A stretch of DNA of 64,000 nucleotides from the NCBI GenBank assembly GCA_963662155.1, contig OY759261.1, positions 50,272,414 through 50,336,413 on the forward strand, in the 5' to 3' direction. Position 1 is the first letter of the stretch; every line of letters begins with the position of its first letter. Below the pieces are notes generated by a model. The model made no database searches. It was not told the DNA's origin and saw only the letters and a list, made by a program, of their open reading frames with translations. The translations under genes and the position numbers were made by a program. Source of the DNA: Lamellibrachia columna. Its lineage: Eukaryota > Annelida > Polychaeta > Sabellida > Siboglinidae. Below are positions 1 through 64,000 of this stretch, piece after piece.

Positions 1-279
1 TCCATTGATGGGTGCACCAAACTATGCCACATATTTGACTGATGTGCATTTTCTTCGAAGGACTCTTCTTTTTTGATGCCAATGCATATCTATCAGTTGT
101 GATAATCCATCTCTCACCACACTGTCAGTATAAACACAGGACTCCACTGACAGAAGATCTCCTGTACAGGTGCAAGTAATGGAAGTTGCTGATTAAATAA
201 TGTTTAATGTGGGAACTGCTGTCTAATTCATGTTACACTAGTATTGTGAATGTGTAAAAAGTCACATGGAAGTTCTTAC

Positions 280-363
280 TTCAGGCTCTGGATAGATGTG
301 TTCGCTGCCAATCCAACACTCAGTTCCTTCGTTGTGTCTGCATCTAGAGCACAGTAGCTCAAA
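280..363 (-). CDS. NLR gene, LRR exon A (last one in the window)
   Basis: This is an 84-nt exon encoding one 28-residue leucine-rich repeat. On the minus strand it is bounded by a pyrimidine-rich acceptor ending tttcag and a donor gtaagaa. One base completes the previous codon and two bases are left over (phase 2), so the exon can be repeated without breaking the frame. The peptide begins LSYCALDADTTKEL and continues SVGLAANTSIQSL, with Leu at ribonuclease-inhibitor-type LRR positions and the C-x-L and N-x-S-I signature of NLR repeats. It is the eighth LRR after the NACHT exon. Later exons lie beyond the left edge. Expression is not shown; the call rests on splice sites, phase and motif. Confidence 0.85.
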
Positions 364-1983
364 CTGAAAGTAAAATATCAAAAATGTTAATATGCTGGTA
401 CATTATAATGACACCACAACACTCCTCAAGCAAACATAAAAAAATAGTATTGCACTAATATGTGTAACTATTTAGTAGTTAAATTAACTGTTAAATGTAT
501 TTTATTCTTCGGAGACCTACGCACCAGTTGTGTGCCACAAATAACATACTGCTTCAAACAGTCAGGATACATAAAAAACTGACATTGTAACAATCAACCC
601 ACTCACTTAATTTGAAACGTGCTGGTCTATCATTATGACACCACAATAATAACAACAATAGCCCATTGTTTGTTGAGTAGACCAACTGTAATGAGGCAAT
701 GCTGACTGGTCTTCAGGTGTCGTTCAATGCACTATTCCATCAATCAATGCACACATTTCAGACAGCGATGCCATTAAATGTACTAGTCCAATGAAGGATG
801 CATCGCACGCTGTCATAGGTCGACTGTTCAGTTTGTGATAAACAAAGCATCATATTTAGTACACATGTGCTATGACAGGTGGTAAATAAGGTAAGAGGTG
901 AATCGCAGCAAAATTTCCCTTTTAAGAGGGCGTGGCACTATACTGTATCATCAACACCTTGAGGCTAGGCGGGGGAAAGGAAGATGGGAAAGAGGTATAA
1001 GGGATACGTTCCTATCATATTTGAAAGGGGTTATTTTGTTATTTGTATGTTATTCCCTAGATATCTACATACCAACGAATCAATATGTCAGGATATGTAT
1101 AGAAAAACTGTCATTACAACAATCAACCTGCTCACTTCATTCAACATAGTATTAGTTATATGTACGCATATTGTGATACAGCTGTAGATATAAATTACAA
1201 ATTAACCCACTATTTGTTGCAACTGAAATAAAGAAATGCAGACTTCATTCAACTGTTCGTGTTTTTGATCCAGAGTCTCTGATGAGAATATGTGTCTTGT
1301 TGTTTGTACTGTGAAGTGACCTTGTAGGAACTGATGGTAAACACTTGGATGTGTGTACTTCAGCTGGAACAGTTGTGTGATATGGACCGGCATCCAACTT
1401 GAGTATTGGGAAACAATCACGATGCCAACTTTCTGAGCATCTCTAAATACAGTTGGAAATTGATTGCTCTCATATATCTCACAAACGACCAGTACATCCG
1501 AACAGGAACTGACTGTGTTGTGCATCACCCACAGAATGTAAACAGGACATCACCAGTAAGATGTATGTCAAGATACTGTCTGTACGTAGCTCTCTGTTGG
1601 ACATTGAGACTAGCGGCTGTCACTTGGTGTGTCCATCTTGTCCTTGTTATGTGGCTGCCCTCCTGTAATGTAATATGTGCTTCTACGAAAGCATTTGACC
1701 ACCCACTACTCTTGAGCCAGTCACGTAGTACATGCATGTGCACTATCAAGGGAACGTTGCCTCGTTGCAGTCTACTTTAAATGTCAATTGTTTTATTTCA
1801 TTAAGAAAAATGGGTGCCGATTTGCATATGTGCAAACGACACAATCATCTAATCACATTAAATTTATCTAAATCGATTCCTCATATCCCAAAAACAGTCG
1901 AGGATTTTTTTAGAACACTGAAAAATATTAACTAGAAGTGGAGATATGTACACAAAAAAATGTATTTCAGAGTTTCATGGTGA

Positions 1984-2011
1984 GTGGCATCATATGAAAA
2001 TATGATGCCAC
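1984..2011. repeat. Intronic perfect hairpin with GAAA loop (7 copies in the array)
   Basis: Arms gtggcatcatat and atatgatgccac form a 12-bp stem with a 4-base loop gaaa. Equivalent copies lie at 6219-6246, 8472-8499, 10721-10748, 12993-13020 (one arm mismatch), 15359-15386 and 17754-17778. In the last two the loop reads tttc, the reverse complement of gaaa, and the final one has lost three bases of the second arm. Confidence 0.9.
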
Positions 2012-2537
2012 ATGTCCTTGAAAGAGAAATTTTTTTGTTGCCCAACACCTGTCATATTAAATAAACTGTTACGAAACGTGGCGCTTATATCACAATCTGA
2101 ACGACTCATGTACTAAGATGTTGTCCTAAGTGAACCAGTTGATCGGCCACTGCAACGAAGGATGTCATATTTGATTAATGAACTGGCTCCGTTGAATGTA
2201 CAATTGAATTCCATCGATCAATGCACCGAACGCTGTCATATTTGAGACAGCGTATTAGTCCATTGATGGGTGCACCAAACTATGCCACATATTTGACTGA
2301 TGTGCGTTTTCTTCGAAGGACTCTTCTTTTTTGATGCCAATGCATATCTATCAGTTGTGATAATCCATCTCTCAACACACTGTCAGTATAAACACAGGAT
2401 TCCACTGACAGAAGATCTCCTGTACAGGTGCAAGTAATGGAAGTTGCTAATTAAATAATGTTTAATGTGGGAACTGCTGTCTAATTCATGTTACACTAGT
2501 ATTGTAAATGTGTAAAAAGTCACACGGAAGTTCTTAC

Positions 2538-2621
2538 TGAAGGCTCTGGATGGATGTGTTCCTTGCCAATCCAACACTCAGTTCCTTCATTGTGTGTGCA
2601 TCTAGATGACAGCCACTCAAA
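2538..2621 (-). CDS. NLR gene, LRR exon B
   Basis: An 84-nt LRR exon with the same acceptor (tttcag) and donor (gtaag) as the other copies and the same phase 2. The peptide starts LSGCHLDAHTMKEL and continues SVGLARNTSIQSL. It is the 'GCH' sequence class, shared with exons F and G. The exon ends CTTCA instead of CCTGAA, so the codon split across the next intron gives His. The intron on its transcript-upstream side (2622 to 6768) contains the LINE at 3074-5026. Confidence 0.85.
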
Positions 2622-3056
2622 CTGAAAGTAAAATATCAACAATGTTAATATGCTGGTACATCATAATGACACCACAACACTCGTCAAGCAAACATAACAA
2701 AAATAGTATTGCACTAATATGTGTAACTATTTAGTAGTTAAATTACCTATTAAATGTATTTTATTCTTCGGAGACCTACGCACCAGTTGTGTGCCACAAA
2801 TAACATACTGCTTCAAACAGTCAGGATACATAAAAAACTGACATTGTAACAATCAACCCACTCACTTAATTTGAAACGTGCTGGTCTATCATTATGACAC
2901 CACAATAATAACAACAATAGCCCATTGTTTGTTGAGTAGACCAACTGTAATGAGGCAATGCTGACTGGTCTTCTGGTGTTGTTCAATGCACTATTCCATC
3001 AATCAATGCACACATTTCAGACAACGATGCCATTAAATGTACTAGTCCAATGAAGG

Positions 3057-4670
3057 ATGCATCGCATGCTGTCTACCCTTGATCATATATTCGCTTTACA
3101 CTCATTGGTTGAATTTTATTTGACTCGCCGCAAAAGGCTTTATTGTGCCTTCATCGATTATAAAAAAGCATTTGATCTAGTAGACAGATCCTCACTGTGG
3201 TCCAAGCTAATTGCTTGTGGTATTAATGGCAATGTGTTGAAGGTTATATACAACATGTATGAAAATGCTAAGTCATGTGTAAAACAGGGCCAAGCCCTGT
3301 CAGATTTCTTTTCATGTGAAGTTGGTGTGCGGCAAGGAGAAAACTTGTCTCCTTTGTTATTTGCTATTTACCTTAATGATTTTGAACATTCAGTTAGCCG
3401 TAATTACAAGGGACTTGACATGCTGACTGGTGAAATTCATAACAACCTTTGTGATGATGAGGTAGAAGTTTTCTTGAAAATGTATGTTTTACTCTATGCT
3501 GATGATACTATTGTTATGGCAGAAACACCTGAAGATTTGCAGTCTGCCTTAAATGCTGCATGTGATTATTGCCAAACATGGCACCTAACTGTTAATACCA
3601 GTAAAACGAAGGTAATTATTTTCTCACGTGGAAAGGTCAGATCACACCCAGACTTCTTGTTTGGACAAAATAAACTAGAGGTAACTGATAGTTACATATA
3701 TTTGGGAACCAATCTAAACTATAATGGACTGTTTAACAAAGCCATAACGAAACAAGTTAATCAAGCTAGGCGTGCAATGTTCAATCTCACAACTAAAGCG
3801 AGGAAGCTAGATTTACATATAGACATACAGTGTGAGCTGTTTGACCAGCTTATAATGCCAATTTTACTATACGGTTGTGAAATATGGGGTTTTCAAAATC
3901 TAGACCAGATTGAGAGATTCCATAGAAAATTCTTGAAAAGTCTACTAAAACTGAATAGGAGCACAGCAAATTGTATGGTATATGGAGAAGTTGGCAGACA
4001 AAATGTGACAGCAGTTATAGAAAAGAGAATGATAAACTTTTGGATACATATAATTGACGGCAAACAAAGCAAGCTATCTAATGTTATTTTCAGGCTTATG
4101 AAAAGTCTCCATGATACAGGTGATTTTAAATCAAAATGGATTCTAAAAATTAAGAGTATAATTGATGGATGTGGACTAACTAACATGTGGCATGACCATA
4201 GTATAGTAAATATAAAATGGTTGAAGCATAACTTGGAACTCAAGTTGAAAGATATTAACATACAAACATGGCACAGTGAAATTCATGCAAATAGGCTATG
4301 TTCAAATTACAGAATATTCAAAAATGAAGTAGGTTTCGAGAAGTATTTAACATATTTGAGCCCAACTGACAGAATTAATTTATGTATATTTCGCTGTGGA
4401 AATCACAAATTACCTATTTCTGTTGGTCGTTATCTCCCTGGAAATGCCCAGAGGCTATGTCACTTATACAACACTGGGGAACAAGGTGACGAATATCATT
4501 ATGTACTTGTATGTCCATCTCTAATGGAAGAAAGATCGAAATACATAAAAAGATACTTCAGAATCAGACCTAATACTCTGAAAATGAACCAGCTGTTCAA
4601 TGTACACAATGTGAAACAGCTGACAGATCTGTCCAGATTTATTAAAATAATCATGACAAAGTTTGTCTAA
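3057..4670 (+). pseudogene. LINE reverse-transcriptase C-terminal two-thirds (truncated)
   Basis: A 537-codon frame whose first ATG (3057) belongs to the host array; only residues from about 6 on are LINE. RT motif A is FIDYKKAFDLV (about 32-42), motif B VRQGENLSPLLF (91-102), and motif C LLYADDT (145-151) with the catalytic Asp pair. YLGTNL and the thumb follow. Near the C-terminus are a Cys/His-rich stretch (CHLYN, then HYVLVCP) and a basic tail. The missing endonuclease and first RT blocks make it unable to move on its own. Stop is TAA at 4668-4670. Confidence 0.88.
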
Positions 4671-5026
4671 TTAACAAACTGCCTTATTAAAACAGTGAAT
4701 TGCGTAGAAGTAAAAGTGTAGCTCATAGTTAATTTACTGTTCATATTATTACATAGTTTAGTTCAAATTGTGCAATATATACATAGTTTATTTTATTTTA
4801 CATTACCTAAATTGCATGTATTGATTATATAGAAAATACTTTATCCAATAATGAAACTAGATGTATTATGCACTGTAACTAGATGATTTACATACTGTAA
4901 ATATGTTTTATACAATATATGTCATGTATTGTAAGCAGATGTTCTACTAAAATGTACTGTAGAGAGAAACTTCTCTCATACTCCGCAAGGGGTCGTAGGG
5001 AAATAAAAATCATTGTCATTGTCATT
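3074..5026 (+). mobile_element. Young 5'-truncated LINE (CR1/L2-like) inserted in an LRR-array intron
   Basis: The array sequence is interrupted after gctgtc (3073) and resumes at ataggtcgact (5030). The insert starts inside the reverse-transcriptase domain and ends with a short stem-like region, aaataaaaat and about three copies of attgtc. The endonuclease and N-terminal RT are missing. The target is gctgtc before ataggtc; tgtc occurs on both sides as a 4-bp duplication or microhomology with the tail. The reading frame to 4670 has no stop, so insertion is recent and later than the amplification of the array. It lies in opposite orientation to the host gene. Confidence 0.9.
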
Positions 5027-6768
5027 GTCATAGGTCGACTGTTCAGTTTGTGATAAACAAAGCATCATATTTGGTACACATGTGCTATGACAGGAGCTAA
5101 ATAAGGTAAGAGGTGGATTGCAAAAAAATTTCCCTTTTAAGAGGGCGTGTCACTATACTGTATCATCAACACCTTGAGGCTAGGCGGGGGAAAGGAAGAT
5201 GAGAAAAAGGTATAACGGATACGTTCCTGTCACATTTGAAAGGGGTTATTTTGTTATTTGAATGTTATTCCCTAGATATCTACATACCAACAAATCAATA
5301 CGTCAGGATATGTATAGAAAAACTGTCATTACAACAATCAACCTGCTCACTTCATTCAACATATTATTAGTTGTATGTACGCATATTGTGATACAGCTCT
5401 ACATATAAATTACAATTTAACCCACTATTTGTAGCAACTGAGATAAGGCAATGCAGACTTCATTCAACTGTTCGTGATGTTGATCCAGGTTCTCTGATGA
5501 GAATATGTGTCTTGTTGTTTGTACTGTGAAGTGACCTTGTGGGAACTGATGGTAAACACTTGGATGTGTGTACTTTAGCTGGGATGTGTGTACTTCAGCT
5601 GGAACAGGTGTGTGGTATGGACCGGCATCAAACTTGAGTATTGGGAAACAATCACAATGCCAACTTTCTGAGCATCTCTAAATATAGTTGGAAGTTGATT
5701 GCTCTCATATATCTCACAAACGACCAGTACATCTAAACAGGAACTGACTGTGTTGTGCATCACCCACAGAATGTAGACAGGACATCACCAGTAAGATGTA
5801 TGTCAAGATACTGTCTGTATGTAGCTCTCTGTTGGACATTGAGACTAGCGGCTGTCACTTGGTGTGTCCATCTTGTCCTTGTTATGTGGCTGCCCTCCTG
5901 TAATGTAATATGTGCTTCTACGAAAGCATTTGACCACCCACTACTCTTGAGCCAGTCACGTAGTACATGCATGTGCACTATCAAGGGAACGTTGCCTCGT
6001 TGCAGTCTACTTTAAATGTCAATTGTTTTATTTCATTAAGAAAAATGGGTGCCGATTTGCATATGTGCAAACGACACAATCATCTAATCACATTAAATTT
6101 ATCTAAATCGATTCCTCATATCCCAAAAACAGTCGAGGATTTTTTTAGAACACTGAAAAATATTAACTAGAAGTGGAGATATGTACACAAAAAAATGTAT
6201 TTCAGAGTTTCATGGTGTGTGGCATCATATGAAAATATGATGCCACATGTCCTTGAAAGAGAAATTTTTTTGTTGCCCAACACCTGTCATATTAAACTTT
6301 TACGAAACGTGGCGCTTATATCACAATCTGAACGACTCATGTACTAAGATGTTGTCCTAAGTGAACCAGTTGATCGGCCACTGCAACGAAGGATGTCATA
6401 TTTGATTAATGAACTGGCTCCGTTGAATGTACAATTGAATTCCATCGATCAATGCACCGAACACTGTCATATTTGAGACAGCGTATTAGTCCATTGATGG
6501 GTGCACCAAACTATGCCACATATTTGACTGATGTGCGTTTTCTTCGAAGGACTCTTCTTTTTTGATGCCAATGCATATCTATCAGTTGTGATAATCCATC
6601 TCTCAACACACTGTCAGTATAAACACAGGACTCCACTGACAGAAGATCTCCTGTACAGGTGCAAGTAATGGAAGTTGCTGATTAAATAATGTTTAATGTG
6701 GGAACTGCTGTCTAATTCATGTTACACTAGTATTGTGAATGAGTAAAAAGTCACATGGAAGTTCTTAC

Positions 6769-6852
6769 TTCAGGTTCTGGATAGATGTGTTCGCTGCCAA
6801 TCCAACAGTCAGTTCCTTCGTTGTGTCTGCATCTAGAGCACAGTAGCTCAAA
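6769..6852 (-). CDS. NLR gene, LRR exon C
   Basis: An 84-nt phase-2 LRR exon with consensus splice sites. The peptide begins LSYCALDADTTKEL, then TVGLAANTSIQNL. It is the 'SYCA' class and differs from exon A by Ser to Thr and Ser to Asn changes, so the coding part varies modestly even though the surrounding intron is near-identical between units. Confidence 0.85.
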
Positions 6853-9020
6853 CTGAAAGTAAAATATCAGCAATGTTAATATGCTAGTACATTATAATGA
6901 CACCACAACACTCCTCAAGCAAACATAAAAAAAATAGTATTGCACTAATATGTGTAACTATTTAGTAGTTAAATTAACTGTTAAATGTATTTTATTCTTC
7001 GGAGACCTACGCACCAGTTGTGTGCCACAAATAACATACTGCTTCAAACAGTCAGGATACATAAAAAACTGACATTGTAACAATCAACCCACTCACTTAA
7101 TTTGAAACGTGCTGGTCTATCATTATGACACCACAATAATAACAACAATAGCCCATTGTTTGTTGATTAGAGCAACTGTAATGAGGCAATGCTGACTGGT
7201 CTTCAGGTGTCGTTCAATGCACTATTCCATCAATCAATGCACACATTTCAGACAACGATGCCATTAAATGTACTAGTCCAATGAAGGATGCATCGCACGC
7301 TGTCATAGGTCGACTGTTCAGTTTGTGATAAACAAAGCATCGTATTTAGTACACATGTGCTATGACAGGTGCTAAATAAGGTAAGAGGTGAATCGCAGCA
7401 AAATTTCCCTTTTAAGAGGGCGTGGCACTATACTGTATCATCAACACCTTGAGGCTAGGCGGGGTAAAGGAAGATGGGAAAGAGGTATAAGGGATACGTT
7501 CCTATCATATTTGAAAGGGGTTATTTTGTTATTTGTATTTTATTCCCTAGATATCTACGTACCAACAAATCAATATGTCAGGATATGTATAGAAAAACTG
7601 TCATTACAACAATCAACCTGCTCACTTCATTCAACATATTATTAGTTATATGTACGCATATTGTGATACAGCTGTAGATATAAATTACAAATTAACCCAC
7701 TATTTGTTGCAACTGAAATAAAGAAATGCAGACTTCATTCAACTGTTCGTGTTTTTGATCCAGAGTCTCTGATGAGAATATGTGTCTTGTTGTTTGTACT
7801 GTGAAGTGACCTTGTAGGAACTGATGGTAAACACTTGGATGTGTGTACTTCAGCTGGAACAGTTGTGTGATATGGACCGGCATCCAACTTGAGTATTGGG
7901 AAACAATCACGATGCCAACTTTCTGAGCATCTCTAAATACAGTTGGAAATTGATTGCTCTCATATATCTCACAAACGACCAGTACATCCGAACAGGAACT
8001 GACTGTGTTGTGCATCACCCACAGAATGTAAACAGGACATCACCAGTAAGATGTATGTCAAGATACTGTCTGTACGTAGCTCTCTGTTGGACATTGAGAC
8101 TAGCGGCTGTCACTTGGTGTGTCCATCTTGTCCTTGTTATGTGGCTGCCCTCCTGTAATGTAATATGTGCTTCTATGAAAGCATTTGACCACCCACTACT
8201 CTTGAGCCAGTCACGTAGTACATGCATGTGCACTATCAAGGGAACGTTGCCTCGTTGCAGTCTACTTTAAATGTCAATTGTTTTATTTCATTAAGAAAAA
8301 TGGGTGCCGATTTGCATATGTGCAAACAACACAATCATCTAATCACATTAAATTTATCTAAATCGATTCCTCATATCCCAAAAACAGTCGAGGATTTTTT
8401 TAGCACTGAAAAATATTAACTAGAAGTGGAGATATGTACAAAAAAAAATGTATTTCAGAGTTTCATGGTGTGTGGCATCATATGAAAATATGATGCCACA
8501 TGTCCTTGAAAGAGAAATTTGTTGTTGCCCAACACCTGTCATATTACACTTTTACGAAACGTGGCGCTTATATCACAATCTGAACGACTCATGTACTAAG
8601 ATGTTGTCCTAAGTGAACCAGTTGATCGGCCACTGCAACGAAGGATGTCATATTTGATTAATGAACTGGCTCCGTTGAATGTATAATTGAATTCCATTGA
8701 TCAATGCACCGAACGCTGTCATATTTGAGACAGCGTATTAGTCCATTGATGGGTGCACCAAACTATGCCACATATTTGACTGATGTGCGTTTTCTTCGAA
8801 GGACTCTTCTTTTTTGATGCCAATGCATATCTATCAGTTGTGATAATCCATCTCTCAACACACTGTCAGTATAAACACAGGACTCCACTGACAGAAGATC
8901 TCCTGTACAGGTGCAAGTAATGGAAGTTGCTGATTAAATAATGTTTAATATGGGAACTGCTGTCTAATTCATGTTACACTAGTATTGTGAATGTGTAAAA
9001 AGTCACATGGAAGTTCTTAC

Positions 9021-9104
9021 TTCAGGTTCTGGATAGATGTGTTCGCTGCCAATCCAACACTCAGTTCCTTCGTTGTGTCTGCATCTAGAGCACAGTAGCT
9101 CAAA
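9021..9104 (-). CDS. NLR gene, LRR exon D
   Basis: An 84-nt phase-2 LRR exon, 'SYCA' class, ending NTSIQNL. It differs from exon C by a single residue (SVGL instead of TVGL). Acceptor tttcag and donor gtaag are intact, so it joins in frame to its neighbours. Confidence 0.85.
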
Positions 9105-11270
9105 CTGAAAGTAAAATATCAGCAATGTTAATATGCTGGTACATCATAATGACACCACAACACTCCTCAAGCAAACATAACAAAAATAGTATTGCACTAA
9201 TATGTGTAACTATTTAGTAGTTAAATTAACTTTTCAATGTATTTTATTCTTCGGAGACCTACGCACCAGGTGTGTGCCACAAATAACATACTGCTTCAAA
9301 CAGTCAGGATACATAAAAAACTGACATTGTAACAATCAACCCACTCACTTAATTTGAAACATCTATCATTATGACACCACAATAATAACAACAATAGCTC
9401 ATTATTTGTTGATTAGAGCAACTGTAATGAGGCAATACTGACTGGACTTCAGGTGTCGTTCAATGCACTATTCCATCAATCAATGCACACATATCAGACA
9501 GCGATGCCATTAAATGTACTAGTCCAATGAAGGATGCATCGCATGTTGTCATAGGTCAACTGTTCAGTTTGTGATAAACAAAGCATCATACATGGTGCAC
9601 ATGTGCTGTGACAAGTGCTAAATAAGGTAAGAGGTGAATCGCAGCAAAATTTCCCTTTTAAGAGGGCGTGGCACTATACTGTATCATCAACACCTTGAGG
9701 CTAGGCGGGGGAAAGGAAGATGGGAAAGAGGTATAAGGGATACGTTCCTATCATATTTGAAAGGGGTTATTTTGTTATTTGTATGTTATTCCCAAGACAT
9801 CTACATACCAACGAATCAATATGTCAGGATATGTATAGAAAAACTGTCATTACAACAATCAACCTGCTCACTTCATTCAACATATTATTAGTTATATGTA
9901 CGCATATTGTGATACAGCTATACATATCAATTACAATTTAACCCACTATTTGTAGCAACTGAAATAAAGCAATGCAGACTTCATTCAACTGTTCGTGTTT
10001 TTGATCCAGAGTCTCTGATGACAATATGTGTCTTGTTGTTTGTACTGTGAAGTGACCTTGTAGGAACTGATGGTAAACACTTGGATGTGTGTACTTCAGC
10101 TGGAACAGTTGTGTGTTATGGACCGGCATCCAACTTAAATATTGGGAAACAATCACGATGCCAACTTTCTGAGCATCTCTAAATACAGTTGGAAATTGAT
10201 TGCTCTCATATATCTCATAAACGACCAGTACATTCGAACAGGAACTGACTGTGTTGTGCATCACCCACAGAATGTAAACAGGACATCACCAGTAAGATGT
10301 ATGTCAAGATACTGTCTGTACGTAGCTCTCTGTTGGACATTGAGACTAGCGGCTGTTACTTGGTGTGTCCATCTTGTCCTTGTTATGTGGCTGCCCTCCT
10401 GTAATGTAATATGTGCTTCTACGAAAGCATTTCACCACCCACTACTCTTGAGCCAGTCACGTAGTACATGCATGTGCACCATCAAGGGAACGTTGCCTCG
10501 TTGCAGTCTACTTTAAATGTCAATTGTTTTATTTCATTAAGAAAAATGGGTGCCGATTTGCATATGTGCAAACGACACAATCATCTAATCACATTAAATT
10601 TATCTAAATCGATTCCTCATATCCCAAAAACAGTCGAGGATTTTTTTAGAACACTGAAAAATATTAACTAGAAGTGGAGATATGTACACAAAAAAAATGT
10701 ATTTCAGAGTTTCATGGTGTGTGGCATCATATGAAAATATGATGCCACATGTCCTTGAAAGAGAAATTTTTTTGTTGCCCAACACCTGTCATATTAAACT
10801 TTTACGAAACATGGCGCTTATATCACAATCTGAACAACTCATGTACTAAGATGTTGTCCTAAGTGAACCAGTTGATCGGCCACTGCAACGAAGGATGTCA
10901 TATTTGATTAATGAACTGGCTCCGTTGAATGTACAATTGAATTCCATCGATCAATGCACCGAACGCTGTCATATTTGAGACAGCGTATTAGTCCATTGAT
11001 GGGTGCACCAAACTATGCCACATATTTGACTGATGTGCGTTTTCTTCGAAGGACTCTTCTTTTTTGATGCCAATGCATATCTATCAGTTGCGATAATCCA
11101 TCTCTCAACACACTGTCAGTATAAACACAGGACTCCACTGACAGAAGATCTCCTGTACAGGTGCAAGTAATGGAAGTTGCTGATTAAATAATGTTTAATG
11201 TGGGAACTGCTGTCTAATTCATGTTACACTAGTATTGTGAATGTGTAAAAAGTCACATGGAAGTTCTTAC

Positions 11271-11354
11271 TGAAGGCTCTGGATAGATGTGTTCGCTGAC
11301 AATCCAACACTCAGTTCCTTCGTTGTGTCTGCATCTAGAGCACAGTAGCTCAAA
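11271..11354 (-). CDS. NLR gene, LRR exon E (mosaic of the two classes)
   Basis: An 84-nt phase-2 LRR exon. Its body is of the 'SYCA' class (LSYCALDADTTKEL, SVGLSANTSIQSL), but its last five bases and donor side are CTTCA then gtaag, as in the 'GCH' class. A Ser replaces the usual Ala or Arg (GLSANT). The class switch inside 84 bp suggests conversion or crossover between units. Confidence 0.85.
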
Positions 11355-13530
11355 CTGAAAGTAAAATATCAACAATGTTAATATGCTGGTACATTATAAT
11401 GACACCACAACACTCCTCAAGCAAACATAAAAAAATAGTATTGCACTAATATGTGTAACTATTTAGTAGTTAAATTAACTGTTAAATGTATTTTATTCTT
11501 CGGAGACCTACGCACCAGTTGTGTGCCACAAATAACATACTGCTTCAAACAGTCAGGATACATAAAAAACTGACATTGTAACAATCAACCCACTCACTTA
11601 ATTTGAAACGTGCTGGTTTATCATTATGACACCACAATAATAACAACAATAGCCCATTGTTTGTTGAGTAGACCAACTGTAATGAGGCAATGCTGACTGG
11701 TCTTCAGGTGTCGTTCAATGCACTATTCCATCAATCAATGCACACATTTCAGACAGTGATGCCATTAAATGTACTAATCCAATGAAGGATGCATCACACG
11801 CTGTCATAGGTCGACTGTTCAGTTTGTGATAAACAAAGCATCATATTTGGTACACATGTGCTATGACAGGAGCTAAATAAGGTAAGAGGTGGATTGCAAA
11901 AAAATTTCCCTTTTAAGAGGGCGTGTCACTATACTGTATCATCAACACCTTGAGGCTAGGCGGGGGAAAGGAAGATGAGAAAAAGGTATAACGGATACGT
12001 TCCTGTCACATTTGAAAGGGGTTATTTTGTTATTTGAATGTTATTCCCTAGATATCTACATACCAACAAATCAATACGTCAGGATATGTATAGAAAAACT
12101 GTCATTACAACAATCAACCTGCTCACTTCATTCAACATATTATTAGTTGTATGTACGCATATTGTGATACAGCTCTACATATAAATTACAATTTAACCCA
12201 CTATTTATAGCAACTGAAATAAGGCAATGCAGACTTCATTCAACTGTTCGTGATGTTGATCCAGGATCTCTGATGAGAATATGTGTCTTGTTGTTTGTAC
12301 TGTGAAGTGACCTTGTGAGAACTGATGGTAAACACTTGGATGTGTGTACTTTAGCTGAGATGTGTGTACTTCAGCTGGAACAGGTGTGTGGTATGGACCG
12401 GCATCAAACTTGAGTATTGGGAAACAATCACAATGCCAACTTTCTGAGCATCTCTAAATACAGTTGGAAGTTGATTGCTCTCATATATCTCACAAACGAC
12501 CAGTACATCCGAACAGGAACTGACTGTGTTGTGCATCACCCACAGAATGTACACAGGACATCACCAGCAAGATGTATGTCAAGATACTGTCTGTACGTAG
12601 CTCTCTGTTGGACATTGAGACTAGCGGCTGTTACTTGGAGTGTCCATATTGTCCTTGTTACGTAGCTTCCCTCCTGTAATGTAATATGTGCTTCTACGAA
12701 AGCATTTGACCACCCACTACTCTTGAGCCAGTCACGTAGTACATGCATATGCACTATCAAGGGAACGTTGCCTCGTTGCAGGCTACTTTAAATGTCAATT
12801 GTTATATTTCATTAACAAAAATGGGTGCCGATTTGCATATATTCAAACGACACAATCATCTAATCACATTAAATTTATCTAAATCGATTCCCCATATCCC
12901 CAAAACAGTCGAGGATTTTTTTAGAACTGAAAAATATTAACTAGAAGTGGAAATGTGTACACAAAAAAATGTATTTCAGAGTTTCATGGTGTGTGGCATC
13001 ATATGAAAATATGATGTCACATGTCCTTGAAAGAGAAATTTTGTTGTTGCCCAATACCTGTCATATGACACTTTTACCAAACGTGGCGCTTATATCACAA
13101 TCTGAACAACTCATGTACTAAGATGCTGTCCTAAGTGAACCAGTTGATCGGCCACTGCAACGAAGGATGTCATATTTGATTAATGAACTGGCTCCGTTGA
13201 ATGTACTATTGAATTCCACCGAACGCTGTCATATTTGAGACAGCATATTAGTCCATTGATGGGTGCACCAAACTATGCCACATATTTGACTGACGTGCGT
13301 TTTCTTCGAAGGACTCTTCCTTTTTGATGCCAATGCATATCTATCAGTTGTGATAATCCATCTCTCAACACACTGTCAGTATAAACACAGGATTCCACTG
13401 ACAGAAGATCTCCTGTACAGGTGCAAGTAATGGAAGTTGCTAATTAAATAATGTTTAATGTGGGAACTGCTGTCTAATTCATGTTACACTAGTATTGTAA
13501 ATGTGTAAAAAGTCACACGGAAGTTCTTAC

Positions 13531-13614
13531 TGAAGGCTCTGGATGGATGTGTTCCTTGCCAATCCAACACTCAGTTCCTTCATTGTGTGTGCATCTAGAT
13601 GACAGCCACTCAAA
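13531..13614 (-). CDS. NLR gene, LRR exon F
   Basis: An 84-nt phase-2 LRR exon of the 'GCH' class (LSGCHLDAHTMKEL, SVGLARNTSIQSL). The coding sequence appears identical to exon B about 11 kb away, while the exons between them are of the other class. Splice sites are intact. Confidence 0.85.
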
Positions 13615-15912
13615 CTGAAAGTAAAATATCAACAATGTTAATATGCTGGTACATCATAATGACACCACAACACTCGTCAAGCAAACATAACAAAAATAGT
13701 ATTGCACTAATATGTGTAACTATTTAGTAGTTAAATTACCTATTAAATGTATTTTATTCTTCGGAGACCTACGCACCAGTTGTGTGCCACAAATAACATA
13801 CTGCTTCAAACAGTCAGGATACATAAAAAACTGACATTGTAACAATCAACCCACTCACTTAATTTGAAACATGCTGGTCTTTCATTATGACACCACAATA
13901 ATAACAACAATAGCCCATTGTTTGTTGAGTAGAGCAACTGTAATGGGGCAATGCTGACTGGTCTTCAGGTGTCGTTCAGTGCACTATTCCATCAATCAAT
14001 GCACACATTTCAGACAGCGATACCATTAAATGTACTAATCCAATGAAGGATGCATCGCACGCTGTCATAAGTCGACTGTTCAGTTTGTGATAAACAAAGC
14101 ATCATATTTGGTACACATGTGCTATGACAGGTGCTAAATAAGGTAAGAGGTAGATCTCAAAAAATTTCCCTTTTAAGAGGGCGTGTCACTATACTGTATC
14201 ATCAACACCTTGATGCTAGGCGGGGGAAAGGAAGATGGGAAAGAGGTATAAGGGATACGTTCATGTCACATTTGAAAGGGGTTATTTTGTTATTTGTCTG
14301 TTATTCCCTAGATATTTACATACCAACAAATCAATACGTCAGGATATGTATAGAAAAACTGTCAATACAACAATCAACCTGCTCACTTCATTCAACATAT
14401 TATTAGTTGTATGTACGCATATTGTGATACAGCTCTACATATAAATTACAATTTAACCCACTATTTGTAGCAACTGAAATAAGGCAATGCAGACTTCATT
14501 CAACTGTTCGTGTTTTTGATCCAGGGTCTCTGATGAGAATATGTGTCTTGTTGTTTGTACTGTGAAGTGACCTTGTGGGAACTGATGGTAAACACTTGGA
14601 TGTGTGTACTTCAGCTGGAACAGGTGTGTGATATGGTCCGGCATCCAACTTGAGTATTGGGAAACAATCACGATGCAAACTTTCTGAGCATCTCTAAATA
14701 CAGTTGGAAGTTGATTGCTCTCATATATCTCACAAACGACCAGTACATCAGAACAGGAACTGACTGTGTTGTGCATCACCCACAGAATGTCGACAGGACA
14801 TCACCAGTAAGTTGTATGTCAAGATACTGTCTGTACGTAGCTCTCTGTTGGACATTGAGACTAGCAGCTGTTACTTGGTGTGTCCATCTTGTCCTTGTTA
14901 TGTGGCTGCCCTCCTCTAATGTAATATGTGCTTCTACGAAAGCACTTGACCACCCACTACTCTTGAGCCAGTCACGTAGTACATGCATGTACTGTAATAA
15001 TAATGTAATAATAATAATGTAATGTAATAATAATAATGTAATGTAATGTAATATGTGCTTCTAAGAAAACACTTGACCACCCACTACTCTTGAGCCAGTC
15101 ACTTAGTACATGCATTTCAAGGGAATGTTGCCTCGTTGCAGGCCACTTTAAATGTCAATTGTTATATTTCATTAACAAAAATGGGTGCCGATTTGCATGT
15201 GCAAACTAGGGAATCATCAAATAACATTAAATTGATCTAAATTGATTCCTCATATCCCAAAAACAGTCAAGGATTTTTTTAGAACACTGAAAAATATTAA
15301 CTAGACGTGGAGATATGTACACAAAAAAATGTATTTCATGGTGTGAGTTTCATGGTGTGTGGCATCATATTTTCATATGATGTCACGTCCTTGAAAGAGA
15401 AATTTTGTTGTTGTCCAACACCTGTCATATTACACTTTTACTTTTACCAAACGTGGCGCTTTTATCATAATCTGAGCAACTCATGTACTAAGATGCTGTC
15501 CTAAATGAACCAGTTGATCGGCCACTGCAACGAAGGATGTCATATTTGATTAATGAACTGGCTCCGTTGAATGTACTATTGAATTCCATCGATCAATGCA
15601 CCGAACGCTGTCATATTTGAGACAGCATATTAGTCCATTGATGGGTGCACCAAACTATGCCACATATTTGACTGATGTGCGTTTTCTTCGAAGGACTCTT
15701 CCTTTTTGATGCCAATGCATATCTATCGGTTGTGATAATCCATCTCTCAACACACTGTCAGTATAAACACAGGATTCCACTGACAGAAGATCTCCTGTAC
15801 AGGTGCAAGTAATGGAAGTTGCTAATTAAATAATGTTTAATGTGGGAACTGCTGTCTAATTCATGTTACACTAGTATTGTAAATGTGTAAAAAGTCACAC
15901 GGAAGTTCTTAC

Positions 15913-15996
15913 TGAAGGCTCTGGATGGATGTGTTCCTTGCCAATCCAACACTCAGTTTCTTCGTTGTGTGTGTATCTAGATGACAGCCACTCAAA
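15913..15996 (-). CDS. NLR gene, LRR exon G
   Basis: An 84-nt phase-2 LRR exon of the 'GCH' class with three private changes (LSGCHLDTHTTKKL, SVGLARNTSIQSL). Acceptor and donor are intact. It ends CTTCA, giving a split His codon with the next exon. Confidence 0.85.
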
Positions 15997-18306
15997 CTGA
16001 AAGTAAAATATCAACAATGTTAATATGCTGGTACATCATAATGACACCACAACACTCGTCAAGCAAACATAAAAAAAATAGTATTGCACTAATATGTGTA
16101 ACTATTTAGTAGTTAAATTACCTATTAAATGTATTTTATTCTTCGGAGACCTTCGCACCAGTTGTGTGCCACAAATAACATACTGCTTCAAACAGTCAGG
16201 ATACATAAAAAACTGACATTGTAACAATCAACCCACTCACTTAATTTGAAACATGCTGGTCTTTCATTATGACACCACAATAATAACAACAATAGCCCAT
16301 TGTTTGTTGAGTAGAGCAACTGTAATGGGGCAATGCTGACTGGTCTTCAGGTGTCGTTCAGTGCACTATTCCATCAATCAATGCACACATTTCAGACATC
16401 GATACCATTAAATGTACTAATCCAATGAAGGATGCATCGCACGCTGTCATAGGTCGACTGTTCAGTTTGTGATAAACAAAGCATCATATTTGGTACACAT
16501 GTGCTATGACAGGTGCTAAATAAGGTAAGAGGTAGATCTCAAAAAATTTCCCTTTTAAGAGGGCGTGTCACTATACTGTATCATCAACACCTTGATGCTA
16601 GGCGGGGGAAAGGAAGATGGGAAAGAGGTATAAGGGATACGTTCCTGTCACATTTGAAAGGGGTTATTTTGTTATTTGTCTGTTATTCCCTAGATATTTA
16701 CATACCAACAAATCAATATGTCAGGATATGTATAGAAAAACTGTCAATACAACAATCAACCTGCTCACTTCATTCAACATATTATTAGTTGTATGTACTA
16801 TGTACGCATATTGTGATACAGCTCTACATATAAATTACAATTTAACCCACTATTTGTAGCAACTGAAATAAGGCAATGCAGACTTCATTCAACTGTTCGT
16901 GATGTTGATCCAGGGTCTCTGATGAGAATGTGTGTCTTGTTGTTTGTACTGTGAAGTGACCTTGTGGGAACTGATGGTAAACACTTGGATGTGTATACTT
17001 TAGCTGGGATGTGTGTACTTCAGCTGGAACAGGTGTGTGGTATGGACCGGCATCAAACTTAAGTATTGGGAAACAATCACAATGCCAACTTTCTGAGCAT
17101 CTCTAAATACAGTTGGAAGTTGATTGCTCTCATATATTTCACAAACGACCAGTACATCCGAACAGGAACTGACTGTGTTGTGCATCACCCACAGAATGTA
17201 GACAGGATATCACCAGCAAAATGTATGTCAAGATACTGTCTGTACGTAGCTCTCTGTTGGACATTGAGACTAGCAGCTGTTACTTGGTGTGTCCATCTTG
17301 TCCTTGTTACGTGGCTGCCCTCCTGTAATGTAATATGTGCTTCTACGAAAGCACTTGACCACCCACTACTCTTGAGCCAGTCACGTAGTACATGCATGTA
17401 CTGTAATAATAATGTAATAATAATAATGTAATGTAATGTAATGTAATATGTGCTTCTAAGAAAGCACTTGACCACCCACTACTCTTGAGCCAGTCACTTA
17501 GTACATGCATTTCAAGGGAATGTTGCCTCGTTGCAGGCCACTTTAAATGTCAATTGTTATATTTCATTAACTAAAATGGGTGCCGATTTGCATGTGCAAA
17601 CTAGGTAATCATCAAATAACATTAAATTGATCTAAATAGATTCCTCATATCCCAAAAACAGTCAAGGATTTTTTTAGAACACTGAAAAATATTAACTAGA
17701 CGTGGAGATATGTACACAAAAAAATGTATTTCATGGTGTGAGTTTCATGGTGTGTGGCATCATATTTTCATATGTCACATGTCCTTGAAAGAGAAATTTT
17801 TTTGTTGTCCAACACCTGTCATATTACACTTTTACTTTTACCAAACGTGGCGCTTTTATCATAATCTGAGCAACTCATGTACTAAGATGCTGTCCTAAAT
17901 GAACCAGTTGATCGGCCACTGCAACGAAGGATGTCATATTTGATTAATGAACTGGCTCCGTTGAATGTACTATTGAATTCCATCGATCAATGCACCGAAC
18001 GCTGTCATATTTGAGACAGCATATCAGTCCATTGATGGGTGCACCAAACTATGCCACATATTTGACTGATGTGCATTTTCTTCGAAGGATTCTTCCTTTT
18101 TGATGCCAATGCATATCTATCGGTTGTGATAATCCATCTGTCAACACACCGTCAGTATAAACACAGGACTCCACTGACAGAAGATCTCCTGTACAGGTGC
18201 AAGGAATGGAAGTTGCTGATTAAATAATGTTTAATGTGGGAACTGCTGTCTAATTCATGTTACACTAGTATTGTGAATGTGTAAAAAGTCACATGGAAGT
18301 TCTTAC

Positions 18307-18390
18307 TCAAGGCTCTGGATGGACGTGTTCGCTGCCAAACCAACACTCAGTTCCTTCATTGTGTGTGCATCTAGACGACAGCCACTCAAA
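18307..18390 (-). CDS. NLR gene, LRR exon H (first LRR after NACHT)
   Basis: An 84-nt phase-2 LRR exon next in transcript order after the NACHT exon, about 780 bp downstream of it. The peptide begins LSGCRLDAHTMKEL, then SVGLAANTSIQSL. It ends CTTGA then gtaaga, so the split codon is Asp. The NACHT exon also ends GA in phase 2, so the junction reads TNLD followed by LSGC, a natural entry into an LRR. This is the most diverged unit of the array. Confidence 0.85.
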   Translation of the reverse strand, partial: FEWLSSRCTHNEGTECWFGSEHVHPEP

Positions 18391-19173
18391 CTGAAAGTAA
18401 AATATCAACAATGTTAATATGCTGGTACATCATAATGACACCACAACACTCCTCAAACAAACATAAGAAAAATAGTACTGCACTAATATGTGTAACTATT
18501 TAGTAGTTAAATTACCTATTAAATGTATTTTATTCTTCGGAGACCTTCGCACCAGTTGTGTGCCACAAATAACATACTGCTTCAAACAGTCAGGATACAT
18601 AAAAAACTGACATTGCAACAATCAACCCACTCACTTAATTTGAACCATTAGTTGTATGTATGCATATTATGAGCCTGCTGAACAGCTATATTAAACAACA
18701 GCCCATTATTTGTTGAATGTAGCAACTGTAATAAGACAATGTTGACTGAACCTCAGTTTAGTTGCACTGAGGAGTCATTAGACCTGGTTCACAACACTGA
18801 ACAAACAAATGTGTCAATGTCCTCCAAACATTAGAACATATTTAGTAGTTAAATGTATGTTATTCCCTGGAGATCTACAGACTAACAGTTTGCCACCCAT
18901 AACTAACTGCTTACACAACTTTATCTGCAACAATCAGTGTGTTACTTTATTCAACATAATATAAGTGATATCTACACCGATAATAAGACATCTTGGTATT
19001 TATATTTGTTGGAAATTTCTACTGAAATAAGGTGATGCTGACTGGTCCAGTGGTGCAGCTGTATGAACTAGTCCATGAACCAATGCTCTGATTACTGTCA
19101 TATTGGAATTACTGGCTTTGTCCAATGAAAGTTAGATGAAGATAAGTCTGGGAATGAAAGAAATGCAACTTAC
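18391..19173 (-). other. Intron between NACHT exon and first LRR exon
   Basis: It begins with donor gtaagttg (minus strand, 19173 downward) and ends at acceptor tttcag before exon H. Identity to the array unit is high up to about 18650 and then falls. Segments such as caatgctgactgg and tccaatgaa show it is an old relative of the array intron, meaning this is the edge from which the cassette was amplified. Confidence 0.75.
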
Positions 19174-20767
19174 TCGAGGTTTGTAACAGGGCACTTGGTT
19201 TGTCTTAGCACCCAGGACAGTGCTTGCATTTCTGCTGGTAACACATGGCAGCACTTGATCTTACTTGTGATGATGTCCACAAGATCTGGATCTTGACTTT
19301 CAAATAAGATGTCCAGTACTTTCAGTGGGTCATCTTTCAGCACATCTGCCAGTTTCTTCACAAAGTCTTCGAGGTCCTGTGAGACTTGTGATGACAGGAG
19401 CTGTTTCGTGAACCAAGCATTATGGCTGTCTCCCACTAGACCCAACATGAACTTTATGACAATCTCCTGTTGGCGGACTGAGAATACATCCTCAAGAAGT
19501 TTATCTCTGTCTTCAGCTGATCCTTGAAGCAGCCCAATAGCAGAGAAATATTGTTGGAGGGTGAGATGATTAAATGACCAACATGGTTTAGTCATTGTTG
19601 GTACACGTTCGTCCCTCTTACTTGCTCGTGTCATGACTCCACACTCCATATCTTCAAGGCTGTTCACACGAAGACCAACTTCTTCCAGATCGTTTTGATA
19701 GAAGATGATTCTCAGTGGAGTTGACATCACACATTGTTTGGCCAACTCAGCATACTTCCTGAATGGTTCTGTTATGACCTTTAGTACATCTCCCAGTTCC
19801 ACTTCCCTGAACTTCAAGCGCGGGTGCATCTTCCTTGCCATGTTAATCGTTGCTTGCAGGTACAATTGTGTAATTGTCCTGATGACTGGCACCTCTCCCT
19901 TCTTGCTTTGTTCATGTAAATCCTTCAGAGTCTCGCACACAAACTTGGTCTGAATCGGGATGTACCAGAGCATCAGAAGATTCTTCTTTTCTTTAAATGT
20001 CTTCCTAATGAACTGCTGCAGTTGTTCATCCTCTGCACTAAACATGCTGACATACTCCATGATGCTGTCTCTCGGGACCCCATAGAGTTCAACAGTGCGG
20101 CCAAATGCCCTCAATGGTAGCAGGTGTGTTGACCTTGAAGTTACCACAACTGTAGCTCCAGGTAGCATGGTGTTGCCAAGAATACTTGACAGCAGCAGAG
20201 ACAGGTCAGTTGGTGCACCACGATCACTTGCAAGGCATCTGGATGTGTGGTGGTACTGTATCTCGTCGAGACCATCCCCCAAAATTAACAAGCGTTTGGG
20301 GTTTCTGCAGATTTCTTCAAAGGCAGCTTCTTTCTCAACTGGTGACAGTGGCAGTCTGTCAAGTAACATCTGCCTGAGGGTCAACTTTGTGTCTTGTGGC
20401 TGCTCCCTCAGCGTAATCAAAAAGACATGACTGAAGACATCCTTCCAAAGTCCTCCTGCTGCCCACTCACTGGCAATATGCTTCACAAGTGTTGATTTAC
20501 CGACACCTGCTCTGCCACGTATCAGTACTTTCTTGGGGGCGAATTTGTCTGTCATCTTGTCAAACAGCTCTGGCAACTTCACTACTGGGCTTGCTTGCAT
20601 GAGCTCCTCCATGGCAATGACATCCCGTTCACTCAAGGTCTCTGGGAGTTTCTTTGGTTCCGATTTTTGCAAGCGGAGTTCCACATAGACCTTGTCCAGT
20701 GGTGCAGGTTCTTCACTATCTAGCACCATGTCCCTGTATTGTTCTTTTAACACTTCCTTCAGTCGAT
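19174..20767 (-). CDS. NACHT-domain exon of an NLR-type receptor
   Basis: A single 1594-nt exon (about 531 codons), acceptor ataattcag at 20768-20769 and donor gtaagt at 19173. The open frame continues into intron to 20810, but the splice acceptor is the likelier start. Numbering from the open frame: Walker A GRAGVGKST at 99-107, Walker B LLILGDGLDE at 174-183, VVVTSR at 221-226, a Pro-containing winged-helix segment WYIPIQ at 282-287 and FNHLTLQQYFSA at 413-424. The NACHT ATPase and winged-helix modules look intact and should oligomerise on NTP binding. It ends CPVTNL plus GA, phase 2, which fits the 84-nt LRR exons. Death-fold or other N-terminal exons must lie above 20767; I could not find them. 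Orthology is not determined. Confidence 0.9.
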
Positions 20768-22226
20768 CTGAATTATAAAACAAGAAACAATAAATGCAAA
20801 ATATTAGCAAATGAAAGATGCATTAAGCATACCATATAACTATGTTCCTATATGTAAAACTCCATCCTCAACTGATTTAGTTAAATCTGCATTTGGTTTA
20901 ATAAAAAGTGGATATTTTTGTTCAAATCATTGAAAGAATTTACTCCAGCCATTAGATCTGGTAAGGCTCAAAACAATGGATATCCAGAATGATGAACCCT
21001 TCATGGGGTCAAGGTCAATCATGGGCGTGACTTTTAGCCTCTCTCCGATCACATGACAAAGTCATAAAGTTTCACCAATTCACAAGTTTTCAGTATTTCT
21101 ATTTTCACTTCAACATATGCTGGATCAAGCATTAAGTAATTTAACAGTTTGTCTGATGATTTCACAAAAACTACATTAAAAAGTAGCACAAACTTGTTAA
21201 GTGTCTAGCTATTTTTTTATTTTCGCAAAATGAATCTGAAATGAGAGGAGCAAAAAATGGAACTGGGGAGGAACCTTTAACAAACACCTTTGTAAATGGT
21301 ACGTTGATTACACAAACATGTGGCGATTGGCTACCAATGCATAGATTACAAACCTATACCAGTGATGCACACTAAAAACAGAAGTGATAGGACAAAATGT
21401 CCTGAACCTCTGAAATCAATGGGACACAATGTCCTGACTCCACAAAAACAATAGGACATTCAACCATGAAAGATGCTCATTGATTTTGGTTAAAAAGAAC
21501 AATACTAATAAAAATGAAAAGTTTTGCAGTTATGAGGTAAAACAATTTTATTCGTCATTCACATACAATGACATATTGCAATCAGCACCACTTTTAATAA
21601 TTTGGCACAGTGGTAACAAATTAGATACTAAAAGAGAGAGGCACAAAAAAATGCAGTTCCAAGATATCAATCTCATGGATTTAAAAATTATCACACAAAA
21701 ACAAAAATACTGAACTGCTAAAATAGTGTTTTCGTAAGTGATATCGAAGTAAAATGTTATCCTGATGATTAACAATCTTGCAACAGTAACACTAGGAAAT
21801 TTTTGTGTTTTCTTTCGATTAATGTATGATTAAAACTGCATAACTTTTTTATTTGTACATATATTTGAAAAAAAAATTCAGCGTTTGTGTGTGCGTGCAT
21901 GCGCGCACGTGTGTGTTTTGACATGTGCTTCGCATGTCTTGTGAAGCCCCTGCACAGCTGCCCATAGACCAATATTTCACATCCACTGATGTTGCTGGCT
22001 GGCGAGGGCGTCCATGAACAACATTCCCAACTGCCCTTGACAAAAATCTGCAGGAAGTCAGCAAGCGCATTTGAAACCAGCAAGATCTAGACAGGCTGAG
22101 ATCGCATAACCAAAATCAATGGAAGAACTGGTACACCGAATTTAAGCCAGAACATCTTGAAAGTGCCTAGTAATAGAAGTATTTCAAGCACGCCACCTGG
22201 TGGATAGTGACCACACTAATGGAATG
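20768..22226. other. No gene recognised; 5' intron or flank of the NLR gene
   Basis: AT-rich sequence. A repeated phrase 'ggacaaaatgtcctgaa / ggacacaatgtcctgac' at about 21392-21440 suggests a decayed transposon end. A gtgtgtgcgtgcatgcgcgc stretch occurs near 21886. No N-terminal NLR exon could be supported on the minus strand. Confidence 0.5.
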
Positions 22227-24060
22227 CCCCTTGTTGGACAGATAGATAGATGTTTATTCACTCTAACCACGTACCATGGTACATAGAGGATCACAATTTT
22301 ACAAATTGAGATATATAACATGTATTATACACAATAGAGATATTTACAAGTTAGATAGTAATTAAAATAAATCAATAAAACCAGTATTCTACTATACTAA
22401 TTATGAACAAGACATGGGTTCTTGATTAACATACACTAGGTGGTACATTGAACATTAAGCCATACAAAATGAACTTTGCCAGATTGTCAATTGTGCCTGG
22501 ATCATTGTTCCATAGTATATGTACAAAATTAGGTACATTAGGATTAATTCTAATATGTGATTTAATTCTCAAGTCGTCTAACTTAGTACATTCATATAAA
22601 AAGCGAATTTCATCTCCTATAACAGCTTTATCAAAAATTTTACAGTCTCTTATTTCTAGAAATATTAAACTTTCTTCGGTTATTAACAGGTATGTCCCTA
22701 TTCTAAATTTAAATAATGCTTTAAGCTAATGCTTTAAGTGTTCGGGTAGAGTTTCGGTACACCTTTCTTTTCCATGTGAACATTTAAATAGTTTATACAT
22801 TGCATTATTATCATTAATATCATTTAGTATTCAACTGTGCCAAAGTTGTTTAAATTTATCACTTTCACATTTGTATCAGGTATGGGTCAAGTACATGGGC
22901 AATGTACTTAAGTACAAGTACTTTCAATTTTGCAAAGTCCAAGTACTTGTCTAAAAAAATAGAGGCAAGTACAAGTACTTAGTGAAAAATTCAAGTACAA
23001 AGTACTTTGAAAATTTTAGTCAAGTACAGTTAAGTACATCGAACACTACATTTATGTTTCATAATGGCGAAGGTCAAAGTGGTGAAAACACAAAAGCAGC
23101 AGTATTTTGCATGTATTCCTTATTTAAGTCAAGGCAAACAGTACTGGCATTTTGCATCAAATCATAAAATGTTCATTTCTTTCTGGTTGCACTTCAATTA
23201 AAACAAAGCAACCAGCAGGAGGATTTGTTACCTGCCAATACACTGGCTACAATTTTTTGGTTGAGCATTTCTCTTATCTCTGCTCCCTCAGTCCCTGCTC
23301 TTTCAGACCCAGACTAGCATGTCTCATGGCTTCAGGAGACATGCTGCATGGCTTCACTGATCCCAAACTGAGTTCATTGTTATGAAGCACTTGAGTAATT
23401 GTTAGCAATTGCAATCAAGGGTCAGTTAGGAGTCCTCCAGATCTGGACAATGGATTTGGTCTAATCAAAGAATTAAATAAGGATCATCTTAAATTAATCA
23501 GTCACATATTTTGTCATCTGTATAGAAGAGAACAAATAGGTTTAACATTCCATTAACACCATCATTACTGTCATTGCATAGTTTATCTATACAATTTAGT
23601 GTATTCCATTTCTGTGTTGTGAAGAACTTTTCCATATCATTAAGAAATAGTGCAAACAAGAGTGGTGATAAGTTCTCTCCTTATCTCAATCCTACATGTG
23701 ATTTGAAGAATTCTGACTGCATGATCTGATCGATTTGTACATATTCAATATTACATTAAGGACTTTTCCAGATATACCATATGATATTAACTTTTTCCAT
23801 AGCATTGCTGTTTATCAAGTCAAATGTGTTACTATAATTTACGAAGGTGCAGAACAATCTTCTATCTTGACATAAAAATAATTTGACAATACATTTCAGT
23901 GTAAAGATTTGGTCGGTTGTAGAATATCCCTTCCTAAAGCCAGCTTGGACTTCACTCATTATTTGGTTTGAGTTTATCAAGACAGTCAGTCTCTCATTTA
24001 TAACTGAAGTAAATAATTTTCCTAAGCAGCTAAGAAGAGTTATCCCTCAGCAGTTTTGGT
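22227..24060 (-). mobile_element. Decayed LINE (CR1/L2-like), interrupted
   Basis: Read on the minus strand, RT fragments run from about 24000 to 23470: QAGFRKGYSTTDQIF (about 23925), then GENLSPLLFALFLNDME after an in-frame stop (about 23660), then FVLFYTDD (about 23500), where YADD has become YTDD. The C-terminal part and 3' end lie at 22227-22870 and finish with gaataaacatctatctatct. The middle (about 22875-23430) is foreign sequence. Stops and frameshifts make it dead. It is the same broad type as the LINE at 3074 but a different family and far older. Confidence 0.75.
22875..23035. repeat. AAGTAC-rich subterminal-repeat patch
   Basis: About ten copies of aagtac or its reverse complement gtactt occur in 160 bp (caagtacttgtc, caagtacaaagtactttg). 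Dense short inverted motifs like this are typical of ends of non-autonomous hAT-type elements. No complete element could be bounded; it sits inside the decayed LINE. Confidence 0.5.
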
Positions 24061-24839
24061 GATAGCAGCGCCACTAACAGCTAGTGAATTAACAAATTTT
24101 CATAAAGCAGTGCCCCTAATGCTCAGTAACTGAAGTGCTTTGCATTTTAAAAACGTCTATTATTGTTGAAGTGCCTACTTCAGGGCCAGAAATAGATGAC
24201 GCATTAGCATGAATTGCCAATGCAGCCGAATAGCAAGAAGTTGAACTAGCGAACGAACTGTGGAGTTCAGTAAAAGTTGTTCTCAGTGTCCGCAGTGATA
24301 AAAAAGATAGGACACAATGTGATAAAATTATCGTCGGAGTGGTCATGACATGAAATAATTTTATCAGACAAATTGATCTGATCAAGGCCACATTGATAGG
24401 ACATTTTCAAGTTTAATCGATCTATGTCCGATGTCCGAGCCCAATGTGTATCACTGTCATACTTTACCACTTTCATATTTTGTATAGGATGCATATAGTG
24501 TAACTTGGAAATAGCAGAGAAATGTATGGATGTAATCACACATAAACTTATATGATATACTAACAGTAAGAACAATTTAACATTTATAATTCATCAAAGT
24601 TGAATATTAATTGGAAAATGTACTTTGACTTTGATGATCATTACCTGGTCATTACCTGGTATCACAAAAGGGAGGGAGGGAGGGAGGGCGATGTTTAAAT
24701 AGTTTTGTTTTGCATAAATTAAGAACCCATGCAGACTATGTGTGCGACATTTATCTTTAATTATATTCGGAGTGTCCTTTAGAATATACACTAAATTTAT
24801 TCGAATGCATGGCCTGAAAATACTCTGGCAAGTTGTTGT
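24061..24839. other. No gene recognised; transposon-like spacer
   Basis: The only notable items are a ggagggagggagggaggg run at about 24670-24688 and a doubled tcattacctgg at 24639-24660. Nothing coding is supported. Confidence 0.4.
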
Positions 24840-25590
24840 TTACATACTGTACTTATAGAAAAATTTCAAATGCTGTATTTTGTAAATGTCTTCTATTTTT
24901 AACGAATCTAGTTCTTTAAAAATAGGTTCAGTATGGGCGTTGTACTTCAAGTGATTGCTCTTATAGCTTTTTTGAATTTTGTAAATCCGATCAAACTGGT
25001 AACCCCAAGCAACATAGCATAATTTGTGTGACAAAATAAGAGAATTGTATATAGCTAACATTATATTTTGCGGTAGTATGTTTTTCAACTTATTCATAAT
25101 ACTGATAGATTTTAATAATTTATTTGTTAATTTATTTATGTGGCTCTTCCAATTTAAGTATTTATCAATTGTGATGTCAAGAAAGTTGAACTCTTCTACG
25201 CATTCCAATTCTGATCCATCAATATGCAAAGTTGGCAGTCGTATCTTTTTCTGCGGTGTACAGAAGACCATGAACTTAGATTTATTTACATTTAACGATA
25301 ACTTATTCGCCTTTAACCATATGCTTATCTTGGACAATTCATAATTTACTATTTCATTAAGATTTTGTTGTTTGTTTGAATCTTGAACACTATTTAATGT
25401 ACTATACAGTGTTGTGTCATCTGCATATATTATTGATTTGAAAACAGTACTCGCAAATACGATGTCATTTACAGGGTATATAAATAATAAATAAGAGGGG
25501 CCCTAGGATTGACCCCTGTGGAACTCTGGTTGTGACATAACCTATATCAGATTTGATGTAGTCATATTCCACATACTGTGTACGTTTATG
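24840..25590 (-). mobile_element. Second LINE (Jockey/CR1-like), RT C-terminal part
   Basis: The minus strand encodes VPQGSILGP (about 25520), a frameshift near IYI, then YADDTTLYSTLN (about 25420), ANKLSLNVNKSKFMVF (about 25290) and LNWKSHINKL. These are RT motifs B, C and the thumb of a non-LTR retrotransposon. The upstream parts of the same element are found at 29007-29345 and 30303-30960, separated by later insertions, and about 100 codons between them appear lost. Confidence 0.85.
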
Positions 25591-25873
25591 CTATTTGGTT
25601 TAAGGGTGTTCCATGACAATAGTAATGCCATTGTTTCTTTTATTTGTTCTAGGAATACTGCTACTGCTTTGTGGTGAAATGTGGGCTCTATTGAACCCGA
25701 CGTCCAGGAGGCTCGCATGGGGCGTAGTCAGCCTGGCGTTGGGTTGTGGAGCCCACATTTCTTTGTTTTACATTTCTTTGAAAGTGGGCTTACCCTTAAT
25801 CCCCACAATAAACGTCATTCATTTGGCCTTTTCATATCTCTATATCTGTGTTGTGTTGTTGATTGCATAAATG
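25591..25873. repeat. 283-bp direct repeat, copy 1 (uninterrupted)
   Basis: Runs from ctatttggtttaagg to gattgcataaatg. Its partner starts at 26459 and has the same total length (283 bp) once an inserted element is removed. The two copies flank about 585 bp. The arrangement resembles an LTR pair or a non-autonomous long-repeat element inserted into the LINE. No typical RT-related coding lies between. Confidence 0.85.
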
Positions 25874-26458
25874 AGAGTATGCAACATTGGCACAGCCAAT
25901 GTTGCATATGGGTTTTTATGCGAGCAACACCACATACAATTAATGATTGGTCCATTGCTAATTTATTCTATTATGCTAATCCAGCAGAGCTAGGTGACGC
26001 ACTCTGTGACCCACTTTGCTGCCTCCATATTTTGAACCAATCAGCGCGCACCAGCTGCGCGACGCTACAGATTTCAAACTTGGACTAGCCACTTCGTTTT
26101 GTGAAAGCATACGGAGTGGATGCGCTTTGAAAATTTGTCCCACCCTCCTCCCCATCTTTCTCCCTGTTGTATGTTTACTTGTTAGCAGCAATTGTACATC
26201 TTTGGTGGAAGTGGGGTGTTCATGTCTCCAAGCTTTCCCATTTTTTTATTGCAATAGTGGACATGGGAGTTTTGGCTTTCCCAGAAGTGTTCACGGGTTT
26301 TAACGCTGGGACGCAGCTCGCTTCCCTTCCACCTTGGATTTTAGAACTGTTCGTGTAGCGAATTGGCCCCACCTTTGTAGTTATTCCAGTTAGAGCTAGT
26401 GTATTTTTAAGCAGGTAGTTGTATTCATAGACTGCGTGATAGCATGTAGGGCATTATA
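25874..26458. other. Internal segment between the 283-bp repeats
   Basis: No coding region recognised. A near-perfect palindrome tatgcaacattgg-cacag-ccaatgttgcata lies at 25878-25909. The segment is more GC-rich than its surroundings around 26000-26170. Confidence 0.6.
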
Positions 26459-27251
26459 CTATTTGGTTTAAGGGTGTTCCATGACAATAGTAATGCCATT
26501 GTTTCTTTTATTTGTTCTAGGAATACTGCTACTGCTTTGTGGTGAAATGTGGGCTCTATTGAACCCGACGTCCAGGAGGCTCGCATGGGGCGTAGTCAGC
26601 CTGGCGTTAGGTTGTGGAGCCCACATTTCTTTGTTTTACATTTCTTTGAAAGTGGGCTTACCCTTAACGGGAGACTCGGGTCGGATTTGACGGATTTTTT
26701 ACAATAAAATGAATTTCGAGTTGTTGCTATTTCCGTGTATAAATATTATTCAACTTGCCATTCATATAAGTTGCACTGTCGAAATAAACACGTTTCTGTC
26801 ATAAAACGTGTCTTTTGTATGATGCCTATCATTGCTAAGTCTTTGTTTATATCAAATGAACCGAGACTAATGGGACATTAGGTGATATTCCGCGAGCCAT
26901 TGCATGCCGGAAAACGCTGCCATTCCAACATGGCGCATATCACGGGAAAGCCCCATTTTCGCTCTGTATGATGGTACAAACAGTTTTAAAATGTGACCGG
27001 AGGTATCCGAGTAATTCCGACTATAAATGACCGCCTCTGAACCATCTCGGTGACAAAGGAATGGGGAATGCCACGACGATTCGCCGGACATCACCACGTG
27101 ATGTCGGATTCCCTCAAATCAAGCGCTCTAATTGGTTGTAATACTAATTTCCATCCTCTGACGTCAGCTTGAAATACCAGCTACGTTCGATTCGATCGAC
27201 TTTTTTATCCCATGAGTTTTGTTCATTTATATCGCTTTGTAAAACGACATT

Positions 27252-27432
27252 ATGCCGTTTGGTCGAAAGCGAGTGGGCGGTTACGGTACTGGGAGGCAGC
27301 GAAAGTTTGCATCGTTGCAGTTAGCGCGTGATGCGAAGGCATCGAGGGTTGAATTCGCCAATGAACCTGCGGCGACAACTTCGTCTTCTTCGACCATCAC
27401 CGTCCGTGGTGCCAGCGAGAATGGCACGCAGT
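27252..27432 (+). pseudogene. Transposase N-terminal exon
   Basis: Starts at ATG 27252 (MPFGRKRVGGYGTGRQRK, a basic N-terminus) and runs into Ser/Thr-rich sequence. A perfect donor gtaagt follows at 27433. With the acceptor ttttttccag at 27834 the spliced frame meets TGA after ten codons, so at least one frameshift has occurred. Confidence 0.6.
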
Positions 27433-27834
27433 GTAAGTTTAATTCTGATATTTCATATGTTCACTTGTGTTTTATCCAAACATCGCCTTGTGGCATAACT
27501 ATTACTGCATAAACGATTTGACGCTGATCTAGTTCATGCTGTTGATGTTCGTGGTTGTGTTGACATTCAGGCCCAGGGGCCATCCAGGCACATCAGAAGC
27601 AGAGTTGTAACTATGGTTTATTATATTACTACAATTTGCCCTGGCAATTATTGTATACATAGCCTATATACACACAAGCGCGCGGGTGTGTGTGTATAAT
27701 ATGGCAATGCCAATAAAATAAATTGCATTCAATGCCATACCCCTGCATACGTAGTAAGGGGGGGCTTTTGTTGTTGAACATGTCTTGGATACTTTTTGTT
27801 CATGAAATACATTTATATTGTGTATTTTTTCCAG

Positions 27835-28268
27835 GCATCAAGGCGGTCATCAACAGTACCAGCTGATCCGTCTCGGAGACTGTCTGTCACTGAACGGAAG
27901 TTTGGTTATGCAGATCTTCTGGAGGAGATAGGTGTCCCGCGATTCCTGGTTGAGGATGAGACAGATGCTGATGGAGATCTTTCAACAGTACTTGTACGCT
28001 GTGCCGTGTTGCCATCACTTGTTGCGAACCTGCTATGCACGTTGTGTAGGAAGCATACACTCTCCACCCCAGCTGTCGACCGCACCGCACCCTCGGCATG
28101 GTGTGTGGCCTCGAGACTTTCTGCACCAGTTGCGACAAGGTCATCAATGCAACTCTGTCATCAGACTGTATCGATGGGACTCAGGCGACGAATGTCCCAT
28201 TTGTCGTGGTGAGATCAGCTGTGTCGGCAACGATGGACATGGGTGTCGGGTACTCAGGACTTGTGTGA
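27835..28268 (+). pseudogene. Transposase second exon, zinc-knuckle region, truncated
   Basis: After the acceptor the open part encodes SVTERKFGYADLLEEIG and acidic residues, then CTLCRKH. From 28098 a second frame gives MVCGLETFCTSCDK, DCIDGTQATNVPFVV and MDMGVGYSG before TGA at 28266-28268. CxxC followed by CxxC suggests a zinc knuckle, and the T-N-x-P-F-V-V segment is typical of invertebrate Mutator-like transposases ahead of the DDE core. The core itself is absent and frames are shifted. Confidence 0.65.
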
Positions 28269-29006
28269 AATTTATTTTACAATGCCAATGACTCTTAACT
28301 TTGCCTTTTGATAGATTATACATTCAGTAATATGTATGCAAAGTTTCAATCATCTAGGTAGCTTTTCAGATGTTGAAATGTATGTGCCAATGTACATAAA
28401 CTTTGAACACGATTTTCTCAAAAACATGTTTTCCCTCACACCTACTGCCTCCCGTGTCACTTATCTCTGCTATTGTTTGACAGAATTACTTGAAACTTTC
28501 TACAGTGTTTCTTGATAGTATGCTCTTGAAAACTGTCTAGTAACTTTTTAGAAAACATTATTTATATTTTATATAATGAACCATCAATGTAAAATTTCAT
28601 GATGAAAAAATACATTCAGATGTAAAAAAATCATGAAAACAAAAGTTTTTTGAAAACTTGGAAAGTCAACTGACTGTTTTCATTGGAATTATGTGGAGTA
28701 ACTACACACCAAATTTGAGTCCTCTAAATCCAATGGTTACTGATATAAGTCACACGCAACATTCAATCCAAGATGGCTGCATACCGTGGGAAAATATGTA
28801 TGAAACTTTCTGAAAAAAATTCACAGCATTACTCTTACCTGGACTTGCAATCTATGAAAGTTTCAGCTCTGTAGGTTCAGTGATAATGAAATAAGAAAAT
28901 AAAACGCGTTTAGACCCAAGCGACGCCTTAATCCCCACAATAAACGTCATTCATTTGGCCTTTTCATATCTCTATATCTGTGTTGTGTTGTTGATTGCAT
29001 AAATGG

Positions 29007-29355
29007 TATTGTCGTCTTTTTTATGGAAGTGGTATAACTTTTGCAAGTTTCAATTTGTCTGGAAATATGCCAGTCGATAACATTTAATTAATTATTAAAG
29101 TAATTGGTTTTTATATTTCCGCCTTTATTGTTTTGAAAAGCTTAACTGAAATATCATCAATACTGCAACTTAGTTTAGGCTGTAGCATACCAATTGTTTT
29201 AAAGACAGTTTCTTCGTCAACTGGTTTAAATTGAAAGGCATGCATGCTTGGATTTTTTAGATAGTTGTTGTAGGTAGTGTTTACATTTTTTATTTTATTT
29301 GCTAATTTCAAACCAATGCTAGTGAAGAAGTCGTTAAATATGTTTGCAATAACAT
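29007..29355 (-). mobile_element. Second LINE, middle part (RT N-terminal blocks)
   Basis: Minus-strand coding NDFFTSIGLKLANKIKN, then LSCSIDDISVKLFKTIK, then FPDKLKLAKVIPLP. This is the linker and the first RT blocks of the LINE whose end lies at 24840-25590. Two stops are present. The left edge of the 20-bp duplication at 29336-29355 abuts the next insertion. Confidence 0.8.
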
Positions 29356-30298
29356 AGAATCCTGGGGTGGGGGTGGGGGCCTCCGGTATTGGAGGCCTGG
29401 TGGGATAAATGATCGCTCCACCTTTGCTACTTTTACATGTCGTTTAATAATTGCTTTTCTCGATGAGCTAGTTTGTGTTGGTGACTAAGCTATATCTCAT
29501 CGATTTACATGTATGATATTTTTCTCGATGAACATGTTTGTACCAGCTATTTCTCATTGATACATGTATTTTATTATCACAATGCATTTATTAAATGACC
29601 TTTAACAACAGTTACTCTTTGTGTGTTCCTGTAGCAAACAAGCTCAGGTTTCTGCCATTACGCATCAGCAAGGTATCAACATTAAGCATCAGCAGGGTAT
29701 AAATGAATATTTTTACACTTGTAAAAATAGTATTTATATAATGTGAGGCGAGAATCTACTTTATGTTTGTTGCGGTCCGCAACACGAGAAACAGTCCGGA
29801 GTACGCGAAATGGTTTTAGTCCAAAAACGTCATGTGACCACGTGACAAGTTAAACCCTGTCCCTTTGTGTTGCAAACTTCGCTGACGCAAGTCGTGTTTT
29901 CTTGAAGCAACACATTGGACGTTTTTCCTCCCACCATCCTCCCCTTTCTACCACCAATGTTCTCGTGTTGCGTACTATGTTATCATGATTATGTACTGTG
30001 GGATAAATGATCGCCCCACTTTTGTTACTTTTACATGTTGTTTAATAATTGCTTTTCTCGATGAGCTAGTTTGTGTTGGTGACTAAGCTATATCTCATTG
30101 ATTTACATGTATGATATTTTTCTCGATGAACATGTTTGTACCAGCTATTTCTCATCGATACATGTATTTTATTATCACAATGCATTTATTAAATGACCTT
30201 TAACAACAGTTACTCTTTGTGTGTTCCTGTAGCAAACAAGCTCAGGTTTCTGCCATTACGCATCAGCAAGGTATCAACATTAAGCATCAGCAGGGTAT
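29356..30298. mobile_element. Non-autonomous element with 305-bp direct repeats and 20-bp target duplication
   Basis: The duplicated target aaatatgtttgcaataacat occurs at 29336-29355 and 30299-30318. Removing one copy and the insert restores the LINE reading frame. Inside, 305-bp direct repeats (29400-29704 and 29998-30302, very similar by eye) flank about 293 bp. A G-rich head (ggggtgggggtggggg) precedes the first repeat. Repeat-internal-repeat resembles a miniature LTR element (TRIM), but a 20-bp duplication is far longer than LTR integrases make, so assignment is open. Confidence 0.75.
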
Positions 30299-30302
30299 AA
30301 AT

Positions 30303-30960
30303 ATGTTTGCAATAACATGTTTGTCAGTTACCTTAAGTCCATCAATATTAAAAGATTCGGGTAATTGTTTTCGCTGACTGGTTTTGTCAGTAATCTCTTT
30401 GATTGTTGACCATGTTTTCTTTATGTTATTTCTATATTTTTCAAAACTGGATTGATAAAATGTTTTCTTCGCAAGGTTAATGCTTTTCTTAAGTATATTG
30501 TTGTAGTTGCGGAGGTTGGTTTTAAGACCATCGTACAGTATTGATTCAATTGGCATGTGTTTAAGTCGTTTGTACATTTGATCTCTAATAGAGATTGATC
30601 TCACAATAGCACGTCCAGTTTGATTTTTTATGTCTATGTTTGTTATCTATTTTTTTTGTAGGTAAATATGCATCTTTACACCGTTGGATAACATTATCTA
30701 GAGTGTTATAATCGTCATTTGGATCGGATATTCGATCACTGTTTAATTTGTGAATTATGTTGGATGAAACGATAGCCCTTTTGAAATTGATAATAGAGTT
30801 TAAATCATATGAATTTGATTTGATAAATTTAGGCACATATTTATGAATATGTGAGGTCAATATAACACTTTTGGTTTGTCTATTGAATTTGGTTCCATTT
30901 CTTGTGACCGGAATGCTGAGGACTGTATTTTATTGATATGAAAATAGCAATCGTTTTTGA
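30303..30960 (-). mobile_element. Second LINE, 5' part (post-endonuclease linker)
   Basis: Minus-strand frames give HKYVPKFIKSNSYDLNS and DAYLPTKKI, then after a frameshift SIRDQMYKRLK, FYQSSFEKYRNNIKKTW and DGLKVTDKHVIANIF. This is the typical lysine-rich linker between endonuclease and RT of Jockey/CR1 elements. It joins in frame to 29335 downward across the 305-bp-repeat insertion. Confidence 0.8.
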
Positions 30961-31097
30961 GGTGTTGAACATATTGAAGTGAAGTTAAGAGGTATATGAC
31001 CCACAAATGAAAATTAATATTACTTGACCTTGACATGACTTAATTAGGTGATCAAAATTTCACCTGTAACATGAGTGTTAAATATCTAGGTGTTGAA

Positions 31098-32150
31098 CTA
31101 CCGTATTCGACTTAATAAGCACACAGTACGCTTAAAAAATTTTTTTTTTTATTTCATGAAATTCGTTCTAATAAGCGTACATCTAAGTTTGTTGATCAAG
31201 ACGATGTTGACAACTCGTTTGAATGATGTGTGGCCCGGGGTGCGCAGCTGGCTAATGCCACGTAATGACATAGAACTGATGACTGATTGTCATTGGTCCT
31301 AAGTCAGCAACATAATTCATGTGTGCTTGTCCAAAGCAGTGACATGCCACTACCTCTCACAATCACATATTAATTTCAGGATTAGTATCAGAACGCCACA
31401 GACTCAATCTGCGGAACACATTTCCCATTACTATTAGCTTTAAGTCAGCTGGAAATATACTAACATTTTGCCGTAAACTATAAACCCACCTGTTTAAACT
31501 CGCTCAGTCCACAGCTCATCAGCGTACAAATCCCACTGTTTATGACTGGAACTGTTAAAACAACTAGAACTGTCTACCCTCTTGTTTTGGTGCACTGCTG
31601 AGCTTGGGTTTCCTGAAGATTTTAGCACAACAGAAGTTTTATTATTGTGTTGTATAGATCTACGTTGGAAGACGGCAATCTTCAGCGATATCTGGTGGAG
31701 TGGTGTAACACAATTTCCTGGGGACCAGTACTTAATTTTAAATGAAGCATACAATCGGTTTCAGTGGTTAACCTATACGTGGCTAGTTGGCGTTTCTGTA
31801 TAATTAAAATTGCATTTTGCTTGGAACTACCAGACATTTATACATTCACGTATGGTCAAAAGGATACAAGAGCACTGCCAGGTTTGCTCATATTGGCAAT
31901 GTTTGATATTAGAGATAGTTTGCCTGTCATCGTTGAAATGTGAGCGTGACATCGATGGAGTGGAAATTATACGATTTCGTGATTTGCATATGCAAAGTGA
32001 AATTTGTAATTTGCAAATTTAAATAAGTTCCTAATTTTTGTATGATGCTATTTTGCCATGGAATTGAGCAATGCACGTTGCAACCTGCATTCGCCCAAAA
32101 TGGGGTGTACACTTATTCGAGCATGTACGCTTAATAGGTCGAATATGGTC
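31098..32150. mobile_element. Possible non-autonomous TIR element
   Basis: accgtattcgacttaataag at 31100 and, near 32150, the reverse complement of accatattcgacctattaag form an imperfect inverted pair about 1.05 kb apart. No transposase is seen inside; short frames there look random. No clear target duplication. Confidence 0.5.
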
Positions 32151-32384
32151 GATGCTTCTTTTATCCGGTACGCACAGCTTCTCAGCACTGTTGCTTTATC
32201 CATTGTTGCATCAGTTCATTTACTTGTCATTTTAATAACTATATATATAATATTACATAGGATTTTGCTTTGTACTCCTTTATTGTCCAATCGGTCATTT
32301 ACTTATCTACTCTATGTGAAATTTATACGTGTACTTTTCTGTAAAGACCCGTGAACAGGTTATTAGCACCGGATTTGTTAATGT

Positions 32385-33010
32385 AGATGTTACCTGTGGA
32401 GTTACAGGTTAAACAACTTAACTCCAACCTTGTTCACAATACAACCTTGTTCACAATACTGTTAATGGTAAAGCACCAAACTATTTGTCTGATTCTTTCA
32501 ACCTAACACATAGCCAACACTGTATTAATACAAGATCTGATACTTTGTTAGCCGTTAGCCATACATAAGATCATTTGGTATTTTTTTACTATTACTTTAC
32601 ATGTATATAGGCATGGAATGAATTGTCATATAATATACAAAATGCTCAGAAAGAATATCAATTTAAATGCCTAGTCAAACAGCTTTTATTTAATTATCTT
32701 AATAATATCTTAGTCTAGCCCTTTTATTCATTATTAATATCATACATGTGGTACTTTTGTAAATTTTTGCTTTAGCAATTAGCATTTTTTTTAGCAACTA
32801 GCATTAAATCAACTGATGGTAAACTTCTTTATAAATGCCACTATAATTATTTCTATATGTTGACATATGTCGTACCCCTGTACATTTTAGCATATTATTA
32901 TCGTTTAATGACTATTTTTGTTTTTTAGTTGTTATTCTTGTATGTATGTCTGTCATGTTTATAAAAAATTATTTTTACCCCGATTTAAGGACCACTTTAA
33001 GATTTCGTAA
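32385..33010 (+). mobile_element. LINE 3' fragment
   Basis: Plus-strand coding NTVNGKAPNYLSDSFN, then AWNELSYNIQNAQKEYQFK, the C-terminal end typical of CR1-like elements, then an AT-rich 3' UTR ending near gatttcgtaagtgg. The same NGKAPNYL segment recurs at 63780, so this family is present at least twice. Confidence 0.7.
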
Positions 33011-33328
33011 GTGGATGTTTCATAATTGTAATTAATTTGTTAGTCAGTCTTTGCAGGTGTTTAATCGCGACAATAAATTAAACAATTAATCGCTCCTGCA
33101 AATTTGCCTTTAATTGGTTAGGGAACTTCAGCAGCAACTTATATTATGAAACAGCGTATTATGTGTATGAGTGGAATGGATGCTACTGAACAACTCAGGC
33201 TGGATATGTTGCAGGTAAGGTTACCAAACATCCCACACTTGGCTGCATCAGTTTCATCGGCATGCAGTCAAGGGCATCATTAACATGTCATGGTGTTTCC
33301 AAAGTTGCACAGCTACAGTGTACATTAC

Positions 33329-33412
33329 CTCCGGCTCTGATGATTTCTTCCTCGGTGGGGCCCTTTGCTGCTTCCAGGTTAGCAACTCGCTCATCAAGAG
33401 CTCCAACCTCCC
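33329..33412 (-). CDS. Candidate coiled-coil exon
   Basis: An 84-nt segment with acceptor ctttttcag and donor gtaatg. In the phase-1 frame it encodes EVGALDERVANLEAAKG and PTEEEIIRAG, with heptad spacing of Leu/Val/Ala. It joins in frame to 34283-34324. Both lengths are multiples of 42 nt (14 residues, two heptads). The gene is not recognised, and it is not an LRR exon. Confidence 0.5.
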
Positions 33413-33968
33413 CTGAAAAAGAACATTTGTAAGTGTTAATATAATCTGCTATGTACGTCAAGCAAAGTACCGTCAAAGGAATAATTATGATCCAAGCTTC
33501 AATTTGGTGATCAATCAAGCTACCAGATTATGGTACGATGGTCCGGTTGTCAGCCGGTAATAACCAGGGTTGGGGCGATCTATTTCACTTGATAACAAGA
33601 TGAGCTCAAAACTTCCTGCAGCAGCCAGAACCTGGCTGCATGAGAAGGACAGGTGGCTTGCCCATTGAGCTGGACCATGGGGTAAAAATAAAATGTGTCA
33701 CTGTACTGAATAGTAACGTTTTTATCTGTTCAATTACAATTTTTTTATGTATGTCATGTGATAGATTGCCCCCAATTCTGCCCCCATGTCCTCAAAATAT
33801 TTTCACGTGAGCGAATTTGCCTTTTTTCAGACTCAGCAACATGTCACGCCCTTTTCAAAAACCTAGCCAAATCACTGCAGTGTGAATGTTAAATGCTAGT
33901 CAGTAGTGATATAGTTAGTACTTGTAGCGGGTGGCTGCCGGAGACAATTAAATAGTATCGTTATCATT

Positions 33969-34472
33969 GGAACAGAAACAGTTAATATGGTGATTACCAA
34001 CGTGTTACTTTAAGGAAGTATCCCATGAGACATATCAATAAAAATGTTTCAACTTACTCAACTAAACCTGTGATTATTTTGTGTGGGAGGAACGCATTAT
34101 TTTAGAAAAAACAACTGATTGATTGTTCAACATATCAAACAAAATATTGTATACTTGTAACACTTCAAGATATTATATCTTAAGTTAAGCATTCCATTAA
34201 CATTTCGGCAGAATGACAAGTATGATATTTAAATATGACATGTTAATGCTGGGAAGGTCTGCAAAAATCTAAATTAAATTACCTTTCAAAGCCTGACTTT
34301 CCCTTTCAGCCTTCTTCATTTCTTCTGTGTACCAGAGTCGAATGGAACAGAAACAGTTAATATGGTGATTACCAACGTGTTACTTTAAGGAAGTATCCCA
34401 TGAGACATATCAATAAAAATGCTTCAATTTACTCAACTAAACCTGTGATTATTTTGTGTGGGAGGAATGCAT
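33969..34472. repeat. Intron segment repeated directly (about 130 bp, two copies)
   Basis: ggaacagaaacagttaatat and the following about 125 bp occur at 33969-34096 and again at 34342-34470 with few differences. The copies flank the 42-nt candidate exon, as if intron plus exon was duplicated. Confidence 0.85.
34283..34324 (-). CDS. Candidate coiled-coil exon
   Basis: A 42-nt segment with acceptor ggtacacag and donor gtaatt, encoding EMKKAERESQALK in phase 1. It continues in frame into 33329-33412. The acceptor is weak in pyrimidines, so confidence is limited. Confidence 0.4.
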
Positions 34473-34474
34473 AC

Positions 34475-34625
34475 CTGCCCTTTCAAGATCTCGTTTGACA
34501 GTCTTTCCATCGCAGCTTTGGTCTTCCTCTTCTTCTGCTGCCAACCTCTTCTGCTTTCCATGCTCTTTTTGACAGTCTGTCTTCACCCATTCTTTGCACA
34601 TGTCCTGCCCATCTCATTCTGGTTC
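34475..34625 (-). pseudogene. LINE C-terminal fragment, possibly exonised
   Basis: The minus strand reads MRWAGHVQRMGEDRL, then RRRGRPKLRWKD, the diagnostic end of a LINE endonuclease-RT protein. After a frameshift the other frame gives VKRDLERA and meets a donor (gcag before gtatgc at 34474) in the same phase as the coiled-coil exons downstream. It may be chance or exonisation. Confidence 0.55.
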
Positions 34626-34780
34626 CGTAATTAGTTAATTATCATACCATAATTTATGATTTGATTTATTGTAATTTTGACTTATAATTTAGTTAATAGT
34701 GATGTGCTTACATCATGTTTATACATGATTATTATTTCTTTTTGTCACCATTTTGACTTTTGTATGTTGTGACCAGAACT

Positions 34781-34905
34781 GCCATTTTGACTCTACGTGT
34801 TGCCGATTTGACTTAACGTGTCACCATTTTGACCCTAGATGTCGCTATTTTGACTCAACATGTTGTCATTTTTACCACGGTTGTCACCATTTTGGTTTGT
34901 TGCCG
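34781..34905. repeat. 21-bp minisatellite, about 5.5 copies
   Basis: Variants of gccattttgactctacgtgtt follow head to tail. The 21-bp period keeps frame, so the plus strand shows a Cys/His/Phe/Asp-rich heptapeptide repeat; I consider this incidental. Confidence 0.8.
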
Positions 34906-35324
34906 TTTCAGATCTTTTGCCGTCCTGACCAGTACCCATCTTGTTGTTTTGCACTCTGGTGAGCAAATAGGCTGTCAAACGACAACATACCAGTGTCATA
35001 TGAAATTTGGACCCGTGGGTCCAAATCTCATCATGACATTTGGACCCGTTCTACGATAAAAGTACCCGCCCCCTCTATCTCATAGGTGGGGGGTCCAGTA
35101 ACCAGTATTTTCAAATATTATAATTGTAAGCTATGTACCAATGATTTTTATACTGCACAATGACATGATCAGTTTTACTAAATATAAGAAGAAATTGAAG
35201 ACTACCAGCTGTGCAGGCTGTACAGATGGTAAACATGTCTTGTGGGCATGGCATGTCTTGTGGACACCAGCTTTGTCAGACTGGTGTCTCGCCTGTTAGC
35301 CCCCCAATTATACTGCAGAATTGT

Positions 35325-35480
35325 CTTACTTTCTGGCCCAATTAATATTTGGGTATGCTAGTATCTGCAGAATCGTGTATCTGCTTACTTTCTGGCCCCA
35401 TTTAGTATTTGGGTTTGCTAGTATCTGCAAAATGGTGTTTCTGCTTACTCTCTGGTCCCACTTAATAATGTATGCACGGG
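35325..35480. repeat. 60-bp tandem repeat, 2.6 copies
   Basis: cttactttctggccc starts at 35325, 35384 and 35444 with period 59-60. Confidence 0.8.
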
Positions 35481-36160
35481 AACCCCCAATTTTTGTTTCC
35501 TTTTTATAGAGATAAATAACAAATGAACACTTCTGCCCAGTTTTATTGAAGTGACATTAACCCCTTGTGGGTAAAATACTGAATAAGTATTGCCGGAATT
35601 GAGTGACTTAATAAATTACAATAAATTAAATTTGTTATGCATATCTGACATGTTATGCTTTATATATTAACATATCAAATTGCAATATTCCTGCACATTT
35701 TATATTTGAATAGTAAATAAATCTCATGTAATGACTGATTATGACCAGCGCATTTTTTTCCTGGTGGTAACTGTTACTGTCAGATATTAACAAAATTTGC
35801 TTGGGACCCCCAACATTGTTTCCCTTTTTATAGAGATAAATAATAAATGAACATTTCAGCCATGTTTTATTGAAGTTACTCCTTGTTGGTATTGAATATT
35901 GTAGAAATTTAGCTAAAATGTTGTTTTTTCTGTGACTTAATAAATTACATAAAATAATAAATTTTACAATTTTTGCTATGCAAGTTTGACATATTATTCT
36001 TTATATAATATGAACATATCAATTTGTAATACTTCAAGTTTTATATCTGAATAGTAAATAAATCTTGTGTTATGAATGATTATGATCAGAGTATAGGATT
36101 TTGCTGGTGGCATAGCTATCACTGTGTCAGACATTTCAAAAATTTGCAAGGAACACCCAA
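35478..36160. repeat. About 325-346-bp direct repeat, two copies and a stub
   Basis: Copies begin gggaaccccc (35478), gggacccccaac (35803) and aaggaacaccc (36148). Each runs through tttttatagagataaata, a tttattgaagt segment and an AT-rich tail. A related piece occurs at 63840-63935, so this is a dispersed family. Confidence 0.8.
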
Positions 36161-36783
36161 TTTTTTGGGGCATTTTTCAGCCTTTCGGGCCTAATGGATT
36201 TCAAACAACCTTTAACATTTAAAGTTTCATTATTTATTTAAGAGTAATCGGCCACCTTAATTTCATCTTAGTGTCTGTTGTTATGGAAAGTATCACCAGA
36301 GATTAAAGTAATTATTGCAACATATCACCACACCTTTCTCTGCCTCTGATTCTTCTTTTTGTGTCAGTTGCTAGAGTTAGCTGTGATGAGGTGTGGATGT
36401 CTTCTTCACAACATCATGAAGTCCTTCAGTCTCCCCGGCTGTGCCGAGATGTGACTGATTCCTTCATTCGGAGAGAAACTCTACAAATGACAATCACCAC
36501 TGTAGCTATAGCAATGTTGACCTTTAGCATTTACATGTTATAAACACAAAATTACAAAGCAACAAAATAAGTTTCAACTGCCAAGTACAAGTGAATAGGG
36601 CAATGTATTATAGAAAATTGACTGGCATTTAGAATATTTTGACCTACTATTTCAATCTAAGGATTTTAGTCCATTCAATTCGTCCAGGAGCTCATGTGAC
36701 ATGTGACACGCCTGTAGTGAAGCAAGTCTTCTGACAAAGGCTGTGAGACACGGTCAAAATATTCTGAATGCCACCCTAGTTTC
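36161..36783. other. No gene recognised
   Basis: AT-rich sequence with one 60-codon frame of no recognised similarity. Confidence 0.4.
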
Positions 36784-37670
36784 TTGTGTGGTAAACAAAA
36801 TCTAATTCATGATCAACATGCTAGCATCATTATGACCAATGATGTAATGTCTACATACCTAGTGGTCATAGACGGGATAATGAGGAGAACCACAGAAAAT
36901 AGGAGAAATTGTCTCATTGGAGCCTACAAACTGGCAGACAGTCATAACCAGATACAAGATAAAACAGACCTGATCACAGACACAGATAGGACTCAACATG
37001 AACAGAAGCAAGACAAAGATCATAAAGCCAACATCAAGAGCAACAACCCAGTTACTCTATGTGGGAAACCACTGGAAGAAACTAACTCCCTCATGTATCT
37101 GGGCATAAAATCAGCGAAATAGGAGGCACAGAAGAAGAGATATGGAAGCTAGGATCCAAAAAGCCAGAGTTGTTTTTCTCACTTTGAGAAACATTTGATC
37201 AACAGATCAAGATAAATACCAAGCTGAGAATATTCAATTCTAACTCAGTGTTGCTGTAGCAGCTATACAGCTGAGAAACAGGGAATGACACAACAAACAC
37301 TGAAAAACGTACAAACTGTCATTTTCATGAATAGATGCCTGTGCAGAATTATGAATTTGATATGGTGTGACAAGGTTAGCAACAGCTCTTCCTGGGAAAG
37401 GACCAAGCAGCTTCCAGTGGAAAAAGAAACCAAGAAAAGTGGAGGTGGATGTGGGTTGGTCGTACACTAAGAAAACTCCCATCCAACCTCACCAGACAGT
37501 CAATCGCATGGAATCCCCAATAGAAGAGAAACAGAGGGCAGAAACTAGAAACACCTGGAGACAAAACTGAAGATGGCCTACATCTGGAATGGAATAGTAA
37601 CGAGGGCACAGAACAGGACACAATGGAGAACTGTTGTCAATGACCAATGCTCCCAGTGAGCAAACAGGCC
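36784..37670 (+). mobile_element. Decayed LINE C-terminal region
   Basis: The plus strand encodes NPVTLCGKPLEETNSLMYLG, then after stops and frameshifts the LINE tail: KWRWMWVGRTLRK, SIAWNPQ, KRNRG and MENCCQ or WRTVV-like residues. The order matches the thumb and C-terminus of an endonuclease-RT LINE. Several stops; not functional. Confidence 0.75.
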
Positions 37671-38275
37671 TAAGTAAGGCACATTATAGGCTTTTTATTA
37701 GTTGTTTTACAGATTTTTTTCTAACACAAAAACAGGTCAAATGTATTCAGACACTTAAAATAATTAAAATCTCAGTTGTCTGGAAACATGTGCCATATGA
37801 TACATCACACAAAAATAATTCAGATACACTTACAAAATCTTTATGCACGCAGATGGGTCCTGGCATCGTGTCCCATTAATTAAATTATCATTTATTTGCG
37901 TTGCTAAACAACATTCTTACCTATTTTTTCTATGCCAATGCATTCATTCAATCATTCCATGTACAAAAAACATTATTTTAACATGTTACGTTTTTTTAAT
38001 CATTGTTGCAGCCCAAATATTAGCACAGATGGCATTTTAGTTGCACATGGTTAGTTTTTATTATTTCTTTTATGTACATAGCCCCAAAACCATGACTTTT
38101 ATTTCACTTTAAGATCAATGTATAAATTAAATACAAGCAGATAAATGTATGGTGTATAGATTAGTCAGCCATCTTGGATTTCAAACACTGTTGCTGTAAA
38201 TTCAATATTAACATCATGTAAAGTACTAACAGTCCAACCTCTCATATGTAGTAGTCGCATTCTAATACATAGTCA

Positions 38276-38304
38276 GTCACCGTCCAGCAGGGAATCCAGG
38301 TCGT
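38276..38304 (-). CDS. Candidate terminal exon, acidic C-terminus (copy 1)
   Basis: Acceptor ctttcaattacag, then coding DDLDSLLDGD and TGA. AATAAA lies about 180 bp further on the minus strand (about 38098-38103). A short Asp/Leu tail like this is typical of the last exon of some cytoplasmic scaffold or trafficking proteins, but I do not recognise the gene. It lies in a duplicated block. Confidence 0.5.
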
Positions 38305-38735
38305 CTGTAATTGAAAGAAAATGAGAGTACATGTAATATACACCTGCCATCAAAGGCAACTGCGAGTAGGAGTCTCCCACTTTCAAAACACATTCTGAAT
38401 AAACCACTGGTATGACATTCATGATTTTAGCTGCACATGGTTGGTTTTTATTATCTCTTTTAGCTACATAGCCCCAAGACCATGACTTCTGTTTCGCTTC
38501 AAGATCAATGTATAAGCTTAAAGTTAAATGCAAGTACATAAATGTATAGTGTATATATTGGTCAGCCATCTTGGATTTCAGACACTGTTGCTGTAAATTC
38601 TGCTTGTATAATCATGTGTGGTTTGGTTTGCTGATATGAACAAGAAACATCAATACATCAATACATTAATATCAACATTATGTAAGCTACTAACAGTCTA
38701 ACCTCTCTCATGCAGTAGAGTCGTATCGTCAGTCA

Positions 38736-38764
38736 CTGTCCAGCAGGGAATCCAGGTCGTCTGA
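38736..38764 (-). CDS. Candidate terminal exon, acidic C-terminus (copy 2)
   Basis: Acceptor ctttcaatgtcag, then DDLDSLLDSD and TGA. It differs from the downstream copy by Gly to Ser. The corresponding polyadenylation hexamer in its 3' sequence is mutated (aaacag), so the two copies may act as alternative last exons or one may be dead. Confidence 0.5.
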
Positions 38765-39345
38765 CATTGAAAGAGAAAGAGAGCACCTCTATTATACACC
38801 TGTAATATCCACCTGTCATCAAGGGTGAAAGTAAGTAGGCTGCCATCCAATCACAGCCGGCATGACATGCTGTGGGCTATAAATACACCCACCACAAGCA
38901 TGTGATATAAAAGTTATAATAATTATATTTGTGTGTACAAGAATATATACAGAAAACAGTTATGCTAGACATTATATGGTAATATTAAAAATGGAACAGA
39001 ACACTGCTACTCAAATGTTACATGATAATTTTAATGATTGCTACTGAAATGTTGGTGACATACAACAAGCACCGTACACACACCTTGACTTATGACAAAC
39101 ACAGTGAGCCACTGTCAATGGCTGACGGTTACGCTCTAATTATTCCAATACGTGCCACACGTATACAGTGTTGCTCCTTCCACTAGACCATATATCAAAA
39201 ACATGGTAGTCAACTACTCAATACGACAACATTCCTTAACATAATAACCTCAATTATACCTCTCTACCTTCTAAGAAATTTGTTATAACAAACTAATAAT
39301 GTCATCCAAATTACCTGTAACATCTACAATTAAGCTAATAACAAC

Positions 39346-40700
39346 CAGGGCTGGGTCCAATTATGTAATTGCAATTGTAATTGATTACAGCAAAATTATG
39401 TAATTGTAATTGACTTCGGTTGTGAAATTCTGCTGTAATTGTAATTGAAATAGGGTGTGTAATTACAATCAATTACAATCAATTACAATCAATTACAATC
39501 AATTACAATCAATTACAATCAATTACAATCAATTACAATCAATTACAATCAATTACAATCAATTACAATCAATTACAATCAATTACAATCAATTACAATC
39601 AATTACAATCAATTACAATCAATTACAATCAATTACAATCAATTACAATCAATTACAGTATTTTTTTCTATAACAAACTACCAGAAAAAAAACTTAATTA
39701 TAACCCATGCGGGACCTGCTCATATAATCAAAGTAATATTCAGATATAACAAGTGCACCAACAGAATACCTCTGGCCTTCCTAAGCAATGTTTAAGTGCA
39801 ATCTGCCAGCAGACAGTTCACACCTGGCTTCCAAAGGGCTCCAAATATGCTATAAAGCATCACCATTAGCTGTTTTTAAGGTATACCCCAATTGGTCATT
39901 GGTCTGTCTTTTCTTTGATTCTGTAATCTTCTATCAGTGAAGGGCCAGGTGGTGGTTTCTGTTGATACAGTACATACTTAGATCATGTAATTAACACTGC
40001 CCAAGTAAGTAAATTAACTCAATTGAGAGTGAGCTACAGCCCACAGGTTTATTAGGTAATAATACTGACTGGGTTTGAAGCCAAGAGACTCGTGGTAGGC
40101 AAACTAGTGTACAACCTCAAAACACAACTGCCAAGTAAACCAATCTGGGTATAACACAGTAGACAGAATGGGTGTACACCAAGGAGTATACACAAAACCC
40201 CTCGGGACGTATCTTGATGTGAACATTGCTAATGTACTGGTATGAATTATTTGTGATTATGTTTTATGAGTGGAATTGCTTTGAAATGGCTTAGTAGATT
40301 GGAGACTCATTAGGCCTTTGTTTATAGTTGTACTGTACTCTAATTAATTAAACATTAATTATTGAACCAAGCAAACATTACATTGTATTTATAAGGAACA
40401 ATAATATTTATCTAGGTAATATGAAGGTATATGAAATCATGAAGTCACGGTTCAACAAAATGTACAAACATCACCAAGTTCATTATATTTGTTTATCAAT
40501 CGTACTATTCGTACGCACAATCACCAACACACGCTACATAATTAACAAATGGTTCTGCATAATACAAGTGTAATTGTAACTGAAATCGAAATGGTGTAAT
40601 TGTAACTGATTTGAAAATTTTAGAAGTGTAATTGTAATTGAACTGAACAATTTAAAGTAATTGTAATTGATTTGATTTTTTGTAATTGGACCCAGCCCTG
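39346..40700. mobile_element. Non-autonomous TIR DNA transposon carrying a decamer array
   Basis: Termini are cagggctgggtccaatta and its exact inverted copy at 40683-40700. A 5-bp acaac flanks both sides (39341-39345 and 40701-40705), a possible target duplication. Both subterminal regions are built of taattgtaattga-like words. There is no transposase. Confidence 0.8.
39461..39658. repeat. Perfect decamer microsatellite (aattacaatc)x19
   Basis: Nineteen exact copies of a 10-bp unit, then a broken copy. The unit is derived from the subterminal words of the surrounding TIR element, so the array most likely grew from the element's own end. Confidence 0.95.
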
Positions 40701-40824
40701 ACAACAATCAAAACATAAGCATATCAACATTTTATAACCGCATTGTGACCACGACTTCTATTTATTTGGGTTTAGTGCAGAGTTGACTTTCCCATTGGTG
40801 GCCATGTTAACGCTTCCCATGATT

Positions 40825-41215
40825 ATAAGAAAATGTGACCATAAAAAATTCAAAAACTTTTAATTGCCGCTGTCATCGTCCCATTGACATGCTGATCGAG
40901 TTTAGTCAAACATGTCTACCTCTTGCAAAATGCCTGTATGTGTGAGACCTGTCAATGTTTACCAATATCGGCGCGAATTAAGACACACACGAGTCTAGTG
41001 GCCAAAAAATTCCCAAATATCCTTCCACCTATTAAAATCATCTAAAAATCCAACATTTCACTCTCAACAGCTTCTATACCAGCAAACCTAGTAAATGCAC
41101 TTATGTCAGATCATAGGAATTTTTCAAACTTCCTCTATCCAAACTTACTGTGCCCTACATTCCATTCATCTGTAACACACCAGGAAGTCTAACTGAGACA
41201 TGACCTCACCAACGA
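40825..41215 (+). repeat. Solo copy of the long terminal repeat unit seen at 42200 and 46925
   Basis: Contains cattgacatgctgatcgagtttagtcaaa, aaaattcccaaatatccttcc and ends ctgtaacacaccaggaagtc, the same order as 46600-46925. It has the orientation of the right terminus, suggesting another copy of the element or a deleted one. Confidence 0.75.
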
Positions 41216-42199
41216 AGACAGGTCCAGTTAATCAGGCCCATTTGGCATTTCCCCCGCTGGCAGAAAATCGGGGTCCACGACCAACAGCCTGATATCCGAA
41301 TTCACGATATAACGTTTTTCCTACTACACACCGTGCTGTTTGTCCGTCGCCATTTCGGAAATAAAATATTTTGAGAATAAAATTACGAAAATAATGATTA
41401 CTGTCCGCCTTAGCAGGGACAGAAAACCAAAATATCCTGTCCGCTGTCTGCGTTCACCAGGTGTCCCCTCATCAGAGAGACATTAACATAGTAAAACAGT
41501 CCGTACATTGAGAAAGTGTCCCGACATAGCAGGTGTCCGCTCATCGGAGGGTCCGTTGAAGGCAGGTACTACTGTAGTTGCATAATCTGTCTTGGAAAGG
41601 AAAGCATGCTGTGTGTCTGTGGCTGTAGCAGTGGTAATTATTGTTTGCCTATAGGGTGGATTAGCACCTGTCCAGGGCTCTGTGTACTCTAAGGGTCTCT
41701 AACCAGAATACAAACTGGTACAGTATTAAACAACCGAGTCAACATACTGAATTGGTAACAACTAGCACAAGCTATAAGTGGACTTTAACTCAGGGTTTCT
41801 GTGTTGAAAAGATACTTCCTCTGGAAGACAAGTTTGTGTGGCTTCACTGCATTCAGAAAGGGAATAGCTCAAACATACACAATGTCATAAAATATTTGAC
41901 TATCTGGTGACAATTCAGCTACACAAGTGGGCACACTTTGTGTTTTGTATTAAAAAACATACAAAACTTTGTTGATCTCGATGCTTGTGAACAATTATTT
42001 GTGTTAAATTCATATAAATCAGCGATTAAAAAACCAGAAGTCAAAAAAATCATAAATCAATTTTTTTTTTTTTTTTGGAGTGATTTAAATCAAACAACCC
42101 TGCTACAGCTAGGCCGGGACTGAGCTATGGGCTGTTGGCACAACATGCCAGAACTGAGGTTCTGCGCTGGCTGTATAGTGGCTACAGGGTAGTGGCTAC
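41216..42199. other. No gene recognised
   Basis: 41400-41580 has repeated 'aggtgtccgctcatc / aggtgtcccctcatc' phrases typical of old DNA-transposon ends. A T18 tract lies at about 42061-42078. Nothing coding is supported. Confidence 0.4.
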
Positions 42200-42529
42200 A
42201 GGGATCATGCCTCAGTTACACTTCCTGGTGTGTTACAGACGAATGTACGGCACAGTAATTTAGATATGTGAATTTTTTTAAATCATATCTGTTGTAACTG
42301 CATCTGAGCAGACACATTGGCAATTTTATTGGTAGAACCTGTTGACAGTGTAACTGTGGATTTTTAGATGACTTTATTACGCTGAAGGATTTTTGTACAG
42401 CACGTTCAGGCATTTTAAAAAAGTTAGAAGTACGAGACTTTGACTAAACTCGATCAGCATGTCAATGAGATGATGACAATGGCAGGTAAGAAATTTCATA
42501 ATTGTTGATGGTCCCGTTTTCTTATAATC

Positions 42530-42865
42530 GTGCAAAACATTAACGTGGCACCAAACAATGGGTGTGTACTATGGACAGGCTGCACAAAAGGAGGAATTGT
42601 GAAAAATGTTGTTATTAATTGCCGACTCAGATGTGGCTACAGTCGTGCAGTGACATTGCATAGGCTCAGTTACATGCTTCAGCAAAGGATCATACATGTT
42701 AACCAAGGCTTAGACGCTAGTCATCTGTGCCATAACAGCCTGTGTGTGAAAGAAAGCCATATATCTATGGAGCCACACTCTGTAACTAACAATAGGCAAT
42801 ATTGCATAGCTCAAAACATTAGCTTTGGTCATGGGGAATACCTATTAGAGTTGAAATTTTTTTAA
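42530..42865 (+). CDS. HNH / His-Me-finger (I-PpoI-like zinc loop) endonuclease domain protein
   Basis: A 111-codon frame. The N-terminal NGCVLWTG resembles the start of HNH modules. The core VTLHRLSYML, then ASHLCHNSLCVKESHISMEP, then NNRQYC matches the zinc-binding-loop homing-endonuclease family: a S-H-L-C-H-N catalytic His segment, C-x-x-x-x-H zinc ligands and a downstream N-x-R. Length suits the single domain. The ATG shown may not be the true start if upstream exons exist. It sits directly inside the left inverted terminus of the 4.7-kb element, reading inward. In animal genomes such domains are often mobile-element passengers. Confidence 0.7.
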   Translation: MQNINVAPNNGCVLWTGCTKGGIVKNVVINCRLRCGYSRAVTLHRLSYMLQQRIIHVNQGLDASHLCHNSLCVKESHISMEPHSVTNNRQYCIAQNISFGHGEYLLELKFF

Positions 42866-43288
42866 ATGGTAAAAACTTACATTTTTCGAGAGTTGTGTGG
42901 AATGAACTGTTTCAAATCATCGCCTTAATCACTGATGTGCATCAACGCCAGTTAGCCATCATAGCTGATGTTGCATCATGTGTTGGTCTTGGTATCAATG
43001 TGTTCGCATGAATGTCAGCAGGTGGCGTCGTGTGTGTGATGGTCTCTAGATCTTCGTATGATTGTGATCACAGGGATATTAGTAGGCAGATAGTATACAC
43101 TGCATGAAATACAGAATGTTACATGTGTGCACATCCGTGATCTTAACGAATATGGGTGATCAGGGCGATCTGCTGGTAGCTTTCACTGCCGCCACCTTCT
43201 TCTCACCACTGGCCTAGTAGCATTAGCTGTGCTTGTCAATTCTGAAGTTGATGCCTTAGCCACAATTGCTTGAGTTGCAGGTTTGGGG
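42866..43288. other. No gene recognised within the element
   Basis: Spacer between the HNH-like frame and the convergent transposase; no conserved coding seen. Confidence 0.4.
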
Positions 43289-44715
43289 TCAAGCTGACCT
43301 TTTCTGTTTCTCTTTTGCTTCAAAATATAGTCTTTCATTTTCTTCAAGTTTGTATACTATCTGTGCAGTCGCATTGATGGCCATCTGGAATATGCTCATT
43401 GGTAGACCACGTCGTGCTGAATGCTGTAGACTGCCTGAGCAACCTTGCCACCCTTTGTGATAGGACACTACATTTTTTAGTTTTCGTAGCACTGAATTTC
43501 CAACACTCATATTTCTGCTGGAGTTCACGTTCTTTGGAAGGGCTGCAGAGAATGATCTGTTGAGCAATTCATTCTTGTCTCTGGTTAATCTCTGTTCTAT
43601 CATCTGAAGTGGTGCATTTCTGAGACGTGTTTCTATCAACCCTTGAATTGTTAACCTATCGCCATCTGTCATATTCAGTTGTGTCATACCACTTGCTTTC
43701 TAGTGCTGTGATTCATGCCTACAATTGTTTTGCAATCCGCCTCGGCACACCACTGCATGTTGGCAACAGTTTTTGTACGAACCAGCATAGCAGTCTACAG
43801 TAGCTTGAATTTTCTTTGGCATCTTACTAGTGATGGTAGTAATGTCACTGGAATACAGTGTGTGCACACTTGTGTAGATCTTCTGGCATCTGGTCTTCAC
43901 ATCTTCAGCAAACATTCTTTTGTTTTCTGCTCTGATGATGGCTGTTTCTCCTGGAAACATTCGAGGGAAGAATGAAGCTTTCATGATATGTCTAAATTGT
44001 GTCTGACCAAGGTGTGTTGTATCTGCCTGTCTTTCTGTGGGGACTGTCGGCATAGCATCCTGTACCCCACGAGAAGCTGAATCATCGCCATCAGTGGCCA
44101 CATATCTGATTGCGACATTGTCCTGTGCAAAACTGTGGTCTATCTGTTTGCCAGTTGTACACTCCAACATTGGATCCACTCCTCATAGAGTTGCTGAACA
44201 TCGCTCATGGCGAGGGCTTGTGACATTTTGACCTTGACTGTGAAGCATGGCTCCTACTTTGCAAAGCTTGTTCTCTAGATGAAAACCTACAATCTGGTGT
44301 TGACCTGTCTGCCATTCTATGGCAGCTCCGATCGCTTGCGATGCAGCCTGCCCGACTCCATAACTGTTCTTATGCGTTGTCGAGTTGTACCCATGCATCC
44401 ATGCTTAATTGCTTATGTTGATCAGGGCATTCTCTGTCAGACCATGCAAAATGTTAATTTCTTTTGTTTGCTCTCTTTTCTACTTCAAATTATCCATTGT
44501 TGCCTGGGCAGTGATAGCGGCAACCCTGTCTGCATTTCTTTGCAGTCCACATCGGCTTGGAGGGGGTGTGTTCGTTGCAGCCAGAATGTGACGTACCTCA
44601 TTCCACATTGCCACATTCTTCTGCGTGTTTAGCAGACGCATCTCAGAAACTCCTCGAGTCTCTTCTGTCTGAAGGTAACTGTCTGTTAAGTCAGGGCATT
44701 GATCTGGCCGTGGTC
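43289..44715 (-). pseudogene. Decayed DDE-type ('Mutator-like') transposase
   Basis: Read from 44715 down in pieces: DLTDSYLQTEETRG, ILAATNTPPPSRCGLQ, a stop after MDNLK, HGYNSTTHKNSYGVGQAASQ, IVGFHLENKLCKVG; frameshift near 44180; HSFAQDN, IRYVATDGDD, THLGQTQFRH, FFPRMFPGE, VDCYAGSYKNC; frameshift near 43695; GDRLTIQGLIETRLR and LPKNVNSSRNMSV. This order matches a transposase family common in cnidarians, molluscs and lancelets; the Asp in TDGDD is a probable catalytic residue. At least two stops and two frameshifts make it inactive. The N-terminal zinc region resembles what survives in the TTAA element at 27.8-28.3 kb, so the two may be related. Confidence 0.75.
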
Positions 44716-44769
44716 GTAGAATCTTGTTAGAACGGGGGCATTGCCCCTGTATCCGGTAATGGTCTGGCT

Positions 44770-45195
44770 ATGGGTTAGTGTCATTCCCTTCTGGTGGTGG
44801 CAGTCCAAGCTGCACTGCACGGTTGTGCAGCATCAAACATGCACAGATTACTTGGCATGCCTTTCCTGGGGTGCGGCGGATCTCACCATGCAGGTAATGC
44901 TGTCGACGTTTTAACACACCAATGCATCGTTCAACAGTGCGTCGTGTGATGCAGTGGGCATCTGTGTATGCTTGTTCATGGCGATCTCGCGGATTCAGTA
45001 TCGGTGTGAGCAGCCAGTCTCAAAACATGTAGTCACTGTCGCCAAGAAACACCCATCAGTGGCTTCTGGTATGACTCAAATGCGTCAAACTGTGGTGATT
45101 CCTTGAGTATTCTGGCGTCATGAAACGAGCCCGGCCACTTGGCTACACAGTTGATTATCAGTATAACAGCATCACAAATCAACTGCAACAGAGAA
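44770..45195 (-). pseudogene. PIF/Harbinger transposase C-terminal fragment
   Basis: Minus-strand pieces: LQLICDAVILIINCVAKWPG with SFHDARIL (first catalytic Asp region), a frameshift, FLGDSDYMF and a TGA (second Asp in GDS-Y), then WLLTPILNPRDRHEQAY, ITRRTVERCIGVLKRR (catalytic Glu in VER), RRTPGKACQVICACLMLHN. These are hallmark HARBI1-like DDE_4 motifs. The N-terminus and DNA-binding partner are absent. The fragment directly abuts the other transposase. Confidence 0.85.
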
Positions 45196-45420
45196 AGCTG
45201 ACACTCATTCAATGTAGTTTTTCTTTGTGTTTGAAATACATTTAAGTATTTAAGTATTTAAGTATGTAGGTAGTACATGAAACAAATGTGTTTTATTTTG
45301 AAATGGTCAAAAGCAACCAGGACCAGGGGTAATAGTAATATGTAAAAGTAATGATTACAATTGTTAAAGTAATAGTAATAGATGGAACAGAATGCAATGT
45401 AATAGTAATAGATAGAAAGG

Positions 45421-45650
45421 AAAGTAATAGTAATTGATCTATTACTTTGCTATTACAATTGAACATTTCAATCACACCAAAATTCAATTTCATTTGAAAG
45501 TAATAGTAATTGATCTATTACTTTGTTATTACAATTGAACATTTCAATCACACCAAAATTCAATTTCATTTGAAAGTAATAGTAATTGAGCTATTACTTT
45601 GCTATTACAATTGAACATTTTCAATCACACCAAAATTCAATTTCATTGAA
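45421..45650. repeat. 76-bp satellite, three copies
   Basis: Units begin aaagtaatagtaattg at 45421, 45497 and 45573; each contains an inverted word pair (taatagtaattga / ctattac) and ends ccaaaattcaatttcatt. Confidence 0.9.
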
Positions 45651-45659
45651 AATAATCAG

Positions 45660-46570
45660 ACCAAAAAATTATGTATTTTGTCATATACATAAGTCGTATC
45701 CACGGTTATAACAATACTTATAATAAAAAGCAATCAGAAAGCACAATGTAAATCATATTAACATTCCAAGTGTAATACTGTCAGCTTTAAGCTAATGCCA
45801 GCAATGGATGACTTTCCTCGTCTTGTCTACTGAGACATCGTTTGACAGGTCAGTCACGCTGTCATCTATGACTATGTCTACTATGGCTATGCAAGTTTGT
45901 TTACAATGTCAATGTCGTTTTTTCTCCCGCCAAAATGATCAAAACACATTCCAGAACTTCAAACATACATTGCTACACGATAATATACTTCTATATATCA
46001 ATAATTACTACTTATACACGTACCTGAAGAACGGATATGAACTTTCAACAACTACGACGAGAAAGACGAACTTGAAACGAGCGGGCTAAAACATCGCATA
46101 ATTTATTATTTTGACCTGTGTGTGGCGCCACCTAACGTTCTCATAGCTAGATAATTCTTGGTTTCAGTAGATAGTGATGGGGGGTTGTTTTAGTTGTACA
46201 GTACATCACTAGCCAGACCTAGCCAAAGTAAAACAATATATAGTGTTAATAAATGATCAATGAAAGACAGGGAGCCTTATCGGGTTACGTACGGGGTATT
46301 CCATGTCATCTCTCAGCTCGTCTACAATTCGCAGAATATCGTGACGACGAAATCTGAACTTGGAATACAATTCCGTGTCATCCTATATCTCTAGCGGATT
46401 CCTCCTACCCTGGAATATCCGATTTTGCCGCATATTTCGTCTCAGTCGTCAACGCCAAACAATCAAGCCTTATCTGCTATCGAGCCCAAGTTGGGCCCCA
46501 ACTCCAAGGCCAAGGCAAGGCTGCCATTTTCCACGAGTTGCCTAAGTGGATCAACCTACTCACGTTACGA
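45660..46570. other. No gene recognised
   Basis: Interior of the long-TIR element between satellite and right terminus. Short frames only; nothing recognised. Confidence 0.4.
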
Positions 46571-46925
46571 CCATCACAAATTCTGAAACTTCTTACCTTC
46601 CGTTGTCATCATTTCATTGACATGCTGGTCAAGTTTAGTCAAAATCACATATTTCTAACTCTTAAAATTGAACTTGCCATAACCGTCAATGTTTACCAAT
46701 TTCTGCATGAATTACTACGCACACGTGCCTTGTGGCGAAAAAATTGCCAAAAATCCTTCCGCCTATTGAAATCCTCTAAAAATCCAGTTACGCAGTTAAC
46801 AGGTTCTCCCAGCAAACTTGCCAATGTGCCTGCTCAAATGCAGTTATGTCAGATGATATGAATTTTATAATTAAAAAAAAATAGTGTAACACACCAGGAA
46901 ATCTAATTAACTGAGGCATGATCCC

Positions 46926-47320
46926 TAAATTAAGGAGTTAGTCCTGGTGGTTCTTACGTCGTGGCTAGGTGAGAAATCCCCGGAAATTGAGCCTAATTAG
47001 TGCTCGTACATACCGACTAACGGGTTTACGCTGTATAGCTAAGTCATTAAGCAATAGCGTACGGGGTTAGTCCCGGTGCACGCATATGGCCCTAGATGCT
47101 ACCGTGTGTAAAAACATCACTTCCACTCACTCATTCACACAATTTCTGCTCTCACAAATACACACAAACTGCACAATTCATTTTTAGGGTCTCTATCGCT
47201 TGAGTACTTTGTTTTTCAATGTCAGCTAAAATCAACATTACAAAATATGACAGTCATTTAATTAAGGTATATTACAAATAAATAAATAAAAGAGTAACAA
47301 TATCACACACCTTGTAATTG
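46926..47320. other. No gene recognised
   Basis: Flank of the 4.7-kb element; a gggttagtcccggtg / ggagttagtcctggtg pair (47056 and 46936) hints at another repeat. Confidence 0.35.
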
Positions 47321-47329
47321 TAATTTGCG

Positions 47330-48600
47330 TCTTGATCGGTCTGATTCTCGCGCTCTTTCGTGAACTCGGCTTTCATCATCCGTCAGTTTCCACACGTGGG
47401 ATGCATCGCTGCAGATATCGTCCACTTAAAAGACTTCCACCAGACCCGATCCCGTGCCAGTTTCTTAACTTGCGTCCAGCTGATTTCGTGTTCTACCAGG
47501 TTAATTGTGCTTCATCAGGGCCAGCCAGGTTAGCTTTGGACGACCCTTGGGTCTTCGATCATCCATCTCTGCTTCGGCCAATGCTCTTCTTACAGGGGTG
47601 TCTTCTGACATGTGCAGCAGGTGACCACACCGTCGGGATCTTCTTTCACAGATCTTGACACTCCAGAGGTTGTCGATTGCTTATCTTGTCTGGCCATCTG
47701 GTGTTAATTACCATTTTGAGCAATCGACGCTGGAATGCATTCACTTGACCAGTTAGAGTTGATGTCATAGTCCAGTTTTCTGAGTTGTACAGAAAGATGC
47801 TCTGGACTAGTGTCTCAAAGATTCTGATCTTTAGACAGCTGTTGGTTTGATTACATCTCCAAACCTATTGGAACGCACTCATTGCATCAAGCGCCAACTT
47901 CTTTCTTCGTTTGATGTTTTCTTCAGTATCAAGCAGATAACACAGGATCTTGTATCATGGAAACGCTACATCATTGGATGGCCTGTCTATGGTGTACTCC
48001 TCATCTTTGGTGGTGTTGTTCTGGAGTTGGCGTTGCGTACTCTGTCGTTTTCGATGACATATGTCTGCTCCCCGTTACTGCCCATTATGTGTCATCTGCG
48101 TACTGTGCATCGATAATTGTGTTGATCGGTTTGCTGTATGCATGATCTATCAGATGTATATTTGTTGGTAGTGATGGATCAGGAGACTTCCGGTGGTAGT
48201 TGTGATCATTTCAGGGTGGTAACTGAAAGCTTTGGCTAGGTAGAGGATGAAGAGGACTGGACTTAGACAGTCCCCCTGCGGCACGCCTGTCTTTGTCGTG
48301 AATCTCTCTCCGGTTTCCCTCCCACGTCTTACGCACAACTGAACTCCTTCCAGCAGCACCTTGATCATGCTTAGTTCATCAGGATTCACAATTGTTCTCA
48401 GATCTTCTACCAACCCTTATACAAATATGCCATGGTATACCATGGTGTTACAGTGTAAACCATGACATTACATGGTAAACTGTGGTATACCATGGTTTAC
48501 ATGTTTCAAGACACCATGGTATATTATTCATAAGGAACGGTCTCTCTGTTTACGGTATCAAAAGCTTTTGGCATATCCATTAGCTGCATGTGTGTTGTGT
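47330..48600 (-). mobile_element. LINE in left arm of the inverted duplication
   Basis: Minus strand: MPKAFDTVNRETV near 48570 (RT motif A), a catgg/tatacc-rich insertion, then GVPQGDCLSPVLFILYL near 48280 (motif B), further RT in broken frames, and the tail LYNSENWTM, RCGHLLHMSEDTPVRRAL and RPKGRPKLTWL at about 47520-47790. Stops and frameshifts throughout. Confidence 0.8.
48425..48525. repeat. CCATGG/TATACC palindromic cluster (left arm)
   Basis: Repeated ccatggtataccatgg-like words that pair with one another. The mirror copy lies at 51520-51620. It interrupts both LINE copies just after the RT motif NRET, so it behaves as a miniature inverted element. Confidence 0.75.
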
Positions 48601-49879
48601 TGTTGACCAGGGGCGGATCCAGGGTTTAGAAGGGGGGGTCCAAGGTAATGTATGAAGCGCCGAGAGCGCGAAACGAGGCGCGAAGCACCTCGGGGAGGGG
48701 GGTGTGAGAGGGGTATCACCCTTCCCACCCATTTGACGTTTTTTAGACAAAACCCTTGAAATGGTGTAATTTGGGATACCCATAATCTGGTTTTAAGCGA
48801 GTTAGGGCCTAGTGTCATCAACCCAAAATTCAGACATGCGACATCGTAAGTATTTTCCGTACACAGTGTACACACTAAGGATTTGGGGATGAATACGGCC
48901 TTTGGCCGTGTCCCGTTTTAATACGGATTTGTTGAAAATATAAAAATCGTAATGAATTAGTCCTATGTATGTTCTTGTATTCATCACGTCAGTATAACTT
49001 CGAATATAAAATTTACAGCAGACGAGGTGCAACTACTCTAAAGTTGCGGCAAAACGCAGCGGATTTTGCTTTATTTACACCTGGATAGGTAGGCCTGTTC
49101 CAACAAAGAAAATGCGGTGTGTCTGAAAATGTCCAAACGAAAAAACAATATTAAACATCTGTCATGTGCCATTTATTGCAATATTTGCTAAAAACAACAA
49201 TAGTAATGCAAATGTTTAATAAAAAGAACGAGCATGTTTCAATTGACTAAAACAACACGTAATCGTATTAACTCTTTATCGGCACTATTGCAAATTAGAG
49301 GCACGGTACTGTAGTAATAGTAAACATATATATTTATTCGTACGACAATGTGTACAATTCAATTACAATTGAAGTATCTTTGCACACAAAGAGACTAATG
49401 TTCAGGTCTTTGACTAAAAAAGTGCTACACGCATTCTCTATATTATTCAGCACATCCTTTGTCAAGGAAACTGTGTTTAATAGTTTCTCACCCATGCAGC
49501 CCCTACTGATAGTGGTTCTGAATGATATAATAAAAGTAGCTAGGTTTCATATTACAGAAAGTCGTGGCATTAAGTTTGAACTGAGAAAAGGAGTAATTTA
49601 AACTTTTATGAATCAATACACCGAAGGGCTAGATTGCCCTCTCAAGAGAGCCTATCCAAACTGTTGTTGCATTTTAAACTACTCTGACATAAAGCGCACC
49701 ATTCGATTCATGATCTGAATTTGAATCGGGAGACATTCTGCTAAAATCAGCAGCGGCGGCGGCAGCAGATAACAATAAATTAAAGCGCATCATAGAAATA
49801 TATACACTATAGAGAGAGGAACAGTATGATAATAACTAATTGACGTTGTGTTTTTATATTACAAAACCCCAAAATATAA

Positions 49880-50060
49880 ATGTAGTGATTAGCACATCCG
49901 TCTTTCATGCCAAAGTTCTGAATTCAAGACGCAAACCGGACACGATACATTTGGTGTATAAACCTGGCTCTCAACGTTGTGGACTGTGTATCCCTCGTAA
50001 CTCGGAGATCACGTTAATGTCGGTCCCGTCTCAATTTGGGACGTTAAAGAACCAATGAGG
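49880..50060 (+). mobile_element. SINE-like segment
   Basis: gtgattagcacatccgtc, ttcaagacgcaaacc and the tail aatttgggacgttaaagaac resemble a tRNA-headed invertebrate SINE with a core ending gggacgttaaa. No A/B-box proof; the head extends into the palindrome arm. Confidence 0.35.
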
Positions 50061-51439
50061 TCGGCTTGGCGATAAAGTTATGAAAAGGCTAACTAGTTGA
50101 GTGGGACCTCAAAAGACCATAACATTTTAACCACAATATAATTATAAATAGTCGGTTAATAGAACGTTAATTGCCGGTTGCTGGAAATAACTAGATACTA
50201 GAAACTATGTTTATAGCAGATGTGTTTTAATAACTGTTGTTCATCAGCAGATATGTTAATCATTACACAACAAGCTCCAATACACGTTGCTTTTTTCATT
50301 GTGATAATATTAGCACACCGGAATTGAGGCACGTTGATTATTATTACAGTATGTAGCTTGAGAACATTTCCCGTTTGTTCCTTTCTATGAACATTTGACA
50401 AACTGTTTCCAGATCAATCTCGCACGAGCAAGCCTACACTTTTGCCTTTCCATGAACCCTAGTGAATTGAGCTCATGCGGCTTGCTTTCCTTGGATAAAT
50501 ATAGCATAAGTCTGGCTTAAACGGATGACATAGACAGGTAACTTCTAACATAAGTCTGGCTTAAATGAAAAATTTACTTTGGCATGAAAGGTGGATGTGC
50601 TAATCACTACATTTACATTTTGGGTTTAGTAATATAAGTACACAACGTCAATTAGTTATTTCATACTGTCCCTCTTTCTATGGTGTATTTATTGTATGTA
50701 CAACTTTCTGTAATATGAAACCTAGCTACTTTTATTATATCATTCAGAACCACCACCAGAAGGGGCTGGATAAGAAACTATTAAACACAGTTTCCTTGGC
50801 AAAGGATGTGCTGAATAATACAGAGAATGTGTGTAGCACTTTTTTTTATCGAAGACGTGTTAGTCTCTTTGTGTGCAAAGATACTTAAATTGTAATTGAA
50901 TTGTACACATTACACTAGTTTGCAATAATGCTGATACAGAGTTTAGACGATTGTTGTTTTAGTAAATTGAAGCATTCTTTTTATTAAACATTTGCATTAC
51001 TATTGTTGTTTTAGTCGATATTGCAATAAATGGCACAACAGATGTTTAATGTTGTCTTTTCGTTTGGACATTTTCCCGCATCACCGCATTTTCTACCTAC
51101 AGGTGTAAATAAAACAAAATCCGCTTTGTTTTGCCGAAATTGTAGACTCTAGAGTGGTTGCACATCGTCTACTGTAAATTTTACATTCAAAGTTATACTT
51201 ATGTGACGAATACAATAAAGCACATAGGACTATTTTATCATGATTTTTATACTTTCTGCAAATCCGTATTAAAACGGGACACGGCCAAAGGCCGTATTCC
51301 TCCCAAAAATCCGTACGATGTCGCGTGTCTGAATTTTGGGTTGATTACATTAGGCCCTAACTCGCTTAAAACTAGATTATGGGTGTCCCCCCTCCCATAA
51401 TCCCCCCCGAGGCGCTAAACCCTGGATCTGCGCTTGGTC

Positions 51440-52190
51440 AACAACACAACACACATCCTGCTAATGGATATGTCAAAAGCTTTTGATACCGTAAACAGAG
51501 AGACCCTTCCTTATGAAAATATACCATGGTATACCATTGTGTTTTAAAACAGGTAAACCATGGTATACCACAGTTTACCATGTAATGTCATGGTTTACAC
51601 TGTAATACCATGGTATATTTTTAGAAGGGCTGGTAGATCTGTGAACAATTGTGAATCCTGATGAACTACATATGATCAAGGTACTTGTGGAAGGTGTTGT
51701 GCATCGGACGCGGGAGGGAAATTGGAGATTCACGATAAACACAGGCGTGCCACAGGGGGTTGTCTAAGTCGAGTCCTCATCCTCTACCTAGCCAAAGCCT
51801 TCAGTTACCAGCCTAAATTGAATGATCACAACTACCACCGGAAGTCTCCTGAACCACCACTACAAACAAATATATATCGGATAGACCACGCATACAGCAA
51901 ACCGATAAACATAATAAATTTATTATCATCGATGCACAGGACGCAGATGACAGAGTGGGCAGTGACGGGCAGCAGACATGTCATCGAAAACGGCAGAGTA
52001 TGCACACTCCCACTGTTAGAGCAACACCAACTCCAGAACAACACCACCAGAGGTGAGGAGTACAGCGGTTATCCATTGATGTATCTTGCAAACGCTGCAA
52101 GATCCTGGGTTATCTGCTTGATACTAAAGAAGACATCAAATGAAGAAAGAAGTTGGCGCTTGATGCAATGAGTGCTTTCCAAGAGGTTTG
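51440..52190 (+). mobile_element. LINE fragment in right arm of the inverted duplication
   Basis: Plus strand: LLMDMSKAFDTVNRETL (51455-51510), then INTGVPQG (about 51740) and later RT in broken frames (DAQDADDRV, then KRCKILGYLLDTKEDIK). It is the mirror of 47880-48600. Confidence 0.8.
51520..51620. repeat. CCATGG/TATACC palindromic cluster (right arm)
   Basis: The same cluster as at 48425-48525, in inverted orientation and at the same place in the LINE sequence. Confidence 0.75.
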
Positions 52191-52218
52191 GAGTTAATGT
52201 GGTGCCACCATTTTTCGT

Positions 52219-52600
52219 GTGCAAAGCCGAGTGGGTGTAAGACCAACTCCTATGAAAAAGCCTGTCACCGCAGAAGAAATTATCGATACTATCAACAAAT
52301 TGGAATATAATAAAAGTCCTGGTATGGATGAAATAAGATCAGAACAACTAAATATGGGCCTATGTACATCGGTAGCAACAGAAATAGCTGATATCCTAAA
52401 CACGACAATAGCAGGAGACAAACCTATTGAACTCAGTCTAGGAATTCGAACACCACTCCAAAAGCTTGGTAAGAAAAATAGGCCTGTGTACAAATTTAAG
52501 GCCATATTTATTTTGCCCCCACGTCATATACCACTAGAAAGCTTAATGTCTCCCATCAACATGAGGTACGACATGGTGTTGTCACTGGTGCAGTAATTGT
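52219..52600 (+). mobile_element. LINE RT N-terminal fragment
   Basis: Encodes KKPVTAEEIIDTINKLEYNK, SPGMDEIRSEQL and TPLQKLGKKNRPVYKFK, the region before RT motif A. It lies after, not before, the motif A-containing fragment on the same strand, so the order is rearranged relative to an intact LINE. Confidence 0.75.
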
Positions 52601-53737
52601 TCTGCGATTCCCCAATGATGATTTATTTTTATTGTGCAATTCCCCAAATGTCATAACATTACAATGGTTAACCCATACATATTAGTTCACATACACTGAT
52701 GGAAAGATGAATGTCTCCTAGTCAAAAGGAGGCATGTAGTGGAGCCGTCATGCGGTGCAGTCATGATGTGGAGCTGCCACGTGGAGCTGTCAAGTGGTGC
52801 AGTAAGCATGGTTTCTTAAAATGTGGGTGCAGTTGTATCAATATTATTAACAGAACCATGTAGTTTAGATGGGCAGGTGCACTTTATTGTGTACAACACT
52901 GATCTGTATATCTCATTTATCATATTGTTTTATTTATATTTTTAATGCAAATGTGTATGTATGTTTATTAACCTGAAATAAAAGAATTTGTATTCGTAAA
53001 AGGGAAATATTTAATTTCTATGTATAATTATCCTCTGGAAAACACTATACACTATGGAATGGCACAAAAGTCAACTGCCAAAACATAATTTAATCTGCCC
53101 TCAAAATCTGTTATTATCAAGTGCAACAGCTAACCTGGCTAGATAGGTTTGTGTTAAACCTCTGTAACATGACCACTCGGTGAACTGGTAACAGTTTATA
53201 CGACTGTCATCTGTTGTGACGTCCATGTACACCTTACACAGCAGTGCTCCCTGATAACTGGTTATACACTGCTCCATCTACTACACTGAATGTCAGCTTC
53301 AACTAGAATCAGTGTTGCCTATAATATAATGACATCCTGCTGGCTCTATACTCCGCTTACTACGACAGCTGTCCATATTCTTTCAACTATATACATTGAT
53401 ACATGCTGCTACTATGAACTGTATCATGACATCTAGTATGCCCTGAATCAGTTCAATAAAACAGAACCATTAACTGATATGTAGTATAAACAACATACAT
53501 ATAATACACTGAATTACTGTTCATACTAAAAAAAATTATAATTTTCAATAAATCCCACATTCTGTGGACATCACGGTGTACATTGTGGTTAATTTATAGT
53601 TTATGTTGGAAATATATTACAATTTACAGTACAAAGGCACTGAGCACATTCTGTGTCACTGTGGCACTGTTCCCTAATAGTGTACAAAGATCTCTGCAAC
53701 AATGATCTATTTCTGTGTCTTGATCATGGATCTGGCG
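52601..53737. other. No gene recognised
   Basis: AT-rich, with a minor repeat of ggagctg / gtggtgcagt around 52735-52805. Nothing coding. Confidence 0.4.
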
Positions 53738-53796
53738 ATGTTGTTGCTGCTGCTGCTGCTGCTGCCGCTGCTGCTGCTGCCGCTGCTGCTGCTGGG
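53738..53796. repeat. CTG/CCG trinucleotide microsatellite
   Basis: About 18 triplets of ctg interrupted by ccg. Read on the minus strand it gives a Gln-rich stretch, but no gene context supports translation. Confidence 0.9.
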
Positions 53797-53844
53797 GCTT
53801 CCTAAAACAATTAAGATGCAATCAAAAGAATGCCTCACACTTGT

Positions 53845-53955
53845 CCACCAACAAACAGCTGTTTGTTGGAAAAGGAAGCTGTTGGTGGACAAGGAAGGTT
53901 GATGGACAAGGAAGCTGTTGGTGGACAATGAAGGTTGATGGACAAGGAAGCTACA
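53845..53955. repeat. Short tandem repeat tgttggtggacaaggaag
   Basis: Alternating ggtggacaaggaagctgtt and ggttgatggacaaggaagct words, about four to five copies. Confidence 0.75.
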
Positions 53956-54465
53956 AATACACATGTACTGCTCAGGAGTTGCCTCACATAATTGAATCTA
54001 CATTTGTTCTTATGGCAAAATCACTCCAGGACAGAGCAATTTGATTCTATTACACAGCCGATTCACTCATTTTAATATGACGGGAATAGGGAACGATTTA
54101 TTTCTGTTTTGAAAGAATGTACAATACAGCTTTGTTAACTTGAACTTGAATACCCATCAAAACAGGAACCATTAGCCTAGTCCCGTCAGGATGCACCAAT
54201 TTAACATGAACATGTGGATAACTCAGTGTTTCCTGGTCCTTGCCTCGAGTTAACAAAGTTCTACTGTTTTAACCATAAAGTAAAAAAAAATATGGATGCC
54301 TCTAAAGCATTTGCTTAGTCTTTATTTCACAACAATAAATATATCAAACTTGATATACCTACATGTCTTCTCAGACATTACTTTTCTGATATAAAAACAG
54401 CACAATGAGAAAAAAGGTTTTTATGTTATCTGTGATGTATATGACAATTGACATTTGTTTTCTAT

Positions 54466-54490
54466 ATATCTATATATATATATATATATT
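54466..54490. repeat. TA microsatellite
   Basis: (ta)n run of about 24 bases. Confidence 0.9.
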
Positions 54491-54599
54491 CAAATAAGGA
54501 GAAATATACAAGTTAGTTGGTTAATGGATCCGCCGACAGTATATTTTCGAGGTTTTTGCAGAAACAAAACGAAAAATAGCCCTTCTGATTTTTGGTAAG

Positions 54600-54920
54600 C
54601 TGGCCCGGTGGCACTATTTCACTGTCTTTCACTAGGTGTCGCCACCAAACTCATCGGAAGAAGAAAATTACTGATGCTACATTATGAAATACATTTGTGT
54701 TAGTTTAGTCAACAACTTAAGGAGGCAATTGTCTGAGCACTTTTGTTGTTGTTATTGAACTGATGTCCTGAATCTTTCATAGATTATGAGTCATGGAAAG
54801 AAATTAAGTGTGAATTTTTTCCGGAATTTTCCCATGGTATAGCGGCCATCTTGGATTGAACTTTCCTTCCACATATATCAGTGACTACTGGCTTTAGATC
54901 AATTGAGATGACACAGGCAT
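54600..54920 (-). mobile_element. Relic of the 3' end of a TTAA-type element
   Basis: ccatcttggattgaa preceded by ttttcccatggtat is the reverse complement of 28757-28795 in the TTAA transposon, and flanking phrases (ctttcatagatt, atatatcagtgactactgg) also match. It is a second, inverted, diverged copy of that family. Confidence 0.6.
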
Positions 54921-55577
54921 GAGATGAGAAAATTATTCTGTTATGAAGACGGCACTGAGCATGAAGATGAGGAAAAGAGACCCGACAGGAAGGTTACAGT
55001 GATTCATCAATATCAGTAGCCACCTGGATGAAAAGAACACCAGCCTCAAAGATGTATTAAGAATGGAATAGTGCAAGAGCCGTACAGAATGGAAGACACT
55101 GATTTCTTGCCAAACTGACAGGATTTGTAGTGTCACTTGAATATCTAACTGGAGTATGGTAAGCAGATAACCGGAAGCCAACATACCTGTTTAATTAGGG
55201 TTAGAGATGGTGAGAAATGCCGTGCCCTGAGTACAAGTGCATGGCAATTTTGCACACATTGAAGTTTAATAGTTGCTTTTAACAATGATATTTAGCAGTG
55301 AATTGCTAAAGTCAAGGCGACAAGACTTGCATATTTGATAAATATGTTGGCAGAAGCTGATGTCACTGTTGAAGACAACACATAGCTCAACCAACGTTCA
55401 GCAATTTATACTTGGATTGCTACTCTTTATCATAAACAACATGCCAAACTTGTGCCAATACAACAAGAGAATTGTGTAACTACAACACTTGTACTGGAAG
55501 TAATAAATGAACAAGTGGGTAGTCCATGTCAGACTCAGACTAGTTTTGTGAAGGTATTAAAACTCAAAAGTTCTTAC

Positions 55578-55661
55578 TTCAGGCTCCAGATGGACATGTT
55601 CTCAGCCAACCCATCACTCAGGTGATTCACAAGATGAATGTCTAGATGGCAGTCATACAAG
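55578..55661 (-). CDS. NLR LRR exon, second locus (copy 1)
   Basis: An 84-nt phase-2 exon with acceptor ctttcag and donor gtaagaa, encoding LYDCHLDIHLVNHLSDGL, then AENMSIWSL. Same length, phase and LRR pattern as the main array but a diverged sequence. It is next after the truncated NACHT copy at 56.2-56.9 kb. Confidence 0.8.
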
Positions 55662-55694
55662 CTGAAAGTGACAGACCAACAAGGTTAATATTCA

Positions 55695-55820
55695 GGTATA
55701 TTAGGATCACCACACCACCACACACCTGACACCATCATACACTTCCATACACCTGACACCACCATACACCTCTATACACCTGACACCACCATATGCATGG
55801 CATCACCATACACCAGATAC
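55695..55820. repeat. Minisatellite (cacctgacaccaccatacac)n
   Basis: Irregular tandem repeat in the intron beside the LRR exon. Related arrays lie at 57325-57455 and 62283-62450 at the same position relative to their LRR exons, so they were inherited with duplication of the block. Confidence 0.85.
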
Positions 55821-56239
55821 CTGCATTGTTTGGACTGTGAAAAAGCTCCACAAATACCTGAAAATGGTAATGCATTTATTCATAACTATTTAGAAGTTAT
55901 CTATATGTTATATTGATGTTGATCTCCAGACCTGCAGTATGACACAAGTAGCCAACTAGTCTATTGCCAGATGCACCAAACACTGTCACCTTACAGGCAC
56001 CAGTGCGGTTCAATGCACCAGTCAATTACTGGATACACTGACTGTCATCATTGATTCATTAATGGTTTTCAGAGCATCAGTCCCTTTCCAAATGCACCAA
56101 ATACTCTCATATAAAGCAGCACTGGTGTTGTACAGTGCACCAGTCCTTTGTCATGCATTGAATAATGTCATCTTCGAGTCATCGGTATTGGTCAATGAAA
56201 ACTAGATTAGGACATGTTTGGGAATGAAAGAAAAGCAAT

Positions 56240-56905
56240 TTACCCAAGGACACTTGGCTTGTCTCAGCACCCAGGATAGTGCTCGCATTTCTGTCGGGAA
56301 CTCCTCCAGTGAGGGGCTGATTTCAGATGAGACAATGTCCACCAGATCTAAATCTTGGGTCTCATGCAAGAGAGCTACAATTTTCAGCCGGTCCGTTCTC
56401 AGCACTTGTGCCAGTTTCTTTACAAGATCTCGAAGATCCAATGATATTTCTGACACCAGCTTATCTATGAAGAACATGTTGCGTAGGTCTCCAGAAAGTC
56501 ATAGAATGAATGAGATGACAACCTCATGTTTGTGGATCGAGGATTCATCCACAAGAAGTTGCTGTGTCATCAGTTGACTCTTGAAGCAGGCCGACGGCTC
56601 TTGTATGGTCAGGTGATTGAATGACCAACGTACGTATGATGGCCAAGTCATCATACTTCTTGAACGGATCAGTTATGACCTGTAGTACATCTTCTACATC
56701 CATGTCCACATGGTCGTACTTCAAGCGTGGATGAAGTTTCCTTGCCGAGTTCATGTTTGCGTTTACATAGAACGGTGTCATCTTGATGACTGGCACATCT
56801 CCATCCATGCCTTGACTGTGTACATCTGCCAGAGCTTGGCACACAAACTGACACTGCAATGGAATGTAGCAGTAAGTGATGAGATTCTGGTTTTCTTCAG
56901 TTCAT
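56240..56905 (-). pseudogene. Truncated NACHT-region copy (NLR pseudogene 2)
   Basis: Minus-strand pieces align with the C-terminal half of the 19.2-20.8 kb exon: CQFVCQALADVHSQG, ARKLHPRLKYDHVDM, VLQVITDPFKKYDDLA; then a deletion of roughly 60 codons; then SPDHTRAVGLLQ; a frameshift and stop; and DKLVSEISLDLRDLVKKLAQ to MRALSWVLRQAKCPW followed by donor gtaaat. Walker A and Walker B are absent. The donor side has also lost the residues matching VTNL and its phase. It is a pseudogene unless rescued by other exons. Confidence 0.85.
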
Positions 56906-57200
56906 CCTAATGAAGTTTAGCAGTCGCTTTTAACAGTGATATTTAGCAGTGAATTGCTAAGATAACTAGAAGATGATGATGATGATGAAGAGAAAGATAC
57001 CAGTATATTCAATTTGACAGTAATTTATACTTGGACTGCTACTCTTTATCATAAACAACACGCCAAACTTGTGCCAATACAACAACAGGAATGTGTAACT
57101 ACAAAACTTGTACTGGAAGTAATAAATGAACGAGTGGGTAGTCCATGTCAGACTCAGACTAGTTTTGTGAAGGTATTAAAACTCATACAGAAGTTCTTAC

Positions 57201-57284
57201 TTCAGGCTCCAGATGGACGTGTTCTCAGCCAACCCGTCACTCAGGTGATTCACAAGATGACTGTCTAGATGGCAGTCATACAAG
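57201..57284 (-). CDS. NLR LRR exon, second locus (copy 2)
   Basis: An 84-nt phase-2 exon, LYDCHLDSHLVNHLSDGL then AENTSIWSL, with intact acceptor and donor. It lies between the two broken NACHT copies. It belongs to a duplicated block: 57010-57300 matches 55400-55680 closely. Confidence 0.8.
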
Positions 57285-58069
57285 CTGAAACTGACAGACC
57301 AACAAGGTAAATATTCAGGTATATTAGGATCACCATACACCTGACACCATCATACACCTGACACCATTATACACTTCCATACACTTGACACCACCACACA
57401 CCTGACACCATCATACACTTCTATACATCTGACACCACCATACACCTGACTGACACCATAATCCATGTCAGACAGGCCCTTAGCCAGAAATAATTTTTTG
57501 CCAGTCTTGAACTTTCTACTTTTTTTTAACTTTAAGCGAGCGAACAGCTTCCATGGAAGCCATTAGCCTCTATAGCAGCCATTATTGGTCCAATTACCTT
57601 TTTTCCCTGGTAAACCAACGACAAATGAGACAAGACAGCCATTATTGACAAATATGTCTAATTAAAAAAAAAATTGAATCACTCAAAATCAAATGCTTCA
57701 TACTAAAAGTAAAACAATTCAACATATCTAAAAAAGTTACAAAACTGAATAATACAATCGGGTTTCAAAATAATACATTGACACATAAAAAATTATTACT
57801 TTGATAAAAAATAGCAAAAATCCAGTATTGGTAGGACTTGTGTTGACCACATTTGTCTGTAGCAAAATGTAACACTCGCAACATTATTCATCAAGGTCGA
57901 TGTTATTACAATATCTTAGAACAAACTTACTATTTCGCACATACAACACATTGGACTTGTTAAACAAATGAATGATTTGTTCATTTAAAACCCCCTCTTC
58001 AGTTGGTGGTTACCACGAAACATTTTATATCTTTATTATTGACATAATAATTTATTAATAATAATAATT

Positions 58070-58085
58070 TTAAATATATATTATA

Positions 58086-58117
<32 letters not shown>

Positions 58118-58120
58118 GAA
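58070..58120. repeat. TA-rich microsatellite
   Basis: (ta)n and tatatatt runs. Confidence 0.9.
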
Positions 58121-58299
58121 ATTATTATTTCGTTTTGACTTTCTAGAGATTATTGAAGGTAAACTTTTTTATCTTCGTATACAAATGTATAAATTCATTA
58201 TAGAGTGTACTCCATAATTATAGTACACCTATCAACACTTATATTACCCTAAAATGTTTACATTACCATGAAATGCTGACACTGTCCTTTGATTTGTCA

Positions 58300-58545
58300 T
58301 AGTAATTGACGTCCTACTCTTGTATTGTGTTTTTGAGCTGATCTTGTATGTTGGTTGGTTTTGGTTTGTGTGTGTTAAGAATATTTGAAGGCTATATTAA
58401 TTGGCTTCACTACTCCTGCTTTGTTTTACTGAGCAGATTGTTTCACCTCGTTTGTCCTTTGATTTGTGTGTGTTAGCAGTGTGCGGAGGCCGTATAGTAA
58501 TTGGCTTGATACTCTTGTATTGTTTCGTTGAGCATGTCTTTTTGT
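58300..58545. repeat. About 110-bp degenerate direct repeat
   Basis: tcctttgatttgt (58286, 58455), tactcttgtattgtgttt / tactcttgtattgtttcg (58315, 58508) and gagc(a/t)gat words recur; two to three degenerate copies inside the hAT element. Confidence 0.6.
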
Positions 58546-59429
58546 TTGAATAACGGCATTGTATAACATGCATTGAAACAAAGCGTCCGACATCTGCAGT
58601 ATTTACTTGAAGTTGGCTTCCCTTTGACTTTGATGACAAGAAGGCCTACCAAGGCTACGACCAAGTCGCCCTTGAATGCATTGAATAGAAGTTAGGAACT
58701 GAGCAGATTTTGCGTGATCCTCTGATTAACAAGAAATATAACACCTGTTTAAATTCCACAGTGTGATGGGGAAATTGGTTCAGGGTAATGTTCTGTTTTA
58801 TTAGTTGCCATTTCAATAGTATGCATTTGTTATGCTAAATTCGTAGTGAATCTGAACATGATCCTTATATATTAGTCTACATAATATCTACCAAGTTTCA
58901 TGCTTTTATCACCTAATGCACAAGCGTTAATCCACTACTAATATAATATGGTACATTATCAACAACGGAGTACAAAAGGTCAAATATGGATCCACATACA
59001 TTTAATAAACTACATATGAAATAAACTACATATGAAATCATCCATAAACATGCCATGGATTTAAATATATAAACATACACACATGCTTTAGATGTAGTAG
59101 AATATACGTAAAACATTTAAAGAATTTAAAGTCAAGTCACGCATGCGTTTCATAGAAATAACAACAAAATATAATAGTGCAGGTTCTGTATGAGATGGGC
59201 ATTGAATCAATCAGCGGCCAATTAGAGACGGGCATGGGCGGAGTCAACACCAGACACAGACCAATCAACGGCGGGAATGATAGAGCACATACCTTCCTTC
59301 TCTATTGTGTTGCCAAAACTGCTATATGCTTCATTGGGGAAAGGATTTGCATAAAAGCCGTTGATATCGAACATTGGACAACACAACTTTTCTAGTTCAC
59401 TTACTATTAAGTATTTCGTGTGCCAGCGA

Positions 59430-60256
59430 GGTCAGGACCAGACAACAAGCCATACAGTGCGACACATACTCGCAGTGGCAACACATACCGCACTTGCAAC
59501 ACTGTTAAGTATGTCGACTTTTTTTTTTAATTGCTTATCATAAACGAAGTATCCGTACACTCTAAGTGACACGAATATTAATTAACATTGTTGATATTGT
59601 TACTACATGTATTGCATCATATGTTGATATTGTTAATACATGTATCGCATCATATGTTGATATTATTACTATATGTATTTCATCATATGTTGATATTGTT
59701 TATATACATATTGGTATGATTTTATCTATTATGTATTTTATAAATATTATATATTTTAAGCTATGTGAAATTATGTCCCATGTTTTAAATGTTTATCAGC
59801 AAAAATGTTATAGGTTTATACTTACTTACTATATAACATGTCTATCTTGTCCATTTATATGTTTTAGGAGTCACACATGAGATGTATCGCTGGATGGTCC
59901 ACGAGGAATAACAGTTCGATTGGCAATGTACACTGTGCTCTATCCCGAATGATGAGGCCCCCGGCAAGCCCCCCACTCCCCCAGCCAACAACACGGACGT
60001 TGAGGCCCCCCGACAATCAACCCGTCGCCAACAACCTTTTTATAGGTTGGTGCCCTTGCTGTTCACGGAAGCCCAACTCGTACCAATAATTTCGAGATTC
60101 GTCTGCGAGAAGTAGCTCAAGCGCTACCAGCGAAAACGCTACCGACGGCTGCAAAGCGAAACCTTCGTCGAGTTGTGGGCAAAGTACGCAGCTAACGACA
60201 TTTCGATGTCACAACTGCTCAAGTCATGTGGCAATGTGTATGCACCAACCCTATAA
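59430..60256 (+). pseudogene. Decayed two-exon fragment with PHD-like zinc finger
   Basis: Exon 1 (about 59430-59505) reads RTRQQAIQCDTYSQWQH, then after a frameshift YRTCNT. An acceptor tatatgttttag at 59868 leads to THEMYRWMVHEE, a stop, then FDWQCTLCSIPNDE, TRRQQPFYRLVPLLF, a stop, then RYRRLQSETFVELWAKYAAN. C-D-x-C-like, W-x-H-R-x-C and W-x-C-x-x-C spacing resembles PHD-like fingers seen in invertebrate transposon or host-derived proteins. It lies inside the hAT element; capture or nested insertion are both possible. Confidence 0.5.
59582..59715. repeat. 33-bp tandem repeat, about four copies
   Basis: catcatatgttgatattgtt recurs every 33 bp at 59615, 59648 and 59681; it lies in the intron of the PHD-like fragment. 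Confidence 0.85.
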
Positions 60257-61002
60257 AATAACTGAGTAGTTGTAGATATGGGTGCAAAGCGTTATCACTA
60301 TTTTTGAGAAATGTCATGATACGAGCCGTCGTCATTTTTTCATTTGTACGTTTCCATTATTATATGTCTGTATAGGTGATATTCTACATATGTAAATAAA
60401 TATATCCTGTTCCATTAATGTCACTAACTCATGATAATCAATAAATGAGTTTTTGCTATACATATACATGGTCTTCATACCTTTCTTGAAATATCAAATG
60501 AAACCAAACACCTAAGTAATGTATATTTACAAACATAAACACAAAGAATACATTTCTTTCCATAATAAACATAAGCATGAAAAGCATGAAAATCAGACCA
60601 GAGTATTTGGAGAAATTACGAATCGTTGATGTGGATCCGAATGCGTTGCCAAATTCAGCATGGTCCAACAGTTAAGCAAGTTTTCCAGCACTGTCCTACC
60701 CAGACATAGTAAATTGTTTGATATTTACTAAGAGTTTCTACACCATGGGTGAAGGTGTGGAAAAGCTTTGAGGCCTACAGTCAGTTGACGTCTGGTTGGA
60801 TCAGTGATGTGGCGGTTTCCGTGGAGAAGGTGGGAGGACTGTGTGAAGAAAGGTTTGGCGGGTTTGGGAGGAGAGTGGAGAACAACAGCGAGGGATAGAG
60901 GGAGTGTTGACAGGTGGTGGATACGGTAGTGAAGGGGAAGTTGACACCCAGTATCGATGCCAACCTCAACCGGACTTCAGGGGTAAAGAGGAAAGCAACA
61001 AT

Positions 61003-61052
61003 GTAATACGTACGTAATACGTACGTAATACGTACGTAATACGTACGTAATG
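61003..61052. repeat. 11-bp palindromic tandem repeat (gtaatacgtac)n
   Basis: Four copies; each contains the self-complementary tacgta. Confidence 0.9.
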
Positions 61053-61624
61053 TATAATAAATACTATGTACATGTCATGTGTGTGAACATGTAAGTCGGT
61101 GCATATGAATAATATATTGACCTCCTTTACCGTTTTTATTTTTTATAATTCATTCAGATCTTTAGAAATTGGAATGAGCCAAATGCAATAAAAAGTATTT
61201 TCTAGTTTAATAGCTGAATAATAATAAATTATTTGCATCAAACTGATTATGATGGCACCCAGAAGTTCCAATCATACCGCTAGAAAATTACTTACATAAA
61301 CTAGCAAACAGAATCTGGTAAAAAATATAATTCAGAGGAAAAAAGCCGGATTATTGCGCATGCGGAAACCTGTTCCATTACCATAGGCCATATGGCTACT
61401 GCCACCGTTGGTAGTGCACCTGTAGTCGTGTCTAATTACATTCTCACAGCAAATATAAAATGTACGTTCACAAAGCCATGCAATATTTGTCATATGTAAT
61501 AACTAAAAAAAGATATGCGTAGTGATGTCGGTTTGTAATTCAAACTACGGCACGAAAACATTCCACTTCCCCGTTATCGCCCACGTTAACACAGTATAAT
61601 TCAATTGGTTTGGTAATTTACCAC

Positions 61625-61760
61625 TGGGCCGACATATCTATAACTAAGCGCCATCATATCATTTATCATTGGGCTGAGCTGTCTTGACAACTGGGCTGAG
61701 TTGTCTCAAAATCGGAGCCAAGCTATCTCGAACTGGGCCGAGTTGTCCCAGGCCGAGTAG
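61625..61760. repeat. Degenerate repeat ctgggc(c/t)gag-tgtc
   Basis: Words such as ctgggccgaca, tgggctgagctgtc, ctgggctgagttgtc and ctgggccgagttgtc recur at 20-35 bp spacing; function unknown. Confidence 0.6.
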
Positions 61761-62155
61761 TCCAAGCACCAAATGACGTACACGATTACTATAAATAGAG
61801 ATCGGGGTTCCCAACAATGGCAGCGGTGTAGTTTGCCAACGATGTCAACATAAAAAAGTTAAAAATATAGTCTTATAGATCGGCAGTATCCGCTATTCTA
61901 CCGCAGATGACATTTGCCGAATCCCGTCCGCGTGCACTAAGACTAAGTTAGAAAAAAAGACGTAATGCAATTGCCCGTCTTCTTGTTATGAAAAAAATTT
62001 GATCTTGTAAAAAGAAAAACCCGTCTTTCATTTGTATCTTACCCGTCGTCATCAGACATTTGCCCGTCTTCAAGACGGGCAGACGGGTCTCTGGTTAAGG
62101 GCCTGATGTCAGACAAGTTTTGTGAAGGTATTAAAACTCATACAGAAGTTCTTAC

Positions 62156-62239
62156 TTCAGGCTCCAGATGGACGTGTTCTCAGCCAACCCATCACTCAGG
62201 TGATTCACAAGATGAATGTCTAGATGGCAGTCATACAAG
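62156..62239 (-). CDS. NLR LRR exon, third locus
   Basis: An 84-nt phase-2 exon with intact splice sites, peptide LYDCHLDIHLVNHLSDGL then AENTSIWSL. It follows NACHT remnant 3 in transcript order. Confidence 0.8.
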
Positions 62240-62762
62240 CTGAAAGTGACAGACCAACAAGGTTAATATTCAGGTATATCAGGATCACCACACACCTGAC
62301 ACCACCAGACACCACTAGACACTTCCATACACCTGTCACTACCATACACCTGACACCACCAGACACTTCCATACATCTGACACCACCATACACCTGACTG
62401 ACAAGGCAGACACCACTATACACCTGACACCACCATATGCATGGTATAACCAGAGACCAGCATTGTATGGACTGTGAAAAAGCTCCAAATACCTGAAAAT
62501 GGTAATGCATTTATTCATAACTATTTATTAGTCATCTATGTTATATTCATGGTGATCTCTAGACATGCAGTATGACACAAATAGCCAGTTAGTCTATTGC
62601 CATACGCACCAAACACTGTCACCTTAAAGCCACCAGTGCGTGCATGACTACTCTCATATAAAGCAGCACTGGTGTTGTTCTGTGCACCTGAATAATGTCA
62701 TCTTTGAGTCATCAGTGTTGTTCAATGAAAACTAGATTAGTACATGTTTGGAAAAGCAACTT

Positions 62763-63690
62763 ACCCAAGGATACTTGGCCTGTCTCAGCACCCCGGATAG
62801 TGCTAGCATTTCTGTCAGGAACACTAGTGACGGGCTGATTTCAGATGAGACAATGTCCACTAGATCTGGATTTTGGGTCTCATGCAAGAGCTACAACTTT
62901 CAGTCGAAGATCCAATGACATTTCTGACACCAGCTGATCTATGAAGAACATGTTGCGTAGGTCTCCAGAAAGTCATAGAATGAACGAAAAGACAACCTCA
63001 TGTTTACGGATCGAGGATTCATCCACAAGAAGTTGCCATGTGTCATCAGTTGACCCTTGAAGCAGGCCGACGGCTCTTGTATGGTCAGGTGATTGAATGA
63101 CCAATGTACGTTAGTCATTCTGGATACATTGGTGTCACTTTTATTTGATTGTGTCATGATCCCACATTGCATATCGTGTGTATTATGCTGATGTAATCCA
63201 ACTCTTCTCGGGTCTCCTTTGTAAAAGATGATTCATAGTGGAGTTGTCAATACACAGTGTTGACTGTGTGATGGCCGTCATCATACTTCTTGAGCTGAAG
63301 TACATCTTCCACACCCATGTCCGCATGGTCGTACTTCAAGCGTGGATGAAGTTTCTTTGCCAAGTTCATGGCTGCGTTTACATACAACTGTGTCATAGTC
63401 ATCTGCCAGAGCTTGGCACACAAACTGACACTGCAATGGAATGTAGCATTAAGTGATGAGATTCTGGTTTTCTTCAAAGTTCTTCCTAATGAACTGCTCC
63501 AGTTCTTGGTTGACTGCACTGAATATGGAGACATGCATACTTGTCGATGCTGTCTCTCGGGAACCCATACAGCTCAACTGAAACAAACAAATTGGAAGTT
63601 GCATAGTTGGCCTAGAGGCTAGAAGTTACCACAATTATAGCATCAAGTAGCATACTGTTGCCAATGATACTTGACAGCATCAAAGACACA
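62763..63690 (-). pseudogene. Broken NACHT-region copy (NLR pseudogene 3)
   Basis: Minus-strand pieces in order: ADVSLMLSSIIGNSML and AIIVVTS (about 63690-63630), ELYGFPRDSID (about 63560), then QLYVNAAMNLAKKLHPRLKY, MQCGIMTQSNK, VHWSFNHLTIQ, and decayed C-terminal helices to 62763. They match the same order in the intact exon at 19.2-20.8 kb. The copy is cut at about 63690, so Walker A and B are missing, and it has several frameshifts. Confidence 0.85.
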
Positions 63691-63711
63691 TCAGCACATT
63701 ATTTACAATAA

Positions 63712-63940
63712 TGTGCATAACTGAATATGCTACCTGCGGAGTTATGGGTTAAACAACTTAAATTGAACCGTGCTCATAACATTGTCAATGGTAAAGCACC
63801 AAACTATTTGACCAATTCTTTCAACCATCACGTAACCAATAAATGAACATCATAGCCAAGTTTTACTTGTAACATTACTCCTTGTGGGTCAAATATTGAA
63901 TAAATATTGTCATAATTGAGTGACTTGATTAACCCATTAG
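63712..63940 (+). mobile_element. LINE 3' fragment and attached repeat
   Basis: LNRAHNIVNGKAPNYLTNSFN matches the LINE end at 32.4-32.5 kb in sub-pieces such as NGKAPNYL; 63840-63935 matches the dispersed repeat at 35530-35620. It abuts the broken end of NACHT copy 3. Confidence 0.7.
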
Positions 63941-64000
63941 ATTCTGCAACGGCTGCTATGTCCAGTCATGGAACGGCCACAGCGGGCCGCATACAGGCGA

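Follow-up and report, generated by a model that had tools for sequence, protein, structure and literature searches.

A tandem array of in-frame LRR exons, with divergence peaking in the exons, in a probable NLR-type receptor gene of a tubeworm

Introduction

Genes composed of tandem exon-intron units, with approximately one LRR per exon, are described in the ciliate Tetrahymena, where the exons are 90 bp long and the units of T. thermophila measure ~347 bp (Xiong et al., 2019, PMC6564038). The locus analyzed here follows the same design and, as far as the cited parts of that paper go, shares with the Tetrahymena arrays the extreme bias towards phase 2, the evidence of ectopic recombination and the uniform introns, which are reported there for young genes (PMC6564038). 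Non-LTR elements lie beside or within the Tetrahymena units (PMC6564038), and in our array one reverse-transcriptase insertion is found in one intron. The authors suggest that the LRR exon arrays of Tetrahymena may have evolved only once (PMC6564038).

Partial parallels come from vertebrates. The NLR-B30.2 family of zebrafish has, similarly to our gene, a single large NACHT exon and LRRs encoded by single exons, and the number of LRRs differs between its genes (Howe et al., 2016, PMC4852459). The KIV-2 repeat of human LPA is likewise a kilobase-sized exon-intron unit that is repeated in frame, whereby the number of protein repeats changes (PMC6314250). Protein repeats that have newly arisen often diverge fast and become conserved afterwards (PMC5120217).

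In tubeworms, NLR genes are numerous: 20 are counted in Paraescarpia echinospica and 68 in L. luymesi, against two in Capitella (PMC8476170), and an NLRP expansion is reported in L. luymesi (PMC6862839). Tubeworm NLRC is given as CARD-NACHT-LRR (PMC11508797). These expanded vestimentiferan NLRs and the gene described below probably belong to the same family.

Results

The window, i.e. the whole stretch of 64,000 nucleotides that was analyzed, contains no N, and its first ~18.7 kb are occupied by a tandem array of exon-plus-intron units that was delimited by self-BLAST and unit alignment (Table 1). Seven of the eight tandem units are complete (B-H), whereas the window edge truncates unit A. The complete ones measure 2250-2394 nt (n = 7, one insert left out of the measure) and share 94.3-98.2% pairwise identity. 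The homology of unit H starts near 18748. At the opposite end the array continues past the left edge of the window, so that eight units are a minimum and the last exon lies beyond view; accordingly, no terminal exon was found within the window. The array is interrupted in one intron by a reverse-transcriptase element of 1.95 kb, with an open reverse-transcriptase frame at 3054-4670.

Table 1. Positions of the array, its exons and associated features in the window.
Feature	Position	Strand	Basis
Whole array of exon-plus-intron units	1-18748	-	Self-BLAST, unit alignment
LRR exon A; array runs on beyond the window	280-363	-	Splice signals, open frame
LRR exon B, within mosaic unit	2538-2621	-	Splice signals, open frame
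Reverse-transcriptase element within the C-B intron, antisense to the gene	~3074-5025	+	Gap in unit homology, edges, Pfam RVT_1 2.1e-24
LRR exon C	6769-6852	-	Splice signals, open frame
LRR exon D	9021-9104	-	Splice signals, open frame
LRR exon E	11271-11354	-	Splice signals, open frame
LRR exon F, identical to exon B	13531-13614	-	Splice signals, open frame, unit alignment
LRR exon G	15913-15996	-	Splice signals, open frame
LRR exon H, first after the NACHT exon	18307-18390	-	Splice signals, open frame
NACHT exon, 1594 nt, open, ends in phase 2 (GA|gtaagtt)	19174-20767	-	Pfam NACHT, PDB, P0002 match
Linker exon, 84 nt, phase 1 in and out, donor gtaatg	33329-33412	-	tblastn of L. satsuma P0002 and P0021

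Tandem units of such length are difficult to assemble, and one could argue that one or few units were multiplied in the assembly. However, the units carry private substitutions (at ungapped biallelic columns, 26 in E, 19 in F, 15 in H, 10 in D, 9 in G, 9 in C and 5 in B), one of them has the 1.95-kb insertion, and the sequence is free of N. We thus consider an assembly artefact highly improbable.

Each of the eight units contains a single 84-nt minus-strand segment that is open when its frame is entered after one base. The acceptor ttttactttcag and the donor gtaagaac are identical in all eight exons, which are symmetric (phase 2-2, 8/8) and are separated by phase-2 introns throughout the array. 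The pattern AG-N84-GTRAG, counted on both strands, occurs once per unit in all seven complete units, always at the LRR exon. The encoded LRRs have a period of 28 residues and conform to the ribonuclease-inhibitor-type consensus: the conceptual series of eight LRRs matches ribonuclease inhibitor (4per, E 9.5e-19) and the NLRP1 LRRs (4.5e-11) in the PDB, as well as LRR_6 in Pfam (7.2e-14), where some unrelated families also come near their cut-offs. Openness was rejected as a proof of coding. When combinations of 84-column window, frame and strand within the introns were examined for openness in all seven complete units (4064 gapped combinations set aside), 1233 of 9466 ungapped ones (13%) were open as well, so that openness alone is weak evidence. 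Searches for a protein with an LRR array of this family found none; the matches (29 and 2) were distant LRR proteins, RanGAP-like among others. This is a weak negative, as the searches scored only candidates sharing most words within a length range, and P0002 itself was missing from the matches.

On the same strand, upstream of exon H, lies the NACHT exon (Pfam NACHT PF05729, E 2.5e-29, 102.7 bits against a cut-off of 26.7; NLRC4_HD2 5e-5, below the cut-off of that family), and the PDB relatives of its product are NLRP3 and NLRP1. Its last two bases together with the first base of any array exon give a sense codon, namely Asp, His or Asn. The initial annotation had claimed eight open LRR segments with shared phase and splice signals, an upstream NACHT exon ending in the same phase and precisely these junction codons, and all of this was borne out. 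Phase, splice signals, LRR homology and an independently annotated protein of Lamellibrachia satsuma with the same NACHT-LRR junction give good support to its proposal of an amplified LRR-exon cassette within an NLR-type gene.

The NACHT protein search returned 46 matches, including the window's own, and 40 of the 46 have E < 1e-100, which points to a sizeable family of NACHT exons. Proteins of the tubeworm L. satsuma are the nearest relatives with a name; the best named match is P0002, which is 92% identical over the NACHT exon and reads ...CPVTNLD-LSGCRLDADTTKELSVGLAANMSIQSLE, i.e. its NACHT exon is joined directly, at the predicted junction, to one LRR of the array's family. The passage of NLD into LSGCRLDADTTKELSVGLAANMSIQSLE in this gene model would be independent support for the predicted NACHT-LRR junction. 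P0002 also matches the linker exon and a transposon-like fragment (34473-34587) in the same order, and may therefore be an orthologue of the window gene. In the paralogue P0021, DUF4559 (8.3e-44) stands in front.

The linker exon encodes EVGALDERVANLEAAKGPTEEEIIRAG between split codons, a peptide that looks coiled-coil-like, and its last base forms Asp with the first two bases of the NACHT exon. It is the only upstream part of the gene that was found: no N-terminal effector domain was detected in a partial scan of the window covering 45 frames, DUF4559 was not found in the scanned part by tblastn or in the 45 frames, and neither was a CARD in the scanned part. There are 69 minus-strand stop-to-stop frames of at least 65 aa above 20822, and the 45 that were scanned against Pfam lie from 33291 upwards; the others are five frames in NACHT remnants, one at 56969-57175 and 18 between 20822 and 33291, one of which had a separate Pfam match to RVT_1. 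The Pfam families seen in the upstream frames are Mutator, DDE_Tnp_4, RVT_1, Plant_tran and DUF6451. No hit to an Rfam family passed the gathering score, and the tRNA search was negative.

P0002 has one LRR only, followed by E and a stop, as would result if a phase-2 gtaag donor were left unspliced. In the window gene, retention of the intron after the NACHT exon or after any of the eight LRR exons would likewise give one residue and then a stop. It could therefore be that the array is an untranslated satellite which captured an LRR exon, and that the gene uses exon H alone or skips the array; the unit, moreover, is mostly intron. However, a non-coding repeat is not expected to peak in divergence within 84 nt (see below) and at the same time to spare splice sites and LRR consensus positions, and phase and openness are kept in all eight exons. 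This makes a satellite origin rather improbable. The LRR match, the phase, the splice signals and P0002 together make it very probable that the array is coding and consists of in-frame LRR exons of an NLR gene.

The initial annotation had described the introns as near-identical and had proposed to compare exon with intron divergence; it did not foresee that the exon would be the most divergent part of the unit, nor that the unit histories would be mosaic. Among the six central units the mean divergence of the exon is 10.6%, compared with 3.5% elsewhere, and none of the 2105 other 84-column windows reaches this value (maximum 7.6%); with all seven complete units the exon stands at 10.9% and none of 2255 windows is as high (maximum 7.9%). 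The 84-nt bins directly before and directly after the exon show 3.2% and 1.9%. In the centred profile, bin -4 exceeds the exon with 12.8%, because unit H runs there past the array edge and is misaligned (29 differences to B, against 0-5 in the others); among the six central units no window does so. When 84-nt alignments were simulated on the intron tree (n = 5000), every one stayed below the observed divergence, and 3 had as many as 17 variable columns. The same contrast is seen in counts of variable columns, with 19/84 in the exon against 29/528 in the near flanks for eight units (nominal Fisher p 2.7e-6, linkage ignored) and 17/84 against 170/2069 for the six central units (Fisher p 6e-4, linkage ignored).

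Sites fixed between the exon types {H,G,F,B} and {E,D,C,A} had been counted as 7 in the exon and 0 in the introns. This count was dropped, as its register gave the intron before the exon to the previous unit. Recounted in centred units, such sites are 7/84 in the exon versus 2/528 in near flank columns for eight units and 9/84 versus 7/2069 for the six central units, both counts being circular because the grouping was read from the exons.

The histories of exon and intron also differ. Both trees of the six central units pair D with C (support 100 for the introns, 95 for the exons), while B goes with E in the intron tree (65) and with F in the exon tree (72). The intron data reject the exon topology and vice versa (AU p 0.0002 and 0.0003). 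Units F and B are identical over 550 nt across the exon, though three units lie between them; elsewhere unit B has 401 nt identical to E and 397 nt identical to C. Unit B is therefore a mosaic, and gene conversion or unequal exchange between the units would leave such a pattern. The divergence of the exons would fit old or imported exon types that were kept apart while the introns were homogenised.

Pooled over the 28 exon pairs, pN is 0.103 and pS is 0.112 (pN/pS ~0.92), and a dN/dS above 1 was not found in these pairs. Synonymous and non-synonymous sites are both raised, thus dN/dS gives no evidence of positive selection. Amino-acid changes fall on none of the nine positions that we take to be structural, assigned from the RI-type consensus, and on 11 of the 19 others (p 0.004, linkage ignored). 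The beta-strand face in RI-type LRRs carries ligand contacts, and the variable residues 26, 28, 3 and 5 presumably lie on or beside it.

One could argue that constraint was relaxed rather than that selection diversified the exons: once the exon had been amplified, just some of the LRRs would matter, and the peak would come from one or two divergent exons imported by short conversion tracts from other NLR genes. The pN/pS near 1 agrees with this, as do the raised synonymous sites (5/~19 variable, compared with 29/528 flank columns; p 0.004, linkage ignored), the adjacent double changes at three exon codons, which look templated, and the size of the NACHT-exon family. However, at an equal mutation rate drift alone does not make an exon outpace its own intron, all eight exons are open with intact splice sites, and the structural LRR positions are unchanged. 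Additionally, no donor exon was found, and import by itself would also be compatible with the explanation that we favor below. Relaxed constraint is thus possible, but we regard it as unlikely.

Discussion

Our analysis implies, with good confidence, an NLR-type receptor gene whose LRR-exon array was amplified in frame, with unequal exchange and gene conversion shuffling and homogenising it, while divergent exons are maintained or imported. The in-frame array with its exon-limited divergence peak is real. The gene would be an innate immune receptor of a vestimentiferan-like annelid, composed of a linker exon, the NACHT exon and the LRR exons, in which one 84-nt phase-2/phase-2 LRR exon with ~2.2 kb of intron was presumably amplified in tandem. 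Spliced in series, the array exons would form a solenoid with eight or more LRRs. Whole LRRs would be gained or lost in frame by unequal crossing-over, and gene conversion would homogenise the introns and carry exon variants from unit to unit. Against this homogenisation, divergent exon types would be kept, or imported, by selection acting on the ligand-facing surface.

Expanded NLR families of invertebrates are usually discussed at the level of the whole gene. In this locus, what is duplicated, converted and divergent is the individual LRR within a gene. This offers a route to receptor diversity through the germline that can be tested, and the divergence of the exons suggests that the receptor diversifies one repeat at a time. 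The contrast of exon and intron within one array is an internal control, so that selection against homogenisation can be tested directly. We offer, only tentatively, the idea that this invertebrate receptor locus could diversify itself in the germline. In that case the 2.25-kb unit, with its introns kept alike by conversion, would serve as the substrate of recombination, LRR exons would be gained, lost and swapped in frame, and selection would hold the exposed residues apart. Additionally, since all exons are phase-symmetric and any donor left unspliced gives a stop at once, the number of LRRs could be graded within one animal by exon skipping or by retained introns. If true, this could matter for telling symbiont from pathogen; members of this lineage depend on bacterial symbionts, which they have to admit while keeping others out (PMC6862839, PMC8476170).

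Among the open-access papers searched, judged mostly by titles and the beginnings of abstracts, there was no animal NLR with such an LRR-exon array, and the cited parts of the reports on vestimentiferan NLR expansion do not mention intragenic LRR-exon arrays (PMC8476170, PMC6862839). In zebrafish NLR-B30.2, unlike here, the LRR sequences are 'not particularly variable', and a kilobase-scale array of homogenised units does not appear in the parts of that paper considered (PMC4852459). The tubeworm array has symmetric-phase exons in tandem units, as repeats of the LPA KIV-2 type do. However, the KIV-2 unit is 5.6 kb long with two exons, it encodes an apolipoprotein and not a receptor, and copy-number polymorphism is known for LPA (PMC6314250). 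Comparable phase-2 LRR exon arrays are known in Tetrahymena (PMC6564038). The exons are 84 bp and not exactly 90 bp as in the ciliate. Compared with the Tetrahymena arrays, the tubeworm array is distinguished by an animal gene linked to NACHT, by 84-bp exons in 2.25-kb units and by a divergence peak limited to the exon (PMC6564038).

Possible protein ends within the array

According to conceptual translation, retention of the intron at any of the phase-2 gtaag donors, that of the intact NACHT exon included, adds one residue and then meets a TAA stop, so that any LRR exon could terminate the protein, and intron retention could place a protein end at the LRR border after each of them.

NACHT and LRR copies outside the array

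Two degenerate NACHT copies, both with stops and frame changes, are accompanied by three more 84-nt LRR exons, whose phase and gtaagaac donor are identical to those of the array exons. These remnants and the extra LRR exons belong to a duplicated block carrying CACCTGACACCACCA-type repeats.

Features in the window
Feature	Position	Strand	Remark
gtaag donors with read-through stop	19173 (NACHT exon); eight at the low ends of the array's LRR exons, from 18306 down to 279	minus	
Extra LRR exon	~55580-55660	minus	
Extra LRR exon	~57203-57283	minus	
Extra LRR exon	~62158-62238	minus	
Degenerate NACHT copy with LRR exons	55580-57283	minus	
Degenerate NACHT copy with LRR exon	62158-63827	minus	
Match to P0002 residues 9-47	34473-34587		
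10-bp tandem repeat AATTACAATC	39461-39657		perfect, 19.7 copies
Long inverted repeat	47857-49916 vs 50576-52193		imperfect; pieces 81-92% alike

Transposon-like sequence and the L. satsuma gene model

Mutator and DDE transposase domains are present among the 45 minus-strand frames scanned. The start of P0002, the annotated L. satsuma protein in which NACHT is joined to one LRR, looks transposon-derived by our reading of the sequence, which is not a search result, and is also present in the window. Therefore, the L. satsuma gene model is probably chimeric at its N-terminus.
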